A stretch of DNA of 64,000 bases. Source: Phycisphaerae bacterium (lineage in GTDB: Bacteria; Planctomycetota; Phycisphaerae; UBA1845). Of the stretch, positions 1-64,000 are shown one piece after another; position 1 is the first letter of the stretch, and each line of letters begins with the position of its first letter. The stretch lies in the NCBI GenBank assembly GCA_029260215.1, contig JAJDDQ010000051.1:124001-188000 (forward strand). Reading direction: 5' to 3'. The notes under the pieces were generated by a model. It ran no database searches. It had not been told where the DNA came from and saw nothing but the letters and a program-made list of their open reading frames with translations. The translations under genes and the position numbers were made by a program.

Positions 1-212
1 TCATGGGCGGCTACGAAGCCACAGGTCGACTTCGTCAGGCGGGCTACACCGCACCGATCATCGCACTGACAGCCCACGCAATGGACGGTGATCGAGAGAA
101 ATGCATTGATGCCGGCTGCGACGACTACGCTACGAAACCCATCAGCCGAGCCGATCTGATTGCCACCATCAGCAAGCACATTTCAAAGAGCGAAACAGCA
201 CTGCCGTTGTGA
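1..212 (+). CDS. C-terminal end of a response-regulator receiver domain (partial)
   Basis: This is the 3' end of a gene that begins outside the window; the open frame runs through the window edge and stops with TGA at 210-212. The visible 70 residues are the second half of a CheY-like receiver: a GGYEA segment that normally follows the phospho-acceptor loop (D..MP.M), the beta-4 '[10 protein letters not shown]' with the conserved Thr, and the beta-5 'DDYATKPI' with the conserved Lys. The acceptor Asp itself lies upstream. The 'ALTAHAM' form is typical of receivers at the C-terminus of hybrid histidine kinases, so the parent is probably a hybrid kinase rather than a stand-alone regulator; that is inference. 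Confidence 0.85.
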
Positions 213-435
213 GAGTTCGCACCCGGTGCATTGGTAAGCGAGCTAAGCGACCGCGAAATGCTTAATTCCACCAAGATGTTGGTGGCTGAGTTGCCCGATC
301 GCGTTGCCTCAATCGAAGAGACGGTCGGTGAACGAAATCTGTCCGCAACTCGACACAGCGCACAGCCGAGTTGTTGTGAACACACAATGGTGTCGATTGG
401 CAGTGAAGCTGAATGTGAGTGGTTGCCAAGCGAAC

Positions 436-2046
436 CTAATAAACGCTGCTTGGCGTGCGAATAGCATCCGCGGTCGCCCGAATGCATTGGGTGACCTCAG
501 CCCGATTGGTGCGAATGTAACCGAACAGTGCATCCACAACTCTGGAATCGAACTGCTTGCCGGATGCCAGCTTAAGCTCCGCGAGTGCGTCGTCGATGGA
601 GCGGCAAGCACGGTAAACGCGGTCTGTAGTCATTGCGTCAAAGGCATTGGCCACCAGAAGAATACGCGACCCGATCGGGATTTGATCCCCAACCAAGCCC
701 GACGGATAACCGCTGCCGTCGTAAAACTCCCGCTGATGCCGGATGAACATAATCTCGCTGTCGAGAATGCGAAGATGATCCAGAATACGCACACTGATTT
801 CAGGCACCTGCTGAATCACGACCGCCTCAACCTCCGAGAGGCCTGCGGGCTTCATCAGGATTCGATCCGGTATCCCCACCTTGCCAACGTCGTGAAGCAA
901 CCCCGCGTTACGCACACTCTGCGTCAAAGCCTCATTGCAACCCATAACAGAAGCCAGTTTCTCGCAATAGAAGGCCACGTTGATCGCATGCCGGGCGGTA
1001 AAGGGATCCTTCTCCTCCAGCGCCTGTACCAGCGAGGCAACGCTCTGCATGTATATCTCTTTGGCCTGCACGCTCATGACCGCGACGCGCTTGCGAAGGG
1101 CTTCGACTTCCTGACTCTCAAGCCCCACGAAGGATTCAGTGGACGACATCTCCGCCGACGAAACCACGCGGTTGCGGCCCTCGCGTTTCGCGGCGTACAA
1201 GGCTCGGTCCGCCCGGTCGATCAAATCGGCGGCTGACCGCACCGTCACGTCATCCATCGTCGCGACGCCCAGCGAGGCCGTTATCTGGTGGCCGTGAAGC
1301 TCCGGCAGGCAAATCGTATCCGCGATGGCAAGACGTATCCGTTGGCTGACGGTCGTCGCGTCGCTCAGCGGTGTTTCGGGCGCAACGATTGCGAACTCCT
1401 CGCCACCGAATCGGCCCACCGTGTCGATATCGCGAACACTCTGACCCAGAATGCGAGCTACCTCGATCAGCGTCTTGTTGCCGGTCAGGTGCCCGTACGT
1501 GTCGTTGACCGCCTTGAAAAAGTCGAGGTCGAGCATGATGAGCGCAAGCTGCCCACCATAACGACGCACTCGGTTGAACTCACGATCGATTATCGTTGTC
1601 AGATAGTCGTGATTGTACAGCCCTGTGAGACCGTCCGTAATCGCTGCTTTGCGCAACTGTTCTGTCGTGTCCCAAAGACGCTGCCCAACGCGCACACGCG
1701 CAAGAAGAAGGCTGTGATCGACCGGCTTGGAGATGACGTCATCCACGGATGATGTCAGTGCTTTCGCGTGGCTTATTTCATCTGTAACACCCGTTACCAT
1801 CAAGAAATAGGTGGACGCGAGAATGGGGTCGGCCCGCATTTTTTGAGCCAGATCCAACCCGTTAATTCCCGGCATGATCCAGTCGCAGACCACAACCTTG
1901 GGATGATGTTTCCTGATCAGCTCCCAGCCGGATTCTCCGTCGGAAGCGATGACGCAGCTATAGCCCGCATTCTCAAGGATGCGGCGAATTAGCTTGGCGT
2001 CGTTCGGGTCGTCATCAACGATGCAAACGTCGTAGTTCTGCGTCAT
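436..2046 (-). CDS. Response regulator with GGDEF and HD-GYP domains (cyclic-di-GMP turnover)
   Basis: A 536-residue three-domain regulator. Residues 1-125 are a CheY-like receiver (acidic cluster VDDDP near residue 11, acceptor Asp55 in CDWIMPG, Lys in ISKPVD). Roughly 160-310 is a GGDEF diguanylate cyclase with an intact GRFGGEEF active-site loop. Roughly 345-520 is an HD-GYP phosphodiesterase with HDVGK and YDGSGYP metal/substrate motifs. Both catalytic motifs look intact, so the protein could make and degrade c-di-GMP according to receiver phosphorylation. The frame stays open to 2127, but the ATG at 2046 sits at the natural start of the receiver and has GAGGTG upstream. It converges on the receiver fragment at 1-212; its cognate kinase is not identifiable here. 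Confidence 0.9.
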   Translation of the reverse strand: MTQNYDVCIVDDDPNDAKLIRRILENAGYSCVIASDGESGWELIRKHHPKVVVCDWIMPGINGLDLAQKMRADPILASTYFLMVTGVTDEISHAKALTSSVDDVISKPVDHSLLLARVRVGQRLWDTTEQLRKAAITDGLTGLYNHDYLTTIIDREFNRVRRYGGQLALIMLDLDFFKAVNDTYGHLTGNKTLIEVARILGQSVRDIDTVGRFGGEEFAIVAPETPLSDATTVSQRIRLAIADTICLPELHGHQITASLGVATMDDVTVRSAADLIDRADRALYAAKREGRNRVVSSAEMSSTESFVGLESQEVEALRKRVAVMSVQAKEIYMQSVASLVQALEEKDPFTARHAINVAFYCEKLASVMGCNEALTQSVRNAGLLHDVGKVGIPDRILMKPAGLSEVEAVVIQQVPEISVRILDHLRILDSEIMFIRHQREFYDGSGYPSGLVGDQIPIGSRILLVANAFDAMTTDRVYRACRSIDDALAELKLASGKQFDSRVVDALFGYIRTNRAEVTQCIRATADAIRTPSSVY

Positions 2047-2181
2047 GGGCGCACTTTTCACCTCAGGCGCCCGCGATAACCGTACCGCGAGCGTTGCCAA
2101 CCAATACCGACCATACCGAAGTCTCATCGGGTGGTTCGAGGGCGCGCTATAGGTTCATTGGTCTATTCGGGACGGGACCGG

Positions 2182-2811
2182 CTATTTAAGCTCAACGTCC
2201 CAATAAGCCTGATCGAGGAAATGCTGCCAGGAGCGGTACTTGTGGTCTGATAACTTGATCGAAAGCACCGGGCAGCTCTTGGGCCTGACCGGTTTGCTGA
2301 TCAATTTCATGTTGGCCCGGGCGGGTGTCCTGCCGCCTTTTCGGACGTTGCACTTGATGCACGCGCAGACGATATTCTCCCACGTATTCGGACCGTCCTG
2401 CGAACGCGGAATAATGTGGTCCAGACTCAGCTCGTTCGTCGGGAACTTCTTGCCGCAATACTGGCAGCGACTCCCGTCACGCGCAAAGATATTGCGCCGA
2501 TTGAGCTTCACCGGCTGACGCGGAACTTTGTTGTACGTCAACACCCGCACGATTCTCGGAACCGCCACGTCAAACCGAACCGTGCGGATCCAGTCGAACT
2601 CAGCCGGCTCGAATTCCTTCCGCAACACGCTCAACTCGCACCAGTCCTCGAAATTGTACGAGATGAATTGGTTGTCCTCGACGTGGACGATCTCCGCGAC
2701 CGGCTGATCGTTCCGAGTACGTTTGAACAGAAGGGCGATCGCCCGGCGAACACTCGTCACGCGCAACGCGGAGTAATGCGCGTTCAACATCAGCACGTGG
2801 CTGTTCATCAC
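2182..2811 (-). CDS. HNH endonuclease family protein
   Basis: A 209-residue protein with a C-terminal HNH nuclease domain (about residues 115-170): two zinc knuckles (CQYC and CIKC) flank the catalytic 'LSLDHIIPRS' segment and the later Asn of 'TWENIV'. The N-terminal ~110 residues have no domain I recognise but begin 'VLMLNAHYSALRV', a start common in a family of small chromosomal HNH proteins. It is expected to bind zinc and a catalytic metal and cut DNA; the biological target cannot be told. There is no restriction, toxin or intron context next to it. Upstream on its strand, about 118 bases separate it from the ABC permease. Confidence 0.85.
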   Translation of the reverse strand: MMNSHVLMLNAHYSALRVTSVRRAIALLFKRTRNDQPVAEIVHVEDNQFISYNFEDWCELSVLRKEFEPAEFDWIRTVRFDVAVPRIVRVLTYNKVPRQPVKLNRRNIFARDGSRCQYCGKKFPTNELSLDHIIPRSQDGPNTWENIVCACIKCNVRKGGRTPARANMKLISKPVRPKSCPVLSIKLSDHKYRSWQHFLDQAYWDVELK

Positions 2812-2929
2812 CGAGACGGGAGATGGAACTGTGGGGCTGCAATATGCGAAGACGTCACCTCCAGGGGAGCATTCCCCGAATAGTCCATCTTATTGTAGGG
2901 ACGGGAAGGTGTCGATGCAATAAAAATCC

Positions 2930-3976
2930 CTAAACCGAACGCTTGCGCCACAGCATGAACACGAAAACCGGCGCGCCGATGACCGCCGTCATCACCCCGA
3001 TCGGCAGCGGAAACGCACTCACCTCGCGCCCGATCAACGATGCAAACCACACCGGCAAAAGCTTCCTCAGCCAGTCGCAAACTATCAGAAACGCTCCGCC
3101 CCACAGCGCGGCGCACGGCAGAAGCAGGCGATGATCCCGGCCAACCACAAGACGAACACCGTGCGGAACGATCAAACCCACAAACCCGATCGGTCCGCAC
3201 AAAGCCACCACAGACGCCGTCGCCAGAGATGCAAAAACAATACACACCCAACGCAACCGACCCGTATGCACGCCGCGCGACTGTGCAATCTCGTCGCCCA
3301 GTTCAAATTGATTCAGAGCACGCGAGGAATACAGCAACACAATGAACGCGACCGACAACGGGCCAAGCATCCGCACCAGCTCCGACCAGCCGATCGTGTC
3401 AATGCCGCCCATCATCCACCGAACGATAAAAAACGTCTCCTTCACATCCGACAGATAAGTGACGAACATCATCATGGCCGAACAGAACAAACCGATCGTC
3501 ACGCCGCCAAGAATGAGTGTATTTCCCGAAACCGCACCGCGACGACGCGTCGCTCCCAGCACCAACCCCACAACCAATCCCGCACCAGCAAAGGCGCACC
3601 ACACATCCCCGCCGAACCCGAGGAAAACGAAAGTCAGACCGCACTTGATCGCGATCAACGCGCCCAACGCACCGCCGCTCGCAATGCCCAACGTGTACGG
3701 CGTCGCCAGAACGTTCCGAAACAGCGTCTGAAAAACCGCGCCGCAAAGCGCCAGCGACGCACCAGCCATCAACGCCAAAATCGTCTGCGGCATGCGCAAT
3801 TGAAACGCGATGTAATGAACGTCCCGCTCCGGCTGAGACCAGGATCGCCAAGCCTCGACGATTCCGATCGGGCTGGACCCGAACCCCGGGCTAACAACCA
3901 ACAGCGCCACAACCACAAACACCGACAGCGAGATGTAAATCGAAAAACGCGCCAAGCTGAGCGGGCGACCGGTCAC
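2930..3976 (-). CDS. FecCD/BtuC-type ABC transporter permease
   Basis: A 348-residue polytopic inner-membrane protein with many hydrophobic helices and the FecCD-family motif 'FVGLIVPHGVRL' that contacts the ATPase. It is the membrane channel of a cobalamin, siderophore or haem importer. The frame extends to 4021, but I prefer the GTG at 3974-3976 because it overlaps the ATPase stop codon in a GTGA arrangement, which implies translational coupling. It is the last gene of the binding protein, ATPase, permease operon (5689 to 2930). The substrate cannot be settled from sequence: no cobalamin riboswitch or Fur-like site was recognised upstream. Confidence 0.88.
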   Translation of the reverse strand: MTGRPLSLARFSIYISLSVFVVVALLVVSPGFGSSPIGIVEAWRSWSQPERDVHYIAFQLRMPQTILALMAGASLALCGAVFQTLFRNVLATPYTLGIASGGALGALIAIKCGLTFVFLGFGGDVWCAFAGAGLVVGLVLGATRRRGAVSGNTLILGGVTIGLFCSAMMMFVTYLSDVKETFFIVRWMMGGIDTIGWSELVRMLGPLSVAFIVLLYSSRALNQFELGDEIAQSRGVHTGRLRWVCIVFASLATASVVALCGPIGFVGLIVPHGVRLVVGRDHRLLLPCAALWGGAFLIVCDWLRKLLPVWFASLIGREVSAFPLPIGVMTAVIGAPVFVFMLWRKRSV

Positions 3977-4785
3977 GAACGAACCCCCTCGACCAACTCC
4001 GCCGGATACACGCGAGGGCAATCGTCCGCGCCGCCCTCAAGAACGTCGAAAGATACGTCGAACGCAGTCCGAAGCTGCTCAGTGGTGAGAACGCTCGCTG
4101 GAGGACCGTACGCGACCGCCTTCCCCGAACGCAGCAGCAGGATGCGATCCGCGAATCGGCCCGCAAGATTCAGATCGTGCGTCGCGAGAACGACGGCATC
4201 CCCCTTGTCACACAGGCCTCGAAGAATCCGGAAGATACTGAGCTGATAATACGGATCGAGCGCCGACGTCGGCTCATCCAAAACGTAAAGCTCCGGCGCC
4301 TGCGCCATCGCCCCAGCCAACAGAACACGCTGCCGCTCGCCCGTCGAAATCGTCGAGAGCGTGCGTTCTGCAAACTGAATTGTGTCCGTAGCTCGGAGCG
4401 CATCGTCAGCCACCCGGAGATCGTCATCCGAGTCAAAAAGCGAATAGCGCTTGTGCGGATACCGCCCCAGCAACGCGATCCGCCGGACGGTCAGATCATC
4501 CGGAAGCCGCGCATCCTGAGGCAAAAACGCGATCCGCCGCGCCCGCGTCTGAAGATCCAAATCGGAAAGCGACTTCCCCCCAAGCAGCACCGCCCCGCGC
4601 CGCGGCGAGAGAAACCCGACCAGCAGACGCAGCAACGTACTCTTGCCCGCACCGTTGGGGCCGACAATCGCCGTCAAACCACCCTTTCCAATCTCGAAAT
4701 CCAAAGGCCCCAGAAACGACGCGCCATCGTCGTAACCGAAACTCAAATCCGTCACACGCAACGCGACGACTTCACCCACCGCCAC
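3973..4785 (-). CDS. BtuD/FecE-type ABC transporter ATP-binding protein
   Basis: A 270-residue ATPase with a complete nucleotide-binding site: Walker A GPNGAGKST near residue 42, Q-loop in FLPQDA, signature STGERQRV, Walker B with catalytic Glu (LYVLDEPTS) and the H-loop ATHDL. Closest in style to the ATPases of cobalamin and ferric-siderophore importers. Its start overlaps the binding-protein gene by 14 bases and its stop overlaps the permease start by 4, so the three genes are almost certainly one transcript. The last ~35 residues extend past the H-loop and are not conserved in any way I can recognise. Confidence 0.92.
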   Translation of the reverse strand: MAVGEVVALRVTDLSFGYDDGASFLGPLDFEIGKGGLTAIVGPNGAGKSTLLRLLVGFLSPRRGAVLLGGKSLSDLDLQTRARRIAFLPQDARLPDDLTVRRIALLGRYPHKRYSLFDSDDDLRVADDALRATDTIQFAERTLSTISTGERQRVLLAGAMAQAPELYVLDEPTSALDPYYQLSIFRILRGLCDKGDAVVLATHDLNLAGRFADRILLLRSGKAVAYGPPASVLTTEQLRTAFDVSFDVLEGGADDCPRVYPAELVEGVRS

Positions 4786-5689
4786 CGCTCCCGGATCGAA
4801 TAATGCCCGCCAGAATTTCCGCGGACTCCGTCACCCGCTGCGACGGAACGGTCAACACGTCATCCGTCACAATATGTATCCGCCCCGAACGCACAGCCGA
4901 CACCGTCTTGAGCTTCGCCCACTGTTTCCGAATCGCCGCCCGTTCCCCCGCGTCGAATTCGTAGGTCATCATGGCTTCAATAATAATCTCAGGGTCGCGT
5001 GACACGATTTCCTCCATGCTGACCGCCGGCCAATCCGTTTCCTGATCCCCGAAAATATTCTCGCCGCCCGCGATTTCGATCAACTCATTCAAAAAGGTCT
5101 CCCGCCCGCAAGTCATCACATTCGACAGCGATGTCGGACTGCGCAGCGTCAGCAAAACCCGAGGAGGACGGCCGACCGCACAGCGCACACGAATGCGCTC
5201 AAGCTTCCGTCGAATCTGCTCGCTCAGGCGTTTCGCCTCCGCCCGACGATCGAGCATCGCACCCAGATCGGCGATCGTCCGGTACAAGTCCGCCAGAGAC
5301 TCGACCCGATCGTTGTAAACGGGGATTTTCCGCGCCTCGCAGAGCTTCCGCGCAGGCCCGCTCCGCCCGCGAAGCACCATCATGTCCGGCTTGAGCGCCA
5401 GCAGCGTCTCCAGATTCGGATCGCGCAGACCTCCGATCCGAGGCGTATCCTTCAATTCCGGAGGCCAAGTGCAGAATTCGCTCACGCCGACCAGTGAATC
5501 CCCCGCCCCCAGCCCGAAAATGATCTCGGCAGCGTTGGGCGCCAACGCCACAACGCGCGACGGTGGCGTCGCCACCACCTTCGCCTCAGCCTTTTGCTCC
5601 GGCTTCGGCGTCTCGCCGGCACACAATCGCACCCCTGCGACTGTCATCAATGCAAAAATCGTACTGATCGCCTTAGCTCGTGTGCTCAT
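4772..5689 (-). CDS. Periplasmic substrate-binding protein of a BtuF/FecB-type importer
   Basis: A 305-residue exported protein. The open frame extends to 5824, but the ATG at 5689 gives a normal signal peptide (Arg/Lys start, hydrophobic stretch ISTIFALMTVAGV, then a Cys at about residue 18). From about residue 40 it is a Peripla_BP_2 domain: 'RVVALAPNAAEIIFGLGAGD', 'LETLLALKPD' and a C-terminal lobe ending 'RVTESAEILAGII'. It captures a metal chelate or corrinoid and delivers it to the permease encoded downstream. No lipobox is convincing, although the Cys near the end of the hydrophobic stretch leaves a lipoprotein possible. Confidence 0.87.
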   Translation of the reverse strand: MSTRAKAISTIFALMTVAGVRLCAGETPKPEQKAEAKVVATPPSRVVALAPNAAEIIFGLGAGDSLVGVSEFCTWPPELKDTPRIGGLRDPNLETLLALKPDMMVLRGRSGPARKLCEARKIPVYNDRVESLADLYRTIADLGAMLDRRAEAKRLSEQIRRKLERIRVRCAVGRPPRVLLTLRSPTSLSNVMTCGRETFLNELIEIAGGENIFGDQETDWPAVSMEEIVSRDPEIIIEAMMTYEFDAGERAAIRKQWAKLKTVSAVRSGRIHIVTDDVLTVPSQRVTESAEILAGIIRSGSGGGG

Positions 5690-5968
5690 CCTGTCACCGC
5701 CCTCCAGCCGATCCTCCCCGGCAGTGCGACCCACGATTTCGGATTGCCCGCAACCCCGGCACCGCCAACGTGTAGCAATTTGCGGAAGCCCATGCCATGC
5801 GCCTCCGCAGCGGAATGCGCGCAAGGAGTGGACAAACCGGAACTTACGGCGAAAATGCCCGCTCGGCGCGTTCGGGCCTGACCCCGGAACGGGTTGATGT
5901 TGGTCGAATCAAAGCAAAAGTAGTAGTAGTGGTAGTAAGAGTCTATCACTCGCTCAGCGTAGGCGATT

Positions 5969-6958
5969 ATGACACAAACAGCTATTCGCATCCTCGCGAC
6001 GGTTATCATCGGAACCTCAGCCTTCGAAGCCCTCGGCTCCGACGACGGCGTCATTCGCGCCCACATTCTCTGCCAAAGCACCCATGTGAACGTCGGAGAG
6101 CCGATTCTGGTCGATTTCCTCATCCAAAACGCCTCCAAAACCGAACCAGCCATCCTCTCCGTACACGGCACAGACCCGGAAGTGATGGAGGGCGATCTCA
6201 TGACCCTGCCGATCGCCCACGTTTTCAGCGGACCTGACTTCTCCGCCATCAACATTCGAAACGAAGAAAATCGCCTGTGGAACGCTCCCAACGGCTATCA
6301 GCCGCCGGCCAAAGCCCCCATCGTCGCCCTCGCGCCGTCCAGTTTCGTCGGAACGACCATCGATATCCGTCGATACTACCCGGCTTTGCGCAGCCCGGGC
6401 GATTACCGAATCACCTGGACCCCCTACGAGGGCAGCATCGAGTCCAACATTCTGCTCATCCGCGTCTCAGCGCTCAAGCAGGCGGAAATCATCACGGATC
6501 AAGGCTCGATGAAGGTTCGGTTCTTCTACCAGGACGCGCCGGCCCACGTGCAGAATTTCATCGATCTCGCCAAAAAGGGGTTTTACAACGACCTTAGCTT
6601 TCACCGAATCGCCACCGGGTATTTCATTCAGGGTGGATGCCCCAACGGCGACGGCACGGGCATCAGGCCCGACGGCGTCAAGTTGGAGGCGGAACTAAGC
6701 AATCGCCCCCAGATGCGCGGCATGATCAGCATGGCTTTGTTGGACGACGACCCCGATTCGGCAAGCTGCCAGTTTTTCATCACCAACACCCGCGTCCCCG
6801 AATGGGACGGAAAGTACACCACTTTCGGCCAACTCGTCGGCGACGAGTCGTTCAAAACGCTCGATGTCCTGATGGCCAGCCCCGTCGACGCCGACAACGT
6901 CCCGATCGAGCGAATCAACATCCGCGCCATCCGCATCAGCGAAATCCTCCGCGACTAG
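5969..6958 (+). CDS. Secreted cyclophilin-type peptidyl-prolyl cis-trans isomerase with an N-terminal extra domain
   Basis: A 329-residue protein with a likely signal peptide (1-23, 'IRILATVIIGTSAFEALGS'). Residues about 25-170 form a domain I cannot name, of beta-rich composition. Residues about 175-325 are a cyclophilin: 'MKVRFFYQDAPAHVQNFIDLA', then 'FHRI..GYFIQGGCPNGDGTG', 'GMISMAL' and 'SCQFFIT', which include the active-site Arg of FHR and the Q/F residues that bind proline. Likely acts outside the cytoplasm on folding of exported proteins, which fits a genome with giant secreted proteins. It is divergently transcribed from the ABC importer with about 280 bases between. Confidence 0.88.
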   Translation: MTQTAIRILATVIIGTSAFEALGSDDGVIRAHILCQSTHVNVGEPILVDFLIQNASKTEPAILSVHGTDPEVMEGDLMTLPIAHVFSGPDFSAINIRNEENRLWNAPNGYQPPAKAPIVALAPSSFVGTTIDIRRYYPALRSPGDYRITWTPYEGSIESNILLIRVSALKQAEIITDQGSMKVRFFYQDAPAHVQNFIDLAKKGFYNDLSFHRIATGYFIQGGCPNGDGTGIRPDGVKLEAELSNRPQMRGMISMALLDDDPDSASCQFFITNTRVPEWDGKYTTFGQLVGDESFKTLDVLMASPVDADNVPIERINIRAIRISEILRD

Positions 6959-6968
6959 CGGTGTCAAA

Positions 6969-7022
6969 CATCGTTCGATTGGAACAGACCCACAGAGCCG
7001 CGACCGTAAGGGAGAGGGGACG
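6969..7022 (+). repeat. Dispersed repeat family A, partial copy 1
   Basis: Shares the order 'catcgttcga', then 'cagagccgcg', then 'ccgtaagg' with the fuller copies at 22213, 24001, 44581 and 47351. It lies in the gap between the cyclophilin and tsaB stop codons. The 3' half of the family is missing. Confidence 0.7.
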
Positions 7023-7113
7023 TGAAGTGTGCCATTTGTCTCGAAGGCGCGTTTCTCACAGGAGGCGGCAATCTGGCAAACGCCGCTCCGGTCGCGAACA
7101 AACACACGCCGTT

Positions 7114-7851
7114 TCAGGACGATCCCTCGGCGCCCGCACCGCCATGCCGCGCGATCCAGACTTCTTCCGCTTCGGGGCGGCGGACGTAAATCGGTACGAA
7201 ATCCACAGCAGCCATGAATTCCCCCCGCCTCGCCATGCCTCGCCCCAGCCGATACACAACCTCCGACCGCGCCCGAAACAATGACGCATCCAGCGGCCTC
7301 ACGTCGCACGCTTCGATGGCGGGTTCGATGTACGGCACGCCCTCGCCCAGCACCGCTGCCGGCTGGCCAAGACCGTCCAAAAACTCAGCCGGATCGCGTT
7401 CGGCTGGCTCGCACACCCGCGCGTAAGCCCCCTCGCGCAGCACAAAGGCCGCCGCAAATACCCTGTTACGCTTGGCGTCCAAAACGACCCCGACGTTCGC
7501 CGGTGCGTTGTCGGCCTCCAGTGCGTTCTGAGCCACCACATCCAGCGTCGGCACGCGAACGAGTTTCACCCCGCCCGCCAACGCCAGCGCACGCCCGACG
7601 GTCGCCCCCAGTCGCACCCCCGTGAAACTCCCAGGCCCGCCCGAGACGTAGCAATGCGCCAGGGCGTCCGGCTGAATCCCGACATCTTTGCACAATTGGT
7701 CCATCGCGGGCAAAAGCTCAGCCGCATGGGCCGAATCCGCCTCGAACACGATTGTATCCAGCACATCATCGCCGCACCCGACCGTCACGCTCCCGCGTCG
7801 CCCGGAGCATTCGATGGCCAATGCGTGTTTTTCGCTTGTAGAAGCATCCAT
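7114..7851 (-). CDS. tsaB: tRNA threonylcarbamoyladenosine biosynthesis protein TsaB
   Basis: A 245-residue ASKHA-fold protein. The N-terminal 'HALAIECSGRRGSVTVG' strand pair, 'LLPAMDQLCKDVG', and the diagnostic 'SGGPGSFTGVRLGA' (about residues 70-85) are TsaB signatures. TsaB is an inactive paralogue of TsaD and scaffolds TsaD and TsaE in forming the t6A37 modification of ANN-decoding tRNAs. The start at 7851 (MDASTSEKHALAIE) is preferred over 7908 because it puts the first beta strand at the normal distance. The neighbours are unrelated and tsaD, tsaE and tsaC are not in the window. Confidence 0.92.
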   Translation of the reverse strand: MDASTSEKHALAIECSGRRGSVTVGCGDDVLDTIVFEADSAHAAELLPAMDQLCKDVGIQPDALAHCYVSGGPGSFTGVRLGATVGRALALAGGVKLVRVPTLDVVAQNALEADNAPANVGVVLDAKRNRVFAAAFVLREGAYARVCEPAERDPAEFLDGLGQPAAVLGEGVPYIEPAIEACDVRPLDASLFRARSEVVYRLGRGMARRGEFMAAVDFVPIYVRRPEAEEVWIARHGGAGAEGSS

Positions 7852-8027
7852 CGCGTGATTGTAAGTCCTACGGAATTCGACCGCCAGAATCGCGATTACG
7901 CCCCGCAACCCACGGCATCGAATCGCTTGAATATCTCAATAATGAGAAGTTTTTGTAGACGCAAACCCGGAGTCCCCTCAAGCCGATACACCGATTGGCT
8001 TCGTGGTTTGTGGAAGGACGACCTGCA

Positions 8028-8624
8028 ATGAATGTGAAACACACGTCGACCGGGCGAGAGAGAAAGTTTGCAGCCGACGAAATCATCGTTAGCAAGACCG
8101 ATCTTGGGGGGCGAATCACCTACGCTAACGAAGTTTTCTGCCGCATCGCGGATTACACCGAGGCGGAGTTGCTTGGCAAGCCTCACAACATCATCCGTCA
8201 CCCGGACATGCCCCGTTGCATTTTCAAGTTTCTTTGGGACACGATCCAGGGTGGTAATGAGGTATTCGCCTACGTCATCAACAGGACAAAGTACGGTGAT
8301 TTCTATTGGGTGTTCGCCCACGTGACGCCGACGTTCAACGATTCCGGCAAGATCATCGGCTATCACTCGAGCCGCCGAATTCCGAATCGAGGCGTCCTGA
8401 GCAACATAAAGCCTCTCTATCGCACACTTTTGCAGGCAGAGCAGAAACACCAGACCCCGAAACAGCAATGGCAGGCTTCGATACCCGTTTTGCTGGAGTT
8501 TCTCAAAAACGAGGGCAAAACGTACGAAGAGCTGATTTTCTCCATGCACAAGACCGCCGAGTCTTCGGGCGAAGGGGGCGAAGAGGCTACGTCCGACAGG
8601 GAGCTGGAAACCGCGACGATTTAG
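8028..8624 (+). CDS. PAS-domain sensor protein (Aer-like, split from its chemoreceptor)
   Basis: A 198-residue cytoplasmic protein. Residues about 15-125 form a PAS domain of the aerotaxis type: 'DLGGRITYANEVFCRIADY', 'LLGKPHNIIRHPDMP', 'GDFYWVFAHVTP', with the NIIRHPDMP helix characteristic of Aer-like PAS domains that bind FAD. No membrane segment is visible. The ATG at 8028 follows GGAAGG at a good distance; upstream frame extends to 7995. Only 12 bases separate its stop from the next gene, and that gene's Shine-Dalgarno sequence touches this stop codon, so the pair is probably an operon encoding a two-piece redox or oxygen sensor. Confidence 0.87.
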   Translation: MNVKHTSTGRERKFAADEIIVSKTDLGGRITYANEVFCRIADYTEAELLGKPHNIIRHPDMPRCIFKFLWDTIQGGNEVFAYVINRTKYGDFYWVFAHVTPTFNDSGKIIGYHSSRRIPNRGVLSNIKPLYRTLLQAEQKHQTPKQQWQASIPVLLEFLKNEGKTYEELIFSMHKTAESSGEGGEEATSDRELETATI

Positions 8625-8636
8625 GAGAAGAATACG

Positions 8637-9356
8637 ATGACATCGTTACAGTGCGAGGCCGCTCCTTCCCCAAGCTACGAAGCGGGGCAGACCGAACGCG
8701 ATACAACATGGATTCACGATGCGACAAGCGTGTGTCACGCAGCGGCTTCCGGCGACCTTGAGCGGCGGCTTTTGAACATCAACGCCGATGATGAACAGTC
8801 TGAATTGCTGCACGCCATCAACCATTTGCTCGACATGACCGACGCCTTTGTCCGCGAAGCCACGACATCCTTGGAATACGCAAGCCAGGGCAAGTTCTTC
8901 CGCCGCGTGCTGCCCGAAGGCATGTTGGGTTCGTTTCGGCGCGCTGCGCAGTCAATCAACGCAGCCACACAAACGATGGACGAAAAAACGCAGATGCTGC
9001 GTGCGGCCGAGAAGCGCCGCGCCTCCCTTGAGGGCGAGTTCCAGACGGCGCTGGGGCTTGTGAAAGACCTGCACGGGAAGTCCAAAGAGATCGGTGATGT
9101 CATGGATACGATTATTGACATCGCCAGACAAACCAACGTGTTGGCGCTGAACGCGAGCATAGAGGCCGCCCGCGCGGGGGAGGCTGGCCTGGGGTTCGCT
9201 GTCGTGGCGGAAGAGGTCAAGAAACTGGCGACCAACACAGCAACGGCTACGTCGAGCATTCGCAAAAAGGTTGAATTCAGTCGCGAGGCGACGGAAGAGG
9301 TCGTGGCGACGATTGAACGGATTTGGCGTAACATTCGTTCCGAGCAAACAACCTGA
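8637..9356 (+). CDS. Soluble methyl-accepting chemotaxis-type signalling protein
   Basis: A 239-residue coiled-coil protein without a membrane anchor or sensory domain. The highly conserved hairpin tip is present ('[20 protein letters not shown]', then '[13 protein letters not shown]'), which is the CheA/CheW docking site, so it should talk to a chemosensory kinase. The descending helix is unusually short: only about 35 residues follow the tip. AGGAGAAG precedes the ATG. With the PAS protein just upstream it looks like an Aer receptor split into two polypeptides. No che genes are in the window, so the output pathway (flagella, pili or other) is unknown. Confidence 0.88.
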
Positions 9357-9496
9357 CCCGATCACCACCGTCGCGCAAGCCACCTCAACGCCTTCCCGGA
9401 GGGCGTCTCGGGGTACCCAATCCGCCCCTCCATATCGCGTCATCGCCCCGTTTTTCACATCGTCACCGCCTCAGGCACGGTTCGGCATCCTCAGGT

Positions 9497-9525
9497 TTGA
9501 CGCAGATGCAGGATCGGCCTAGCAT
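9497..9525 (+). promoter_or_regulatory. Candidate sigma-70-type promoter for the metallophosphoesterase
   Basis: TTGACG at 9497-9502, a 17-base spacer, then TAGCAT at 9520-9525. It lies about 50 bases upstream of the start codon at 9577. The -35 matches consensus 5 of 6 and the -10 matches 4 of 6. Confidence 0.35.
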
Positions 9526-9576
9526 CGGGGTTTTGACACCGGCGGCGGCTTGCATCCCGCGACGGACTCCGAATTC

Positions 9577-10386
9577 ATGGCCAAGACCTTCGCGGTCATC
9601 TCAGATATCCACTCGAATCTCGAGGCATTGGAAAGTGTTCTGGCGGACATCGATCGGCGGAGCATTACGGACATTTATTGCCTCGGCGATGTGGTCGGTT
9701 ACGGTGCCAGTCCCAAGGAGTGCCTCGATCTGGTCAGCGAGCGTTGTGCCGCCATTCTATGCGGCAACCACGATCAGGCTGTCTTTTACGAACCGTGCAG
9801 TTTCAACATCAGCGCGGAGCGGGCGGCCTATTGGACGCGGCGTGTCTTCGAGGAGGAGAGCAACGCCGCTTTGCGAAACAAGCGGTGGCAGGTGCTTGGG
9901 CGGCTTCCGTACAAGTTCGAGGTCCACGGGCTGCTCATGGTCCACGCATCCCCTCGCCGGCCGGTGAATGAATATTTGTTCGCCGAAGATTGCTACACGA
10001 ACCCGTCCAAGATTCTGGCGAATTTCGAGCGTCTGGAATCGCAACACATGACCTGCCTTGTCGGGCATACGCATGTGCCGGGCGTCTTTCTTGACGATCC
10101 CTACTTCGAGCCGCCGGCTGAGCTGCCCGAAGCCAATCTCTACACGATTACTGAAGATGAAAAAGCGATCATCAACATCGGCAGCGTAGGCCAACCGCGC
10201 GACCGCGATACACGGGCCAGCTACGTCGTCGTCACGCAGCATTCCGACGGAAGCAACGGGCAGGAGTATCGGGCGGATGTCGAGTTTATTCGATTGGAAT
10301 ACGACATTGAGAAGGCGGTGAAGAAAGTCTTCGCCGTGCCCGATCTTGACGATTTTCTGGGAACGCGACTTCTCGATGGACGGTAA
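9577..10386 (+). CDS. Metallophosphoesterase (calcineurin-like, YfcE/MJ0936 style)
   Basis: A 269-residue cytoplasmic hydrolase with the full dinuclear-metal signature: 'DIHSN' near residue 10, 'GDVVGYG', 'GNHD', 'VHASP' and 'GHTHVP'. The GDVVGYG variant is that of predicted phosphodiesterases or Ser/Thr phosphatases of the calcineurin-like family; the substrate is unknown. The start at 9577 (MAKTFAVISDIHSN) leads straight into the first catalytic strand. It is followed after 86 bases by yidC on the same strand; a functional link is not evident. Confidence 0.88.
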   Translation: MAKTFAVISDIHSNLEALESVLADIDRRSITDIYCLGDVVGYGASPKECLDLVSERCAAILCGNHDQAVFYEPCSFNISAERAAYWTRRVFEEESNAALRNKRWQVLGRLPYKFEVHGLLMVHASPRRPVNEYLFAEDCYTNPSKILANFERLESQHMTCLVGHTHVPGVFLDDPYFEPPAELPEANLYTITEDEKAIINIGSVGQPRDRDTRASYVVVTQHSDGSNGQEYRADVEFIRLEYDIEKAVKKVFAVPDLDDFLGTRLLDGR

Positions 10387-10472
10387 CACGATACGGTCGC
10401 GACCCGCGCGCCGCGAGACCATCCAGCGCTTTCCGCATCCTGATCGACACACACAAACAGGACCGACGTTTC

Positions 10473-12524
10473 ATGGAAGGTAAAGACTTAGCACGCGCGT
10501 TCCTCTGGGCCGCCGTCGCATATATTGGCTGGAGCCTCATCGCAGCGCGAATCTGGCCGACCCCGCCCGCCCCAACCGGCGACGTGGCTGAACAGACGAC
10601 GCTCGACAGGCAGCCGCCGGGTACAACCAACACGTCCACGGATACGGCACCGGCTGCGCGTCCGTCAACCGTCTCGGCCACCGGTGTTTTCGCCGAGGCC
10701 GGGTTAGCCAGGACGCTCGCGCTTGGCAGCATCGAAGGGTTCACGGATAGCCCTTACCGCATGGAGCTGGAGCTGACCACGCGCGGAGCGGGCGTCCTCA
10801 ATCTCGATCTCAGCGATTTCTCCGAGTTCGTCGATCCGCCCGAGCCGCGTTATCCCCTTCTGAAGGCGATCGATGTACCCGAAGGTGAATCCAGCCCCGG
10901 ATCGTTCGCGACTGAGCAAATCTACCTGCAATCCATCGATTCGACCGTGAGACTCGACAATGTCGACTGGGATATCGAGTCCGAATCCGCGGGCGAAGTC
11001 GTTTTTAAGACGACCATCATGCGCGAAGACCAGCCCCTCCTCGCCATTCGAAAAACCTTTGTGTTACCCGAGCAGCGTTCAGACTCCAGCCGTCACGATT
11101 TCGACATCATCTACGAATTGGAAAACCTGACCGACGAACGCATCAGCGCAGTCATCACACACCGAGGCCCGATTGGATTCAAGCAGGAGGACTTGCGCTT
11201 CAACGACCGCATCCTGTACGCCGGACAACAACGCGGTGACGGCGTCTCCGCCACACGGTTCACCATGCAGGCCGACCTGGAAACGGAAATGTTCAATCGC
11301 GACAACACGGTTGAACCCCTCTTGTGGACGGCGGTGTCGAACAAGTATTTCGTCGTCTTTGAAGCCCCACGCCCTGCGGCTGGCGATACGCAGGCCAAGT
11401 GGGTGCGCTCCGTAGTCGCTGAACCCATCGCCAACGACGCAGCCGACCAACCGATCAGCACCGTACGCACCATCACTGATTCGATCGCCGTCGAACCGCA
11501 TTCCACGACGCGGCGTATTGTTGCTGTCTACGCAGGCCCGAAAAACCGCGAAGCATTTCAGAATACCGAGGAGTACGTGACGCTGGGTTACGACGAGCAA
11601 GTCATAGCCAGCTTCAACATGGGTGCCTGCGCTTTCATGGTGCCGAAGGCCTTCATTCTCTTCATGATCTGGATGCTCGGTATGCTCGAAAGCATCTTCC
11701 GCAATTATGGTGTCGCGATCATCGTCCTCGTGCTCATGGTGCGCACGACCCTGCACCCCATTACCAAAAAGGGGCAGATCAACATGCTGCGCATGCAGCA
11801 GAACATGGCCACCGTCGCCCCCAAGATCGAGGAAATCAAGAAGCGTTTCCCAAACGACAAGCAGAAGCAAAGTCAGGAGACCATGAAGGTCTACCAGGAG
11901 TCCGGCATCAACCCGGCTACGGGCATGCTGTCGTCCTGCCTGCCCATGTTGCTGCAAATGCCGATCTGGGTCTCCCTGTTCACGGCGCTCAACTTCAACA
12001 TCGACATGCGACACGAATCGTTCTTCTGGTGGATTCAGGACCTGACCGCTCCGGACGCGATGATCAAGTTCGACAACCCCATAACCATTCCGCTGCTGTC
12101 CAACATGACCGGCCCAATCGCCAGCTTCAACCTTTTGCCGATCCTGGTCTCCATATTCATGTTCCTTCAGCAGAAGCTCATGCCCAAGCCGACCCCGCCG
12201 CCCGGAAAGTCCGGTGCCCAGGCAGACCAGACTGCCCAGATGCAGAAGATGATGCCCTACATGACGCTCATGTTTGGCCTGTTCTTCTACAACATGCCCA
12301 GCGGATTGAATCTATACATTTTTGCGAGCAGCTTCTTCGGAATGATTGAGCAGAAACGCATCCGCAAGCACATCGAGGATCTCAAGGCCGCCGGTCCGGA
12401 TAAAGTCGCGATGGAAGTCAAGAAAAAGAAAGCGACGTCCAAAGGGCCAGGCCTGTTTGAGCGCCTTCAAAAAGCGGCCGCAGAGGCTGAGAAGATCAAG
12501 AAGTCCAGAAAGCCCAGTAAATAG
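10473..12524 (+). CDS. yidC: Membrane protein insertase YidC
   Basis: A 683-residue inner-membrane insertase/chaperone that places proteins into the cytoplasmic membrane, alone or with SecYEG. The N-terminal anchor helix (about 8-28) is followed by a large periplasmic beta-sandwich domain (about 60-360), as in Gram-negative YidC, and then the conserved five-helix core: 'GVAIIVLVLMVRTTLHPITK' with the hydrophilic-groove Arg, 'NPATGMLSSCLPMLLQMPIW', and 'QKMMPYMTLMFGLFFYNMPS' near the end. The tail is Lys-rich, as expected for ribosome contact. Length is somewhat above that of E. coli YidC. It is away from the rpmH-rnpA-yidC cluster found in many bacteria. Confidence 0.95.
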   Translation: MEGKDLARAFLWAAVAYIGWSLIAARIWPTPPAPTGDVAEQTTLDRQPPGTTNTSTDTAPAARPSTVSATGVFAEAGLARTLALGSIEGFTDSPYRMELELTTRGAGVLNLDLSDFSEFVDPPEPRYPLLKAIDVPEGESSPGSFATEQIYLQSIDSTVRLDNVDWDIESESAGEVVFKTTIMREDQPLLAIRKTFVLPEQRSDSSRHDFDIIYELENLTDERISAVITHRGPIGFKQEDLRFNDRILYAGQQRGDGVSATRFTMQADLETEMFNRDNTVEPLLWTAVSNKYFVVFEAPRPAAGDTQAKWVRSVVAEPIANDAADQPISTVRTITDSIAVEPHSTTRRIVAVYAGPKNREAFQNTEEYVTLGYDEQVIASFNMGACAFMVPKAFILFMIWMLGMLESIFRNYGVAIIVLVLMVRTTLHPITKKGQINMLRMQQNMATVAPKIEEIKKRFPNDKQKQSQETMKVYQESGINPATGMLSSCLPMLLQMPIWVSLFTALNFNIDMRHESFFWWIQDLTAPDAMIKFDNPITIPLLSNMTGPIASFNLLPILVSIFMFLQQKLMPKPTPPPGKSGAQADQTAQMQKMMPYMTLMFGLFFYNMPSGLNLYIFASSFFGMIEQKRIRKHIEDLKAAGPDKVAMEVKKKKATSKGPGLFERLQKAAAEAEKIKKSRKPSK

Positions 12525-12925
12525 GGGACCGATTCACAGGGCGATCACCGGCCCCAACGGTTTCAGCGATTATCCGGCGAGCCGCGCGCACAAATTTGCC
12601 CGCATTATCAAACTACGACTGTTGCGCAACTCTCTCAAAGACCGAGATTTGCTCGCCACTCCATTTGTGTCGATTGTATCGATCAATCCGATAATAGAGT
12701 GACTCACGCAGTTCGACATGATCCGATCGGTTTGGTTGACCCTGCGCGTGCTGATCGATACCCTAGCCGAGGCTTGTATCCATATAGTGTTTTGAGCGAA
12801 AAAATTCAGTTTGCGGCAACGGACGTTGACTGTGCAAGGTTCGGCCACAAACATGGCTACAGACATACGGAAAGTTCGCGCTTCGTGCGCAGTTGGTTCA
12901 ACGCTTCTATGGAGGGGGCAATAAT
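12525..12925. other. Intergenic region upstream of the Cys-rich/Ser-Asp repeat protein
   Basis: About 400 bases between yidC and the large secreted protein. No gene is supported on either strand and none of the dispersed repeat families was seen. It is less GC-rich than its surroundings and includes 'gagcgaaaaaattcag' near 12796; a clear promoter could not be assigned. GGAGGG at 12911-12916 is the ribosome-binding site of the next gene. Confidence 0.5.
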
Positions 12926-15616
12926 ATGATGTTTCGGAAATCGTGGGTTGCAGCATGTTTGTCAGTCATCGCTTCGGCAGGTTTAGCCACACCGCTAACC
13001 GTCAGTCCTGACCTTGAATTACAGGGACAGGGACTGTCGATTGCGAATGACGGAATCGGTGCCGAGAGTCTGGGTGGCGCGACGGCGACATTTGAGGTCG
13101 GCATTGACGGCCCGGTGTTGCAGGCGTTCTTGTATTGGGCTGGGCGAGACCTGCCCTGCGTCGAAGACGGGCTTGGCGGGTGCGTAGTTGGTTCTCCCAA
13201 CAAAGATCAAGTCGTTCTGTTCGAGGGCAATTCGCTCACCGGTGACATCATCGGCTCCGAAGTGAATCTCCCGCGTGCCGGCTTGACGAACAACATCGGT
13301 TATCGCTCCGACGTCACCTCGATCGTCAGCGATAAGGTCGCTGTCGACGGATTTGGGTTGACCACGTTTTCGTTTGCGAACGGTGACCTGGCCAACAGCT
13401 TGGCACGCTTGAACGGTGCCGGCTTGATCGTGATCTACGAAGACACCGGTGACCAACGTACGTACCGCATCATCGGAGCCGACGGACTTGATTTCGCATT
13501 CAGCACAGATCCCTTCCCGGAGGGCGAAGTCACTCAGCCGGTAGTGCTCTCTTACGATCCAGTGAGTTTCGCCCGTACGGCTGAAGTCTTGATTTTCTCC
13601 GGTGATGGCGATCTCAATCGTCCTGATCGGGTCTTGATCTCGGATAATCCAAACCGCGAAAACGAGCTGGGTGGCACCGACGGAGCCGCTTGGGACTCTC
13701 CGGTTTTTCTGATCGACGTACCAGCCGGCGTCGGTTCCACGACGTTGCAACTCGTGTCACCGCCTGAATTTAACGGTGCGTCCGACTCTCTGTTGTGGAC
13801 GCTGGGCCTGGTACGCATACAGGTGCCTGTTTGTGGCGACGGTGAGATCAACGACGGCGAAACCTGCGACGACGGCAATACCGTCGATGACGACGGCTGC
13901 CGAAACGACTGCACCGCGCCGGTCTGTGGCGATGGCATCGTTGACAGTGGCGAAACGTGCGACGACGGCAACACCGTCGATGACGACGGCTGCCGAAACG
14001 ATTGCACCGTGCCGGTCTGCGGCGACGGCATCGTTGACAGTGGTGAAGAGTGCGACGACGGCAACACCATCGATGACGACGGCTGCCGGAACGATTGCAC
14101 CGCACCGGTCTGCGGCGACGGCATCGTTGACAGCGGCGAAGCGTGTGACGACGGCAACACCGTCGATGACGACGGCTGCCGAAATGACTGCACCGCGCCG
14201 GTCTGTGGCGACGGCATCGTTGACAGTGGTGAAGAGTGCGACGACGGCAACACTGCCGATGACGACGGCTGTCGAAACGATTGCACCGTGCCGGTCTGCG
14301 GCGACGGTATCGTTGACAGCGGCGAAGCGTGTGACGACGGCAACACCGCCGATGACGACGGCTGTCGAAACGATTGCACCGTGCCGGTCTGCGGCGACGG
14401 CATCGTTGACAGCGGCGAAGCGTGTGACGACGGCAACACCGCCGATGACGACGGCTGTCGAAACGATTGCACGCTGCCCGACGACTGCGTTGTCGTGTGC
14501 GTGGCCGAAGCGGTTGGCGATTCGGACTGCGGTGAATGTGATGGCAAGGTCACCGAGTTGACCTTGCAGTACAACGGGCTTGGCCCGGTTCACATCGTGG
14601 TTCGGCAGAAAAAAAATGACCTGCTCGTTTTTGAGGGCGACGTAGATTCCGGTGGCCAATTCAGTTTCGTGGGTGCCGACAACAACGGTACGCTCAGCAC
14701 CGAGATCCGCGTATACGTGGATGGATCGTTGGCTGAGAATATCCACACGAGTTGTTCGCGGGAAATCGGCATCGGCTCAATCTTTGGTGACTTTGAAGTC
14801 ATTGCCGGTGCAAGTCGCAACGGCGGCCCGTTATGCTCGGCTGGTAGCAGCGGTTCCGACTCGGATTCGGACAGCGATTCTGATTCGGACAGCGATTCTG
14901 ATTCGGATAGCGATTCTGACTTCAGCAGCGGTATCCTCAAGATACGTTCCGACATGGCCGTGCTTGTGGTGACCACCGGAGACGCAATTTGCGAAATCGA
15001 TCTCTGCGAAGTCGACACCGGCGACAGCAACTCGGACGCAGACAGTGACTCCGATTCCGATTCCGATTCCGATAGTGACTCGGATTCCGACAGTGACTCA
15101 GACTCTGATAGCGATTCAGACTCCGACAGTGACTCGGATTCGGACAGCGATTCGGATTCCGATTCTGATGGCGGTGGTCTCCTGATGGTCGGATACGAAA
15201 TCGAGGGCGATTGCGACGATGTCGTAGCCATCATCGATATTGGTTGCGATCTGATCGAGGTCACCAACGGCCAACTCGTCGACCTGCAATGTGACGACGG
15301 CGCCGACTCAGACAGCGACTCGGATTCGGATAGCGATTCAGACTCCGACAGCGATTCCGATTCGGACAGCGATTCCGATTCGGACTCCGGCAGCGATTCT
15401 GATTCAGACTCCGGCTCGGATTCCGACAGCGACAGCGACTCTGATTCAGACAGCGACTCGGGTGCCGACAGCGATTCAGACTCTGATTCCGGAAACGGAG
15501 ATTGCTACTTCGACTTCGGGGACAGCGATTCCGACTCGGATAGTGACTCGGATTCAGACTCGGACAGCGACTCTGATTCGGACAGCGATTCCGATTCCGA
15601 CAGCGATTCTGACTAA
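12926..15616 (+). CDS. Large secreted protein with seven Cys-rich 'CGDG' repeats and Ser-Asp repeats
   Basis: An 896-residue exported protein. The start at 12926 has GGAGGG nine bases upstream and gives a signal peptide ([16 protein letters not shown]). Residues about 20-300 are a beta-rich domain of unknown function. Next come seven 31-residue repeats of the Myxococcus-type disulfide repeat (VCGDG...CDDGN...DDDGCRNDC, four Cys each), then a Cys-containing domain, then four Ser-Asp repeat blocks separated by two short related domains (each with two to three Cys). The protein ends inside a Ser-Asp run, without an LPXTG motif, CTERM or transmembrane anchor. The Asp-rich parts probably bind calcium. 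A cell-surface or matrix role is likely but unproven. Confidence 0.85.
13829..14479 (+). repeat. Seven tandem 93-bp coding repeats (Cys-rich CGDG units)
   Basis: Units begin at 13829, 13922, 14015, 14108, 14201, 14294 and 14387. The first unit differs (GEINDGE); the later units are nearly identical at the DNA level, and the last two differ at very few positions, which suggests recent unit duplication. Confidence 0.9.
14855..15615 (+). repeat. Ser-Asp repeat-encoding tracts
   Basis: Four tracts of a degenerate 6-bp unit (tcNgaY-like, encoding Ser-Asp) at about 14857-14922, 15033-15168, 15301-15498 and 15526-15615, interrupted by two short globular segments. The third tract carries occasional Gly or Ala substitutions. 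Synonymous codons are mixed, so the tracts are not perfect microsatellites. Confidence 0.85.
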
Positions 15617-15667
15617 ACCGCACGCGGCCTGGTCCGCGAGCTTCAATTGAGTTGTCATATTCTTGAC

Positions 15668-15699
15668 GAGGAGGCCCATTTCGGGTCTCCTCGTTTTTT
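15668..15699 (+). terminator. Rho-independent terminator after the Ser-Asp repeat protein
   Basis: Ten-base stem (gaggaggccc with gggtctcctc, one G-T pair), five-base loop, followed by a run of six T at 15694-15699. It begins about 50 bases after the stop codon. Confidence 0.85.
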
Positions 15700-15755
15700 G
15701 CGTATGCGTGGAACGCAGAGGTGCCGATATAGAGATCGAGGTGACCTGACTCGTT

Positions 15756-17042
15756 ATGAAACGCCCTGATATTCTCACATCGTTGATCGTCTTCGCCGCG
15801 GTGATCGGCGGCTACACCGTCGCCGCCGTCAACTATCCGATGGCCTACATCTGGGCGACGTACGAGGACTTATTCGGCGAATGGACTCAGTTCTGGCTGT
15901 TCGTCGTGTCGTTCGTGGTCTCGTTTCGGCTGCTGTTTCTTCGGACCCGCTACCGCGTCACGTTCGCCTTGTTGACTGTCAGTTGTCTCTACGTGGCGAT
16001 GGAGGAGATTTCGTGGGGCCAGCGCGTATTCAATTTCGAATCCCCCGATTTTTTCAAAGCCAACAACCTTCAGAGCGAGACGAATCTCCACAATTTCCTG
16101 ACCGGGCCGTTCAGCACGACCTTGAAGGCGTCCCTCACCTACATCCTCGCGAGCGGCATGGTTGCCTACGGACTTTTCTACCCAATGCTCGTTCGCATCA
16201 AGTGGCGACCAGCCGTCTGGCTGGATGCACGCGGCCTCGCGCCGCCGCCCCTCGCATCGATTCCGTTCCTGGTCGCAGCGGGCATTCTGGAGGCTGGGCC
16301 CTTCAGCTTCAACGAAGCCGAAATAGCTGAGCTACTCGTCGGCTTTGCCGTCGCCATCATGTCGATCCACTACGCCTTCCTGACCAAACGCGGACTTTCT
16401 CCACACGGCGACGCAGCCTGGACCATCGAGGTCCGCCGCAGCCTTGCCGTGCGTCTGGCGTTGACGTCGTTTGTAGTCATTTCAGTTGCCGCCAATACCA
16501 CCCTGGCCATCTACGCCACGCCGCGAGGTCGGGAACGCATCGACAAACGCATCAACAACGGAATCGAAAAATTCGCCGATCGCTACGCGCGCTACGAACA
16601 ATGGGACACCTCCGCGGAACTCCTTCGCCGCTTGCAAAAGACCAAACCGTCAAGCCGCTCCACGTTGAGAAAGCTGGCTAAGGTCTTGGTCAATGCGGGC
16701 CAAATGGAAGAGGCGGAAAAATGCCTGCGCGACGCGCTCCGCTTCGACAAGCGCAAGCTCGAAAAGGATCCGAACGCCGCCTCGACGCACCGCTCTTTGG
16801 TGAGAACGTACCGCTTGATGGGCGACACCGCCGCCGCGGAGCGGCATCTGGACGAATCGCTGCGAATCAATCTCAAACGTATCGAGGAACACCCCGACAG
16901 TGCCAACGCAGCCTACTCGCTGGGGCGAACCTACGAACTGATGGACCGGGACGATGACGCCCTGATTCAGTTTGAGCGTGCCCACAAGCTGAAACCTACC
17001 TTCAAAAAATACAAAAAAGCCTACCTGCGTGCCAAGAATTAG
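15756..17042 (+). CDS. Integral membrane protein with C-terminal TPR repeats
   Basis: A 428-residue protein. Residues about 10-250 contain roughly six to seven hydrophobic helices (for example 'WLFVVSFVVSFRLLFL') and the segment 'YVAMEEISWGQRVF', a conserved-looking acidic/Trp motif in the third or fourth helix. Residues about 275-425 form three to four tetratricopeptide repeats ('AEKCLRDALRFDKRKLEKDP', 'AERHLDESLRINLKRIEEHP', 'ALIQFERAHKLKPTFKKY'). It is probably anchored in the inner membrane with a TPR scaffold on one side. I do not recognise a named family. It follows the terminator at 15668, so it has its own promoter, and GAGGTGA precedes the ATG. Confidence 0.75.
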   Translation: MKRPDILTSLIVFAAVIGGYTVAAVNYPMAYIWATYEDLFGEWTQFWLFVVSFVVSFRLLFLRTRYRVTFALLTVSCLYVAMEEISWGQRVFNFESPDFFKANNLQSETNLHNFLTGPFSTTLKASLTYILASGMVAYGLFYPMLVRIKWRPAVWLDARGLAPPPLASIPFLVAAGILEAGPFSFNEAEIAELLVGFAVAIMSIHYAFLTKRGLSPHGDAAWTIEVRRSLAVRLALTSFVVISVAANTTLAIYATPRGRERIDKRINNGIEKFADRYARYEQWDTSAELLRRLQKTKPSSRSTLRKLAKVLVNAGQMEEAEKCLRDALRFDKRKLEKDPNAASTHRSLVRTYRLMGDTAAAERHLDESLRINLKRIEEHPDSANAAYSLGRTYELMDRDDDALIQFERAHKLKPTFKKYKKAYLRAKN

Positions 17043-17064
17043 TGCGTTGACACGCGTTATTCAG

Positions 17065-17141
17065 TGGGTGGCATGTCCGTCTTGAAGGCGGGCATGTTGC
17101 GCCCAAAACGCACCCGCAGCTACGCTGCGCCCGACGCACGG
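17065..17141 (+). repeat. Dispersed palindromic repeat family B, copy 1
   Basis: Near-palindrome 'gcatgtccgtcttgaaggcg' continuing to ggcatg (17071-17096), followed by a tail containing 'cagctacgctgcgccc' that is shared with the copy at 22112. It fills the gap between two convergent genes. Confidence 0.75.
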
Positions 17142-17187
17142 TTTCGCGAAAAGCGTCAATCCGAGTGCCAAATGGCAGCCACCAACA

Positions 17188-18333
17188 CTATCGATGAGTG
17201 ATCGTGCCGCGAATATTGGGGTCGCGTACGCGCTCCGCCGCCGGACCGGTCGTTGCGGGTGCATGCTTATGCTCGGGAATCACGACGAGTTTGCAGGCTT
17301 TGCCTTCCTGCAACAGCGGCATCGACGCGTCGATCTCGTCCAGCGTAATGGTCCGCGTGATAAGCGGCCGAAGATCCACCACGCCCTCGCCGAGCAGCCA
17401 GCGCGTCTTGTACCACGTGTCGAAAATGCGCCGGCCATTGAGCGAGTGAACCGTGAGGTTCTTGAAAATCATGTTCTCAGCCACATCGATCTCGACCGGC
17501 TTAGACGGAATGCCGAACAGCACAACGATCCCACCGTTACGCACCGCGCGAAACGCGGTCGTAATAGCCGATGGCGCACCGCTCATCTCGAGCATGATGT
17601 CCACGCCGAATCCGCCGTTGGCATCGACAATGGCATCCACCACCGTCCCGTCACCGTCGGCTGCGTATTCGGTCGGATTGAACACGCGCGACGCTCCCAT
17701 CGTCTTAGCCAGGTCGAGGCGAAACGGGTTGACATCCGACGCCAAAACTTGCGCAGCCCCGGACGCCTTCGCGATGCCGACACTGAATAGTCCGATCGGC
17801 CCGCATCCCAAAACGCAGATCGATTTCCCTGTAATGTCCTGGTTCATCGTCGAAAACACTGCGTTGCCGAACGGCTCTTGCAGGCAGGCGATTTCCGGCG
17901 GCATCTTGCTGCGATCGTTCCGCCAGATGACCTTCTCCGGCACGGCGACGAATTCCGCAAAGCCGCCCTCACGATCCACGCCGAGAATCTGTGTGTTCGG
18001 GCACATATGTGCCTGCCCCGTGCGACACTGATAGCACATGCCGCACGTAATGTGCGACTCAGCCGACACGTAATCGCCGACCCGCACGGTCGAAACGCGC
18101 CCGCCGACCTCCACAACCGTTCCCGCGAATTCGTGACCCAGCGTGAGCGGCGGCTTGATCCGACGCGACGACCACCGGTCCCAGCTCCAGATATGCAGGT
18201 CCGTTCCACAGATGCCCGCAGCCTCCACCTGCACCAGCACGTCCTCCGCACCGATCGTTGGAATGGGAATGTCCTCGACGACCAGACCCGGCTCGGCGGA
18301 AACCTTGCGAACAGCTTTCATCATATCAGTCAT
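17188..18333 (-). CDS. tdh: L-threonine 3-dehydrogenase (zinc-dependent medium-chain dehydrogenase)
   Basis: A 381-residue MDR-family enzyme that oxidises L-threonine with NAD+ to 2-amino-3-ketobutyrate. Catalytic zinc ligands are seen in 'GICGTDLHIW' and 'GHEFAG', the structural zinc lobe in 'CGMCYQCRTGQAHMC', and the Rossmann dinucleotide motif in 'VLGCGPIGLF'. The 'WSWDRW' after the first Cys and 'PFGNAVFSTM' are characteristic of Tdh rather than generic alcohol dehydrogenases. Length is slightly above the usual ~341 because of a C-terminal tail rich in Ala/Pro/Arg. The partner 2-amino-3-ketobutyrate CoA ligase (kbl) is not adjacent. Confidence 0.88.
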   Translation of the reverse strand: MTDMMKAVRKVSAEPGLVVEDIPIPTIGAEDVLVQVEAAGICGTDLHIWSWDRWSSRRIKPPLTLGHEFAGTVVEVGGRVSTVRVGDYVSAESHITCGMCYQCRTGQAHMCPNTQILGVDREGGFAEFVAVPEKVIWRNDRSKMPPEIACLQEPFGNAVFSTMNQDITGKSICVLGCGPIGLFSVGIAKASGAAQVLASDVNPFRLDLAKTMGASRVFNPTEYAADGDGTVVDAIVDANGGFGVDIMLEMSGAPSAITTAFRAVRNGGIVVLFGIPSKPVEIDVAENMIFKNLTVHSLNGRRIFDTWYKTRWLLGEGVVDLRPLITRTITLDEIDASMPLLQEGKACKLVVIPEHKHAPATTGPAAERVRDPNIRGTITHR

Positions 18334-18378
18334 GAATTCACGTGTCGCGATGCGCGATTGAATGAGTGTCGCAACCTG

Positions 18379-19134
18379 TCACTCCTCAGCCACAGTGTAC
18401 GTTGATGTATCGCGCGGCAGGTGAAGGTCCTTGTCGCGCAAGCCGGCGTTGATCGATCCGGTCGAAAGGTCGGGAAAGTCCGCCGTCATCACCTTGTCCG
18501 CCGCGTTGGTTGTGATGATGATCCGCCGAGGAAGATTCAATCCCGGTGCTACGAAAAACTCAACGCGTTCATACTGTCTCACGAATCGACTGGTCGGCTT
18601 CGGCGTGCAGACCAGATGCTTCGCCGTGGGCATATCCTTCGCCGGCGCCCCCAGCACAACATCGAAGTTAGCCAGTATTTCAGCCTTTTTCTGGCCGAAC
18701 GGGATGGGGAACGGCGCCTTGTCGATGCTGAACAAATCCAGTTCCGTCCCTGGCGGTGCCAAGTCGCGCTTGATGATCGACTTCGACCGCTCCTTGGCTT
18801 CGAAAAAGTAGCGACCGTCAAAGTAATACCAGCTTCGCGTACGGCTGACGCGCCCGTCCTGCACCACTTTGTCGAACGTGATCAGAAAAATCGGGTTTGG
18901 CTTCCGGCGTTTGAACGCGATCGTCCCCGTGCGCAGCGTGGTGTCCTCGGTGATGCGATCCTCTTCTGAAAACGCGACGCGACAGCGAATATCCTCAATC
19001 GAATCCCCGCGCGATTCGATACGGTCCAGAATTTGCTCCACCGTCTCTTCCGGACCGTCCGCCCGCGCAATCCCCAACCCGCAAGCCAAAACCGCAGCAC
19101 CGACGGCCATCGCAACCAACCGAATTCGCTTCAC
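18379..19134 (-). CDS. LolA-like / outer-membrane lipoprotein-sorting-type exported protein
   Basis: A 251-residue exported protein. The frame is open to 19419, but that upstream part translates a dispersed DNA repeat (family E), so I prefer the GTG at 19134, which yields VKRIRLVAMAVGAAVLACGL, a good signal peptide cleaved near ARA-D. The mature part begins 'ETVEQILDRIESRGDSIEDI' and continues with alternating strands ('TGTIAFKRRKPNPIFLITF', 'SWYYFDGRYFFEA', 'FFVAPGLNLPRRIIITT'), the pattern of the LolA/LppX half-barrel family common in planctomycetes. It probably binds a lipid or lipoprotein; a lol partner is not nearby. A TTG nine bases upstream is an alternative start. Confidence 0.7.
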   Translation of the reverse strand: MKRIRLVAMAVGAAVLACGLGIARADGPEETVEQILDRIESRGDSIEDIRCRVAFSEEDRITEDTTLRTGTIAFKRRKPNPIFLITFDKVVQDGRVSRTRSWYYFDGRYFFEAKERSKSIIKRDLAPPGTELDLFSIDKAPFPIPFGQKKAEILANFDVVLGAPAKDMPTAKHLVCTPKPTSRFVRQYERVEFFVAPGLNLPRRIIITTNAADKVMTADFPDLSTGSINAGLRDKDLHLPRDTSTYTVAEE

Positions 19135-19279
19135 ATTGAACAAAACGATGCTCCCAACCCAAATGACGCTCACCAGCGGCGCATGGTAGGAGTAATCCTG
19201 CGGAGCAACAAGTTCAAGCAAGCGAAGCAGCGCGCTGATGTGTACGCCCATTTTACGTGGTACGGCTTGGCTTGTCCCG

Positions 19280-19360
19280 AAAGGGTCAGTGCGCGTGACC
19301 GTAGCTTGCCGTTTAGCGGACGCTACGATGTCAGAGGGCGTTCCCTTGTGGAAGCAGCGC
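19280..19360 (+). repeat. Dispersed repeat family E, copy 1
   Basis: About 80 bases closely matching 23899-23978: 'aagggtcagt', 'cttgccgtttagcgga', 'tcagag.gcgt.ccc', 'gaaagcag/gaagcag'. It lies just upstream of the LolA-like gene, which explains the spurious N-terminal extension of that frame. Confidence 0.75.
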
Positions 19361-19766
19361 CCGTCAGACGACCACAAGAACCACCGGCTGAACCGGCACC
19401 AACCCGCCCGGAAACTCAAAATGAACTGGCGAAACCGCGTCGCCGTGGAGTGCGCAAAAAAAACACCCCGCGAGACTCTCTCTCCCGAGGTGCCTTGTGA
19501 ACGGTTCCTTTAGCCGGAGGAGGTGGCTTCCGGAACACAACAATAGTATGCGCCGGTGGGCGTCCTGTGTCAAGAAACTTCTTCCGATAATGGAGAAAAG
19601 CGGAAAATCCAAGGCTAAGAGTCAGGCAAACCACGCTGCCCAAAGCGTTTACGTAAAACGCCAAAACCGTCCCGAAAGGGCGATCGACGGCAGGATTTTC
19701 GACTTCGGTGGCCAATCGGGCGGCGAACCGTTAGATTCGCAGCTTCACGATTATCGGAGAACGCGC

Positions 19767-20609
19767 GTGTCGAAAATCACCATCGAAGGAACAGGCGTAG
19801 TCGCACCGTTCGCAGCCGGGTCAGCTGGCGACGTGTTTGCCACCCCGGAACCGCTCTGCCCAGCCGATGCGCTCTATTGGGCTGTGCCCGATACGTTTCT
19901 CGAAGACTTGGCCGACGCGACGAACGAGGTGAAGCAGGATCGATCCGCCTGGATCACAGCCCTCGCGATTCGACACGCCTGCGCCGACGCGGGAATCGAC
20001 ACTGCCGAGTTGGCCTCTGACCGGACCGCGCTCGTGCTGGGAAGCGCGTTCGCAGGCCAAGCCGGAATGATACAGTTCGCCGAGGAGGTGCGCGAGCAGA
20101 GCGCCCGATTTGTTAGCCCAATTCACTTTCCGCAAACCGTGGGAAACTTCGTCTCCGGGGCGATGGCCCGCGCGTTCGGCATCCGAGGCCCCAACCTCAC
20201 GCTGGCTTCGGGCGCGTCATCCGGGATGAGCGCGATCGCGAAAGCGTGCGCTCTGCTTGCAAACCATGAAGCGGACCTAGCCGTCGCGGGCGGGTTCGAG
20301 GTTTTGTCCGAAGCATTGGTGGCCGGAATGGGCGGCTCGCGGCACGGGTCGGACAACGGAGATGTCTGGTCTGAAGGAGCGTGCGTCTATCTCCTGCGAC
20401 GGGCTGCGTCCGAGACCACGGCGACCAGTCCATGCATCGTCTCGTGGGACTGCCCCGAAGGCTGCGACAACGACGCGGACACGGTAGCCGCCCAGTTCGG
20501 AAAATCGCTTGCAGCGGAAAGCGCGTTACGCCTTTACGCCGCCGCGCATCCTGCCGACAGCAGCCGGCACCAGGTTCGACACGGTGACGTCGAACTCACG
20601 CTTGCATAA
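19767..20609 (+). CDS. Half-length beta-ketoacyl synthase-like protein lacking the catalytic Cys
   Basis: A 280-residue protein resembling the N-terminal half of FabF/KAS II (family length about 410). It has 'ITIEGTGVVAPFAAG', 'DRTALVLGSAFAGQAGM', 'PIHFPQTVGNFVSGAMARAFG' and 'GPNLTLASGASSGMSAI', the nucleophile elbow. In active enzymes that elbow reads T-A-C-A-S; here it is S-G-A-S-S, so the Cys is replaced. The C-terminal catalytic His residues are absent because the protein ends early, after a shortened second lobe. It is therefore unlikely to condense acyl chains and may be a chain-length-factor-like or regulatory subunit. GGAGA precedes the GTG start. No ACP or partner synthase is adjacent. 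Confidence 0.72.
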   Translation: MSKITIEGTGVVAPFAAGSAGDVFATPEPLCPADALYWAVPDTFLEDLADATNEVKQDRSAWITALAIRHACADAGIDTAELASDRTALVLGSAFAGQAGMIQFAEEVREQSARFVSPIHFPQTVGNFVSGAMARAFGIRGPNLTLASGASSGMSAIAKACALLANHEADLAVAGGFEVLSEALVAGMGGSRHGSDNGDVWSEGACVYLLRRAASETTATSPCIVSWDCPEGCDNDADTVAAQFGKSLAAESALRLYAAAHPADSSRHQVRHGDVELTLA

Positions 20610-20619
20610 GCGCGAACAA

Positions 20620-21213
20620 TCATCCGCCCATCACGACGATGGTTGCTTTCACATCAGCCACGGCTTTGTTCAGCATGTCGGCGACTTCCTCAGCCTTCCC
20701 ACCTCGATCCACGAGTTGTTCCGTCGAAGCGTTCACGCGAAATTTTCCGGTACTTAGAACCGCCACCCAACCCGCGGCATTCAAGGCTGGGTTCGCATCG
20801 CTCGGATTGGTCTTGACCTGCACGTTGCTCAGCCCGTTGATCTGGTTGGCAGGAAACGGCGGGCGCAGATACGGACCATAGACAAATTGCCCGCCGCGTG
20901 TGTCGCTCGTGTTGCCCCTGGCGTCCGAAAACTTGGTTAGCTGATGAATAAACTTCGTGTTGTTAGCGATCCCGCCCGACGTGTAACCGGGATACCGTTT
21001 GTGCTCAGCGTAGTAGTATTCGATTGCTTTGCGGACGTTGGAGACGTTGGCCTTGACCGACGCGACAGCCGCCCTCTGCCCCGCGCCGGAAACACGCGGC
21101 ACGGCGATGGCACCGATGATTCCGATAATCAGTATGACCAGCACCAGCTCGACGAGACTGAACCCGCGTCTGTGTCGTGAGTGGTTGACGAGTTTTCGCG
21201 TGCCGCATTCCAT
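20620..21213 (-). CDS. Type II secretion/type IV pilin-like pseudopilin (GspG-like)
   Basis: A 197-residue prepilin. The short basic leader ends 'RHRRG' and is followed by 'FSLVELVLVILIIGIIGAIA', the class III prepilin signal with Glu at position 5 of the mature protein; a prepilin peptidase would cut after the Gly. The head domain contains 'NVRKAIEYYYAEHKRYPGY', the usual alpha-helix and first strand of pseudopilins, and 'YGPYLRPPFPANQINGLSN', typical of planctomycete GspG-like proteins. The frame is open to 21372 but the ATG at 21213 has GGAG upstream and gives a normal leader. No other secretion genes are adjacent, so it is an orphan pilin. Confidence 0.85.
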   Translation of the reverse strand: MECGTRKLVNHSRHRRGFSLVELVLVILIIGIIGAIAVPRVSGAGQRAAVASVKANVSNVRKAIEYYYAEHKRYPGYTSGGIANNTKFIHQLTKFSDARGNTSDTRGGQFVYGPYLRPPFPANQINGLSNVQVKTNPSDANPALNAAGWVAVLSTGKFRVNASTEQLVDRGGKAEEVADMLNKAVADVKATIVVMGG

Positions 21214-21452
21214 GCCAGGCTGCTCCGTGCGATGCACTGCTACGATTCGAGAATACGATATCAAAATGGAACCCAGGCATCGAACGGCATGGCTGTAATC
21301 CCTTATTCGATAAAACGTTATAGGGCATTCAGCCGAAGCGGGTGAACTGCGGAACACGCATTCCCAGCCCACGCAAATAATTCCCGACGGGCAGCGAATA
21401 AGCTCTCAGTAATGTTGTCAGAGTGTTTTCGCGCCCGCTGGAGTGATGAGTC

Positions 21453-22088
21453 ATGTTCGGTAATCGAAACGGTCAGGAAATCGCACACAAACGCATGTCC
21501 TTTTTCGGAATGGCCGCACTGGGAACGACGGTCGTCGTCACGACGGTGATTCTGAGCGTCACGACCATCGCGCTGTACAGCCTCGATGTTGTGGATCGCA
21601 AAACGGGCAATCTGTTCGAGCTTGGCGAAGCCATCGTACGCGGGCTGCCGGAAGTGATCGACGCGCTCCCCCCTGCAATGGCGGACATGCTCAACGACGA
21701 ACGCAGGCCCGACTACGCACGCGAGATCAGCGTGGATGTGCGTTTCGCAAACGGCCAACACGGCTATCGCCCGGTGATCGAAGTACACAACATGGGTGAC
21801 GAAGTCGTGTCACTCTTGTCCATGCGCATCGTCATCACAGATGCCGACGGCGACCCGGTGGCAGAGTCGAACGAATGGGCAGCCACCCCGATCGCAGCGG
21901 ATCGGGATTGGCGCGGGCCGCTGCTTCCCGGTTCCACCCGTATTTTCTCGACACATCGCTGGCTTACCGGGAAAACCGCCTCACTCGATGATCTTCAACT
22001 GCGCTACGAAATCAGCGACGTACGCGTGTGGAATCCGGACAGCGCAAACGATCACGAAGCCGACATGCTGACGCGCGCGGATCGCTGA
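21453..22088 (+). CDS. Membrane-anchored hypothetical protein
   Basis: A 211-residue protein that I do not recognise. One long hydrophobic helix lies at about residues 17-45 ('MAALGTTVVVTTVILSVTTI'), preceded by basic residues, so the rest is probably outside the cytoplasm. The C-terminal region (about 95-200) is predicted beta-rich: 'ISVDVRFANGQHGYRPVIEV', 'LSMRIVITDADGDPV', 'LQLRYEISDVRVW', like an immunoglobulin-fold domain. GGAGTGAT precedes the ATG. It is divergent from the pseudopilin gene. Confidence 0.65.
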   Translation: MFGNRNGQEIAHKRMSFFGMAALGTTVVVTTVILSVTTIALYSLDVVDRKTGNLFELGEAIVRGLPEVIDALPPAMADMLNDERRPDYAREISVDVRFANGQHGYRPVIEVHNMGDEVVSLLSMRIVITDADGDPVAESNEWAATPIAADRDWRGPLLPGSTRIFSTHRWLTGKTASLDDLQLRYEISDVRVWNPDSANDHEADMLTRADR

Positions 22089-22107
22089 TTTGGTATGTCG
22101 GGTGTCG

Positions 22108-22178
22108 GGTGGCATGCCCGCCTCGAAGACGGGCATGTGTCGCCTGCAAACGTAACCACAGCTGCGCTACGCCCAGCC
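22108..22178 (+). repeat. Dispersed palindromic repeat family B, copy 2
   Basis: Palindrome centred near 22124 ('catgcccgcctcgaagacgg' continuing to gcatg) with the tail 'cagctgcgctacgccc' that also follows copy 1. Confidence 0.8.
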
Positions 22179-22212
22179 AAGCCGCCTGTACCGTCAATTG
22201 GATTGTGTTGGA

Positions 22213-22347
22213 CCTCCAGTGCTCAGTCAGCCATCGTTCGACGTGAAGAGACAAACAGAGCCGCGTCCGTAAGGAAGCGGTGGACCGCGACAAACGCACA
22301 TTACGACCGTTCTCACGATTACCCGAATCGGCGCGAATTACCCTTCG
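22213..22347 (+). repeat. Dispersed repeat family A, full copy 2
   Basis: About 135 bases with the family blocks in order: 'ccatcgttcgacgtgaagag', 'aacagagccgcg', 'ccgtaaggaagcggtggacc', 'acattacgacc', 'gcgaattaccc'. The reverse complement of 44581-44720 shows the same blocks in the same order. Confidence 0.85.
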
Positions 22348-22572
22348 ATTCACGCATGACAAAGCTGTCGTAAGGCTGGGGGCTTCTCCGGGAGGTTTCG
22401 ACCTGCCGTACCAACCCGGTGCGTTTGAAATCTCAAGAGACAAATCCTCCGATGCCATCACGCATGGCCGCGCCCCCCGAACAGAGCACCCGAAACCCCC
22501 ACCCTGTGCCGCCGGACGAACCGACGTTATGATGGGGTTTGGGTTTGAAATCGTGAACAACGCAGGTGGCAT

Positions 22573-23793
22573 GTGAAATTCCAGATTGATAACGAGTACG
22601 GAAAGCTTGAAGCTGTCCTGGTCCACCGCCCGGGCCGCGAAATCGACCGCCTGATGCATGACAACATGCGTCAATTCCTCTTCGAGGACATACCCTTCCT
22701 GCGACGCATGCAGGAGGAGCACGACGCCTTCGTCGGGAAAATGCACGAACAGGACGTCGAGGTCGTCTACCTAGAAAACCTGCTGGCCGACATCCTGGGC
22801 AACGACATCACGCGGGCCGCAGTGCTACGCACCGTCTGTCAAAACGCCGGCGTACCCGCGATCGCCGACGAGATGACATCACTGGACCACTGGGACAAAA
22901 CCGAGCTAACCGACCTCCTGTTCGCCGGCCTGAACTCGGAAGAGTACACCGAACGCATCGGGCGACGCATCCCATCGCCTCAAAACGAACCGCAATACCT
23001 GCTGCCCCCAATCCCGAACGCTTATTTCAGCCGAGACCCAGCCGTCGTCGTGCGCGACGTAGCCATCTCTTCCAAAATGCACCACCGCGTCCGCGTACGC
23101 GAGTCTGTGCTGACCCGTGCCGTCCTGGAAAACCACCCCGAATTCAAGACCAACACAATCGTATACGGCGGCACGGACGAACCCACCGAAGACAGGCCTT
23201 ACACGATCGAGGGCGGGGATGTCATCATACTGTCACCGGACGCCGTGCTGGTCGGTGCGAGCGAACGCACGCGAAGCGAGACCATCGAAATGCTCGCCGG
23301 CAAGTGTTTTTCCCAAGGACAAGTGAAGCGCGTGTACGAGGTGCCCATCCCCACGGAACGATCGTTCATGCATCTCGACACCGTGTTCACGGTCGTCGAT
23401 CGCGGCATGATCGTCTGGTACGCCGAGGTCATGCAGCAGGTCAAGTACATCCACCGCTACGAATCGGACGGAGGCGACGAAGGCGGGGTGAATCGCGTCC
23501 CCGAAGACCGCTCATTCGTGGACATCCTGCGCGACGAGTTCGGAACCGACGTGACCTTGATCGACACCGCCGGCGGCACCGGACAATTCGCCGCACGAGA
23601 ACAACGCACCGACGGCACAAACACGCTCGCCATCGCTCCGCGCGTAGCCATCACCTACGAACGCAACGAACGCACGACCGCCGCACTGGAGGAGCACGGC
23701 GTGACTTGCATCGGCATTGACGATTCAGAACTCGTTCGCGGGCTGGGCGGCCCAAGATGCATGACCATGCCCCTGCGACGCGCCCCGGCATAA
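22573..23793 (+). CDS. arcA: Arginine deiminase
   Basis: A 406-residue guanidino-group-modifying enzyme that hydrolyses L-arginine to citrulline and ammonia. All diagnostic segments are present: 'LEAVLVHRPGREIDRL' at the N-terminus, 'YFSRDPAVVV' (substrate Asp), 'EGGDVIIL' (Glu/Asp), 'MHLDTVFTVVD' (catalytic His) and the C-terminal 'GGPRCMTMPL' with the nucleophilic Cys about ten residues from the end. Length matches the family (~410). The GTG start is preceded by AGGTGG. It stands alone, without carbamate kinase, ornithine carbamoyltransferase or an arginine/ornithine antiporter next to it, so energy-yielding deiminase-pathway function would need partners elsewhere. Confidence 0.93.
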   Translation: MKFQIDNEYGKLEAVLVHRPGREIDRLMHDNMRQFLFEDIPFLRRMQEEHDAFVGKMHEQDVEVVYLENLLADILGNDITRAAVLRTVCQNAGVPAIADEMTSLDHWDKTELTDLLFAGLNSEEYTERIGRRIPSPQNEPQYLLPPIPNAYFSRDPAVVVRDVAISSKMHHRVRVRESVLTRAVLENHPEFKTNTIVYGGTDEPTEDRPYTIEGGDVIILSPDAVLVGASERTRSETIEMLAGKCFSQGQVKRVYEVPIPTERSFMHLDTVFTVVDRGMIVWYAEVMQQVKYIHRYESDGGDEGGVNRVPEDRSFVDILRDEFGTDVTLIDTAGGTGQFAAREQRTDGTNTLAIAPRVAITYERNERTTAALEEHGVTCIGIDDSELVRGLGGPRCMTMPLRRAPA

Positions 23794-23898
23794 TCAGCCT
23801 GTCGCTGCAAGCGAAACACGGGATCTAGGATGCTTCCGGCGGAGCGGTGAGCGAAAACCCGCACAATCACGTGAGCCGACCCACCGGCACCCCCCCCC

Positions 23899-23978
23899 AA
23901 AGGGTCAGCAAGTGTAACCGTGGCTTGCCGTTTAGCGGATGCCGCGATATCAGAGAGCGTCCCCTGCGAAAGCAGCCC
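23899..23978 (+). repeat. Dispersed repeat family E, copy 2
   Basis: Pairs with 19280-19360; shared blocks 'aagggtcag', 'gcttgccgtttagcgga' and 'tcagag.gcgt'. A run of nine C precedes it. Confidence 0.75.
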
Positions 23979-24000
23979 CGGCCGTCCCGCAAACCGCGTC

Positions 24001-24129
24001 ACCTTGTCAGCCAGCGCTCAACCTGCACAGACGAACAGAGCCGCGCCCGTAAGGAAGCGGTGGACCACGATAACCGCCAATTACGCCCACTCCGTCTCCC
24101 CCACCACGCTCCGAATTACGCATCGATCC
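24001..24129 (+). repeat. Dispersed repeat family A, full copy 3
   Basis: Contains 'gacgaacagagccgcgcccg', 'taaggaagcggtggacca', 'ccaattacgcccac' and 'gaattacgcatcgatcc', in the same order as the other full copies. Confidence 0.85.
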
Positions 24130-24274
24130 AGAGACGCGACACCGAACACAACCGATGAAGGAATGAGAAAGGGAGCGGCCTTCCCTTCCCAGGAAAACCG
24201 CCCCCTTCAAGTTACCGCATTCGCCACGCTCAAAGGCGCAGAACAGTTCGGAGAACCACGCCATCAACCCAGCC

Positions 24275-27200
24275 CTAAGGCCCGGTCCGCAGCTCATCAA
24301 ACGTCTTGAAGTCCAACAGGTCGATCGCACCGTTGTGGTCAAAATCAAACCAGCCCAGGCAATCAGCATCCGTCGTATCGAAGCAGCGCTGAAACGCAAC
24401 GAATTCCCGCATGTCGAAGTCGCCGTCCAGATCCTGATCCGCCCCGTACGAATTGACGATATCCATCATGATCGTCCCGCCCGGCGCGGCATCCTCGCCC
24501 AGCAACGCCACATTCATCCCTTCTTCACCATTACGCGGAGTAGACTCCACCCGCAACAGAAATTCACTCGAAGCCGCCGTCAGCGCCACATCATGCTCAA
24601 ACCCAGCCCGCAGAATCTCCAGATCAACCGTCTCGACCGAACTCAGATTGGTCAGCACCAGCGTCGCATCCGGCTGCTGCGAGCCAGCGTCGTATGGCAA
24701 GATACGGAACATCGCCCCCGGCGCCAGCGTCTCGATCCCCGTCTGTGTCGGCTGATTGAACGTGTGTTGAATCACCGCTGTAATCGCACTGACATTCGTC
24801 ACGGTAATACCATCATGCCTGCGAAAACGATCCATCCTCCACGTAGCCGACTCACCCGGCTTCAACACCAGGTTGCCGCTGTGATCGACGATCAGCGTCG
24901 CCGTAGCAGCCGGCGTCCCCGCGCCCAGCGAAAGACGGACAGCCATGTCCTGATCTTCAACGTCTCCCATGCCGAACCCAACCGATTGCCCATCGCCCGA
25001 CCCTGTCCCAACGGCATAACGGTTCGTCGAACCAGCCGGCGTGGGCGTCGGGGCTAGAGGAAAATTGCAGTACTCTGTAGTCCCCAACTGCAACAAACTC
25101 AGAACATCACAGCGACGATTCGACACGTTCCCGAAAGACCCGCACGATCTTGAACCACCGGTGGCCGAACCCAACGCCACCGCAAACAACCGCCCATCCG
25201 GATGATCCACCGCCGCCACAAACGTCGAAGACGCCAGAGAGTTCCCACCCGGCTTGATCCCGATCGCATTCGGAAACGAATTCGTACTCGCTCCGGGCAC
25301 CACGAATATGCCCGAATTCCACGTCTGCACCACACCGTTCGGTGACGCACAGCCATTAGACCGAATGTAATTCACCGACGGCTTCTTCGTAATATCACGG
25401 ACACGATCATTCAACATCGCATTGTACCCGAGTATCGCCAAGTCCTCCGCCGTCGACAGATTCGGCGAAGGCCAAAAATTGCCGTGAATACCGCCGCTCG
25501 GATTCGTATACGACGTACGCGTCATACCCAGCTCAGCCGCACGATCGTTCATCATGTCAACGAACACTGGAAGATCAGCACACCCCGTATTCAAACACGT
25601 CGTCCCCTGAGTCCCAACAAAATCCGCGAGGCTGAATGCCATCTCGTTACCACTCCGCAGAAACAACCCATGCATCAGAAACTCAATGTTCCCAAACTCA
25701 CCTGTACACATATTCGCAAGCGATCCGCCGATCGTCCCACCATTGGCCCCAACATCGAACACGTTCGGCATCTGATAAATATCATTCTCATAATCCAAAC
25801 AAGGGCCACACCCCGGCTGCGTCGCCTCAGCAGCCAACAACCCCGTCATGATCTTCGTCACACTCGCAATCGCATGCCGATCAAAAGGCTTTACCGAAAA
25901 CACAATGTTCAAGTCACAATCCGTCACCAAAGACGTCAGACAAGACAAATTCGCCGGCTGCTTCCAAGGCATGTGAATATGAACCGAACCCGCATTCACC
26001 ACCACGCTCTCGCCGGTCCCGGGTGCAGGGTTCGCATCCTCACCCGTCACACCAGCCGCCAGCGCCTTACGCGAACCGCCCGCAAACGCACCGAACACAA
26101 TAGCCCCACCATGCACGTCGCCCGGCTCAGGCGTCTCGAAATGGTTCGACTGATCAAGCTGTGTAATAGTCTCCTGAAACGTCGGGACGCCACTCGCCTC
26201 ACTCTCGATCACAAACACCCGACCCGCTCCGTTTACGAAGCCGTTCAACCCCGTAACACCATCACCCGGTGCGCCGCCCGCCAGATCATCGATCCCATCA
26301 CCATTGAAATCGCCGCAATCGATCGATGTGCCCATACGCTCGTTCCCGCTCGCACCCAGCATCGACGCCAGCGAGTGATTTGTACTGTCCGCCGCATTCA
26401 ACCCACCAGCCGATCCGTACAACACCAGCATCGCACCAAACTCCGGGAACATGGGGTCCGTCGTGTAACCCGGCATCCCGATGGCCAAGTCCTCATAAAC
26501 GTCATCGCCCAACCGGCCCGTCGCAAGCGAAAAACCAAACAAGCCGTCCTCCAGCGTGCCGTTGTTAATCAACTGCTCCGCCAACACCTGAAAAACACTG
26601 CCCGCCAAAGGCCCAGAGACCGAACCGTCATAAACGTAGACCGCCCCGCCATCCAGCGTGCCAATGATGTCCGTCTCCGGAGCACCAACCGCCAAATCAT
26701 CGTAGGCATTACCGTTGAAATTGCCCGAAGCAAGCGCCGAGCCAAACCCAGCCCCGACCTGAGCACCACCCGGCGTATCCGCATCCGTCAAAATGTAACT
26801 GCCGTTTGATGTCAGACCTGTGGCACTTCCAAAAAAGATTTGCACCGCACCAACATCCGGCAGCGTCGTCACGCCGATCTCCAGATCCTCACCCGGAATA
26901 CCGACTGCCAGATCATCCCGGTTGTCGTTGTTGAAATCCCCAGCCGTCAACGCTCCCCCGAACTCGTCACCGTTTTCAGGATTCCCCGCCGAGTTCAGTT
27001 GGCTGAATAGAGCAGTGTTCGACGCATCCAAACCACCAGCCGATCCATAAATCACAATCACGTTTCCAGGACTGTCCAACCCGTTGAAATCCTCCGTCGG
27101 CGAACCGACCGCAAGGTCGTCATAAGCATCCCCGTTGAAATTCCCAACCGCAAGCGTAAGACCAAACTGATCAAAAACCTCGCTCGTGTAACCCAGATTG

Positions 27201-27517
27201 TCCTGCGTAAAAATCTGCGCTCCCTGAGGAACAATCCCCGTCTCACTGCCGTAGCTCACAACCACAGCCCCGCAGTTGAAAACAGTGCCAGTAGGCCCCT
27301 CGATGTCCTCCCAGGGCACGCCGACAGCCAGATCCTCAAACCCGTCACCATCAAAATCGCCCGCAGCCAACGCACGACCATACTGATCCTCAAGCTCACG
27401 CACCCCGCGACTCTCAGGCCCCTGGCGAACAATCGCCAGATGAGCAGACGCCACAGAACAAAACGACATCACCATCCCAAAGCCCGCAAACAACGACGCA
27501 TATCCTCGACCGTTCAT
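24275..27517 (-). CDS. Secreted fusion: FG-GAP repeats + S11 (DacA/PBP5-like) domain + dockerin-like C-terminus
   Basis: A 1080-residue exported protein with a signal peptide (about 1-25). Residues ~30-530 carry seven FG-GAP (integrin-alpha-type propeller) units, each with a calcium-binding loop such as 'GDFDGDGFEDLAVG', 'GNFNGDAYDDLAVG', 'GDFNNDNRDDLAVG'. Residues ~540-830 resemble D-Ala-D-Ala carboxypeptidases: 'AIASVTKIMTGLL' (SxxK), 'LRSGNEMA' (SxN) and 'IGIKPGGNS' where the usual KTG is KPG. A beta-rich region follows, and the last ~50 residues hold two dockerin-like loops ('DQDLDGDFDMREF', 'DFDHNGAIDLLDF'). An active serine acyl-enzyme site is plausible; the Thr-to-Pro change in KTG makes activity uncertain. 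I know of no standard family with this architecture. Confidence 0.85.
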   Translation of the reverse strand: MNGRGYASLFAGFGMVMSFCSVASAHLAIVRQGPESRGVRELEDQYGRALAAGDFDGDGFEDLAVGVPWEDIEGPTGTVFNCGAVVVSYGSETGIVPQGAQIFTQDNLGYTSEVFDQFGLTLAVGNFNGDAYDDLAVGSPTEDFNGLDSPGNVIVIYGSAGGLDASNTALFSQLNSAGNPENGDEFGGALTAGDFNNDNRDDLAVGIPGEDLEIGVTTLPDVGAVQIFFGSATGLTSNGSYILTDADTPGGAQVGAGFGSALASGNFNGNAYDDLAVGAPETDIIGTLDGGAVYVYDGSVSGPLAGSVFQVLAEQLINNGTLEDGLFGFSLATGRLGDDVYEDLAIGMPGYTTDPMFPEFGAMLVLYGSAGGLNAADSTNHSLASMLGASGNERMGTSIDCGDFNGDGIDDLAGGAPGDGVTGLNGFVNGAGRVFVIESEASGVPTFQETITQLDQSNHFETPEPGDVHGGAIVFGAFAGGSRKALAAGVTGEDANPAPGTGESVVVNAGSVHIHMPWKQPANLSCLTSLVTDCDLNIVFSVKPFDRHAIASVTKIMTGLLAAEATQPGCGPCLDYENDIYQMPNVFDVGANGGTIGGSLANMCTGEFGNIEFLMHGLFLRSGNEMAFSLADFVGTQGTTCLNTGCADLPVFVDMMNDRAAELGMTRTSYTNPSGGIHGNFWPSPNLSTAEDLAILGYNAMLNDRVRDITKKPSVNYIRSNGCASPNGVVQTWNSGIFVVPGASTNSFPNAIGIKPGGNSLASSTFVAAVDHPDGRLFAVALGSATGGSRSCGSFGNVSNRRCDVLSLLQLGTTEYCNFPLAPTPTPAGSTNRYAVGTGSGDGQSVGFGMGDVEDQDMAVRLSLGAGTPAATATLIVDHSGNLVLKPGESATWRMDRFRRHDGITVTNVSAITAVIQHTFNQPTQTGIETLAPGAMFRILPYDAGSQQPDATLVLTNLSSVETVDLEILRAGFEHDVALTAASSEFLLRVESTPRNGEEGMNVALLGEDAAPGGTIMMDIVNSYGADQDLDGDFDMREFVAFQRCFDTTDADCLGWFDFDHNGAIDLLDFKTFDELRTGP

Positions 27518-27654
27518 CAGCTCTTAACCTTTCAAAAACCGCCAAACCGAATATCAAAAAAAAAGAAAAAAAGAAATTCCCGAAACGCCCCGTACGTCCG
27601 AAAAAAACACCGGGCAATTCACGCGACCCCCAATCACGCGCCTCCACGACCTTC

Positions 27655-27677
27655 TTAGCCGTGTCGCGTGCGACACG
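27655..27677 (-). repeat. Dispersed palindromic repeat family D, copy 1 (inverted)
   Basis: A 23-base palindrome-containing sequence built on gtgtcgcgtgcgacac. Its exact reverse complement occurs at 42448-42470 and again at 47260-47282. Confidence 0.85.
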
Positions 27678-27722
27678 ATCCGCCCAGCGTGCGACACGAT
27701 CCACCCAGCGTGCGACACGAAC
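27667..27722 (+). repeat. Three 21-bp direct repeats
   Basis: 'cgtgcgacacgatcc' recurs at 27667, 27688 and 27709 (third copy ends 'cgaacccc'), with 'cgcccag' or 'cacccag' between. The first unit overlaps the family D palindrome, so the array looks like a local amplification of half of it. Confidence 0.85.
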
Positions 27723-28007
27723 CCCACCCCCAACCCGTCACAACACAAACCAGTCACTTCAACCGAGTATGCACCCACCCCCTCCCATTTCTTTCATCGA
27801 ATCCGCACAATCTCCCCAAATCACACAAGAAACCCGCCCAATCGACAAAAAACCAACTTTTTCGCGATTTTGTGGACCTCCTCGGATCGGATTTTTCCGC
27901 TACCTCGCCAAGCTGTTCACCCCGCGCGCGCACCGCGCGAATCAAGCGCGACGTTCTATTCATGTACGACGCGGGCATTTCGCCACACGTCAAAGGAGAA
28001 CAGAATC

Positions 28008-29315
28008 GTGACAAACGACCAACACGAACCAGTCTTCCCGCTCCTGCCCTACCAGAAGCAGGCCCTCACATCCGAAGCACGATTCCGCTGGTCATGCTGG
28101 TCCAGACAAACCGGAAAATCATTCACCATGTCCCTCCGCCGAATCATCCGAGGACTCAGACGCCGAAGAAACCAAATCTTCCTCTCCGGCAGTGAACGTC
28201 AAAGCCGCGAACTCATGGAAAAAGCACGCCAACATTGCCAGGTACTCCAGGTCGGCGCCCAAATGATCAACTCAAGTGCCTTCGACGACCTCTCCTTCAG
28301 CCGCATGGAACTCAGACTGCCCAACGGCGTCCGCGTCATAGGCCTGCCCGCAAACCCCGAAACAATCCGAGGCTTCACCGGCGATGTCTTCCTCGACGAA
28401 TTCGCCGTACACGCCGACGACCGCGAAATCTGGGCCGCAGTCTTCCCCACACTCCTCCGAGGAGACGGAGAACTCGACGTCGCCTCAACACCCAAGGGCA
28501 AGAGCAACATGTTCTACAAGCTCAGCCAAAACGAACGCTTCGAACGTTCGCACCTCACCCTGCCCGACGCCATCGAGCAGGGCTTGAACATCGACGCCGA
28601 AGAAATCCGCCTCTCAATGGGCGACGACGAACTGTACAGACAGGAATTCCTCTGCGAATTTCTCGACGAATCCACCGCATTCATCACCTACGAACAGATC
28701 GCCGCCTGCGAAGACCCAAGCCTCGAGAAAGAACCAGGCCTCGACCGCCTCGACGACTTCACAGGAGACCTCTTCGTCGGCGTGGACGTAGGCCGAAAAC
28801 GCGATCTGACCGTCTTCTGGGTGGTCGAGTGTCAGGACGAGACACTCACCACACGCGCCGTCTTCGTGCGACGCAACCTCCCCTTCCGCGCACAATACGA
28901 ACTGTTCTCACACATCCTCTCCCTCCCCAGAGTCCGCGCCGCCTGCATCGACGCCGGCGGACTTGGCATGCAGTTAGCCGAATCCGCCGTCGAGGACTTC
29001 GGACGCCACAAGGTCGAACCCGTCATCTTCACCAACACCATAAAAACCGACCTCGCCGGACGACTGCGCACCGCCATCGAAGAACAACGCATCCGCATCC
29101 CCGCGGACGAAGCATTACGCAACGACTTCCACAGCCTCCGTCGCACCGTCACATCCGGAGGCCTCATGCGCTTCGAAGCAGACCGAGGAGAAGCAGGCCA
29201 CGCCGACCGCTTCTGGGCCGCAGCCCTCGCCCTGCGCGCCGCCGGAAAAATCACCGGCCCAAAACACTGCCTCAGCGTCAAACCCCTCGCATTCGCCACA
29301 AACGGCGCTTGGTAA
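28008..29315 (+). CDS. Phage terminase large subunit (Mu gp28-like)
   Basis: A 435-residue DNA-packaging motor protein. The ATPase has a Walker-A-like 'WSRQTGKSFT' (about residues 31-40) and a Walker B 'DVFLDE' ending at Asp130-Glu131, with the coupling motif 'VASTPKG'. The RNase-H-like nuclease begins 'VGVDVGRKRDLTVFWVVE' with metal ligand Asp260, then 'ACIDAGGLGMQLAE' and 'HADRFWAAALAL' near the end. The GTG at 28008 follows AAAGGAGAA; earlier frame to 27870 has no phage-like content. It opens the capsid cluster. No small terminase precedes it. In Mu the homologue follows gp27, absent here. Confidence 0.9.
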   Translation: MTNDQHEPVFPLLPYQKQALTSEARFRWSCWSRQTGKSFTMSLRRIIRGLRRRRNQIFLSGSERQSRELMEKARQHCQVLQVGAQMINSSAFDDLSFSRMELRLPNGVRVIGLPANPETIRGFTGDVFLDEFAVHADDREIWAAVFPTLLRGDGELDVASTPKGKSNMFYKLSQNERFERSHLTLPDAIEQGLNIDAEEIRLSMGDDELYRQEFLCEFLDESTAFITYEQIAACEDPSLEKEPGLDRLDDFTGDLFVGVDVGRKRDLTVFWVVECQDETLTTRAVFVRRNLPFRAQYELFSHILSLPRVRAACIDAGGLGMQLAESAVEDFGRHKVEPVIFTNTIKTDLAGRLRTAIEEQRIRIPADEALRNDFHSLRRTVTSGGLMRFEADRGEAGHADRFWAAALALRAAGKITGPKHCLSVKPLAFATNGAW

Positions 29316-29338
29316 AAACGATGTCGAAAGGACCACTC

Positions 29339-30817
29339 ATGAACTTCGCCCAACGACTAATGAATCGCCTCAAGAGCAATCAGTCTGATCCGAACCGCAA
29401 CCACAAAGGGATCGCGAATGAAGCGTCCGGACCAAAATCCACGTCGATTACGGAGCAGCACCAATCAGAACCGCGACACCGAATGCGCCCGAACAGGAAG
29501 CATGAGGGGAGCGGCCGGAACATGAGTAGCGTCAAATACGCAAACAAGCACCACAGCGCAAACAGCGCCATCCCACATGCGGATTCCCCCACCCCCAAAC
29601 CAGGCCTATCCCTCACCCCGCGCCCAGAAGACTCCTGGCGAGACTACCCCTCCGCCAACCTCACCCCAAAACGTCTCCTCGCCATCCTCCGCGAAGCAGA
29701 CGCAGGCTCACTCGCCTCCGCCATGCAGCTCTACGAAGAAATGGAAGAAAAAGACCCACACCTCTACGCCGTCGCCAACACCCGCCGCCTCGCCCTCACA
29801 GGTCTCGAATGGACCGTCCGACCCGACCCGCACGCCGAAGGCCAATCAATGGCCCTCGCCCAGCAGGTCGCCGACTACTGCCGAAAAGTGCTCACCACCC
29901 TCGACTCCTTCGACGACGCGCTCCAGCACCTCTCCCTCGCCACAGGCCGAAACATCGCCGTCGCAGAACTCGTCTGGGAGGAGGGTGCCGAAGGCCTGAC
30001 ACTCGCAGACGTCGTCCCCGTGGATTTCACCCGCCTCACCTTCGACGACCTCGACGACCTGCGCATCCTCACCGCCGACGAACCGATCAACGGCATCGAA
30101 CCACCGCACGGAAAATTCATCATCCACACCCCCCAAAGCGCCACAGGCCATCCCACCCGAGGCGGACTCCTCCGCGTCACCGCCCTCGTCTACCTGGCCA
30201 AGAACCTCGCATTGAAGGATTGGATGATCTTCGCGGAAGTCTTCGGCATGCCCGTTCGTATCGCCCGCTACGAACCGTCCGCCAGCCCCGAAGAAAAACG
30301 CGAATTGCTCAAAATGCTCGAATCACTCGGCGCCAACGCTGCCGGCGTCTTCAGTCGCGCCGTCGATCTCCAGATCATCGAAACCAAACGCGGCACCGCA
30401 GGTCCACCCTACGAACGACTCATCGAATTCATCAACCGCGAAATCAGCAAAGCCTGGCTCGGCCAAACACTCACCACCGATACCTCCGGCGCACGCGGCA
30501 CGTTCGCAGCCAGCAACGTCCACGAACAGGTCCGGCGCGACGTCCTGGCCGACGACCTCCGCAAGGAAGCACGCACAATCAGACGCGACCTCCTGACCCC
30601 GCTCACCCGCTTCCGCTTCGGCGCAGACGCTCCCGTACCCCAATTCGTACGCCGCGTCCGCCGAACACACACCGCCGGCGAGTTGGCCGACCTGCTCGGA
30701 ACCGCCGTCAACGACCTCGGCTTCCGCGTCCCCGCCGACTGGGCACACGAATCCCTCGGCATCCCCCGCGCTGCCGAAACCGCCACAGTCCTGCCCGGAA
30801 AACGAAACACGGAGTAA
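29339..30817 (+). CDS. Phage portal protein (DUF935, Mu gp29-like)
   Basis: A 492-residue portal, the ring through which DNA enters the capsid. From about residue 95 it matches the Mu gp29 pattern: 'LTPKRLLAILREADAGSLAS', 'LYEEMEEKDPHLYAVANTRR', 'LEWTVRPDP', 'GLLRVTALVYLAKNLALKDW', 'FAEVFGMPVRIARY', 'LTTDTSGARGTFAAS'. The ATG at 29339 follows GAAAGGA. Residues about 44-60 translate a family A-type DNA repeat, so the ATG at 29522, which follows it, may be the ancestral start. Separated by 23 bases from the terminase stop. The C-terminal MuF-fusion seen in some phages is absent. Confidence 0.9.
   Translation: MNFAQRLMNRLKSNQSDPNRNHKGIANEASGPKSTSITEQHQSEPRHRMRPNRKHEGSGRNMSSVKYANKHHSANSAIPHADSPTPKPGLSLTPRPEDSWRDYPSANLTPKRLLAILREADAGSLASAMQLYEEMEEKDPHLYAVANTRRLALTGLEWTVRPDPHAEGQSMALAQQVADYCRKVLTTLDSFDDALQHLSLATGRNIAVAELVWEEGAEGLTLADVVPVDFTRLTFDDLDDLRILTADEPINGIEPPHGKFIIHTPQSATGHPTRGGLLRVTALVYLAKNLALKDWMIFAEVFGMPVRIARYEPSASPEEKRELLKMLESLGANAAGVFSRAVDLQIIETKRGTAGPPYERLIEFINREISKAWLGQTLTTDTSGARGTFAASNVHEQVRRDVLADDLRKEARTIRRDLLTPLTRFRFGADAPVPQFVRRVRRTHTAGELADLLGTAVNDLGFRVPADWAHESLGIPRAAETATVLPGKRNTE
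29470..29515 (+). repeat. Dispersed repeat family A variant inside the portal gene
   Basis: 'agaaccgcgacaccgaatgc' followed by 'aggaagcatgaggggagcgg' aligns with the variant copy at 30853. Divergent; assignment rests mainly on the shared order of blocks. Confidence 0.5.
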
Positions 30818-30822
30818 CCGAA

Positions 30823-31851
30823 ATGTCGCAATCAATCGCAATGACCAAACAGACGAACAGAGCCGCGCCCCTGAGTGCGACCAAGGCGGAAGCACGAAGG
30901 AAGCGGGGAACAAAACTGGTACTCGGAGCAAAAAAAATGAACCAAAAACCAAACATCCCAAAGGAACACGAACTCACCCCGCTGGACGCCGCCGGACTCA
31001 CCGAAGGCAAAGTCCCCAAGCGCGTCCGCATCGCACCCTGGGGACAGGTCGAAAGCACACGCGGGCAATTTGTCGTCGATGACGAATCCGCCACGCTCAC
31101 CCAAAAAGCATTCGCCGAACACGGCACCGACCTGCCCGTGGACTACGAGCATCAAACGCTCGGCGGCGAATTCGCCGCACCCAACGGACAGGCACCCGCC
31201 GCAGGCTGGATCACCGCCATCGTCGCGGAACCGGGCGTCGGACTCTTTGCCGACGTCCGATGGACCGACCGCGCCAAGAAACTGCTCGCCAACCGTGAGT
31301 ACCGCTACCTCTCGCCCGTCGCACTCGTCCGCCGCTCCGACCGCAAGCTCATCGGCCTGCACTCGGTCGCCCTCACCAACAAACCCGCCATCGTCGGGGC
31401 CGACCCCATCGTCAACCGCGACAGCCAGGTGCGTGTCACCATTGCGGCACTCTGCGATCGACTCCAGTTGGCCCCGACCAGCGACACCGAAACCCTGCTC
31501 GCCGCCGCAGCCGCCCGATTGGAGGAACTCGATCGCGAACGCACGCACGCCGCCGCCGAGCGAAAGGTCTCCGACGCGACGCGAACCGGCAGAATCGTCC
31601 CCGCACAGCGGGACTTCGCGCTCAAACTCGCATTGAAAGACCCGGAAATGTTCGACGAATGGATCGCCGCCGCCCCCGTCGTCGTACCCCTGGGCCACAC
31701 CGCACCGCCGGACGCAGGCGCCCTCGAACGCCCACTCCGGGCGCTCGCAGCCCGCGCCGCCGCTGAGTTCCGCACGCATCCGGAGTTGGCCGCCATCACA
31801 AACGAAAACGCCTACATCGCCGACGCACTGCGTAACCACGCGTCGCGATGA
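30823..31851 (+). CDS. Mu gpI-like phage head protease/scaffold
   Basis: A 342-residue protein of the Mu protease I type. Core region: 'VRIAPWGQVESTRGQFVVDD', then 'LPVDYEHQTLGGEFAAPNGQ' with a candidate catalytic or structural His/Glu pair, 'AAGWITAIVAEPGVGLFADV', 'REYRYLSPVALV', 'GLHSVALTNKPAIVG'. The second half is charged and helical as in scaffolds. The ATG at 30823 follows GGAG, five bases after the portal stop; a second ATG at 30937, also after GGAG, lies just beyond a family A repeat that is translated into residues ~10-30, so either could be the true start. It would mature the capsid by cleaving scaffold. Confidence 0.85.
   Translation: MSQSIAMTKQTNRAAPLSATKAEARRKRGTKLVLGAKKMNQKPNIPKEHELTPLDAAGLTEGKVPKRVRIAPWGQVESTRGQFVVDDESATLTQKAFAEHGTDLPVDYEHQTLGGEFAAPNGQAPAAGWITAIVAEPGVGLFADVRWTDRAKKLLANREYRYLSPVALVRRSDRKLIGLHSVALTNKPAIVGADPIVNRDSQVRVTIAALCDRLQLAPTSDTETLLAAAAARLEELDRERTHAAAERKVSDATRTGRIVPAQRDFALKLALKDPEMFDEWIAAAPVVVPLGHTAPPDAGALERPLRALAARAAAEFRTHPELAAITNENAYIADALRNHASR
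30853..30915 (+). repeat. Dispersed repeat family A variant at the 5' end of the protease gene
   Basis: 'gacgaacagagccgcgcccc' then 'ggaagcacgaaggaagcggg'. The start matches the family A core exactly; an extra internal segment separates the two halves. It is in frame and would be translated if the 30823 start is used. Confidence 0.75.
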
Positions 31852-31910
31852 TGATCGAAATTGAGTTTTTTTCTTGCAACGCAAAGCCATAACGCAAGGG
31901 GTGACAAGAC

Positions 31911-32354
31911 ATGGCACTGACAGCAAACCGTGACGTAGATCATTACGTGGACCAGGAGCTGCGCTCCGTACTCGTCAAGAGCGGCGTCCACATCTACAAA
32001 GGCGCCTTCGTCGTTGTCGAGGAGGCCAGCGGCTACGCCCAACCCTTCGTCACAGGCGCCGGCGCGGGCACAGCCAACTTCTTCGTCGGCATCGCCTATG
32101 AGGAGGCCGACAACACCAGCGGAAACGACGGAGACATTTCCGTCCGCGTCTTCACACAAGGCGACTTCGGACACCCCGTCGCCGCCGGCACAATCACCAG
32201 CGTCGGCAAAAAAGTCTACGCAAGCAGTGACAACACGTTGGCCCTGACCGCATCCAGCGGTGCTTTCGTATTCATAGGCCGCGTGCAGGACTGGATCAGC
32301 GGCAGCGAATTCGTCATCCGCCTGCACGGTGTCGCCGACGCAGACGCGACCTAG
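31911..32354 (+). CDS. Capsid decoration-like protein (DUF2190-like)
   Basis: A 147-residue Gly/Ala-rich, strand-rich protein between the protease and the major capsid gene, the position of decoration or stabilisation proteins. It has 'VHIYKGAFVVVEEASGYAQP', 'ANFFVGIAYEEADNTSGNDG', 'VRVFTQGDFGHPVA' and 'GKKVYASSDNTLALTASSG', a pattern of 'x is cause for switching to a constant' capsid-surface proteins resembling the DUF2190 family. AAGGGGTGA precedes the ATG. It would sit on the outside of the shell. Confidence 0.7.
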   Translation: MALTANRDVDHYVDQELRSVLVKSGVHIYKGAFVVVEEASGYAQPFVTGAGAGTANFFVGIAYEEADNTSGNDGDISVRVFTQGDFGHPVAAGTITSVGKKVYASSDNTLALTASSGAFVFIGRVQDWISGSEFVIRLHGVADADAT

Positions 32355-32416
32355 GAGGCCATCGCGCACAACGTAAAACGGATTGACAAAGAACACATTT
32401 TTGGGGGAACCGATTC

Positions 32417-33331
32417 ATGGCTGTCATCAACACCGGGCTGCTCACCAAGGGGCTGCGCAGCGAATTCTTCAACCGACTGGAAAACACACCGGCTCACTTC
32501 ACGGAGTTGGCCACACGCATCGTCAGCAACTCCGACAGCGAAACCTACCGCTGGTTGGGGACCGTACCCAAAATGCGCGAATGGGGCACCGGTCGCTTGG
32601 CCAAGGGGCTGCGCACCGAGTCTTACTCCGTCGAAAATCTCAAATACGAATCGACGCTTGAAGTCGATCGCGACGAGATCGCCGACGATCAAACCGGCCA
32701 GATCCGCGTGCGCATCGGAGAGCTGGCCCAGCGCGCCGCCACGCACAAGGACTACCTCATCGCCCAACTGCTCAACAGCGGTACGTCCGCCGGTTTCACC
32801 AGCTACGACGGCGCGACTTTCTTCAGCAACGCCCACGTCTCAGGCCAAAGCGGGAGTCAGGACAACGACGTGACCAGCGCCGCAGCAGCGCCGGGTGATC
32901 CCACGACAGCCGAGTTCAAAACGGCGCTGCGACAGGCCATCGCCACCATGATGACCTTCGCGGATGACCAGGGTGAACCGTTGCCCATCGGTGCGGGCGG
33001 CTTCGTGTGCGTCGTGCCGCCGACTATGTTCTTCAGCGCCCTTGAAGCCATCAACGCCACCGTGGTGGACAACACCACCAACGTCCTGAGCGGTGCCGCC
33101 AAGGTCGTCGCCATGCCCTGGCTGACCGACGCGAGCGCGTGGTACTTGCTCAAGACCGACGGCGTGGTGCGCCCGTTCATTTTTCAGGACCGCGAGCCGG
33201 TCGAGTTCAACGCGCTGGCGGAGGACAGCGAGGAATCGTTCAAACGCGAAAAACTCCTCTTCGGCGTCCGCGCCCGCTACCGCATCGCTTACGGCTACTG
33301 GCAGTACGCAGTACGCACCGACTTCGTCTAA
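32417..33331 (+). CDS. Phage major capsid protein (Mu gpT-like)
   Basis: A 304-residue HK97-fold shell protein of the Mu T family. Diagnostic stretches: 'GLLTKGLRSEFFNRLENTP', 'VPKMREWGTGRLAKGLRTES', 'YESTLEVDRDEIADDQTGQI', 'LLNSGTSAGFTSYDGATFFS', 'RPFIFQDREPVEFNA' and the C-terminal 'FGVRARYRIAYGYWQYAVRT'. Length equals that of Mu gpT (about 305), so no domain seems lost. GGGGGAACC precedes the ATG. It is followed by a 209-base gap carrying a family F palindrome. Confidence 0.93.
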   Translation: MAVINTGLLTKGLRSEFFNRLENTPAHFTELATRIVSNSDSETYRWLGTVPKMREWGTGRLAKGLRTESYSVENLKYESTLEVDRDEIADDQTGQIRVRIGELAQRAATHKDYLIAQLLNSGTSAGFTSYDGATFFSNAHVSGQSGSQDNDVTSAAAAPGDPTTAEFKTALRQAIATMMTFADDQGEPLPIGAGGFVCVVPPTMFFSALEAINATVVDNTTNVLSGAAKVVAMPWLTDASAWYLLKTDGVVRPFIFQDREPVEFNALAEDSEESFKREKLLFGVRARYRIAYGYWQYAVRTDFV

Positions 33332-33385
33332 GCCCGAGGGCCGACAAGCGGGGGCTTAGTTGATTGACAGGAGCTTGAAGTGTGG

Positions 33386-33404
33386 CACCGGTTTTCAACC
33401 GGTG
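33386..33404 (+). repeat. Dispersed palindromic repeat family F, copy 1
   Basis: 'caccggttttcaaccggtg': eight-base arms around a three-base centre. It lies between the capsid gene and the gp36-like gene. Two further copies lie at 34899 and 34931. Confidence 0.8.
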
Positions 33405-33540
33405 CAAACGATGGTGCCCATCGCGGGACTGAGGAGCAGAGACTCAAAGGGACGGTGGGGTGGGTGGGAATGTCCCTGTGTTGCATTGAGCGGTCGTTCC
33501 GCGACACGATAAACACCGAAAAAAAGAGGAAAACACAGCA

Positions 33541-33984
33541 ATGAGCTACATCACAAACAGCGACATCGAAACACGATTGGGCACGACGCGGTACGTGCAG
33601 TTGACCGACGACGCCGGGACGGGGTCAGCCAACACAGCCGTAGCGGACGAAGTGCGGCTTGGGGCTGTGGGGGAAGTTGATAGCTACCTCGCGCCACGCT
33701 ACGCCGTTCCGATCGATCTGGTCACGCACGTCGAGACCGCCGGGCCGATCAAGAGTGCGGCGCTCGATCTGGCTGAGTATCGGCTGCACGCGCGGCGGCG
33801 CGAGGTGCCGGTCGGCGTGATCGGCAAGCGCGACACGACACTGGCCTGGTTGCGGAACATCGCAGCCGGTGAGGCTTCGCTGCCTTCGGTGGCGGAGCTT
33901 CCCGCGAACGCAGCCGCAGGGCCTCGGGCAACGACGACGGGCGCAGCGCGCGTTCTGTCGCGCGAAGAGCTTGAAGGGTTTTAG
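33541..33984 (+). CDS. Mu gp36-like protein (DUF1320), head-tail connector region
   Basis: A 147-residue protein with the DUF1320 look: 'YITNSDIETRLGTTRYVQLT', 'VADEVRLGAVGEVDSYLAPR' and 'SAALDLAEYRLHARRREVPV'. In Mu and FluMu the gp36 gene follows the major capsid gene T (after gp35), and here it is again the first gene downstream of it. It probably forms part of the head-to-tail connector. GAGG lies upstream of the ATG. The C-terminal tail is Ala/Thr-rich and probably disordered. Confidence 0.85.
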   Translation: MSYITNSDIETRLGTTRYVQLTDDAGTGSANTAVADEVRLGAVGEVDSYLAPRYAVPIDLVTHVETAGPIKSAALDLAEYRLHARRREVPVGVIGKRDTTLAWLRNIAAGEASLPSVAELPANAAAGPRATTTGAARVLSREELEGF

Positions 33985-34047
33985 CGGAAAACAGAAAGTC
34001 GAAAGAGGAAGTCGAAAACCGAAAATTTGGGTCTTGGGGGGTTTGTT

Positions 34048-34383
34048 GTGAGTGAGCTTGGGGGAATCGAAAACGCGGTGGTGACGTTGATCGGGGGGAT
34101 TCTGTCCGGGGGGCAGGCGGCGTTTCGGTCGGTGGCGGGTTTTTCGGGTGCGGACCGCCGAAAGGCCTCCGCGTTCTCACGAAGTCTGAATCAGCCGGCG
34201 GCGGTGGTGGCCTACGCGGGGCGACTGCGCGGCGACGCAGCCGACGCCATCGTGGGGCTGCCCAAGCTCAGCGTCTTTGTGTCGGCCGTGAATTTGCGCG
34301 GCGGAAAAGACCCGCGCATCGGGGACAGTGCGACGCTCGGCGGATTCGATCTGCTCGGGCTGACCATGTCGGAACTCGACTGA
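34048..34383 (+). CDS. Mu gp37-like (DUF1834-like) protein
   Basis: A 111-residue protein beginning 'IENAVVTLIGGILSGGQAAF', reminiscent of gp37-type phage proteins that open with a short helix and are followed by a beta domain. The assignment rests mostly on position directly after the gp36-like gene; similarity by eye is modest. I chose the GTG at 34048, which follows a G-rich run; an in-frame TTG lies at 34027. Six bases separate it from the next gene. Confidence 0.5.
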   Translation: MSELGGIENAVVTLIGGILSGGQAAFRSVAGFSGADRRKASAFSRSLNQPAAVVAYAGRLRGDAADAIVGLPKLSVFVSAVNLRGGKDPRIGDSATLGGFDLLGLTMSELD

Positions 34384-34389
34384 GCCGTC

Positions 34390-34884
34390 GTGCAGACGGA
34401 CCGCCGGCTCGTCGCACTGGATGAACAGGCATCGAGCGCGGACGCCACCGGCGTGGTGTACGAACAGCGCTACGCCGTCGATCGTGTCAACACCCTGTCA
34501 CCGCCGACGTTTGACGGCGTGGCGTTGGCTGGTGCGGAGAGCATCGTTGAGGTCGGCATCGGTGCGACGTCGGTCGATGTGCAGTCGTTCGCATTCCCGG
34601 GGATCGACGGCGTTTTTCGTAATCATCTCGGCACACGCATGCGCGAGATCAACTGGGCCGGCCAACTGCGCGCAGCCGACGACACGGCGCTCAACACGAT
34701 CGAATCCGTCATTGAGGCTGCGGTCGCACGGGCCGGTGCGTTCACCATGACGGATTCGTTCAACCGTTCGTTCGCCGAGTGCGTGTGCGATCGATTCGTG
34801 CGCAGGGGGCCTCGACGACGACACCCGGTGAGCGGTATGGCGTTGCAGGGGTTCGAGCTGCGGTTTGTGCAACTGGTTGTTTAG
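34390..34884 (+). CDS. Putative phage tail/baseplate protein (Dit-like)
   Basis: A 164-residue protein. The central stretch 'GTRMREINWAGQLRAADDTA', then 'IEAAVARAGAFTMTDSFNR' and 'CVCDRFVRRGPRRR' has the layout of distal-tail or baseplate proteins ('ring-forming' beta domain with a 'T-D-x-x-G/N-R' turn). This is inference from pattern, not a certain family match. The start is the GTG at 34390. It is followed by about 100 bases containing two family F palindromes, then the hub-like gene. Confidence 0.45.
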   Translation: MQTDRRLVALDEQASSADATGVVYEQRYAVDRVNTLSPPTFDGVALAGAESIVEVGIGATSVDVQSFAFPGIDGVFRNHLGTRMREINWAGQLRAADDTALNTIESVIEAAVARAGAFTMTDSFNRSFAECVCDRFVRRGPRRRHPVSGMALQGFELRFVQLVV

Positions 34885-34898
34885 TGGGCCGTCGACCG

Positions 34899-34949
34899 CA
34901 CCGGTTGGAAACCGGTGCCACACAGGACTCCACCGGTTGCAAACCGGTG
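34899..34949 (+). repeat. Dispersed palindromic repeat family F, copies 2 and 3
   Basis: 'caccggttggaaaccggtg' at 34899-34917 and 'caccggttgcaaaccggtg' at 34931-34949, 32 bases apart, both followed by 'c.acac'. They occupy the gap between two phage-like genes. Confidence 0.85.
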
Positions 34950-34983
34950 CTACACGGAAGACCTTTCTTGAAGCGGGTGAAAC

Positions 34984-37107
34984 ATGCAGGTGATTGTGGG
35001 ACGCGAAAGAGAAGTTGAACTGGTGACAGCCAGCGTGGAAACGTCGCCGGGGAGCGGGGTGTTCGAGGTCGATGACCGCCTGCGTGTCGAGGAGGTGCGC
35101 ATCGGGAGCGACGGCGATCTCTCGACGGCGCGTTTCACGGTGCGGCTGGACAACACGTTCGACACCGCAGCCGCTCGGGCACGCTACGCGGCGGACCTGC
35201 GCGTGATCGCGAACGTGCGCAGCGACGAGCAGTCCGGCGACCGCGTCCTGTTCGACGGGCACGCACCGATGAGCACAGCCAAGTGGTTCGGCGGACCGGG
35301 TCGTGCGGAAGAGTCGTTCGGCTTTGTGGCCAACGGCGTCTACGGGCGTCTGGCGCGCGACGTCGACGCACAAATCTACGGCCGGCGCATGCGCAGCGGC
35401 CTCATTGAAGACGGGCTTGCGACCGACCCCGGCGCGTGGGCCGACCGCAGCGTGCTGGTGACGGCCGAAACGTGCGTGTTCAACCCGGACGGTGCCGGCA
35501 ACCGATCGGTCACACCGCTGAACATCACACTGCCGGACGGTACGACGCGCCGCGTGCATATTTTCACGCACGACGAAGACGCCAACGGGCAACCGTGGAC
35601 TTATCTACAGGCTCTTCGCTATCTCGTATGGTTCCACGCACCGCGTTGCGGGCCGGTGTTGGACGGCAACGTGTTCGCGAGTACGGATGCGTTCATCGAA
35701 TCGCTGCCGAACGCGGGTGGATCGAGCATGTTGATCCGGCGGTTGTTGCAGCCTTGTGCGTCGCTGGTGTGTGAAGCCACCAATTTGGTCGAGGCGCTGA
35801 CGCTGCTGGCGGACGACGCGGGTATCCATCTGACGATCGAGAGCGAGCGCGACGGTGCGGGGGTGCGTTCGAGCCTTCGCGTGTGGGCGGCCGGCGATCA
35901 GACGCGACGCAGCCTCAACCTGGCTCGGGGTGGATTTCACCCGGACGGTACGAAGCGATTCGATGTGTCGTCTCTGGCTGCCACCGACGTTTTGCGGGCG
36001 AACGAAGTGCAGTCAGCCGACATCGTCTGGGACGATGCGAAGATCATCAACGCGCCCATCGTGGTCGGCGGGGTGAAGGCTTACGAGATGACCGTTCCGC
36101 TCGTTCCCGGTTGGCCTCCGACGGCGAACCTGGACAACGTGGCGGCTGTGGATCGTGACAATGCGAAGTCACTGGCGTTGACGCCGGGGCTGCTGGCGGT
36201 GCTGGGCAAGTCGGCGGAGCTGCTCGCGTGGTTTCGCATGTACCACGCGGACGGTCCCGAGTACGCCGCGAACCGTTACGTTGGCCGACGATGGGTGCTC
36301 AATGAAGATGGCCGATTCGACGGTGCGACGTACAACCGAAACATCCCGTTCGATGACTATCAGCCGTTCGATTTCGGAACAGTGACAGGCTTTGACATTA
36401 CGCGGCGCGGGGACTGGTCGCGTCGTTCGCGGCGGTTCCTGCCTGCGATTACGAAGACGGCACTGGGGGCGGGCTTCGGTGTGTACGTGGAATTCAGCTT
36501 CGACTCGGGCGCGACGTGGGCGCGGGCGTCGGGTGATGTTTCGGTGGCGGTTGACCCGACGGGCGTGGTGTTTGAGGCGGCCAACACGACGACGATCGCG
36601 CCGCCGGGCGTCGATCCGTTGGAGCAGAATCTCTGGTACGCGATTATCGATCAGACGTTCCGCGTGCGCGTGACGGCTGTGATCGAGGGGGACGAGCGAT
36701 TGATCGCCAAGTCAGGCCCGGACGCCCGCGTGACGCCGACGCTGCTGACCACGTCGCGTATCGACTTCGCACCGAACACGTACGGGTTCGCGACGCGCCT
36801 GGGCACGACGAACGCGCTGGCCAGCGTGAACCCCGGCGGCGACGACATCGAGCGCGACGATTCGACAGCCATCGCGCTGCGGGCCGACGTGCTGCGCGAG
36901 CGCAACGAGGATCGCCGTGTGTCCGCCAAGCCCGTAGTGCCTTGGTTTGACACTCGATTTGACGTGGGCGATGAGGTGGCGGCTGTTCGCGGGCGGGGGC
37001 TGTCGCTGGCGACGCGGACGGACGGTGCGACGCGCGGTCCGTGCGTTGTGGGCAAGCGCTACCGGTTCGACGGCGGGCGATGGGAGACGGAGCTGGATCT
37101 GGTCTGA
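34984..37107 (+). CDS. Large phage-like structural protein (possible baseplate hub)
   Basis: A 707-residue protein with no certain family. The first ~130 residues look like a hub beta-barrel: 'VDDRLRVEEVRIGSDGDLST', 'ARFTVRLDNTFDTAAARARY', 'DRVLFDGHAPMSTAKWFGGP'. Around residues 255-300, 'LVEALTLLADDAGIHLTIES' resembles the helix-turn of late-control/hub proteins. The C-terminal third is beta-rich and includes 'FGVYVEFSFDSGATWARASG'. Gene position after a Dit-like gene and before appendage-like genes fits a baseplate hub or tail spike, but no tape measure precedes it. The start codon context is weak. Confidence 0.5.
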   Translation: MQVIVGREREVELVTASVETSPGSGVFEVDDRLRVEEVRIGSDGDLSTARFTVRLDNTFDTAAARARYAADLRVIANVRSDEQSGDRVLFDGHAPMSTAKWFGGPGRAEESFGFVANGVYGRLARDVDAQIYGRRMRSGLIEDGLATDPGAWADRSVLVTAETCVFNPDGAGNRSVTPLNITLPDGTTRRVHIFTHDEDANGQPWTYLQALRYLVWFHAPRCGPVLDGNVFASTDAFIESLPNAGGSSMLIRRLLQPCASLVCEATNLVEALTLLADDAGIHLTIESERDGAGVRSSLRVWAAGDQTRRSLNLARGGFHPDGTKRFDVSSLAATDVLRANEVQSADIVWDDAKIINAPIVVGGVKAYEMTVPLVPGWPPTANLDNVAAVDRDNAKSLALTPGLLAVLGKSAELLAWFRMYHADGPEYAANRYVGRRWVLNEDGRFDGATYNRNIPFDDYQPFDFGTVTGFDITRRGDWSRRSRRFLPAITKTALGAGFGVYVEFSFDSGATWARASGDVSVAVDPTGVVFEAANTTTIAPPGVDPLEQNLWYAIIDQTFRVRVTAVIEGDERLIAKSGPDARVTPTLLTTSRIDFAPNTYGFATRLGTTNALASVNPGGDDIERDDSTAIALRADVLRERNEDRRVSAKPVVPWFDTRFDVGDEVAAVRGRGLSLATRTDGATRGPCVVGKRYRFDGGRWETELDLV

Positions 37108-37131
37108 CGCGGTTCTTTGGATGGGGGCGGA

Positions 37132-37623
37132 ATGATGCAGCGGGTGCGTGTGCAGGTGGAGCGGATTCGGGCGTACGCGGGGGACGCGACGTTCGAGGTG
37201 TTTGGTGATCTCGGGACGGGCGTGGTTGATTTCGACCGCCCACTGACGCCGAGGCCTGTGCGGTTGTGGCCTGAGGCTGAGCGACGGGCGGGGCATGTGT
37301 TGGACGGGCACCTGGTCGTGCGTCATCTGGACGCGATCAACCCGGACGGGCATGTGGAGGGCGAGCACCTGGGGGCGGAGCATCTCTATCCGGCGGCGGT
37401 GGTTGCGTACGAAACACCGGGGTACGTCTTTGGCCGGTTTCAGCACGCGGTGCGCATGGTAGACGGTGCGGGGAATGTCTCGCCGTCGGCGTTCGCGATC
37501 GTGACGGTCAACAGTGCACCGACAGTGCCATTGGGTGTCACCCGGAGCGGTTACGACGCTGTGACGGACCAGGTGAGTTTCGCGTTTGTGCCAAGCCGGT
37601 TCGATCCGGTGGCGGGGAAGTAG
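37132..37623 (+). CDS. Phage-like appendage protein with FN3-like C-terminus
   Basis: A 163-residue protein of unknown family. The second half ('YVFGRFQHAVRMVDGAGNVS', 'VNSAPTVPLGVTRSGYD') reads like a fibronectin-type-III or Ig-like strand pattern found in phage tail appendages. Two adjacent ATGs (37132 and 37135) follow a G-rich run; an ATG at 37117 is also in frame. Its stop is 23 bases from the next start, so it belongs to the same transcript. Confidence 0.5.
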   Translation: MMQRVRVQVERIRAYAGDATFEVFGDLGTGVVDFDRPLTPRPVRLWPEAERRAGHVLDGHLVVRHLDAINPDGHVEGEHLGAEHLYPAAVVAYETPGYVFGRFQHAVRMVDGAGNVSPSAFAIVTVNSAPTVPLGVTRSGYDAVTDQVSFAFVPSRFDPVAGK

Positions 37624-37646
37624 GGCGAGTTTAAGGGGGTTTTGTG

Positions 37647-38492
37647 ATGGCGGTGATTTATCCGAGTGAAGCCTATCCGCTGGAAGCGGCGGTTCAGGGG
37701 TTGGATGCGACGATCGATGTGCGTACGGGGTTGGCGTACATCGCCAAGGGTGTGGGGCCTAACAGCACGCCGTCGTATGAGATTCAGTACAACCGTCGTT
37801 TGCAGCGGCAGAACAACGTGCTGGCTGCGCTGCGTGCGGGGATGGTGGTGGACGAGGGCAGTACGCGCATCGGTGTGTATCCGATCACGTACCGTCTGAG
37901 GGGGCTGACGAAATCGTTTGACGGTGCGACGGCCCAATCCGTGCCGGACGGTACGACGCGGCGCGTGTACCTCGACGCGGGCAACACGTTGCAGATTCAG
38001 CCGACGTTTCCGTCGGACCTGACCGCGCACTTTCCTCTCGCGACGGTGACAGCCAACCTCGGTCTGCTGACGATTGTCGATGAGCGGCCTGCGGTGCTGT
38101 GGGAAGTGTCACCGGTTGGCACGACCGGTGCGACGATTCCGTTCGCACCGAGCGTGTTCCTGTCCGGGACGCTGAGTGTGAAGGTTTATGAGGCTGGCTG
38201 GGTCGCGCCGGTGGATTTCACGCTGCGCGACGCGACGGGCCTGGTGAACACAGCGCCGGTGGGTTCGAGCCTGATCGCGGATGTGCGTGTGGACGGGGTT
38301 TCGGTGTTCGCGCAGCAGGCGGACATGGTCGTGATCGCGGCGGGTCAGACGCTGGACACGTCGGCGAAGGTGGATGCGCTGGTTACGGCTGGTTCGGTAC
38401 TGACGTTCGAGGTTGAGCAGATCGGCTCGACGACGCCCGGTGCGGATCTGACGATCGTGCTGAGCGGGTTGTGCTCGACGGATATCGTGTAG
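37647..38492 (+). CDS. Phage-like structural protein of unknown function
   Basis: A 281-residue protein. Nothing in it matches a family I can name. It is almost entirely beta-strand-like with short Gly/Pro turns ('GVYPITYRLRGLTKSFDGAT', 'TLSVKVYEAGWVAPVDFTLR', 'GADLTIVLSGLCSTDIV'), consistent with a fibre or appendage. AAGGGGG precedes the ATG at 37647; a GTG three bases upstream is an alternative. Gene order places it among the adsorption-type proteins. Confidence 0.5.
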   Translation: MAVIYPSEAYPLEAAVQGLDATIDVRTGLAYIAKGVGPNSTPSYEIQYNRRLQRQNNVLAALRAGMVVDEGSTRIGVYPITYRLRGLTKSFDGATAQSVPDGTTRRVYLDAGNTLQIQPTFPSDLTAHFPLATVTANLGLLTIVDERPAVLWEVSPVGTTGATIPFAPSVFLSGTLSVKVYEAGWVAPVDFTLRDATGLVNTAPVGSSLIADVRVDGVSVFAQQADMVVIAAGQTLDTSAKVDALVTAGSVLTFEVEQIGSTTPGADLTIVLSGLCSTDIV

Positions 38493-38591
38493 CGCGGAGT
38501 TGGTTTGGTTGAGGTAGCTGTGACGCGCTGTCATTGAAGCGGTGCGACACGCAAGGCGGAATCATTTTCATTCAAAAGGGGGAATCAAACG

Positions 38592-38900
38592 ATGGGATAC
38601 GGTGAGATTTACGATGCGGCGACTGATGCGGTTCATGTGTTGCGCAAGCAGGCTGCGGTGGCGTGTGCGAAGGCGGCGGCGGACATTTTGAATGAATCGC
38701 CCGCGACGGCCAACCACGCGCAGCGTGTGCAGTGGGCGCGTCTGGTGATCAAGCCCGCCGGTCCGACCGCGATGGCGGAACGAATGGTCTGGAAGATTCT
38801 GGAGAACGCGACGATTCAGGCCGCACCGACCACGGCGACGGACAGCGATGTTCAGTTCGTGGTGAATGCGCTGGTCGATACGTTCGCGGGCGAGGAATAG
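38592..38900 (+). CDS. Small helical phage-like protein
   Basis: A 102-residue, mostly helical protein: 'HVLRKQAAVACAKAAADIL', 'TANHAQRVQWARLVIKP', 'DVQFVVNALVDTFAG'. Small proteins with this 'NHA.R..WA' core occur in phage structural clusters next to fibre genes, usually without assigned function; that comparison is from memory. It may be a chaperone or a structural linker. It is preceded by 'aaaagggggaatcaaacg', which contains a strong Shine-Dalgarno sequence. Confidence 0.55.
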   Translation: MGYGEIYDAATDAVHVLRKQAAVACAKAAADILNESPATANHAQRVQWARLVIKPAGPTAMAERMVWKILENATIQAAPTTATDSDVQFVVNALVDTFAGEE

Positions 38901-38936
38901 GACGAGGCTGAGGCCTGAGATGGATGGGGAGTGGTG

Positions 38937-39446
38937 ATGGCGAACAAGATTTATGTGAATCAGGAAGCGGCGGTCACGTTCGGAACGAACACGGACACGG
39001 TGACGTGTACGATCAAGAATCTCGCAGCCGGTGCGGGGCGGGTTTCGGCGCAGCTCGATCGGGGGGCCGGGGCGCGGGCCGAGGAGTTTGAATGGCGGGC
39101 GAAATTCACATTCGCGACGACGCCGGTGGTGGGTGAAGCCATCGATCTTTACCTGAGTCCGTCGGACGGATCGATTCAGGACGGAGACCTGGGCACGTCC
39201 GATGCGGATGTTGACGGCGTGCTGGGCAAGGGTGCGGTGGCGGATGTGGTTAAGAATCTTTACTACCTCGGATCGGTGGTGGTGCAGAAGGCCGACGCGA
39301 CGCAGTCGATGAAGGCCGGCGGACGGTGCCGGATCGCGTCGCGTTATGTTTCGCTCGTGGTGCATAACAACACGGCGGACGCGCTGGGTACGGTCGATGC
39401 GGATCAGCAGGTTCGATTGATTCCCAGCCCGGCGGAGATGCAATGA
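38937..39446 (+). CDS. Phage-like beta-rich structural protein
   Basis: A 169-residue protein. It has 'VTCTIKNLAAGAGRVSAQLD' and a long acidic loop 'SDGSIQDGDLGTSDADVDG', then 'VKNLYYLGSVVVQKADATQS' and 'YVSLVVHNNTADALGTVDAD'. The shape suggests a beta-sandwich virion protein; the family is unknown. GGGGAG precedes the ATG at 38937. Its stop overlaps the next start in an ATGA arrangement, so translation is coupled to the LamG-like gene. Confidence 0.5.
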   Translation: MANKIYVNQEAAVTFGTNTDTVTCTIKNLAAGAGRVSAQLDRGAGARAEEFEWRAKFTFATTPVVGEAIDLYLSPSDGSIQDGDLGTSDADVDGVLGKGAVADVVKNLYYLGSVVVQKADATQSMKAGGRCRIASRYVSLVVHNNTADALGTVDADQQVRLIPSPAEMQ

Positions 39447-40255
39447 GACATCGCTTGAGCAGATTTCAACCATTGGGCTGGGGTGATGCGGCGCGGTCGC
39501 GGGGTGAGTCGGTTCGGCCTGAGCTATGGCCTGACGCGGCGTGGTATCCGACGCTGGGGCCGACGGGCAAAATACTTCGCGATGTTGGCGGGCGCGGGCG
39601 TCACGGATTGGCCACCAACATTGCGGCGGCGGATTTGTGGTCCACGGAAAACCCGTTCGGGCGCGTGCTGCGTTTCAGTGGGTCGGCTGGCGGCGAAGTC
39701 GTCGAGACGTCCTACACGCGGGCGCTGGGCGATTTTACGTGCGTGGCGTGGTTCCTGGCGACGGGGGCCGGCGAAGCGTTCAGCCGCGTGGTGGACAAGC
39801 GTTTCGATTTTGGTTTTTGGATGGGACGCAATCAATCGTCGGCGAACAGTTGGGGTGCGGGTATTCGCGAGACGTCCGGTGATGGGTACGGCGATTTTCT
39901 GACGCTGGGTGACGGGTCTTGGCATCAGCTTGTGTGCCGGCGGCGCGGGACGGAAAAACTCGTGCTGGGCAATGGCGGCTCGGTGATGTCGGTGACCACG
40001 GTGACGTCGGCGTTGCTCAGTACGGATACGCTCAACATAGGCAACGACACGCCGTGGCGTACTTCGGCGCTGGATGGTTGCGTCGGTCCGGTGCTGTTGT
40101 ACGAGCGGGCGATTTCGGATCAGGCGATTGTGGAATTGTTCGACGATCCAATGAGGCCTTTGCGGCGGGGGCGGCGCGTGTATGCCAAGACGGTGTCGAT
40201 CGCCGGGTCGCTGCCGGTGGTGGCGCATCAGCGCCGGATGATGGAGGGCGTGTGA
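39443..40255 (+). CDS. LamG/concanavalin-A-like lectin-domain protein in the capsid cluster
   Basis: A 270-residue protein whose residues about 70-240 follow the LamG-like jelly-roll pattern: 'VLRFSGSAGGEVVETSYTRA', 'FTCVAWFLATGAGEAFSRVV', 'DGSWHQLVCRRRGTEKLVLG', 'LNIGNDTPWRTSALDGCVGP', 'LLYERAISDQAIVELFDDP'. Such domains bind glycans and occur on phage fibres and on cell-surface proteins. In this cluster it is a candidate receptor-binding component. It overlaps the preceding gene by four bases. No signal peptide is present, as expected for a virion protein rather than a secreted one. Confidence 0.75.
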   Translation: MRHRLSRFQPLGWGDAARSRGESVRPELWPDAAWYPTLGPTGKILRDVGGRGRHGLATNIAAADLWSTENPFGRVLRFSGSAGGEVVETSYTRALGDFTCVAWFLATGAGEAFSRVVDKRFDFGFWMGRNQSSANSWGAGIRETSGDGYGDFLTLGDGSWHQLVCRRRGTEKLVLGNGGSVMSVTTVTSALLSTDTLNIGNDTPWRTSALDGCVGPVLLYERAISDQAIVELFDDPMRPLRRGRRVYAKTVSIAGSLPVVAHQRRMMEGV

Positions 40256-40316
40256 TGCGGCGCGATTGGTGTTTTGGGTTGGTGGGTGTGTTGAGCGCGA
40301 AGGGAGTGGATCGAAA

Positions 40317-41114
40317 ATGTTTTTGAAACAAGGGACTGCACGGGTGGTTCGGGTGGGGCCTTTCCTGGATTCGACTGATGGCAACACGGCGGAGACGGCG
40401 TTGACGATTGGTCAGGCTGACATTCGGTTGAGCAAGAACGGCGGGGACTTTGCGTCCTCGAATCAGAGCGGAGGGGCGACGCACGACGAGGGCGGGTTTT
40501 ACGCGCTGACGCTTGATGCCACCGACTCGGATACGGTGGGTGAGCTGGAGTTGTACGTGCATGTGGCGGGTGCGTTGTACGTTAAGTCGCGGTTCTTTGT
40601 GCTGGCGGGGCAGGTGTACGATTCGATGGTGGGAACCGATCGTTTGCAGGTGGATGCGGCGGAGGTTTCGGGCAGTGCGGCTGCGGCGGATGCGCTTGAA
40701 ACCAACATCGGGAACCTGGACGCGGGCGTTTCGAGCCGACTGGCGAGTGCGGCTGCTCCGGCGAATTTTGTTGATCTGGCGATCACATCGGCCACGGGGC
40801 GCGTGACGGTTGGGACGAATCTGGACAAGACGGGGTACGACCTGGCTGGTGTGAAGAAGACGCTGGATCAGTTGAACGACACGTCGGCTTCGCAGGTGGC
40901 GGACGCGGTGCTGGATGAGCCGACGGCGCAGCATCAGACGGTTGGTTCGCTGGGTGCGGAGGTCAGCTTGGCCAAGGCGATGCTGGCCAACAAGCGCGTG
41001 CATACGAATTCCACGGGTGTGGATGTTGTGATGGGTGACGATGGTGTGACACCGGTGCGCACAATGACGCCGACGGATGGTGGGAATGATGTTATTGAAG
41101 TTGTGCCGAGTTAG
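40317..41114 (+). CDS. Phage fibre-like protein (BppU-like N-terminus)
   Basis: A 265-residue protein. The start 'MFLKQGTARVVRVGPFLDS' and 'IGQADIRLSKNGGDFASSNQ' is typical of phage proteins that open with a small beta domain like the BppU N-terminus. A helical, Ala-rich stretch follows ('DALETNIGNLDAGVSSRLAS', probably trimeric coiled coil), then 'TNLDKTGYDLAGVKKTLDQL', a linker seen in many predicted fibres. AGGGAG precedes the ATG at 40317. Likely a trimeric adsorption fibre or its adaptor. Confidence 0.6.
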   Translation: MFLKQGTARVVRVGPFLDSTDGNTAETALTIGQADIRLSKNGGDFASSNQSGGATHDEGGFYALTLDATDSDTVGELELYVHVAGALYVKSRFFVLAGQVYDSMVGTDRLQVDAAEVSGSAAAADALETNIGNLDAGVSSRLASAAAPANFVDLAITSATGRVTVGTNLDKTGYDLAGVKKTLDQLNDTSASQVADAVLDEPTAQHQTVGSLGAEVSLAKAMLANKRVHTNSTGVDVVMGDDGVTPVRTMTPTDGGNDVIEVVPS

Positions 41115-41140
41115 GGTGTTGTGCGTTGTGTTGTGCGGGG

Positions 41141-41170
41141 CGTCCACGCGGACTGAAGTCCGCGGCTCGT
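41141..41170 (+). repeat. Dispersed palindromic repeat family C, copy 1
   Basis: 'cgcggactgaagtccgcg' centre followed by 'gctcgt'. The same sequence with minor changes occurs at 44881, 47166 and 47584. It lies between two genes of the capsid cluster. Confidence 0.85.
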
Positions 41171-41206
41171 TGGGTGGGGGACCGGGTTACGCTGGAGTGT
41201 CGTGGT

Positions 41207-41947
41207 ATGGCATGTGAATTGTTTGACAAGTGGCTGGCGCATTACGATCCGATTCATCGGGGTTGGACGGTGCGCGGTATTGCAAACGGGGTGTCGGCTA
41301 TGAACGGGTGGGGCGTGCCGCGTGTTGCGGGCGGGTACAACCTGTTTCGCGGCGCGGGGTCGGCTGACGCGATTGATTTCACTTCACCGGTGGGAGCGGC
41401 GGGGCGTGATGCTGCGGGGATTTCCAATTTCGCGTGGCGGCCTCATGCGGTGTCGACGCGCTATTATTATGCGGTGAAGTCGATCGGTGGCGGTGGGGTT
41501 GAGAGTGATGGGTCGCTTCCGGCGCGGGTGGCGGAGTTTGACGGCGCGGGCGGCTTGATCGGGTTGCGGCCTAACGCGCCGACGGGGCTTGCGGTGCGTG
41601 CGACGGCGGGCGGAGCGTTCGCGCTTCGTTGGTTGTACGGGTCGCGACTTGAGGCGGCGGCTCCTTCGGCGTTTCGGGTTTATCACGACGCCGGGACGGG
41701 GACGGTGGACTACAACACGCTCGTGGCGAGCGTTCCTTACGTTCGCGGGCGTGCGCATTTTGTTTATGCGTCGGCTGGGTTCGCACATGGTTTGCGACGG
41801 GTGTGGGCGGTGCGTGCGGTGACGGACGAGGGTGTTGAGGATGGGAATGTGGTGACGGCGTTTGGGTGGGCTGACGCGACGGCGCCGCCGGTGCATCCGT
41901 CGGTGCGGGCGTCGAGCGTAGAGGCCGGTGAGGGGATGGAACCTTGA
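41207..41947 (+). CDS. Phage-like protein with FN3-like domains
   Basis: A 246-residue protein starting at the ATG at 41207, after GGAGTG. The N-terminus 'MACELFDKWLAHYDPIHRGW' is unlike a signal peptide. Two stretches have the fibronectin-type-III look: 'GGYNLFRGAGSADAIDFTSP...RYYYAVKSIG' split by a loop, and 'APTGLAVRATAGGAFALRWL...FRVYHDAGTG'. Such domains decorate capsids and tails and bind carbohydrates weakly. No specific family can be named. The stop overlaps the next gene's TTG start. Confidence 0.5.
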   Translation: MACELFDKWLAHYDPIHRGWTVRGIANGVSAMNGWGVPRVAGGYNLFRGAGSADAIDFTSPVGAAGRDAAGISNFAWRPHAVSTRYYYAVKSIGGGGVESDGSLPARVAEFDGAGGLIGLRPNAPTGLAVRATAGGAFALRWLYGSRLEAAAPSAFRVYHDAGTGTVDYNTLVASVPYVRGRAHFVYASAGFAHGLRRVWAVRAVTDEGVEDGNVVTAFGWADATAPPVHPSVRASSVEAGEGMEP

Positions 41948-42300
41948 GTATTCGATCGATCGAGCAACTTCGGGTGAATCAGTCGGCGATTATGGGGGAG
42001 TATCGTTCGCGGCGATCCGAGGCGGCGGTGACCGGTGCGGGCCGTGTTTCGGCGGGTGTCGATACGGTGGCAACGCTGGGCCGAGTGACAGGTGTTGTCA
42101 CTGTTGATGCGACGTATGGGCCTCATTTGACCGTGGCGGTTCAGGTTTTTGGGGGGACGCCGCCGCTTGCGTCGGATGCCGCGAAACCGATTCAGCGGGC
42201 CTACCCGACGCCGAATCATGCTGTGGCGGACTACGCGGTGAACGAGTTTGTCGAGCTGCTGCCCGCACGCGGTGCGCTGCTGGCGACGAAGCTGCAATAG
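41944..42300 (+). CDS. Small protein closing the capsid cluster
   Basis: A 118-residue protein of unknown function whose TTG start overlaps the previous stop codon (TTGA). It contains 'AAVTGAGRVSAGVDTVATLG' and 'YGPHLTVAVQVFGGTPPLAS'; the first ~25 residues look helical and the rest is undecided. The overlap ties it to the cluster, and it is the last co-directional gene before a gap with a family D repeat. Confidence 0.45.
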   Translation: MSIRSIEQLRVNQSAIMGEYRSRRSEAAVTGAGRVSAGVDTVATLGRVTGVVTVDATYGPHLTVAVQVFGGTPPLASDAAKPIQRAYPTPNHAVADYAVNEFVELLPARGALLATKLQ

Positions 42301-42447
42301 CTTTTTTGCGGGGCGGGATGATCACGTCTGTTACTGGGGGATGCACCCCTTCATTTCTTTGTTACATGGTTTTTGGGTTGACACGCCGGGCGATGTCGCG
42401 CTAGCTGTTGGTGCGGTTTTGGATCGTGTCGCCCTCGGGATTTGGAA

Positions 42448-42474
42448 CGTGTCGCACGCGACACGGCTAAACGG
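42448..42474 (+). repeat. Dispersed palindromic repeat family D, copy 2
   Basis: 'gtgtcgcacgcgacacggct' core followed by aaacgg. Identical over 27 bases with the copy at 47260 and the exact inverse (23 bases) of 27655-27677. Together with copy 1 it brackets the capsid cluster. Confidence 0.85.
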
Positions 42475-42498
42475 GTGCTGGAGGTGTTGGGCGCTCTT

Positions 42499-43017
42499 AT
42501 GATTGCCTGGGTTGTTAATTCTGTTCGCAAGTACGCGGTGCGCATCGCTTGGGTGACGCTCTTTGGGCTTCATGTTGCGCTGCTGGTGCGGTCGTTGTGC
42601 TTGGCTGAGGCGTCGATCGGCGGTCAGATTGCGCTGGCGGTTACCGTTGTTTTTCTGGGGCTTAAGAGTGTCGGTCTTGCGGCGCTTCGGTTTCGGTGTA
42701 GTCGCCGGGCTGTTGTCGCGGGGATGCTGATCGTCGTCGTGATGCATGCGGGCGTGATTGATCGATCGTTTGAGGCGGACGTTTCTTTGCTTTGGCCTTG
42801 GATGGTTCCGCTGGCGTTTTCTGTCTGGTGCCTGGATTCGCGCTGGGTTCGTGTTCTTGGCCGGCTGCTGTCGGCTGCGGCTGCGGCGCTGGGTTGTGGT
42901 GCCGGGATTTCGCATCTTTTTCGGGTCGCCTATGTGCGCGGTGATCTTGATTTCTCTGTTTTGCGTGGCTATTTCGTGTTGAATGCCTGGCCTCGCTGCC
43001 CTCCTTTTGCTGCCTGA
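42499..43017 (+). CDS. Multi-pass membrane protein of unknown function
   Basis: A 172-residue protein with about five hydrophobic helices ('IAWVTLFGLHVALLVRSLCL', 'QIALAVTVVFLGLKSVGLAA', 'AVVAGMLIVVVMHAGV', 'LLWPWMVPLAFSVWCLD'). No family is recognised. The frame extends upstream to 42442, but that part translates the family D palindrome, so I chose the ATG at 42499, which follows GGAGGTG. A possible -35 (TTGACA at 42378) has only a weak -10 partner. Confidence 0.6.
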   Translation: MIAWVVNSVRKYAVRIAWVTLFGLHVALLVRSLCLAEASIGGQIALAVTVVFLGLKSVGLAALRFRCSRRAVVAGMLIVVVMHAGVIDRSFEADVSLLWPWMVPLAFSVWCLDSRWVRVLGRLLSAAAAALGCGAGISHLFRVAYVRGDLDFSVLRGYFVLNAWPRCPPFAA

Positions 43018-43193
43018 ATTTCACAGTTGATTTTTCTTTGGCGTTTGTGTGCGCGTTCCTGTTTGGGCGCGGCTTGAATGCTGCACGCCCGGTCCTTCAT
43101 CGGGTGGATCATGTGACTTGATTTTGCGCGCATTCGCTCCTTCACGATTACGTCGTGATGGGTGCGTTGTGTACAGGTGGAAGGAAAGGATTG

Positions 43194-44543
43194 ATGGACA
43201 TTATGAGAAATTTGAACGTAGCGGTTGCGTTGGTGTTGTTGGGTTTCGCGGGGTCTGTGATTGGGTTTGAGGCTGACTTTGAGCTGGTGACGGGGGTTGA
43301 TGTGATGCAGCTTCCGGGGACTGTGCGCACGGTGTTTCCGAACCCCGGTCCGCCGACGGCGCCGGGGAGTTTTGCGGATGGCGATCGGTTGGCGGGCACG
43401 GCTGATTCGGGTGGGGTTGCGATGTATTTTGGCGATGGTGTGCCGATGTTTGCGCCGAACGAATTTGGTTCGTTGAGCATGTTTTTTCGCCGAGGGAGCA
43501 TACCGGCTGGTCCGGGGATCATTATTCCTTTGATGGCGATTGATTATCTGGGCGGTCCGTTGTTGGACCTCGATGGTGATGCGGGCGACGGGGTGCGCAG
43601 TCTTATACCGGTGACGGGTGCGAGCGCGGTTCTGCTGCCGGGTACGTCGAGTGCGATTAGGCTGGAGCCGGATTTTGGGGCGGGGACGATCACGCTGACG
43701 GGGTTCGATGCGACGGGGAACAATGAAGGCAGTCCGGGGTTTGGGCCTGAGATTGCGACGCTGGTAAATGTGTTGGCCGGCACGACGACGGACGGGATGG
43801 GCGGTGCTGCGATCAATCCGTCGGTCGATACGCGGGCCGGTTCGTTGGCGGCGTTTTCGGGTACGAGTGGAATGCTGGCGGGTGTGTATCGGATTGAGAA
43901 TCTTGGGTTCGAATTCTGGCAGGACTCGGTGTTGGACAGTCCGTCCACGGGGCCTGTGTTGGGATCGTTTCAGTATCTGGGGACGATGTCGGGCTGGCTT
44001 GTGGTTCGGTCGCAATCGGGGAGTTTTCCGGTGATGGCGGGCGAAGGGCTTGGTTCGACGGGTTGGCCTGCGGTGGATGTGTCGCAGGTGGGCAATGTGT
44101 TTGCGGCGGCGCACGGGGCGCCGACTGCGACGATCGCGGACGGGACTGGGTCGGATGTGTTTTCGGCGGCGGGCAACGGGGGGTTGGTGCTGGGTGATTT
44201 CGGCGGTGATCTGGGGGCGTACTTCGACAGTGTCGTGGCAGCGTCACTCGCGACGGAGAAGACGTCTTTCGTTTATCTGGAATCAGCCGGATTCGGGATC
44301 AACAACAGTTTCGATCCGGTGTTTGGGGATTCGAGCAGTTATGACGTGGTTCTGACGGGGGCGTCGGAGTGTATCGTGCTGCCGGGCAGCGCCGGGGATG
44401 CGGACGGGAACGGTGTGTTGGATGTGTGCGATTCGGGTGTTGGTGTTCCGGCGGCGAGCGAATGGGGCATGGTGATTTTGTGCCTGTCCATGTTGATCGC
44501 GGCGACGGTTGTTTGGGGGCGACGACCGGCGGTGGCTGCGTAG
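43194..44543 (+). CDS. Secreted surface protein with an IPTL-CTERM-like sorting signal
   Basis: A 449-residue exported protein: signal peptide 'LNVAVALVLLGFAGSVIG', a long beta-rich mature region with Gly/Thr turns and no domain I can name, a short 'DADGNGVLDVCDSG' calcium-type loop near residue 410, and a C-terminal tripartite signal: motif 'VPAASEWGM', hydrophobic helix 'VILCLSMLIAATVVW', then basic 'GRRP'. That tail matches the IPTL-CTERM type, which is recognised by an exosortase-like system and leads to surface attachment. AAGGAAAGGA precedes the ATG at 43194. No exosortase gene is in the window. Confidence 0.78.
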   Translation: MDIMRNLNVAVALVLLGFAGSVIGFEADFELVTGVDVMQLPGTVRTVFPNPGPPTAPGSFADGDRLAGTADSGGVAMYFGDGVPMFAPNEFGSLSMFFRRGSIPAGPGIIIPLMAIDYLGGPLLDLDGDAGDGVRSLIPVTGASAVLLPGTSSAIRLEPDFGAGTITLTGFDATGNNEGSPGFGPEIATLVNVLAGTTTDGMGGAAINPSVDTRAGSLAAFSGTSGMLAGVYRIENLGFEFWQDSVLDSPSTGPVLGSFQYLGTMSGWLVVRSQSGSFPVMAGEGLGSTGWPAVDVSQVGNVFAAAHGAPTATIADGTGSDVFSAAGNGGLVLGDFGGDLGAYFDSVVAASLATEKTSFVYLESAGFGINNSFDPVFGDSSSYDVVLTGASECIVLPGSAGDADGNGVLDVCDSGVGVPAASEWGMVILCLSMLIAATVVWGRRPAVAA

Positions 44544-44580
44544 TTTTTACGCGGGATTTAGTGCAGTGTCCCACATGGGT

Positions 44581-44720
44581 TGATGGGTAATTCGGACCGC
44601 TTCGGTGCGTGCGAACGTGGGCGTAATGGACGGTTATCCTGGTCCATCGCTTCCTTACGGGCGCGGCTCTGTTCGTCTTTACGTCGAACGATGGTTGACA
44701 AAGCACTTGAGGACTTAAGT
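44581..44720 (-). repeat. Dispersed repeat family A, full copy 4
   Basis: Reading on the minus strand, the blocks 'accatcgttcgacgtaaaga', 'cgaacagagccgcgcccgta', 'aggaagcgatggacc', 'ccattacgcccac' and 'gaattaccca' appear in the family order. Confidence 0.85.
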
Positions 44721-44806
44721 CGAGGGATCGGGTTTGTCGCATGGTCTCATGCGCTGACTTGCGACAAGCCCGCCCTCGCGTTTTTGTTTTGGTTTGCGAC
44801 TTTCCA

Positions 44807-44843
44807 GGGCTACATGCCCGCCTTGAAGGCGGGCATGTAGCCC
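44807..44843 (+). repeat. Dispersed palindromic repeat family B, copy 3
   Basis: Perfect 17-base arms (gggctacatgcccgcct and its complement) around a three-base centre, the best palindrome of the family. Confidence 0.9.
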
Positions 44844-44880
44844 GGCGCCGTGTATGCTCCATAATCTGTGTGGAGGTGTG

Positions 44881-44910
44881 CGTCCGCGCGGACTGAAGTC
44901 CGCGGCTCGT
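44881..44910 (+). repeat. Dispersed palindromic repeat family C, copy 2
   Basis: 'cgcggactgaagtccgcg' with the same flanks as copy 1 (cgtccg on the left, gctcgt on the right). Confidence 0.85.
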
Positions 44911-45002
44911 TGGGGTTGGGCGGGCGGCAGTGGGTGTGGTATCCTGATTGGGTTGTTTGGGACTTGATTTATTGATTGGTACTTTTGGATAGGGCGGCTG
45001 GG

Positions 45003-47135
45003 ATGATGCGCGGGTTTGATGTTCTTCGGACTGTTTCTTGTGTGGCGTTTTCTTGGGGGGAAGTTTGTTCCCTTCGTGCCCGTGCGTTGGTCGCGCTGTG
45101 GGGTGTGACTTTGATGATGTTTGGTTTTGTGTCGGCTGACGGCGCGCGGGGCGGGGAGACGCATCCGTTTTCGGTGCGGGATATGCTGGCGATGGAGCGG
45201 GTTGGTGACGCTCATGTTTCGCCGGACGGGTCGCGTGTCGTGTTCGTGAAGCGTTCGACGGACATGGAGGCGAATCGCGGGCGGTCGGACCTGTGGACGG
45301 TGGGCGTTGATGGGACGGGATTGCGTCGATTGACCTCGCATCCGGCGGGCGAGCACAATCCGTGCTGGTCGGCGGACGGCAGGTATGTCTGGTTTCTTTC
45401 GTCGCGGTCGGGGTCGTCGCAGGTGTGGAAGATCGCGGTGGACGGCGGCGAGGCGGAGCAGGTGACGGATTTTTCGCTGGATGTCGGGTCGCTTGCAGTG
45501 TCACGCGATGGCACGCGGTTGGCGGTGTCGATGGAGGTGTTTCCGGGCAAGAGCGTCGAGGAGACGCAGGCGATGCTCGATGAGCGGGCGCGGTTGAAAA
45601 CGACGGGGCTGGTTTACGACAAGTTGTTCGTGCGTCACTGGGACACATGGAAGGATGGTCGGCGGGCGCATCTGTTTGTGGTGCCGGCGGACGGAAGTTC
45701 AGCCGTTGATGTGATGAAGGATATGGACGCGGATTGTCCGACGAAGCCGTTCGGCGGGCCTGAGGATTTCACGTTCACGCCGGATGGGAATTTCATCGTG
45801 TTTTCGGCGCGCGACGTTGGTGTGGAGGAGGCGTGGTCGACGAATTTTGATTTATTCCTGGTGTCGGTCGAAGATCCGGCGCGCCGGAAGTCCATCACGC
45901 TGGCCAACGCGGCTTGGGACAGTGAGCCGGTGTTTTCTCCGGATGGGCGGACGTTGGCGTATACAGCGATGGTTCAGGCTGGGTACGAATCGGATCGGCG
46001 TCGGATTGTTTTGCTTGATTTGCGGTCGGGCAGTCGCCGCGTGCTGACGGAGGATTGGGATCGGTCTCCGGGTTCGCTGACGTGGTCGCGCGACGGGAAG
46101 CGCCTCTACGTGCGGGCGAGCAATGTGGGGCAGCGGTCGTTGTTTTCCGTGGATGTTGAGAGCGGCGAAGCGAAGCTTCTGGTGCGCGAGGGCACGGTGA
46201 CGATGATTGCGGGTGAGACCCACGATGGTCGTGTCATCTTCGGTATGGATGATTTGAAGTCGCCGGCGGAATTGTATACGGTGAAATCGGACGGCAGTGG
46301 TCGGACGCAAATTACGCATATCAATGCGGAGCAACTGGACTCTGTTCGCATGGGCGACTTCGAGCAGTTCAGTTTTTCCGGCTGGAATGATGAGACGGTG
46401 TATGGGTTTGTGGTTAAGCCGGTGGATTTCGATCCGTCGAAGAAGTATCCCTTGGCGTTTCTGATTCACGGTGGGCCTCAGGGGTCGTTCGGGAACCATT
46501 TTCATTATCGATGGAATCCGCAGGCGTATGCTGGGGCGGGGTATGCGGCGGTTTTTATCGATTTCCACGGTTCGACGGGTTACGGGCAGGCGTTTTGCGA
46601 TTCGATTCGCGGGGACTGGGGCGGCAAACCACTGGAGGATTTACAGAAGGGGCTGGCGGCTGCACTGGAAAAGTATCCTTGGATTGATGGTGAGCGGGCG
46701 GCTGCACTGGGTGCGTCTTATGGCGGGTTTATGATTAACTGGATCGCGGGGAATTGGTCTGATCGGTTTCGGTGTCTGGTGAATCACGACGGGAATCTCT
46801 GCGAGCGTTTGGCGTACTTTGATACTGAGGAGCTTTGGTTTCCGGAATGGGATCATCTGGGGACGCCGTGGGACAACCCCGAGGGTTACGAGAAGCACAA
46901 TCCATTGCGGTTTGTGAAGAACTGGAAGACGCCGATGCTGGTGATTCACGGTGCGTTGGATTTTCGCGTGGTGGATACGCAGGGGTTGTCGACGTTTACG
47001 GCGCTTCAGCGTCGGGGGATACCGAGTAAGCTGCTTTACTTTCCCGATGAGAACCACTGGGTGTTGAGGCCTGAGAATAGTGTGCAGTGGCATGAGACTG
47101 TTTTGGAGTGGTTGGGGCGGTGGACGGCTGAGTAG
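45003..47135 (+). CDS. S9 family serine peptidase (acylaminoacyl-peptidase / dipeptidyl aminopeptidase type)
   Basis: A 710-residue peptidase with a probable N-terminal export signal ('ALVALWGVTLMMFGFVSADG'). Residues about 60-430 are a beta-propeller made of WD40-like/TolB-type units ('DAHVSPDGSRVVFVKR', 'NPCWSADGRYVWFLSS', 'EPVFSPDGRTLAYTAM', 'SLTWSRDGKRLYVRAS'). Residues about 450-705 are the alpha/beta-hydrolase domain: nucleophile in 'ALGASYGGFMINW', Asp in 'VIHGALDFRV', His in 'DENHWVLRP'. It releases N-terminal acylated residues or dipeptides from short peptides. Starts at either of two adjacent ATGs (45003, 45006); the frame extends to 44976. Confidence 0.9.
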   Translation: MMRGFDVLRTVSCVAFSWGEVCSLRARALVALWGVTLMMFGFVSADGARGGETHPFSVRDMLAMERVGDAHVSPDGSRVVFVKRSTDMEANRGRSDLWTVGVDGTGLRRLTSHPAGEHNPCWSADGRYVWFLSSRSGSSQVWKIAVDGGEAEQVTDFSLDVGSLAVSRDGTRLAVSMEVFPGKSVEETQAMLDERARLKTTGLVYDKLFVRHWDTWKDGRRAHLFVVPADGSSAVDVMKDMDADCPTKPFGGPEDFTFTPDGNFIVFSARDVGVEEAWSTNFDLFLVSVEDPARRKSITLANAAWDSEPVFSPDGRTLAYTAMVQAGYESDRRRIVLLDLRSGSRRVLTEDWDRSPGSLTWSRDGKRLYVRASNVGQRSLFSVDVESGEAKLLVREGTVTMIAGETHDGRVIFGMDDLKSPAELYTVKSDGSGRTQITHINAEQLDSVRMGDFEQFSFSGWNDETVYGFVVKPVDFDPSKKYPLAFLIHGGPQGSFGNHFHYRWNPQAYAGAGYAAVFIDFHGSTGYGQAFCDSIRGDWGGKPLEDLQKGLAAALEKYPWIDGERAAALGASYGGFMINWIAGNWSDRFRCLVNHDGNLCERLAYFDTEELWFPEWDHLGTPWDNPEGYEKHNPLRFVKNWKTPMLVIHGALDFRVVDTQGLSTFTALQRRGIPSKLLYFPDENHWVLRPENSVQWHETVLEWLGRWTAE

Positions 47136-47165
47136 GGGGGAAATTGAGTTGGATGGGTCTGGGGG

Positions 47166-47192
47166 CGTCCGCGCGGACTGACGTCCGCTGCT
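47166..47192 (+). repeat. Dispersed palindromic repeat family C, copy 3 (diverged)
   Basis: 'gcggactgacgtccgctgct', with one change in the spacer and one in the right flank relative to the other copies. Confidence 0.8.
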
Positions 47193-47259
47193 CTGATTGT
47201 CTTTTTACGTGGAACGATGTCTTGCGGGGTGCGACTGGTGTCGTGGGGGGGGCGTATTT

Positions 47260-47286
47260 CGTGTCGCACGCGACACGGCTAAACGG
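47260..47286 (+). repeat. Dispersed palindromic repeat family D, copy 3
   Basis: Identical over 27 bases to 42448-42474 and in the same orientation. Confidence 0.85.
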
Positions 47287-47350
47287 GGTGGAGTCCGTGG
47301 GGGCGCTTGGTGCGAGTTGTTACGTTGGGGAATGGGGTTGTGTTGCGGAT

Positions 47351-47484
47351 GGATCGATGGGTAATTCGGATCGATGTGGTGCGTGTGAGAAGGGGCGTAA
47401 TTGACGATTGTTCCGGTCCACCGCTTCCTTACGGGCGCGGCTCTGTTGGTTTCTTTAGGTGGAACGATGGTTGACAGAGCACCG
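47351..47484 (-). repeat. Dispersed repeat family A, full copy 5
   Basis: On the minus strand: 'accatcgttccacctaaaga', 'aacagagccgcgcccgtaag', 'gaagcggtggacc', 'caattacgcc', 'gaattaccc'. Confidence 0.85.
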
Positions 47485-47502
47485 ATTACACTGCAATCGC
47501 AA

Positions 47503-47527
47503 CATGCCCGCCTTTGAGGCGGGCATG
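47503..47527 (+). repeat. Dispersed palindromic repeat family B, copy 4
   Basis: 'catgcccgcctttgaggcgg' continuing to gcatg; eleven-base arms around a three-base centre. Confidence 0.85.
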
Positions 47528-47583
47528 CCACCCATCGAATGGCGTGCGTCGGTACACTGGGGTTGCGGTTGTTCTTTCTTGAA

Positions 47584-47612
47584 CGTCCGCGCGGACTGAA
47601 GTCCGCGGCTCG
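47584..47612 (+). repeat. Dispersed palindromic repeat family C, copy 4
   Basis: 'cgcggactgaagtccgcg' followed by 'gctcg', as in copies 1 and 2. It lies directly before the lipoprotein gene's stop codon. Confidence 0.85.
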
Positions 47613-47634
47613 CTTTGTGTTGGGTGGGCTTTTT

Positions 47635-48435
47635 TTAGTAGTCTGTTGGGATTCGATTGCGGATGGGGGGGTAGCCGGAGACTGTTTGTCTGCGTGATGG
47701 TATTGGGGCTTCGATTGGTTTGTCTTGTGCGATGAGTTCGAGGACGCACTCGCGTAGTTTTTGGCGAAATCGCTCGTGTGCGATGAACCAGGGATCGAGG
47801 TGGCGTTTGTCGATGTCGATGCGGTCGGTTGGGGGTGGGGGTGGCAACTGGTCCTCGAAGATGGCTTTGACGCGGGCATCGGCGTGCGCTTCGGCGAGCA
47901 GTCTACCGTCTCGGACGTCGTAGAGTTGTCCGCGCATGACGGCGGAGCATCCGTTCTGGTCGCATTCGCCTCCGATGTGGTAGATCAGGCACATTCCGGC
48001 GCCTTGTTCGCGTGCGGCGTCCACGAGCATTTGCTCGGTGACCTGGCGATTGGGCCTGTTTGGATAGGTCAGGGGGAATACGCCGGCGACTGGCCAAATG
48101 TCGTCGAACATGTCGCACCAGTCTATGAACTGGTTGAGGGGTTTCATTTCAAGGGAAGACGCCGGCACGAGCGTGTGGGTTGGGGTCCAGTGCGGGGCGA
48201 TGCGTGCGACAGCGATGGTGCCTGGGAACAGGCCTTCGGTGCGGTCGGAGACGAGCAGTGTGTATTCGTTTCGCGGTCGGTGTGCGAGGGCGCCGTGTAC
48301 GCGGATTGGGCCACTTTGCTCGGGTAAGACGACGTCGGCGAGTCTTAGTCGTTCTTTGTTCTTGTCGGGGTTGCGGCAACCAGCCATCACGGTCATTGCG
48401 GCGACGCAGAGGATTATTGGTTTTTGCTGGCCCAT
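47635..48435 (-). CDS. Lipoprotein of unknown function
   Basis: A 266-residue exported lipoprotein: the signal 'PIILCVAAMTVMAGC' ends in a lipobox (VMAG-Cys, lipidated Cys at about residue 19). The mature part begins with a charged linker ('RNPDKNKERLRLADV') and contains 'QMLVDAAREQGAGMCLIYHI', and two further Cys in 'GECDQNGCSA' that could form a disulfide. The strand-helix alternation ('MCLIYHIGG', 'GQLYDVRDGRLLAEAHADA') resembles small TolB-N/CsgG-like lipoproteins, but I cannot name a family. AAAGG lies upstream of the ATG. Confidence 0.72.
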   Translation of the reverse strand: MGQQKPIILCVAAMTVMAGCRNPDKNKERLRLADVVLPEQSGPIRVHGALAHRPRNEYTLLVSDRTEGLFPGTIAVARIAPHWTPTHTLVPASSLEMKPLNQFIDWCDMFDDIWPVAGVFPLTYPNRPNRQVTEQMLVDAAREQGAGMCLIYHIGGECDQNGCSAVMRGQLYDVRDGRLLAEAHADARVKAIFEDQLPPPPPTDRIDIDKRHLDPWFIAHERFRQKLRECVLELIAQDKPIEAPIPSRRQTVSGYPPIRNRIPTDY

Positions 48436-48730
48436 GATGCTTGCCTTTCCGGTCGGCTGAATTCCGTTTCGTTCAACGATGATTATTATCGGGTGGTTGG
48501 TCGGCGGTCTGTGTAAAAAGCGCGGCTTGCGGAATGGTGAGGTCCGATAGGCGAGCGTGGGCTGGTCGGGGTTTGATTATCGGTCGCGTCGGGTGCGTTT
48601 TCGGTTTGTGAGGGGGTGTATTAACGGACGTCGCATCAGCCGGTAATTCGTGGGTTGTTCTAGTGATATGAGCACGTCCGTTATCCGATTGCTTTCGTTG
48701 TCCGACGACTGGAGAGGAAACCGCGACACA

Positions 48731-50236
48731 ATGCTGGAGCAGTTAATGGCTTCGCAGGCAATTTTGGGTACGAAGGGTGTATTATCGGGGGCGGCTGGTG
48801 CGCCGGTTGGCGTGCTTGGCGGTTCCGTTGCGTCTTGTCAGCCTCGACCTCAGATTCTTCGACGTTTTTGCAAGCTGTTTTCGACATTGCACACTGGTGC
48901 GTGGGTCGGTCTGGACCTGGTGCTGCTGATGGTGGGCATGGAAGCGGGTTACCGTCTTTTTGTGGACGGTGTTTATCCGCCGCTTGGCCACGTGCCAATG
49001 TGGCAGGCCGGTGTCATTCTTGTTTCGACGTTCGTTTTCGGGAGTTTGGTTTTTGGGCTCTACGACCGTGAAACGCTGCTGAGTCGATCGCGCATTTTGA
49101 CGCGGACGATGTTGACGACGGTTGCGGCTGCGGTTGTTACGTATGCCGTGATCAATGTTTTGATGTACACCGCGTTGAGTCGTCGTGTTATGGGCGTGGC
49201 GATGGCGAGCACGACGATTTTGGGCGGGATGATTCGGCTGTTCGCGTGTTATGCGCTGCACCGTGTGCGTCGCAGCGTGGTGATTGTTGGGCCTGGGATT
49301 TTGTCTCGGCCTCTGGTGCGTGCGTTTCAGGAAGGTCTTCTGCGCGAGCATCGTCTTGTGGGTTATGTGGATGACACGACGCTGGCGGATGGGCGGAGCG
49401 AGATTGACGACGTTCGTTTTCTCGGCAGTGTTGACTATTTGTCAGAGATTTGCCGGGAGAATGAGATCGATGACATTGTGATCGGTGCGGACCCTGCGGC
49501 GGACTCGCGTGTGATTAACAAGGCGTTGCCCTGTTTGCGACGTGGGTGCCGTGTGACGAACGAGGCGACGTTTTACGAGAAGGCTACGGGTCAGGTTCTG
49601 GTGGATGAGATTACGCCGCATTGGTTTCTGTTTGCGGATTTGCAGGTTCATTGCCAGCGGCGGCAGGCGTTGAAGCGTGCTTTTGATCTTGTTTTCTCGG
49701 TGTTTGGGTTCTTGCTGGCGTTGCCGCTGCTTCCGCTGATTGCGTTGTTGATCAAGCTGGACGATGGCGGTCCGGTGTTTTATTCGCAGACGCGCGTTGG
49801 GGAAAACGGGCGCGAGTTTCGGTTGTTCAAGTTTCGGACGATGAATCCGTTCGCCGAGACGAATGAGGCGGTTTGGGCGGTGAAGAACGATCCTCGCGTG
49901 ACGCGGGCGGGGCGGCTTCTGCGTCGGACGCGACTGGACGAGCTTCCGCAGTTGTATAACGTTCTTATTGGTCAGATGTCGCTCATCGGTCCGCGTCCGG
50001 AGCGCCCGGATTTTGTGGTTAAGCTCTGCGAGCACATTCCGTATTTCGGCGAGCGGCACCTTGTGAAGCCGGGGATTACCGGTTGGGCTCAGATCGGTTT
50101 TCGGTACGGCTCGTCGTTCGCGGATGCCAAGCGCAAGCTGCAATTCGATCTTTACTACATCAAGAACATGTCGCTGGAGCTGGACATCATGATTTTGCTA
50201 CGCACGCTGGGCGTGTTCGTTCGGGGGGCGTGCTGA
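48731..50236 (+). CDS. Exopolysaccharide polyprenyl-phosphate glycosylphosphotransferase (WcaJ/PssY type)
   Basis: A 501-residue inner-membrane enzyme that moves a sugar-1-phosphate from a nucleotide sugar to undecaprenyl phosphate, the first step in building an exopolysaccharide or capsule repeat. Residues about 50-165 contain four to five hydrophobic helices; 185-300 is a CoA-binding/Rossmann-like domain ('RSVVIVGPGILSRPLVRAFQ'); 310-495 is the bacterial sugar transferase domain with 'RAFDLVFSVFGFLLALPLLP', 'VFYSQTRVGENGREFRLFKF', 'DELPQLYNVLIGQMSLIGPR' and 'VKPGITGWAQIGF'. I chose the ATG at 48731 after GGAGAGGAAA; an ATG at 48668 is in frame but lacks a ribosome-binding site. No glycosyltransferases follow it. 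Confidence 0.9.
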   Translation: MLEQLMASQAILGTKGVLSGAAGAPVGVLGGSVASCQPRPQILRRFCKLFSTLHTGAWVGLDLVLLMVGMEAGYRLFVDGVYPPLGHVPMWQAGVILVSTFVFGSLVFGLYDRETLLSRSRILTRTMLTTVAAAVVTYAVINVLMYTALSRRVMGVAMASTTILGGMIRLFACYALHRVRRSVVIVGPGILSRPLVRAFQEGLLREHRLVGYVDDTTLADGRSEIDDVRFLGSVDYLSEICRENEIDDIVIGADPAADSRVINKALPCLRRGCRVTNEATFYEKATGQVLVDEITPHWFLFADLQVHCQRRQALKRAFDLVFSVFGFLLALPLLPLIALLIKLDDGGPVFYSQTRVGENGREFRLFKFRTMNPFAETNEAVWAVKNDPRVTRAGRLLRRTRLDELPQLYNVLIGQMSLIGPRPERPDFVVKLCEHIPYFGERHLVKPGITGWAQIGFRYGSSFADAKRKLQFDLYYIKNMSLELDIMILLRTLGVFVRGAC

Positions 50237-50338
50237 GGGGGGCGGTCGCGGTGCGACGTTGGGTTGGTTCGATCTGGGTTGCCGGTGGATGATTTTCTCG
50301 CTTCTTGTGGTTTTGTTGTCGGCGATGCGTGCGTTTGA

Positions 50339-50367
50339 TTGACAAGGCTGGCTGCGGGGATTATGGT
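50339..50367 (+). promoter_or_regulatory. Promoter of the initiator tRNA gene
   Basis: TTGACA at 50339-50344, a 17-base spacer, TATGGT at 50362-50367. The tRNA begins 13 bases after the -10 element. The -35 is a perfect consensus. Confidence 0.7.
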
Positions 50368-50380
50368 TCCGCGAAATGGC

Positions 50381-50453
<73 letters not shown>

Positions 50454-50468
50454 TAAGGACCTAGAGAT

Positions 50469-50492
50469 ACCTCGGCGTAAGTCGAGGTTTTT
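50469..50492 (+). terminator. Terminator after tRNA-fMet
   Basis: Six-base stem acctcg/cgaggt, eight-base loop, then a run of T (50488-50492). It is 16 bases downstream of the tRNA. Confidence 0.75.
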
Positions 50493-50740
50493 CATGAGCT
50501 TGCAGCAATTCCGGCATGGCTGAATTCATCCGCTACGAACCTGCGACCTGCCCGATATGAGCCCTCGCGAGCTTTGGGCGTCGCGCACGATTCGTCAGTT
50601 CGGTTAGGGACAGGTGCTTCAGAGATGCGGAAGGACTAACATAACAAGCGAACCATGACAGGGGTCAAGTCAGGATTCCGCCGGCGGCGGACCCGATTAC
50701 ATTAGAATCGGGCGGGAAACCGGACAACACGTGTACGAAG

Positions 50741-53182
50741 TCAATCAGCGGATTCCGCGGTGGATTCGTCGGTAAAGTTGAATTCAGCCGCGAGGCGGTC
50801 CGCGTCGGCGGTCCGGCCAGTGTTGCGTAACGCCGCGATCAGATCATGGGCCACGCATTGGATTTTGTGATGTTCCGGTTCGAACATCGCCCGACGAATG
50901 CCCAGCGCTTCCTGAAACAACGTGACGGCTTCGTCATGACGCCCCAGCCGGGCTTTGAGGACGGCCAATGCGTTGAGCGAGTTTGACACCTCCACGTGTC
51001 GTTCGCCAACGAGACTGCGCTTCAGCGCGAGTGCGCCTTCATACGCTTCGATCGCTTCATCGTGTCGGCCTTGCAGGGCAATCGCACCCGCAAGATAACT
51101 GTAGGCCCATGCGTAATCGGTGTCTCTTTGACCGGCGAGATCTTCAAAGACGGCCATGGCTGTTCGACAGAGCGCTTCCGCTTCGGCGAAGTCGAGATTC
51201 TCGCCCCTGAGAAGAAGGTAGTCCGCATGGTAGCCCATCTGCTCGGCTGTACCGACGTTGAGTTCACCCACGGCGCTGATCCGCGCATTCAGAGCTTCGC
51301 GATGAATCTTGATGCTCGCGTTGACGTCACCGGTTGCGTGGGCGAGTTCCGCCTTTATTTGCAATCCTTCCGCGTAGGGGACCGAATCGTGACCAAAGGC
51401 GATGAGCCGCAGGTCCAATGCCTCGCCAATGAATCGCTCAGCCGCGTCGAATTGTTTCCGGCTGACGGCGATCCTGGCTAAGTTGTCGAGAATGTAGACG
51501 CGGTCGTAGCTGTCAGTCGGCAACGCGCTGATGGCCTGTTCGGCGAATGACTGCGCCATCTCGACGTCGCCTTTGAACAGCAGCAATTCCGCCAGGCAGT
51601 TTTTTTGCGAGATGACGCCTGGATGATCCGATCCCAGTCGCGCTTCGTCGAGCGCGAGCGCCGCGAGCATCTGATGCTTGGCGTCGTCGAAGCGGCTCAT
51701 GGGCCAATAGACGTTTTGTCCGAGCTGTCTGCGCACCTCAGCCTCAACTTCGGGGTCGTCGCCCAGATCGTCGGAAATGCGCTCGGCGGCCGCTTCGATG
51801 ACCTCGAGCATGGTCATGTCGTGGCGGACGACTTTCGGGTTTCCGTAGGCGAGTATGGACTGGAGAAACGCGCTGACTCGCTTGGCTTTGGCCGCTTCGC
51901 GCACCGCGGTGTCACGTTCGCGGGCGAGATTGATCGATTGGACGGCCAGCGAAGCCGAGGCGGCGGCGGCCAGCAAGACCAGCGCAGCCGAGAGCGCGGC
52001 AACCGCGCGATGTCGTTGGGACCATTTGCGCAAGTGGTAAATCGTCGAAGGAAGGCGGGCCGCAACCGGTCTGTTGTTGAGGAAAGCGTCGATGTCCTTC
52101 GCGAGCGCGTCGACGCTTTGGTAGCGATCTCGCGGGTCCTTTTCGACCGCTTTCAGCATGACGGCTTCGAGATCGCCGGCGAACCAGTCGTTTTTGTGGC
52201 TCGGTTTGCGCGGCGGCTGTTCGCACACGACGCGGGCCGCGGAGAGAAACGAGGTACCTGCTACCTCGTAAGGTCGCTCGCCGGTTAGTAGTTCAAAGAG
52301 CACCACGCCGAGCGAGTAAACATCGGCCCGCGAATCGACGGCGTCGCTTCCATCACACTGTTCGGGGCTCATGTACTGCAACGTGCCGACGAGGTGCGCG
52401 GGGTCGTATGGAACGGACGTGCTTGTCCCGTCAATCCCGCACGCAACGCCGAAATCGATGAGCCTGGGCGCGCCGGCGGGGTCCACGAGGATGTTGGCCG
52501 GCTTGATGTCACGATGGATGACGCCCCGCTGATGCGCGAAGTGCGCCGCGTCGCAAACGTGAATGAAAAGGGCGAGTCGCTCACGCGTACCAAGCGTCTT
52601 CCGCTGGGCGAATGTGGTCAGATTCTCCGCGTTTTCGATGTACTCCAGCACGAAGCAAGGCAATTCGCCATCGGCTGAGGTCACCGTGGTAGCTTCGAGC
52701 ACCTGGGCGATGCCGGGGTGTTTCAGCCGGGCGAGCACCTGCGACTCGTATTCGAAACTCCTGCGGGCCGCACGTGACGCGATGCCCGTCTTGAGGACTT
52801 TGACCGCTACTTTTCGGCGAGGGTTTTTCTGAACAGCCTCATAAACGAAACCCATGCCGCCACCGGCGATGAGTCTGACGATGACGTACCGGTCGTCGAT
52901 CTTGTCGCCCGCTTGGAGGATCGGCGAAGCGGATTCGTTGCGCTTTGCGATGTGAAAATCTTCACCCAAAGCCGGGCTTTCGAGAAACGCGCCTGCGCTC
53001 TTGTGCGCGACGAGCATGCGTTCGACGGCTTGATGCAGCGCTTTGTCACCATCGCATCGGTCATTGAGAAACGCCTCCCAGGTGTCGTCGGGTTTGGCGA
53101 CGGCTTGATCGAACAGGCGTTTGACGCGCTGCCATCGATCGGGTGGAAAGAGTCCGATGTTGTCGGCGGTCTCGCGTCTCAT
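50741..53182 (-). CDS. Ser/Thr protein kinase with TPR C-terminus, coupled to an ECF sigma factor
   Basis: An 813-residue transmembrane kinase. Residues ~1-80 form the charged N-terminal region common to planctomycete kinases in sigma/kinase pairs ('AFLNDRCDGDKALHQAVERM'). The kinase domain (about 90-360) is complete: glycine loop 'IAGGGMGFVYEAV', Lys in 'VAVKVLK', catalytic loop 'HRDIKPANILVD', 'LIDFGVA' and 'GTLQYMSPEQC'. A hydrophobic segment near residue 385 ('VAALSAALVLLAAAASASLA') spans the membrane, and residues ~450-800 contain about eight TPR units. The ATG at 53182 overlaps the sigma-factor stop codon (ATGA), so the two are translated together. Probably senses through the TPR part and signals to the sigma factor; partners are inferred. 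Confidence 0.93.
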   Translation of the reverse strand: MRRETADNIGLFPPDRWQRVKRLFDQAVAKPDDTWEAFLNDRCDGDKALHQAVERMLVAHKSAGAFLESPALGEDFHIAKRNESASPILQAGDKIDDRYVIVRLIAGGGMGFVYEAVQKNPRRKVAVKVLKTGIASRAARRSFEYESQVLARLKHPGIAQVLEATTVTSADGELPCFVLEYIENAENLTTFAQRKTLGTRERLALFIHVCDAAHFAHQRGVIHRDIKPANILVDPAGAPRLIDFGVACGIDGTSTSVPYDPAHLVGTLQYMSPEQCDGSDAVDSRADVYSLGVVLFELLTGERPYEVAGTSFLSAARVVCEQPPRKPSHKNDWFAGDLEAVMLKAVEKDPRDRYQSVDALAKDIDAFLNNRPVAARLPSTIYHLRKWSQRHRAVAALSAALVLLAAAASASLAVQSINLARERDTAVREAAKAKRVSAFLQSILAYGNPKVVRHDMTMLEVIEAAAERISDDLGDDPEVEAEVRRQLGQNVYWPMSRFDDAKHQMLAALALDEARLGSDHPGVISQKNCLAELLLFKGDVEMAQSFAEQAISALPTDSYDRVYILDNLARIAVSRKQFDAAERFIGEALDLRLIAFGHDSVPYAEGLQIKAELAHATGDVNASIKIHREALNARISAVGELNVGTAEQMGYHADYLLLRGENLDFAEAEALCRTAMAVFEDLAGQRDTDYAWAYSYLAGAIALQGRHDEAIEAYEGALALKRSLVGERHVEVSNSLNALAVLKARLGRHDEAVTLFQEALGIRRAMFEPEHHKIQCVAHDLIAALRNTGRTADADRLAAEFNFTDESTAESAD

Positions 53183-53742
53183 TCGAATTTCAACCGCTGA
53201 TAAAGCCAGGCTCGAGCGCTGGCCCATTCGCTCTTGACGGTGCGGGGCGAGAGCTTCATGACTTCGGCGGCTTCGTCTACGGTAAGTCCCCCGAAGAATC
53301 GCAACTCAACGATCTGGCTTTGACGAGCGTCCATCGCGGCGAGTTGATCGAGTGCTTCATTCAGTGCGAGGACTTCGACCTCAAGCGTCGGCGCTTCCGC
53401 CCAGTCGCTCGAAAGGGTGACACGTCGCCCTTCGGCCGATCGCCGTTTTCGGTTCCTGGCCCGGGCGTGGTCGACGAGCACCCGACGAATCATGCTGGAG
53501 GCGACGGCGAAGAAATGGGCCCGCTCTTTCCACTTGATCTCGCGCAATTCCTGAAGCCTCAAGAACGCTTCATGAACCAAAGCCGTGGGTTGCAAAGTGT
53601 GGTCGCCACGTTCGCGACGCAGGTGCCGTTCGGCGATTCCACGCAATTCACCGTAAACGATAGGCAGAACGCGGTCGGCTGCCTGCCGGTCACCGTCCAG
53701 GCAGCGCGTCAACCATTGCGTGATGCATTCGCTCTTTTCCAT
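53179..53742 (-). CDS. ECF-type RNA polymerase sigma factor (TIGR02999-like)
   Basis: A 187-residue sigma factor with region 2 ('YGELRGIAERHLRRERGDHT', 'LQPTALVHEAFLRLQELREI', 'AHFFAVASSMIRRVLVDHAR') and region 4 ('MDARQSQIVELRFFGGLTVD', 'EAAEVMKLSPRTVKSEWASA'). The 'DHTLQPTALVHEAF' stretch is that of the TIGR02999 group, which is linked to Ser/Thr kinases in planctomycetes and acidobacteria; no anti-sigma factor is seen. The frame runs to 53919, but the ATG at 53742 gives the family length. It lies between the giant secreted protein and the kinase, all on the minus strand. Presumably it controls that locus or surface genes. Confidence 0.92.
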   Translation of the reverse strand: MEKSECITQWLTRCLDGDRQAADRVLPIVYGELRGIAERHLRRERGDHTLQPTALVHEAFLRLQELREIKWKERAHFFAVASSMIRRVLVDHARARNRKRRSAEGRRVTLSSDWAEAPTLEVEVLALNEALDQLAAMDARQSQIVELRFFGGLTVDEAAEVMKLSPRTVKSEWASARAWLYQRLKFE

Positions 53743-53915
53743 GCGCTTCGAACGCGATGTCCGCTCCCCGCCGAGTGATGGATGAAAACGTAAGAGCGTT
53801 CCATTGTGCGCATTCGGGAAATGAAATGCCAGCCGTTGAGTGAAGGCGGACTTTAAGAGGGGGCGAGGGGGCGCGACAATCGCGCCGCCCCGCGAAGGAC
53901 GTTTCGGTTCGATAC

Positions 53916-56900
53916 TCACTCGCTACCCGTGAAGCCGCTTTGGAACAGGCCCCAATCCAGGAGATCGACATCGCCGTCACCGTCGAAATCCGTACAATCG
54001 CACATCGGTGCGATGGGGCCGTTATCCGGACCGGTCACGCAGCCGGCATGCGCGTCGAAGTCAATCAAGTCGATGTCGCCGTCGTCGTCGCAATCGCCCG
54101 CGCTGCTTGCGACGGCCACCAGCGTGACGTTGTCCGGATTGTAAACGACATCGAAGCCGACACCGCCGACGGTCGGGCTTTGCACGCTCAGGAATTGACC
54201 GAAGCGGGCGTCGCAGTTGAGAATGATAAACGTGTCGCCAATGCTTGGCGTGAAGGCGTTGATAAGATCAATGTCCAGCGTGCCGTTGAGGAACGCATCA
54301 TCGGTAACGTTGAGCACGTCATGTTGCGTGCCCGGCGCCAAGCCTCCCAATTCGATATGCAAGGCGCCCGACTTGGTTTGCGTGTAGTCGCCGTCGATAT
54401 CGATGACACCGGGTGACACGCCGGGCGAGAAACGGGCGGCATTCGTGGTGTCCGCGGAAATCATTCCGGAACCTCTCACCTCGCCGTCCTGAATGTTGAC
54501 GGTGACATTGCTGTTGAGATTTCCGCCGTCGAGGATCGTAGCCCCGCCATTTTGGCGATAACCCTGCGTCGTAAAATTCATGGTCCCGTTTTCGAGGCGC
54601 AGGTCGCCGTTGTTGATGAATCGCACGCTGACGTTCTGCGCGCCCAAGCCTCTCTTGTTGTAAGCGCCGTTGTTAACGAACTGCCCGCTACCACCGGAGC
54701 GATCTATGTTACCGTCCACTTCGGCGTTGAAGGTGCCGTCGTTGGTGAAAACGGCGTTGTTGTTGATACGCAGCCAAGCGGACGCACCAATCATGGTTGC
54801 GGTAGCTTGGCTGGTGAATGTGCGCGTTCCGCCGAGCGTCGCGAACCCGTCGATTTGCAGATCACCCGCAACGGTCGTGATGGCTGGCGCGCCCCCGCTG
54901 GTGGTGAACGTGCCGCCGGACCAGGTCATCGGGCCCGTGACGTTAAAGTCCGCGGTCGCACCGCTGATCGTCCCGCCCGTCAGGGTGCAATCATCGACTT
55001 CGACGGATTCGCCGCTGTTTAGATTCAAAGCGCCGCCGCCCATGGTGAACGATTGACCCAGATCAATCAGGTTGGCCGGCACGTTGAAATTGAGCGTGCC
55101 GGATGTAATCGTCGTACTCTCGGAGGCAGCCATCGTACCGTTGAACTGCGTCGTGCCGCCGGTCACGCGGAAGCGCGCGACGTTCAGTTCACCGGTCGGA
55201 GCGATCGCGTGATTCCCCGCAGCCAACTGCAACGTCGAACCCGCCACTCCGGAGACGGTTCCCGCGCAATCGAAGCCCTGCCCGGCGAATGAGACTGTGC
55301 CGCTGTTGATGTTCACGTCGCCGTTGTTGGTGAACGCGACCGAGACGTTTTGAGTGGCAGGCCCGTTTTTGTTGTACGTGCCGTTGTTGGTGAAGCGTTG
55401 CCCCAAAACGCCCGAGGCGTTGATGTTGCCGTCCACCTCGGCGTTGAACGTTCCGTTGTTGTTGAACGCAGCCGAGTTGTTGAGACGCAACCAAGCCGTC
55501 CCGCCGATCATGGAAACCGTGGCGGCGCTGTTGAAGATGCGTTCGCCCGCAAGTGTCGTGAATCCGTCGATGGTCACGTCGCCGTTGGCGCTTGTCGTGA
55601 CCGGCACACCGATCGCTCCGGTCATCGTTCCGCCGGACAACGTGGTCGCTCCGGAGATGGTCAAATCGCTGCTGAAACCGGTGAATGTCCCGCCGGATTG
55701 ATTGTACGTGTCAACCGACGCGCCTTCGCCGCAACTGATGTCGATCGTCCCGCCGGTCATGGACAGGTTCGTGCCAAGGTTGAGGAGGTCCGCCGGCGGG
55801 TTGAGGTTGAGCGACCCGCCAGCCACGGTCGTGTCGCCGGACAAGTCAAACATGCCGTTCACCTGGACCGTTCCCGATTGAACCAACAAGTTCGGCAAGG
55901 TGACGTTGGACGAGGGCAGCAGGATGTGTTCACTGCCGACAAATCGCAGTGTCGCGTTCCCGGTCCCGTCGATGTCGCCCGAGGACGTCAAGCCCAGCCC
56001 GCCGAACGAAAGCGTGCCGTTGCTGATGCTGATTTGATTGCTGTTGTCGAAGCGGGCCGTGACGCTTTGCGTGCCAAGCCCCATCTTGTTGTAGACGCCC
56101 TGGTTGTTGAACACCGGGCTGCCGCCGCTCCAGTCGATCGTCCCGTCAGCCAGCGCGTTGAATGTCCCGGTGTTGTTGAACACGGCGTTGTTCGTCAGCC
56201 GAAGCCAAGCGCTCGCCGTCGAAAACGTGGCTGCCTGGGTATTGTTTAACGTCCGGTCCCCGCCGAGCGTGACAAAGCCCTGAATAAGCGTGTCGCCGTT
56301 TACGTTGGTAACGAGCTTGGCGTTGTTCGAGGTGGTCATGGTTCCCCCGGTCCAGGTCAACAGGTCCGCCACATCGATGTGCCCGCTGGTTCCGTTGAAC
56401 GTCCCGCCGGATTGCGTGTACGTATCCACCGAAACGCTCTCGCCGCAACTGACGTTCATCGTGCCGCCGGTGATGGTCAGCGCGTCGCCGACGTCGATCA
56501 GGTTGGCTGTGGGACGGAAGGTGAGCGTGCCGCCGCCGACCGTGGTGCTTTCGTCGGCTTCAAACGTTCCGAATACATCAACATTCCCATTCTGTACGTG
56601 CAGGTTGGCCGCTGACGTGTCCGAATTGCTCTGCAATATCGACGGCCCGTTGAGGAATCGAAGTGTGGTCATCGGCGCACCGTTGATTTGGCCCGTGCTG
56701 TCCAAACCCAGCCCGGAAAAAGCCGCAATTCCGTCGTTGATGTTGAAATTTCCGGCGTTGACGAATCGGGCTGAAATCGTCTGGGTTTGCGAGCCGTTCT
56801 TATTGAAGACGCCTTCGTTGACAAACCGCGGCGCGCCGGTGGACCAGTCGATGGTGCCGTCGGCGTTCGCATCGAACACGCCGATGTTGCGGAACGACGC

Positions 56901-59606
56901 GTTTTCGCGCAATCGAAGCCAGGAACTTGCGGTGGTCATGGCTGCGGTTTGATTGTTGACCATCGACCGTTCCCCGGTGAGCGAAACGAATCCGGTCAGA
57001 TTTAACCCGCCGTCGAGCACCATGTCGCCGGGTACGCCGCCATCGGTCGAGATCGTGCCGCCGCCCCAGGTCATAGCCTCGTCGACCAGCACATCGCCCG
57101 AGCCGGTGAGCGTTCCGTTGGTCATGTTAAGCGTACTAAAGAAGGCTGCGTTTTCGATCGGAGCGAACGTCCCGCCGGACAGAATGAACGGCTCGTAGCA
57201 GCCGAGGCTTCGGACGACGGTCGAGCCGGATTGAGCAGTGTGCTCAACGTGCGACGTAGACTGCGATTGCTCGATGCACGCATGGTCGGTTGCATCCGGC
57301 ACGACGTTGTCGGTCCAATTCGACGCGACATGCCATTGGCACATCACGATGTTCTGAGGCGGCGGGCCGACGGTGCAGCCGTCCCACACGGCGAAGACGA
57401 GACCTTCACACTCGTCGGGTTGGCCGTTGGCGTTGCAGTCGCTGCTGTCGCCGGAGTCGATGTCGCACGAATCCGGGTTGACGTTGGCGTTGCAGTCCGA
57501 CGCTTGCCCGCAGCCAGCCACGTTGCAGAATCCGTTGAACGCGGCGCAGTTGACTTCGCACACATCGACGATGCCGTTGTTGTTGCACTCAGTTACCAGG
57601 AAAGGCCCGAATGAGGACCATTCGTTGCTCCAGTTTTCCAAACAGTCGCGAGCGCGCAGACTGATGTACAACTGCGTGCCCACCGGCGCCGGCGGGCTGG
57701 TCGATGTCGTCTCTCCGGAAATCTCGGGGGTGAAATCCGGCTCGAGCGGGCTGGTGTCCCACACGATCGAGTAATCTTCAGAGCCCGAAGCGTCGTCGGG
57801 CGCGTGAAACCAATCGACCGTAATCTCCGGAAGCGTGCCGCCCACGCCCATCGGGTGCGACGATGACGTCAAAGTCGTCACGATGCCCGGCGGCATCGTA
57901 TCGGGCCAAGTGTACGCAGGTCCGCCGATGCTGTTGGCGGTTCGCCACAGTCCAGCCGCCAGATTGGGAAAACGATTCCGAAACGCGGTAATGAACTCGA
58001 GCACGTTCTCCGGTTGATCGAGGCGAACGACCTCGAAGATTTCATTCGCGCCAATGGCCAATGAATCACTGGCGCACAGCGGCTGAATATCCTGCATACC
58101 GTCGCCGTCGGCGTCTTCGCCAAGGTCTTCAATGTCTCGACACAGCGCCCCGGCGAAACCCTCTGTGATGAGCGGATCCCCGAAGAGGCCGTCCTCCGAG
58201 CAGGTGAGTAGTCGCTCCTGGCTGCGCGTGAACAACGGCGCGTATCCGTCGAACGTCAGCGTCGAATAAGCGCGCGTCACGACGTCCGCCAACCAGTTAG
58301 GCCAACCCTCGTTCCATGCGTCGTGGTCGGTCTCCTCGCACCAGATGCAGTGGCCGCAACCGTCGTCGTCGCAGATGTCGTTACAATAATCCGGCGAAGG
58401 GTTGGTCGAGTAGTTTTCAAGAAAGTGGTGGCCGTATTCGTGCGTGTGCGTGTCCTCTCGCCACTGCCGACCCACACTGACGTGAATCTCCTCAAAGAAA
58501 GTGTTGTAAAACGCGCCCGTATCCCCGTCAGGCCACTGAACGTCAACCTCTTCCACATTGGTGCCGTCGTTGATGAGCACCCAAAGGTGCGCCAACGTGA
58601 TGCTGTTGTGAATGTGAACGGCGGGGTTGGTGTCCAATTCGCCGGGGTCGGGGTCAGCCGGCAGGAGCGTACCGAAGTCGATGTTCGTTCCGGTGAAGTC
58701 CTCCATGACGTTGTCATCGGTGCTCCAACTGTAATCGATCTCAAGAATGTCGCTGGATTGGACGGTAACGACGTCGGTGTCGGCCTCGAATTCGACGTAG
58801 ATATCGGGGCAATCGCATCCGAAGATATCGCAATCATCCCAGTTGAAGATGGCGAGGAAATCGCCGTTGCTGTTGGTTTGGCTTTCCCACATGGTCTCGT
58901 CGAAAACAAGGTCGCTGTCCACGATGCGCACCGTGATGCCGTCAGCCGGCGTGCATTCACCGGCGCCCGCGCAATCCTCGCCGAATCGCTCGTAGACAAA
59001 TCGCCCCCTGATTGTGAGATTCATATTGGCGCATTCGCCGCCGGATTCGCGATCGGGGCCGTTGCGATCCGCCTTGCCGCGCTGGGTTGCTTGAGCTTCG
59101 ACCGGCATGGTGCCCGGACGCCATTGAAGCCCGTATGGCCTGAGTCGTTTTTCCAGGTACGCTTTGGAAAGCAGAATGGTCTCGGAGATAGTCTCTCCCT
59201 CCCAGACGAACGAAAACGTCAAAGGCTTCGACGTGTCTTGCGGAACAGCGCCAACGTTTATCGACAGAGACTCTCCCCGTCGAGCCGCCAAGGTTTGCGG
59301 AACATCGAATTTGGATACCGTCCAGTCCTCGCCCGCCAGAGTGAAGGAGTTTGCGACTCCGTCTCTTGGGAAGACCACTTCGATCGTGGTCACGAAGGGC
59401 TTGCCGGTTTCCGCCGGCCTGAGATTCTCCACGTCTATCCGCACCTTCGGCAGCGTGCGCACGTCTGCCCGCGCGATCGAAGCGGACAGGGCGAACATCG
59501 AAATCACCAGGAGAATGGAAAGCGTTTTCTGTGGGCGTCCGATCTCGCTGATTGTCAAAGTCGCTACGGAGGTTGAGCGCGAACTATTCCAGAATCGATG
59601 AACCAT
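53916..59606 (-). CDS. Giant secreted putative metalloprotease with beta-repeats and dockerin-like tail
   Basis: An ~1896-residue exported protein with a signal peptide ('LSILLVISMFALSASIARA'). The N-terminal part includes a beta-rich domain, then a zinc-protease-like site 'EDTHTHEYGHHFLENYS' (HExxH) about residue 420, followed by a Cys-rich segment ('YCNDICDDDGCGHCIWCEE') and 'AWNEGWPNWLADVVTRAYS'. An Ig-like/FN3-like region follows, then short Asp-rich Cys loops ('CNNNGIVDVCEVNC', 'CDIDSGDSSDCNANG'), then four beta-repeat blocks of about 180 residues ('TWTGGTMTTS...SAWLRLTNNAVFNNTGTF') likely to form a parallel beta-helix. The end has two dockerin-like loops ('CDDDGDIDLIDF', 'DFDGDGDVDLLDW'). 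Start chosen among several in-frame ATGs. Confidence 0.83.
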   Translation of the reverse strand: MVHRFWNSSRSTSVATLTISEIGRPQKTLSILLVISMFALSASIARADVRTLPKVRIDVENLRPAETGKPFVTTIEVVFPRDGVANSFTLAGEDWTVSKFDVPQTLAARRGESLSINVGAVPQDTSKPLTFSFVWEGETISETILLSKAYLEKRLRPYGLQWRPGTMPVEAQATQRGKADRNGPDRESGGECANMNLTIRGRFVYERFGEDCAGAGECTPADGITVRIVDSDLVFDETMWESQTNSNGDFLAIFNWDDCDIFGCDCPDIYVEFEADTDVVTVQSSDILEIDYSWSTDDNVMEDFTGTNIDFGTLLPADPDPGELDTNPAVHIHNSITLAHLWVLINDGTNVEEVDVQWPDGDTGAFYNTFFEEIHVSVGRQWREDTHTHEYGHHFLENYSTNPSPDYCNDICDDDGCGHCIWCEETDHDAWNEGWPNWLADVVTRAYSTLTFDGYAPLFTRSQERLLTCSEDGLFGDPLITEGFAGALCRDIEDLGEDADGDGMQDIQPLCASDSLAIGANEIFEVVRLDQPENVLEFITAFRNRFPNLAAGLWRTANSIGGPAYTWPDTMPPGIVTTLTSSSHPMGVGGTLPEITVDWFHAPDDASGSEDYSIVWDTSPLEPDFTPEISGETTSTSPPAPVGTQLYISLRARDCLENWSNEWSSFGPFLVTECNNNGIVDVCEVNCAAFNGFCNVAGCGQASDCNANVNPDSCDIDSGDSSDCNANGQPDECEGLVFAVWDGCTVGPPPQNIVMCQWHVASNWTDNVVPDATDHACIEQSQSTSHVEHTAQSGSTVVRSLGCYEPFILSGGTFAPIENAAFFSTLNMTNGTLTGSGDVLVDEAMTWGGGTISTDGGVPGDMVLDGGLNLTGFVSLTGERSMVNNQTAAMTTASSWLRLRENASFRNIGVFDANADGTIDWSTGAPRFVNEGVFNKNGSQTQTISARFVNAGNFNINDGIAAFSGLGLDSTGQINGAPMTTLRFLNGPSILQSNSDTSAANLHVQNGNVDVFGTFEADESTTVGGGTLTFRPTANLIDVGDALTITGGTMNVSCGESVSVDTYTQSGGTFNGTSGHIDVADLLTWTGGTMTTSNNAKLVTNVNGDTLIQGFVTLGGDRTLNNTQAATFSTASAWLRLTNNAVFNNTGTFNALADGTIDWSGGSPVFNNQGVYNKMGLGTQSVTARFDNSNQISISNGTLSFGGLGLTSSGDIDGTGNATLRFVGSEHILLPSSNVTLPNLLVQSGTVQVNGMFDLSGDTTVAGGSLNLNPPADLLNLGTNLSMTGGTIDISCGEGASVDTYNQSGGTFTGFSSDLTISGATTLSGGTMTGAIGVPVTTSANGDVTIDGFTTLAGERIFNSAATVSMIGGTAWLRLNNSAAFNNNGTFNAEVDGNINASGVLGQRFTNNGTYNKNGPATQNVSVAFTNNGDVNINSGTVSFAGQGFDCAGTVSGVAGSTLQLAAGNHAIAPTGELNVARFRVTGGTTQFNGTMAASESTTITSGTLNFNVPANLIDLGQSFTMGGGALNLNSGESVEVDDCTLTGGTISGATADFNVTGPMTWSGGTFTTSGGAPAITTVAGDLQIDGFATLGGTRTFTSQATATMIGASAWLRINNNAVFTNDGTFNAEVDGNIDRSGGSGQFVNNGAYNKRGLGAQNVSVRFINNGDLRLENGTMNFTTQGYRQNGGATILDGGNLNSNVTVNIQDGEVRGSGMISADTTNAARFSPGVSPGVIDIDGDYTQTKSGALHIELGGLAPGTQHDVLNVTDDAFLNGTLDIDLINAFTPSIGDTFIILNCDARFGQFLSVQSPTVGGVGFDVVYNPDNVTLVAVASSAGDCDDDGDIDLIDFDAHAGCVTGPDNGPIAPMCDCTDFDGDGDVDLLDWGLFQSGFTGSE

Positions 59607-60020
59607 GTCGTAGAACCCCATTTCGGTGGCGTGTGTCCGCCACGTTGAATCCCAAGGCCGCCTCGGTGCTTTGCCGTAAGTAGGCGGCGACAAACGCGCG
59701 CGGTCGGGGCAATAATTTTCAGAATTCCGGAATTGGGCACGATCGGTCTGATTCCGGAACGCGTGGATTCCTTACACGTTTCCGAGTCGCAGCATCAGCC
59801 GCATTGGCTTCAGCGACACTGCTCACGCTCATGACTTGGGGTAGAGTCAAGCATGAGGAATTGGAAACGCGCCTTCGTTTCTGAGCCTTCTGGCCACAAA
59901 ACCACGTTTGAGTGGCTGCTAGTAGGGTTATTTTCGGGGAAGCGAAACATCGAAATAGTTTCTCTCGCGCGCGAGACGCGTGTTTGAGAGCGGTTGCGTT
60001 CCCTCTAAGTACTGCAAAGA

Positions 60021-60053
60021 AAGGGACTTGCGTTTAACGCGAGTCCCTTTTTT
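60021..60053 (+). terminator. Rho-independent terminator
   Basis: Stem gggacttgcg/cgcgagtccc (one G-T pair), five-base loop tttaa, then a run of T (60048-60053). It has no obvious upstream gene on its strand, so either it ends a short transcript starting in this gap or it is a remnant of the neighbouring island. Confidence 0.75.
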
Positions 60054-60072
60054 CGTGTGTTTTCAGGCCCCC

Positions 60073-60093
60073 TTGTACATCGGTTTGTACATC
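60073..60093 (+). repeat. Short direct repeat TTGTACATC x2
   Basis: TTGTACATC at 60073-60081 and 60085-60093, a 12-base period with palindromic TGTACA cores. It lies about 55 bases upstream of the integrase start; a possible regulatory or recombination site. Confidence 0.5.
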
Positions 60094-60148
60094 AATCGGC
60101 CGCGTGGGACTCGCATTCATCGAAACCCGATTGATGGGAGTCCTGAAC

Positions 60149-61319
60149 ATGGCAAGTTTGATCAAGCACAACGGTGTTTTCTTATCTCCAGTGGCGTGTT
60201 GGCAAGAAAATTCGGCGGAGGAGCCTCCGAACCTCTGTCCTGCAAATCGCCAAGGAGCAGCGGCGACAATTCGAAACCGCGCGTTTCCGAGGATTCGACA
60301 ACCCGTTGCCGACACGGACTCCGATCGCTGAAATCTTGAACCGCTACGTCGAGCACATCCGACACGTGAAAACGCCTAAGAGCGCTCAAACCGACATCTA
60401 CTACCTGCACGAAGCATTTGGACCGATCTGCGATGCGGTCACCATTACCAGCCGTCGGGTCACCTGCGCATCAAAGAAGCGCCCACCAAAGCAAGGGCAG
60501 GATCGACGCTTCAAACCGCCTGTGATCGAAGCAGATTGCTTCGAAGCCATCACCACGGCAGACGTCTCGACTTTCATCACATCACACGCTCGGTCGCGAG
60601 GCCTAGCACCCATGACAGCGAATCGCTACCGCGAGATCATCGTCCGCATCTTCAACTGGGCGATGACGCAACAAGGGATCCGCATGCCAGCCGACAGGAA
60701 TCCAGCAGCAGCCGTTGAACGCCAGAAAGAGGACGCCCCGGAGATTCGCTATTTGACCCTTCAGCAAATAGACGAACAACTCGCAGAACTTACCGACATG
60801 CCGCAGTTGCAGGTGATGGTAGCAACTTTGATCTACTCCGGTTTACGCCGCGAAGAGTTGCTCTGGCTTCAGCGCGGTGACGTGGAACTCGACCGACGCT
60901 TGATCCAAATTCGCGCCAAGACCGTTAACGGTCGTTCATGGCAACCAAAAACGAAACGCAATCGGGCTATTCCCATAAGCACGCCGTTGAAGCAATTCCT
61001 CGTACAATACTCATCTCGCCCAGCGCTCGGCGATTTCTATTTTCCTAGCCCACGCGGCGGATAGTGGGATCCGGACAACTCTTCAACGGACCTCCGCGCG
61101 ATTAACCACGCCGCCGGAATCGCCTGGACAACTCTTGACTACAGGCACACTTTCGGTTCCCAACTTGCCCAAGCAGGTTTTTCCCTGTACCAAATCAGTC
61201 ATTGGATGGGTAACTCTAGCGCGACTTGCGCCGGGCGCTACGCCTCGCTCACGCAGCCCGAGGTACAAAGGGATCTAAGTTTCAATATGGCACCTGCCAG
61301 CATTCGGACCATCGCATGA
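60149..61319 (+). pseudogene. Tyrosine recombinase (phage integrase family) broken by a frameshift and an amber codon
   Basis: The start 'MASLIKHNGV' (ATG at 60149 after GGGAG) reads in one frame and the rest ('QWRVGKKIRRRSLRTSVLQI') in another, so one extra base sits near 60178-60184 in the T-rich 'gttttctta'. The main frame continues through an N-terminal SAM-like domain ('TADVSTFITSHARSRGLAPM') and the catalytic 'LIYSGLRREELLWL' (Arg I), to a TAG at 61062-61064. Beyond it the same frame carries the rest of the catalytic domain: 'TLDYRHTFGSQLAQAGFSLY', 'MGNSSATCAGRYASL' with the Arg and the Tyr nucleophile. Two single-base lesions imply loss of function, unless suppressed. It is the recombinase of a decayed island. 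Confidence 0.87.
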
Positions 61320-62194
61320 ACATGCCTAAATCAGGAAAGACAATTCAAATATACCTTCCGCACGGTGACCCACGAGGGATGCGTATTGCAGAAATAACCA
61401 CGGGGGTTGTCCAAGCGGTCGCGATACCGCGCAGCCGCCTCGATCAGGTATTCGCACGCGACGAATCCAAAAATCTGGCAGTCTACTTCCTTTTCGGTGA
61501 TTCGGACGATGAAGCAAAACCGCTAGTTTATATCGGCCAGACAGAAGACTTGAAGCAGCGGCTGCAAGCGCATGCAAGCCAAAAGGAATTCTGGCGTACC
61601 GTTGTTTTCCTAATTTCGCGCACCCAGACCTTTACGCATGCTCACATCCGATATCTTGAGTGGATCTCGATCCAAGTTGCAAGCGAGTCATTGAGATTCT
61701 CGGTCCGTAACACAAACGTTCCATCAAAACCCTTCGTTCCCGAGCACATCGAAGCCGACCTGTCCGAGATTTTCGAAACCGCTCGAACGTTACTCGCAAC
61801 GCTCGGATTCCCATTATTTGAACCCATTGCTCCGACACACCCAACGTACAGCAAGATCGAAAAGACATACATGTGCATGGGACCCAATGCAGATGCACGC
61901 GGTACGCTCACGGACGACGGATTCGTTGTGTTCAAGGGAGGGCTTGCACGTCTTAACCCCGCGCCGTCGGGAATAGACGTCGTCGTTGGTCTACAACAGA
62001 AGTTGCGCTCAAGTGGAATACTTGAAGCTGAGGGCGAAGGACAACTGCGCTTTACCCAAGACTACCTTTTCGCGTCCCCAAGCACTGCCGCCGCCATCGT
62101 CCTCGCGAGGAGCGCTAACGGTTGGCGCGAATGGAAGAACGCCCAAGGACAAACGCTTCATGAACTCCATCGCTATTCGTCTGCAGACGAATAG
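61316..62194 (+). CDS. GIY-YIG nuclease-family protein with DUF4357
   Basis: A 292-residue protein whose ATG overlaps the integrase stop codon (ATGA), so it was once translated with it. Residues about 50-140 look like a GIY-YIG domain: 'AVYFLFGDSDD', 'LVYIGQTEDLKQRLQAHASQ', 'FWRTVVFLI' and the Glu in 'IRYLEWISIQVA'. Residues ~205-285 resemble the DUF4357 domain ('GPNADARGTLTDDGFVVFKG', 'QLRFTQDYLFASPSTAAAIV', 'ANGWREWKNAQGQTL'). Proteins of this pairing are often near mobile or defence genes and are presumed nucleases; the substrate is not known. The ORF looks intact. Confidence 0.82.
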   Translation: MNMPKSGKTIQIYLPHGDPRGMRIAEITTGVVQAVAIPRSRLDQVFARDESKNLAVYFLFGDSDDEAKPLVYIGQTEDLKQRLQAHASQKEFWRTVVFLISRTQTFTHAHIRYLEWISIQVASESLRFSVRNTNVPSKPFVPEHIEADLSEIFETARTLLATLGFPLFEPIAPTHPTYSKIEKTYMCMGPNADARGTLTDDGFVVFKGGLARLNPAPSGIDVVVGLQQKLRSSGILEAEGEGQLRFTQDYLFASPSTAAAIVLARSANGWREWKNAQGQTLHELHRYSSADE

Positions 62195-62196
62195 CG
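62171..62196. repeat. 26-bp perfect palindrome overlapping the GIY-YIG stop codon
   Basis: 'cgctattcgtc' arm, tgca centre, then the exact complement. The last codons and the stop of the GIY-YIG gene lie inside it. It could fold as a hairpin in the transcript end or serve as a protein-binding site. Confidence 0.85.
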
Positions 62197-62205
62197 CTAT
62201 GACAC

Positions 62206-62250
62206 GCAGCGACCCCGGCGGACTTGCGAAAAACTCTCCGGGGTCGCTGC
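62206..62250 (+). repeat. Inverted repeat (13-bp perfect arms), possible terminator without T-tract
   Basis: 'gcagcgaccccgg' at 62206-62218 and its exact complement at 62238-62250, with a 19-base loop. It follows the GIY-YIG stop codon. No T-run follows, so it is only a weak terminator candidate. Confidence 0.7.
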
Positions 62251-62406
62251 AGTTGGGTAGACTTCAGTTTTGTTCAGCCGGTTTTACCGACCGATCTGAT
62301 TCATAAGCCTCGACCTCCATCCTGCAAAACCGAACGATCCTGTTACGTCCATCAACGAGACACAACCTAGTCAGCCGGGCGCGTCTGGTAATTCGATCGA
62401 CGGATG

Positions 62407-62871
62407 ACGGCGTCGTACTTTCGAAATGAACGCGACGACCACACGCTTCAGCCCACCGCACTTGTTAACGAAGTTTACATCAGGCTGGGCGATCAGGACT
62501 CGAACAATGTCGTGAGCCGAAATCACTTCTTCGGTGTCGCGTCTCGATTGATGCGCCAAATCCTCGTGGATCACGCGCGTACCAAGCGTGCGGGCAAACG
62601 CGGCGGCGACTGGTCGCGCGTCACGCTGAGCAGCGTCCATGGCGAATCATCAGCCAGGGAAGTCGACATCGTGGTACTGGATGAAGTACTGAGCTGGCTT
62701 GAGGCGCTCAATGAAGGCTACGCGCGCCTTGTGGAATTGCGATTCTTTTCCGGCCTGACGTCGGTCGAGGCGGGCGAGATTCTCGGCGTCTCCCGCACCG
62801 ATTTGGCACGCCGATGGCGAATCATCAAGGCATGGCTGATCGACGAGTTGCGGGGCCGGCAGAACACGTGA
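62407..62871 (+). pseudogene. ECF sigma factor, N-terminally truncated remnant
   Basis: About 154 residues that match the sigma factor at 53179-53742 from 'RNERDDHTLQPTALVNEVYI' onward, through 'HFFGVASRLMRQILVDHART' and region 4 ('GYARLVELRFFSGLTSVEAG'). Everything before that, the first ~45 residues of region 2, is missing; upstream sequence does not encode it in any frame I read. The frame begins with ATG at 62404 (62407 marks its second codon), so a shortened protein could be made, but it would lack part of the -10-binding and core-binding surface. Its GTGA overlap with the kinase fragment keeps the arrangement of an intact pair. Confidence 0.75.
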
Positions 62872-63398
62872 ACGCTGCGCGATTCAAACTCGTGGAATCA
62901 GTCTTTGAGCGTGCGTGCGCATTGCCTGCTGATCTGCAAGAGGCCTTCGTCGATGAGCAATGCCGTGAGGCCCAGGAAGTTCACCGGAAGGTGATGGGTA
63001 TGCTTAATGTGGACTCGGCAGAAAGCATGGTTCTCAGTCCTGAGAATCCCCTGGACATGAACAATGAGCACCTTCTCGCGGACATTACTGGGAACGACGA
63101 AGTTCGTTTTTTCGGGCGTTATCGGATTCTCCGGCACCTTGGCCGAGGTGGAATGGGCGACGTGTTTCTGGCTGAGCAGGACAAGCCCAAGCGCACCGTT
63201 GCGCTGAAGGCCATCAGGCCCGAAATGGGATCGGATAGCATCCGTCGGAGATTCGAGCGCGAAATGGACGTGTTCGGCCGGCTGACACATCCGGGTATCG
63301 CACAAATCTATGACGCCGGTGTGACTGATGTCGGGCGCGGACCGCAACCGTTCTTCGCCATGGAGTACGTTCGTGGAGAACTGTCCGCCCGCTTGTGA
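62868..63398 (+). pseudogene. Ser/Thr protein kinase, C-terminally truncated remnant
   Basis: A 176-residue reading frame starting at the GTG that overlaps the sigma stop codon. It has the planctomycete kinase N-terminus ('FERACALPADLQEAFVDEQC'), the glycine loop 'LGRGGMGDVFLAEQ', the Lys in 'VALKAIRP' and the hinge 'FFAMEYVRGE', then stops at 63396-63398. The catalytic HRD loop, DFG, activation segment and the TPR part are absent, and the next gene starts 80 bases later, so the missing part is deleted, not frameshifted. It cannot be an active kinase. Confidence 0.82.
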
Positions 63399-63478
63399 TC
63401 GGGAGAGCCAATCGATAGATTGGTCGTCGCGCGGTCCCGGATACGATCAGGAACAACCCACGACAAGGAGATGCACAA

Positions 63479-63961
63479 ATGAGCGATGTCAAACCTATCC
63501 CGGACGGATTTCAAACCATCACGCCGCACATGGTCATCAAAGACGCGTCCGCTGCCATCGAATTCTACAAAAAGGCTTTCGGAGCTGAGGAGCGGTTCCG
63601 CATGCCGGGTCCGGGCGGGGCGGGCGTGATGCATGCGGAGATTCAAATCGGCGACTCGATCATCATGCTCTGCGACGACATGCCGCAGATGGAACAGTTC
63701 GCCTCGCCTTCGCGATTGAACGGAACGACCGTGGGGCTTGGATTTTATACCGAGGATTGCGACAAGGTTTTCGAGCAGGCAATCGCCGCCGGTGCCACCG
63801 CCATCATGCCCCCGATGGACGCATTCTGGGGCGATCGCTACGGCAAAGTGGCTGACCCTTTTGGACATCATTGGGGGATCATGACCCACAAGCAGGATCT
63901 GACGCCTGAGGAAATTGCCGAAGGTGCGGAGAAGTTTTTTAGCGAGTGCAGCGGAAAATAA
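63479..63961 (+). CDS. VOC-family protein (PhnB-like glyoxalase/bleomycin-resistance fold)
   Basis: A 160-residue protein with paired beta-alpha-beta-beta-beta modules: 'ITPHMVIKDASAAIEFYKKA', 'HAEIQIGDSIIMLCDD', 'VGLGFYTEDCDKVFEQAIAA', 'DRYGKVADPFGHHWGIMTHK'. This is the PhnB/YaeR-type subgroup; no catalytic metal site can be confirmed by eye (the His and Glu of 'HAEIQ' and the 'GHHWG' segment are candidates). Function is unknown; often annotated as a glyoxalase-like or 3-demethylubiquinone-type protein. It begins 80 bases after the truncated kinase and is probably independent of it. Confidence 0.88.
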   Translation: MSDVKPIPDGFQTITPHMVIKDASAAIEFYKKAFGAEERFRMPGPGGAGVMHAEIQIGDSIIMLCDDMPQMEQFASPSRLNGTTVGLGFYTEDCDKVFEQAIAAGATAIMPPMDAFWGDRYGKVADPFGHHWGIMTHKQDLTPEEIAEGAEKFFSECSGK

Positions 63962-63982
63962 TCGCTCGGAGTTGCGTGAACG

Positions 63983-64000
63983 ATGAAGAAAAAATTGATG
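63983..64000 (+). CDS. Possible start of the next gene (partial)
   Basis: ATG followed by three Lys codons, Leu and Met at the window edge, 21 bases after the VOC stop codon. Only six codons are visible; a Lys-rich start could be a signal peptide. It is not identifiable. Confidence 0.25.

Follow-up and report, generated by a model that had tools for sequence, protein, structure and literature searches.

The gene cluster at positions 28008-42300 of the window, by which we mean the whole 64,000-nucleotide stretch of Phycisphaerae DNA analysed here, is probably an operon for the structural proteins of a phage-derived particle that has been domesticated, is inherited vertically and resembles a gene transfer agent (GTA). 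Computation shows that its head is domesticated, inherited vertically, under selection and of the DNA-packaging type, and that it is accompanied by a reduced tail. GTA function, the production of particles, a content of random host DNA, its delivery and a shape without a tail tube are inferred, and no experiment on particles, packaged DNA or transfer stands behind them. A first-pass annotation had offered two readings, a particle with a short tail or none, or else a domesticated capsid resembling a GTA; the two are supported together, by occurrence, a host-congruent tree, selection, split loci, the packaging motor and the reduced tail. Functional GTAs of known genetic basis are few. No paper on a GTA in Planctomycetota was found in open-licence PMC text, earlier reports elsewhere remaining possible, and our results point to an undescribed one in this phylum. 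Order-wide domestication from a Mu-like ancestor would represent an independent origin of GTAs.

Head genes and absent phage functions

All genes of the cluster lie on the plus strand, Mu-like head genes coming first and tail-end proteins alone thereafter. The common direction had been noted in the annotation together with a count of fifteen genes, which needs correction to 17 open reading frames (ORFs), or to 16 genes if an interrupted terminator-Dit gene is taken as one. Its head calls (TerL, DUF935 portal, Mu I protease, decoration protein, gpT capsid and gp36) agree with Pfam and PHROGs, with strong scores:

28008..29315, + strand: large terminase (TerL); Pfam Terminase_6N 1e-18 and Terminase_6C 4e-14, motif check and synteny
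29339..30817, + strand: portal, DUF935, Mu gp29 type; Portal_Mu PF06074 1.6e-89
30937..31851, + strand: head maturation protease/scaffold, Mu I type; Mu-like_Pro PF10123 1.8e-53
31911..32354, + strand: decoration/cement-like head protein; phrog_1731 3.4e-25, PF09956 below cut-off
32417..33331, + strand: major capsid protein (MCP), Mu gpT type; Mu-like_gpT PF10124 2.7e-59
33541..33984, + strand: head-tail connector, Mu gp36 type; PF07030 1.3e-20

TerL is the first cluster gene at every locus examined, and neither its Walker A and B residues nor the acidic residues of its nuclease vary among 46 sequences; judged from sequence, the packaging motor of the cluster is intact. MCP identity across family f1 is 67-83%, close to that of RpoB, and in some clusters (L054 of genome G019, and L040) the gap between portal and protease is enlarged by insertions of ~3-4 kb. 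Domesticated HK97-fold shells exist, among them the encapsulins, and it is conceivable that the capsid has been reused as a DNA-free protein compartment. TerL with its invariant ATPase and nuclease residues, the portal, the connector and the hub are under purifying selection, however, and would be needless in a compartment, a reading that we consider extremely unlikely.

Beyond gp36, LamG is the only strong match that Pfam and PHROGs detect among the cluster proteins. The phage functions that the annotation had reported missing were likewise missing from our searches. No conserved ORF that would correspond to a small terminase lies upstream of TerL in ~45 loci, no MuF gene lies between portal and protease in the window cluster, and no sheath, tube or tape measure was found in the cluster; searches of 36 whole genomes from the order, among them the 4.97 Mb assembly to which the window belongs, gave no match to the sheath family PF04984. 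Of the flanking proteins that were scanned, between 15.7 and 59.6 kb, none belongs to a transposase, integrase or replication family, and neither a lysis gene (holin or lysin) nor a regulator such as a repressor is linked to the cluster. Sheath, tube, tape measure and integrase were the findings that would have refuted the annotation's reading. As regards a Mu-like phage, a Mu-type head module in Mu order is present, and a contractile tail (sheath) and, within the scanned flanks, transposase or replication genes are not. The cluster shares with phage Mu and FluMu the TerL, portal, I protease, gpT and gp36 proteins, a gp37-like terminator fold and a gp44-like hub, but differs from them in lacking TerS, MuF, G, sheath and tape measure, in having no transposase that we could see, and in the fusion of its terminator to Dit.

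The identifiable flanks are host genes, with arginine deiminase and an FG-GAP/Peptidase_S11 protein upstream, and prolyl oligopeptidase and a sugar transferase downstream. The FG-GAP protein (24275-27517, minus strand) has 1080 amino acids (aa), five FG-GAP repeats and a D-Ala-D-Ala carboxypeptidase-like domain; it lies directly upstream of the cluster in divergent orientation, and relatives had no counterpart of it next to their clusters. A 1901-aa ORF at 53916-59621 on the minus strand has zero Pfam matches.

Distribution, inheritance and selection

In a class-wide sample of 298 Phycisphaerae genomes, Portal_Mu occurs in 60 of the 65 that belong to the window's order, mostly as one copy, versus 15 of the 233 from the rest of the class; a separate count found the portal in 31 of 40 relatives. 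The order is inferred to be UBA1845 of GTDB, from the family to which genome UBA1845 belongs. The result is the same for the capsid family (57/62 genomes), and of the five genomes of the order without a portal hit, at least G022 has the capsid, the fusion gene and the hub. The annotation had suggested searching other planctomycete genomes for the same gene order, and the cluster proved near-universal in this taxonomic order; the location of the cluster varies between genera, with the same flanking host genes retained within two sub-clades.

A tree of five or six concatenated head proteins from 34 genomes was compared with RpoB. The two are strongly correlated (Mantel r 0.92, reached in 0 of 2000 permutations; 0.90 within f1 and 0.92 within f8) and have 18 of 31 splits in common against 0.16 expected by chance, including 14 of 18 well-supported splits. 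For the same nearby pairs of genomes, dS is mostly 0.2-1.3 for the element and 0.6-1.6 for RpoB, values of the same order. The dN/dS ratio, a test that the annotation had called for, is ~0.04-0.3 in head and tail genes alike, as under purifying selection, and zero internal stops were seen in ~300 head-gene matches. We infer from these comparisons of sequences that the element entered before the order diversified and has been retained by selection.

An ordinary prophage is rejected by the distribution, the congruence of the trees, dN/dS and the split loci. That the cluster is an ordinary or decaying remnant, common merely by chance, could draw on the one window gene that is broken by a stop and on the genuine Mu-like prophages also present in some of these genomes; set against near-universal and usually single-copy occurrence, a host-congruent tree, dN/dS well below 1, head genes without stops and split loci that are intact, its probability is close to negligible.

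The split loci are found in several genomes. In the single-contig assembly of G008, TerL, portal and protease lie at ~2.45 Mb, and capsid, gp36 and fusion gene at ~0.42 Mb. In G037, G278 (family f5) and G230 (f8), TerL and portal are well inside one contig and the remainder is on another; the same pattern occurs in G033 and G027, but on short contigs. No replicating phage could travel with its genome split between two distant loci. This weighs on the possibility that the cluster is a virus or satellite which can still move, speciates together with its hosts and relies on helper phages for the functions it lacks. The differing location between genera and the hub and head genes held in common with phage relatives would suit such an element, whereas its transfer as one unit is made impossible by distant split loci, no integrase, replication or small-terminase gene is linked to it, and its flanks are conserved within sub-clades; we judge it very unlikely.

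GTAs have been defined by a caudoviricete-derived particle, an endogenized genome often distributed over several loci and mostly vertical inheritance, and further by the packaging of mostly random host DNA, an own genome that cannot be fully packaged and delivery to cells (PMC9662315). The cluster meets the first of these properties through its Pfam- and PHROG-supported head genes and its terminator, Dit and hub folds, the second through its location on chromosomal contigs and the splits in G008, G037, G278 and G230, and the third, with host co-diversification, through the correlation with RpoB (Mantel r 0.92), the sharing of splits and the order-wide occurrence. In the split-locus genomes, no single fragment can carry all cluster genes. 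Reported features of GTAs include split loci, co-diversification and GC-skew peaks (PMC9662315, PMC9836097).

Two observations concern the sampled lineages. The Mu-like head cluster of family f4 (L062, L064, L065, L127-L129, L135, L143-L147) has diverged strongly, and the window's TerL was not detected in it. This cluster is mostly present as one copy and agrees only weakly with the host tree (Mantel r 0.56); perhaps it represents a second domestication or a replacement. A record titled 'Alphaproteobacteria bacterium' (L036, JANQQE010000021.1) has the same coordinates as G004, a genome placed in the window's own family, and is probably a mislabelled MAG.

The terminator-Dit fusion and the reduced tail

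Downstream of the connector, the cluster encodes the following tail-end features:

34027..34884, + strand: tail-terminator and Dit fusion gene; alignment with relatives, AlphaFold (AF2) model of relative L026
34984..37107, + strand: baseplate hub of gp44/gp27/VgrG-type fold, 707 aa; AF2 model and fold comparison
37117..37623, + strand: conserved tail-tip protein, fold unidentified; 13 homologs in the same place, after the hub in relatives
37644..38492, + strand: tail-tip/fibre protein, N-terminal half conserved; 12 homologs, weak phrog_27064 8e-7
38592..38900, + strand: small variable gene; no homolog in relatives
38931..39446, + strand: variable gene; no homolog in relatives
39443..40255, + strand: LamG/ConA-lectin protein, variable; PF13385 1.5e-9, no sequence homolog at the same place
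40266..41114, + strand: fibre-like protein; short conserved segment in relatives
41126..41947, + strand: conserved fibre/tip protein; 15 homologs
41944..42300, + strand: last conserved cluster gene; 8 homologs, after the preceding gene (41126..41947)

In the annotation, the products after gp36 were read as separate gp37-like and Dit-like proteins. Both resemblances, unseen by Pfam and PHROGs, are backed by AlphaFold models and fold comparison, but the division into two genes is rejected: in alignment, a single gene of ~280 aa in 18 relatives corresponds to two window ORFs in the same frame (34027-34383 and 34390-34884). They are divided by an in-frame TGA at 34381-34383, within the terminator domain, where the relatives are open. 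This stop may reflect recent damage to the window copy or an assembly error; recoding of TGA was considered, since the relatives are all open there, and rejected, since TGA ends more window genes than any other stop codon. In the model of the fusion protein of relative L026 (pLDDT 82), residues 1-148 match the Mu tail terminator (Z 13.7 over 131 residues, 3.2 A) as well as other terminators, including that of RcGTA (6tba_4A, Z 10.9), and residues 150-278 match baseplate rings, SPP1 Dit among them (Z 10.8 over 118 residues, 2.8 A). The hub-like call for the 707-aa protein, also unseen by Pfam and PHROGs, agrees with fold comparison (Mu gp44 1wru, Z 15.2; PVC hub, Z 16.6), based on a model of moderate quality (mean pLDDT 62). 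Neither the hub alignment nor the fusion alignment found a match among PDB sequences.

The nearest sequenced phages have at most 38% identity in the portal and 36% in the MCP. Two IMG/VR phages (L180, L181) resemble the cluster in having the same head genes (MCP 63% in L180) and a hub of the same family (27-28%), but differ in that the Dit half is a separate ORF of 131-145 aa (profile probability 96-97%), which follows a retained ORF of tape-measure size (505 or 672 aa). The ORF right after gp36 in L180 weakly resembles the terminator half (profile 14.6%), with no such match in L181. Since Dit stands alone behind a tape-measure-sized ORF in these phages and is fused in the cluster, the tube and tape-measure genes appear to have been deleted, which on the simplest reading fused their two neighbours and left the hub directly on the neck. 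Such a tube-less architecture would, on our best reading, be new for a GTA-like particle, and the fusion suggests a way for a phage to lose its tail tube in one step with a usable neck and tip kept. It becomes testable whether a tail tube is needed for DNA delivery by GTAs.

Conserved genes (37117, the N-terminal half of 37644, part of 40266, 41126 and 41944) enclose a variable LamG/fibre segment without homologs, an arrangement expected of receptor-binding parts, and the LamG protein is likely to bind a receptor. Its LamG domain, noted in the annotation, was confirmed by Pfam (1.5e-9); an FN3 call was not. In 15 loci of family f1 (L037 14648-18031 and 14 others), a different downstream module, type B, replaces the terminator-Dit and hub set (type A). 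Its genes encode 160, 148, 148, 217, 164 and 260 aa, and its proteins have no Pfam or PHROG match except LamG and no profile match to type A. A tube protein could be among these unidentified genes, or be unlinked elsewhere.

For a GTA-like particle, we envisage that host-controlled expression would lead to assembly of a Mu-type capsid around the portal, and that TerL, in the absence of a linked small terminase that would steer it to the element's DNA, would fill the heads with chromosomal DNA. The neck would be closed by gp36 and the terminator-Dit ring, and hub and variable LamG/fibre proteins, seated directly on the neck, would bind the recipient cell, giving a tube-less particle for which lysis and entry factors would be supplied from elsewhere. 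The structural evidence fits equally a domesticated capsid, PBSX-like or of another kind, in which host DNA is packaged but not delivered and which acts as a killing device, a decoy or a particle for export of DNA or cargo. PBSX particles themselves contain host DNA but do not inject it (as noted in PMC12946183), and lectin and fibre proteins would serve for targeting in either case. A killing particle, however, would be expected to have a puncturing tail, yet sheath and tape measure are absent, and no immunity gene linked to the cluster was seen; we hold this alternative to be distinctly unlikely. Several points also count against the GTA-like reading that we prefer, namely the stop in the window's terminator-Dit gene, the lack of a linked lysis gene or regulator, the divergent family f4 and the type B tails.

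The tail of RcGTA has a tube. Like the cluster, the RcGTA elements (Rhodogtaviriformidae) of Alphaproteobacteria are inherited vertically, co-diversify with an order and sit on a GC-skew peak (PMC9662315, PMC9836097), and the RcGTA terminator matches the cluster's in fold. They differ in phylum and in capsid lineage, the cluster having a Mu gpT/DUF935 head, and in that the terminator and Dit are fused only in the cluster. Faecalibacterium FpGTA is similar in having a small structural operon over two loci and particles without an identifiable tail, but it belongs to another host phylum, and FpGTA II has a holin and endolysin (PMC12946183).

Strand asymmetry around the cluster

The cluster lies in an extended region of compositional asymmetry:

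24000..50000, no strand: domain of local GC/AT skew; its sign reverses within the co-directional operon, at ~33-34.5 kb

On the plus strand, GC skew is about -0.3 at 26-28 kb and reaches +0.3 at 40-49 kb, AT skew is mirrored, and third-position skew, which is -0.68 in TerL, has become +0.56 by the last cluster gene. Near the cluster in four genomes (G000, G012, G176, G004), genes of both orientations mostly have a common plus-strand skew. The sign thus mostly follows position rather than orientation, for which transcription or codon choice offers no ready explanation, and transcription is rejected as the cause on this ground; a chromosomal oriC is also rejected, dnaA being elsewhere in the genomes checked. 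The largest absolute skew lies at most 10 kb from the cluster in all five genomes of which 160-308 kb each were read. The 10-kb zone makes up 11-24% of each stretch (product of the fractions ~1e-4), with two of the five genomes from one genus and no genome-wide background in the comparison. A sign change within the operon is also present in G003, G114 and G014, G012 flips at the cluster's end, and other lineages have one sign throughout or, in some cases, little skew. The flip is not unique to the cluster: a second one, at 54 kb of the same contig (C47), runs through RNR/mfd housekeeping genes, and the skew is therefore only suggestive.

With that reservation, the cluster would sit on a local, orientation-independent GC-skew peak, as alphaproteobacterial GTAs do (PMC9836097), which raises the question of why such peaks occur at GTA loci of unrelated phyla. 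In Bartonella, BaGTA couples a GTA to run-off replication from a local phage-derived origin (PMC2697382). The likeness of the cluster to that system, a GTA near a local origin, rests on its strand-asymmetry domain alone, and it differs in the second flip and in that no replication gene was found at the centre of the domain; convincing iterons at the flip were not found either. A more specific and still unlikely proposal is that a tube-less GTA arose by deletion of tube and tape measure with fusion of terminator and Dit, and became coupled to a local origin of replication, within the operon or next to it, that would feed DNA into particles and leave the flip at ~33-34.5 kb. As a separate observation, three 21-bp direct repeats (GCGTGCGACACGATCCGCCCA) occupy positions 27666-27728, upstream of TerL, and are possibly a regulatory site.
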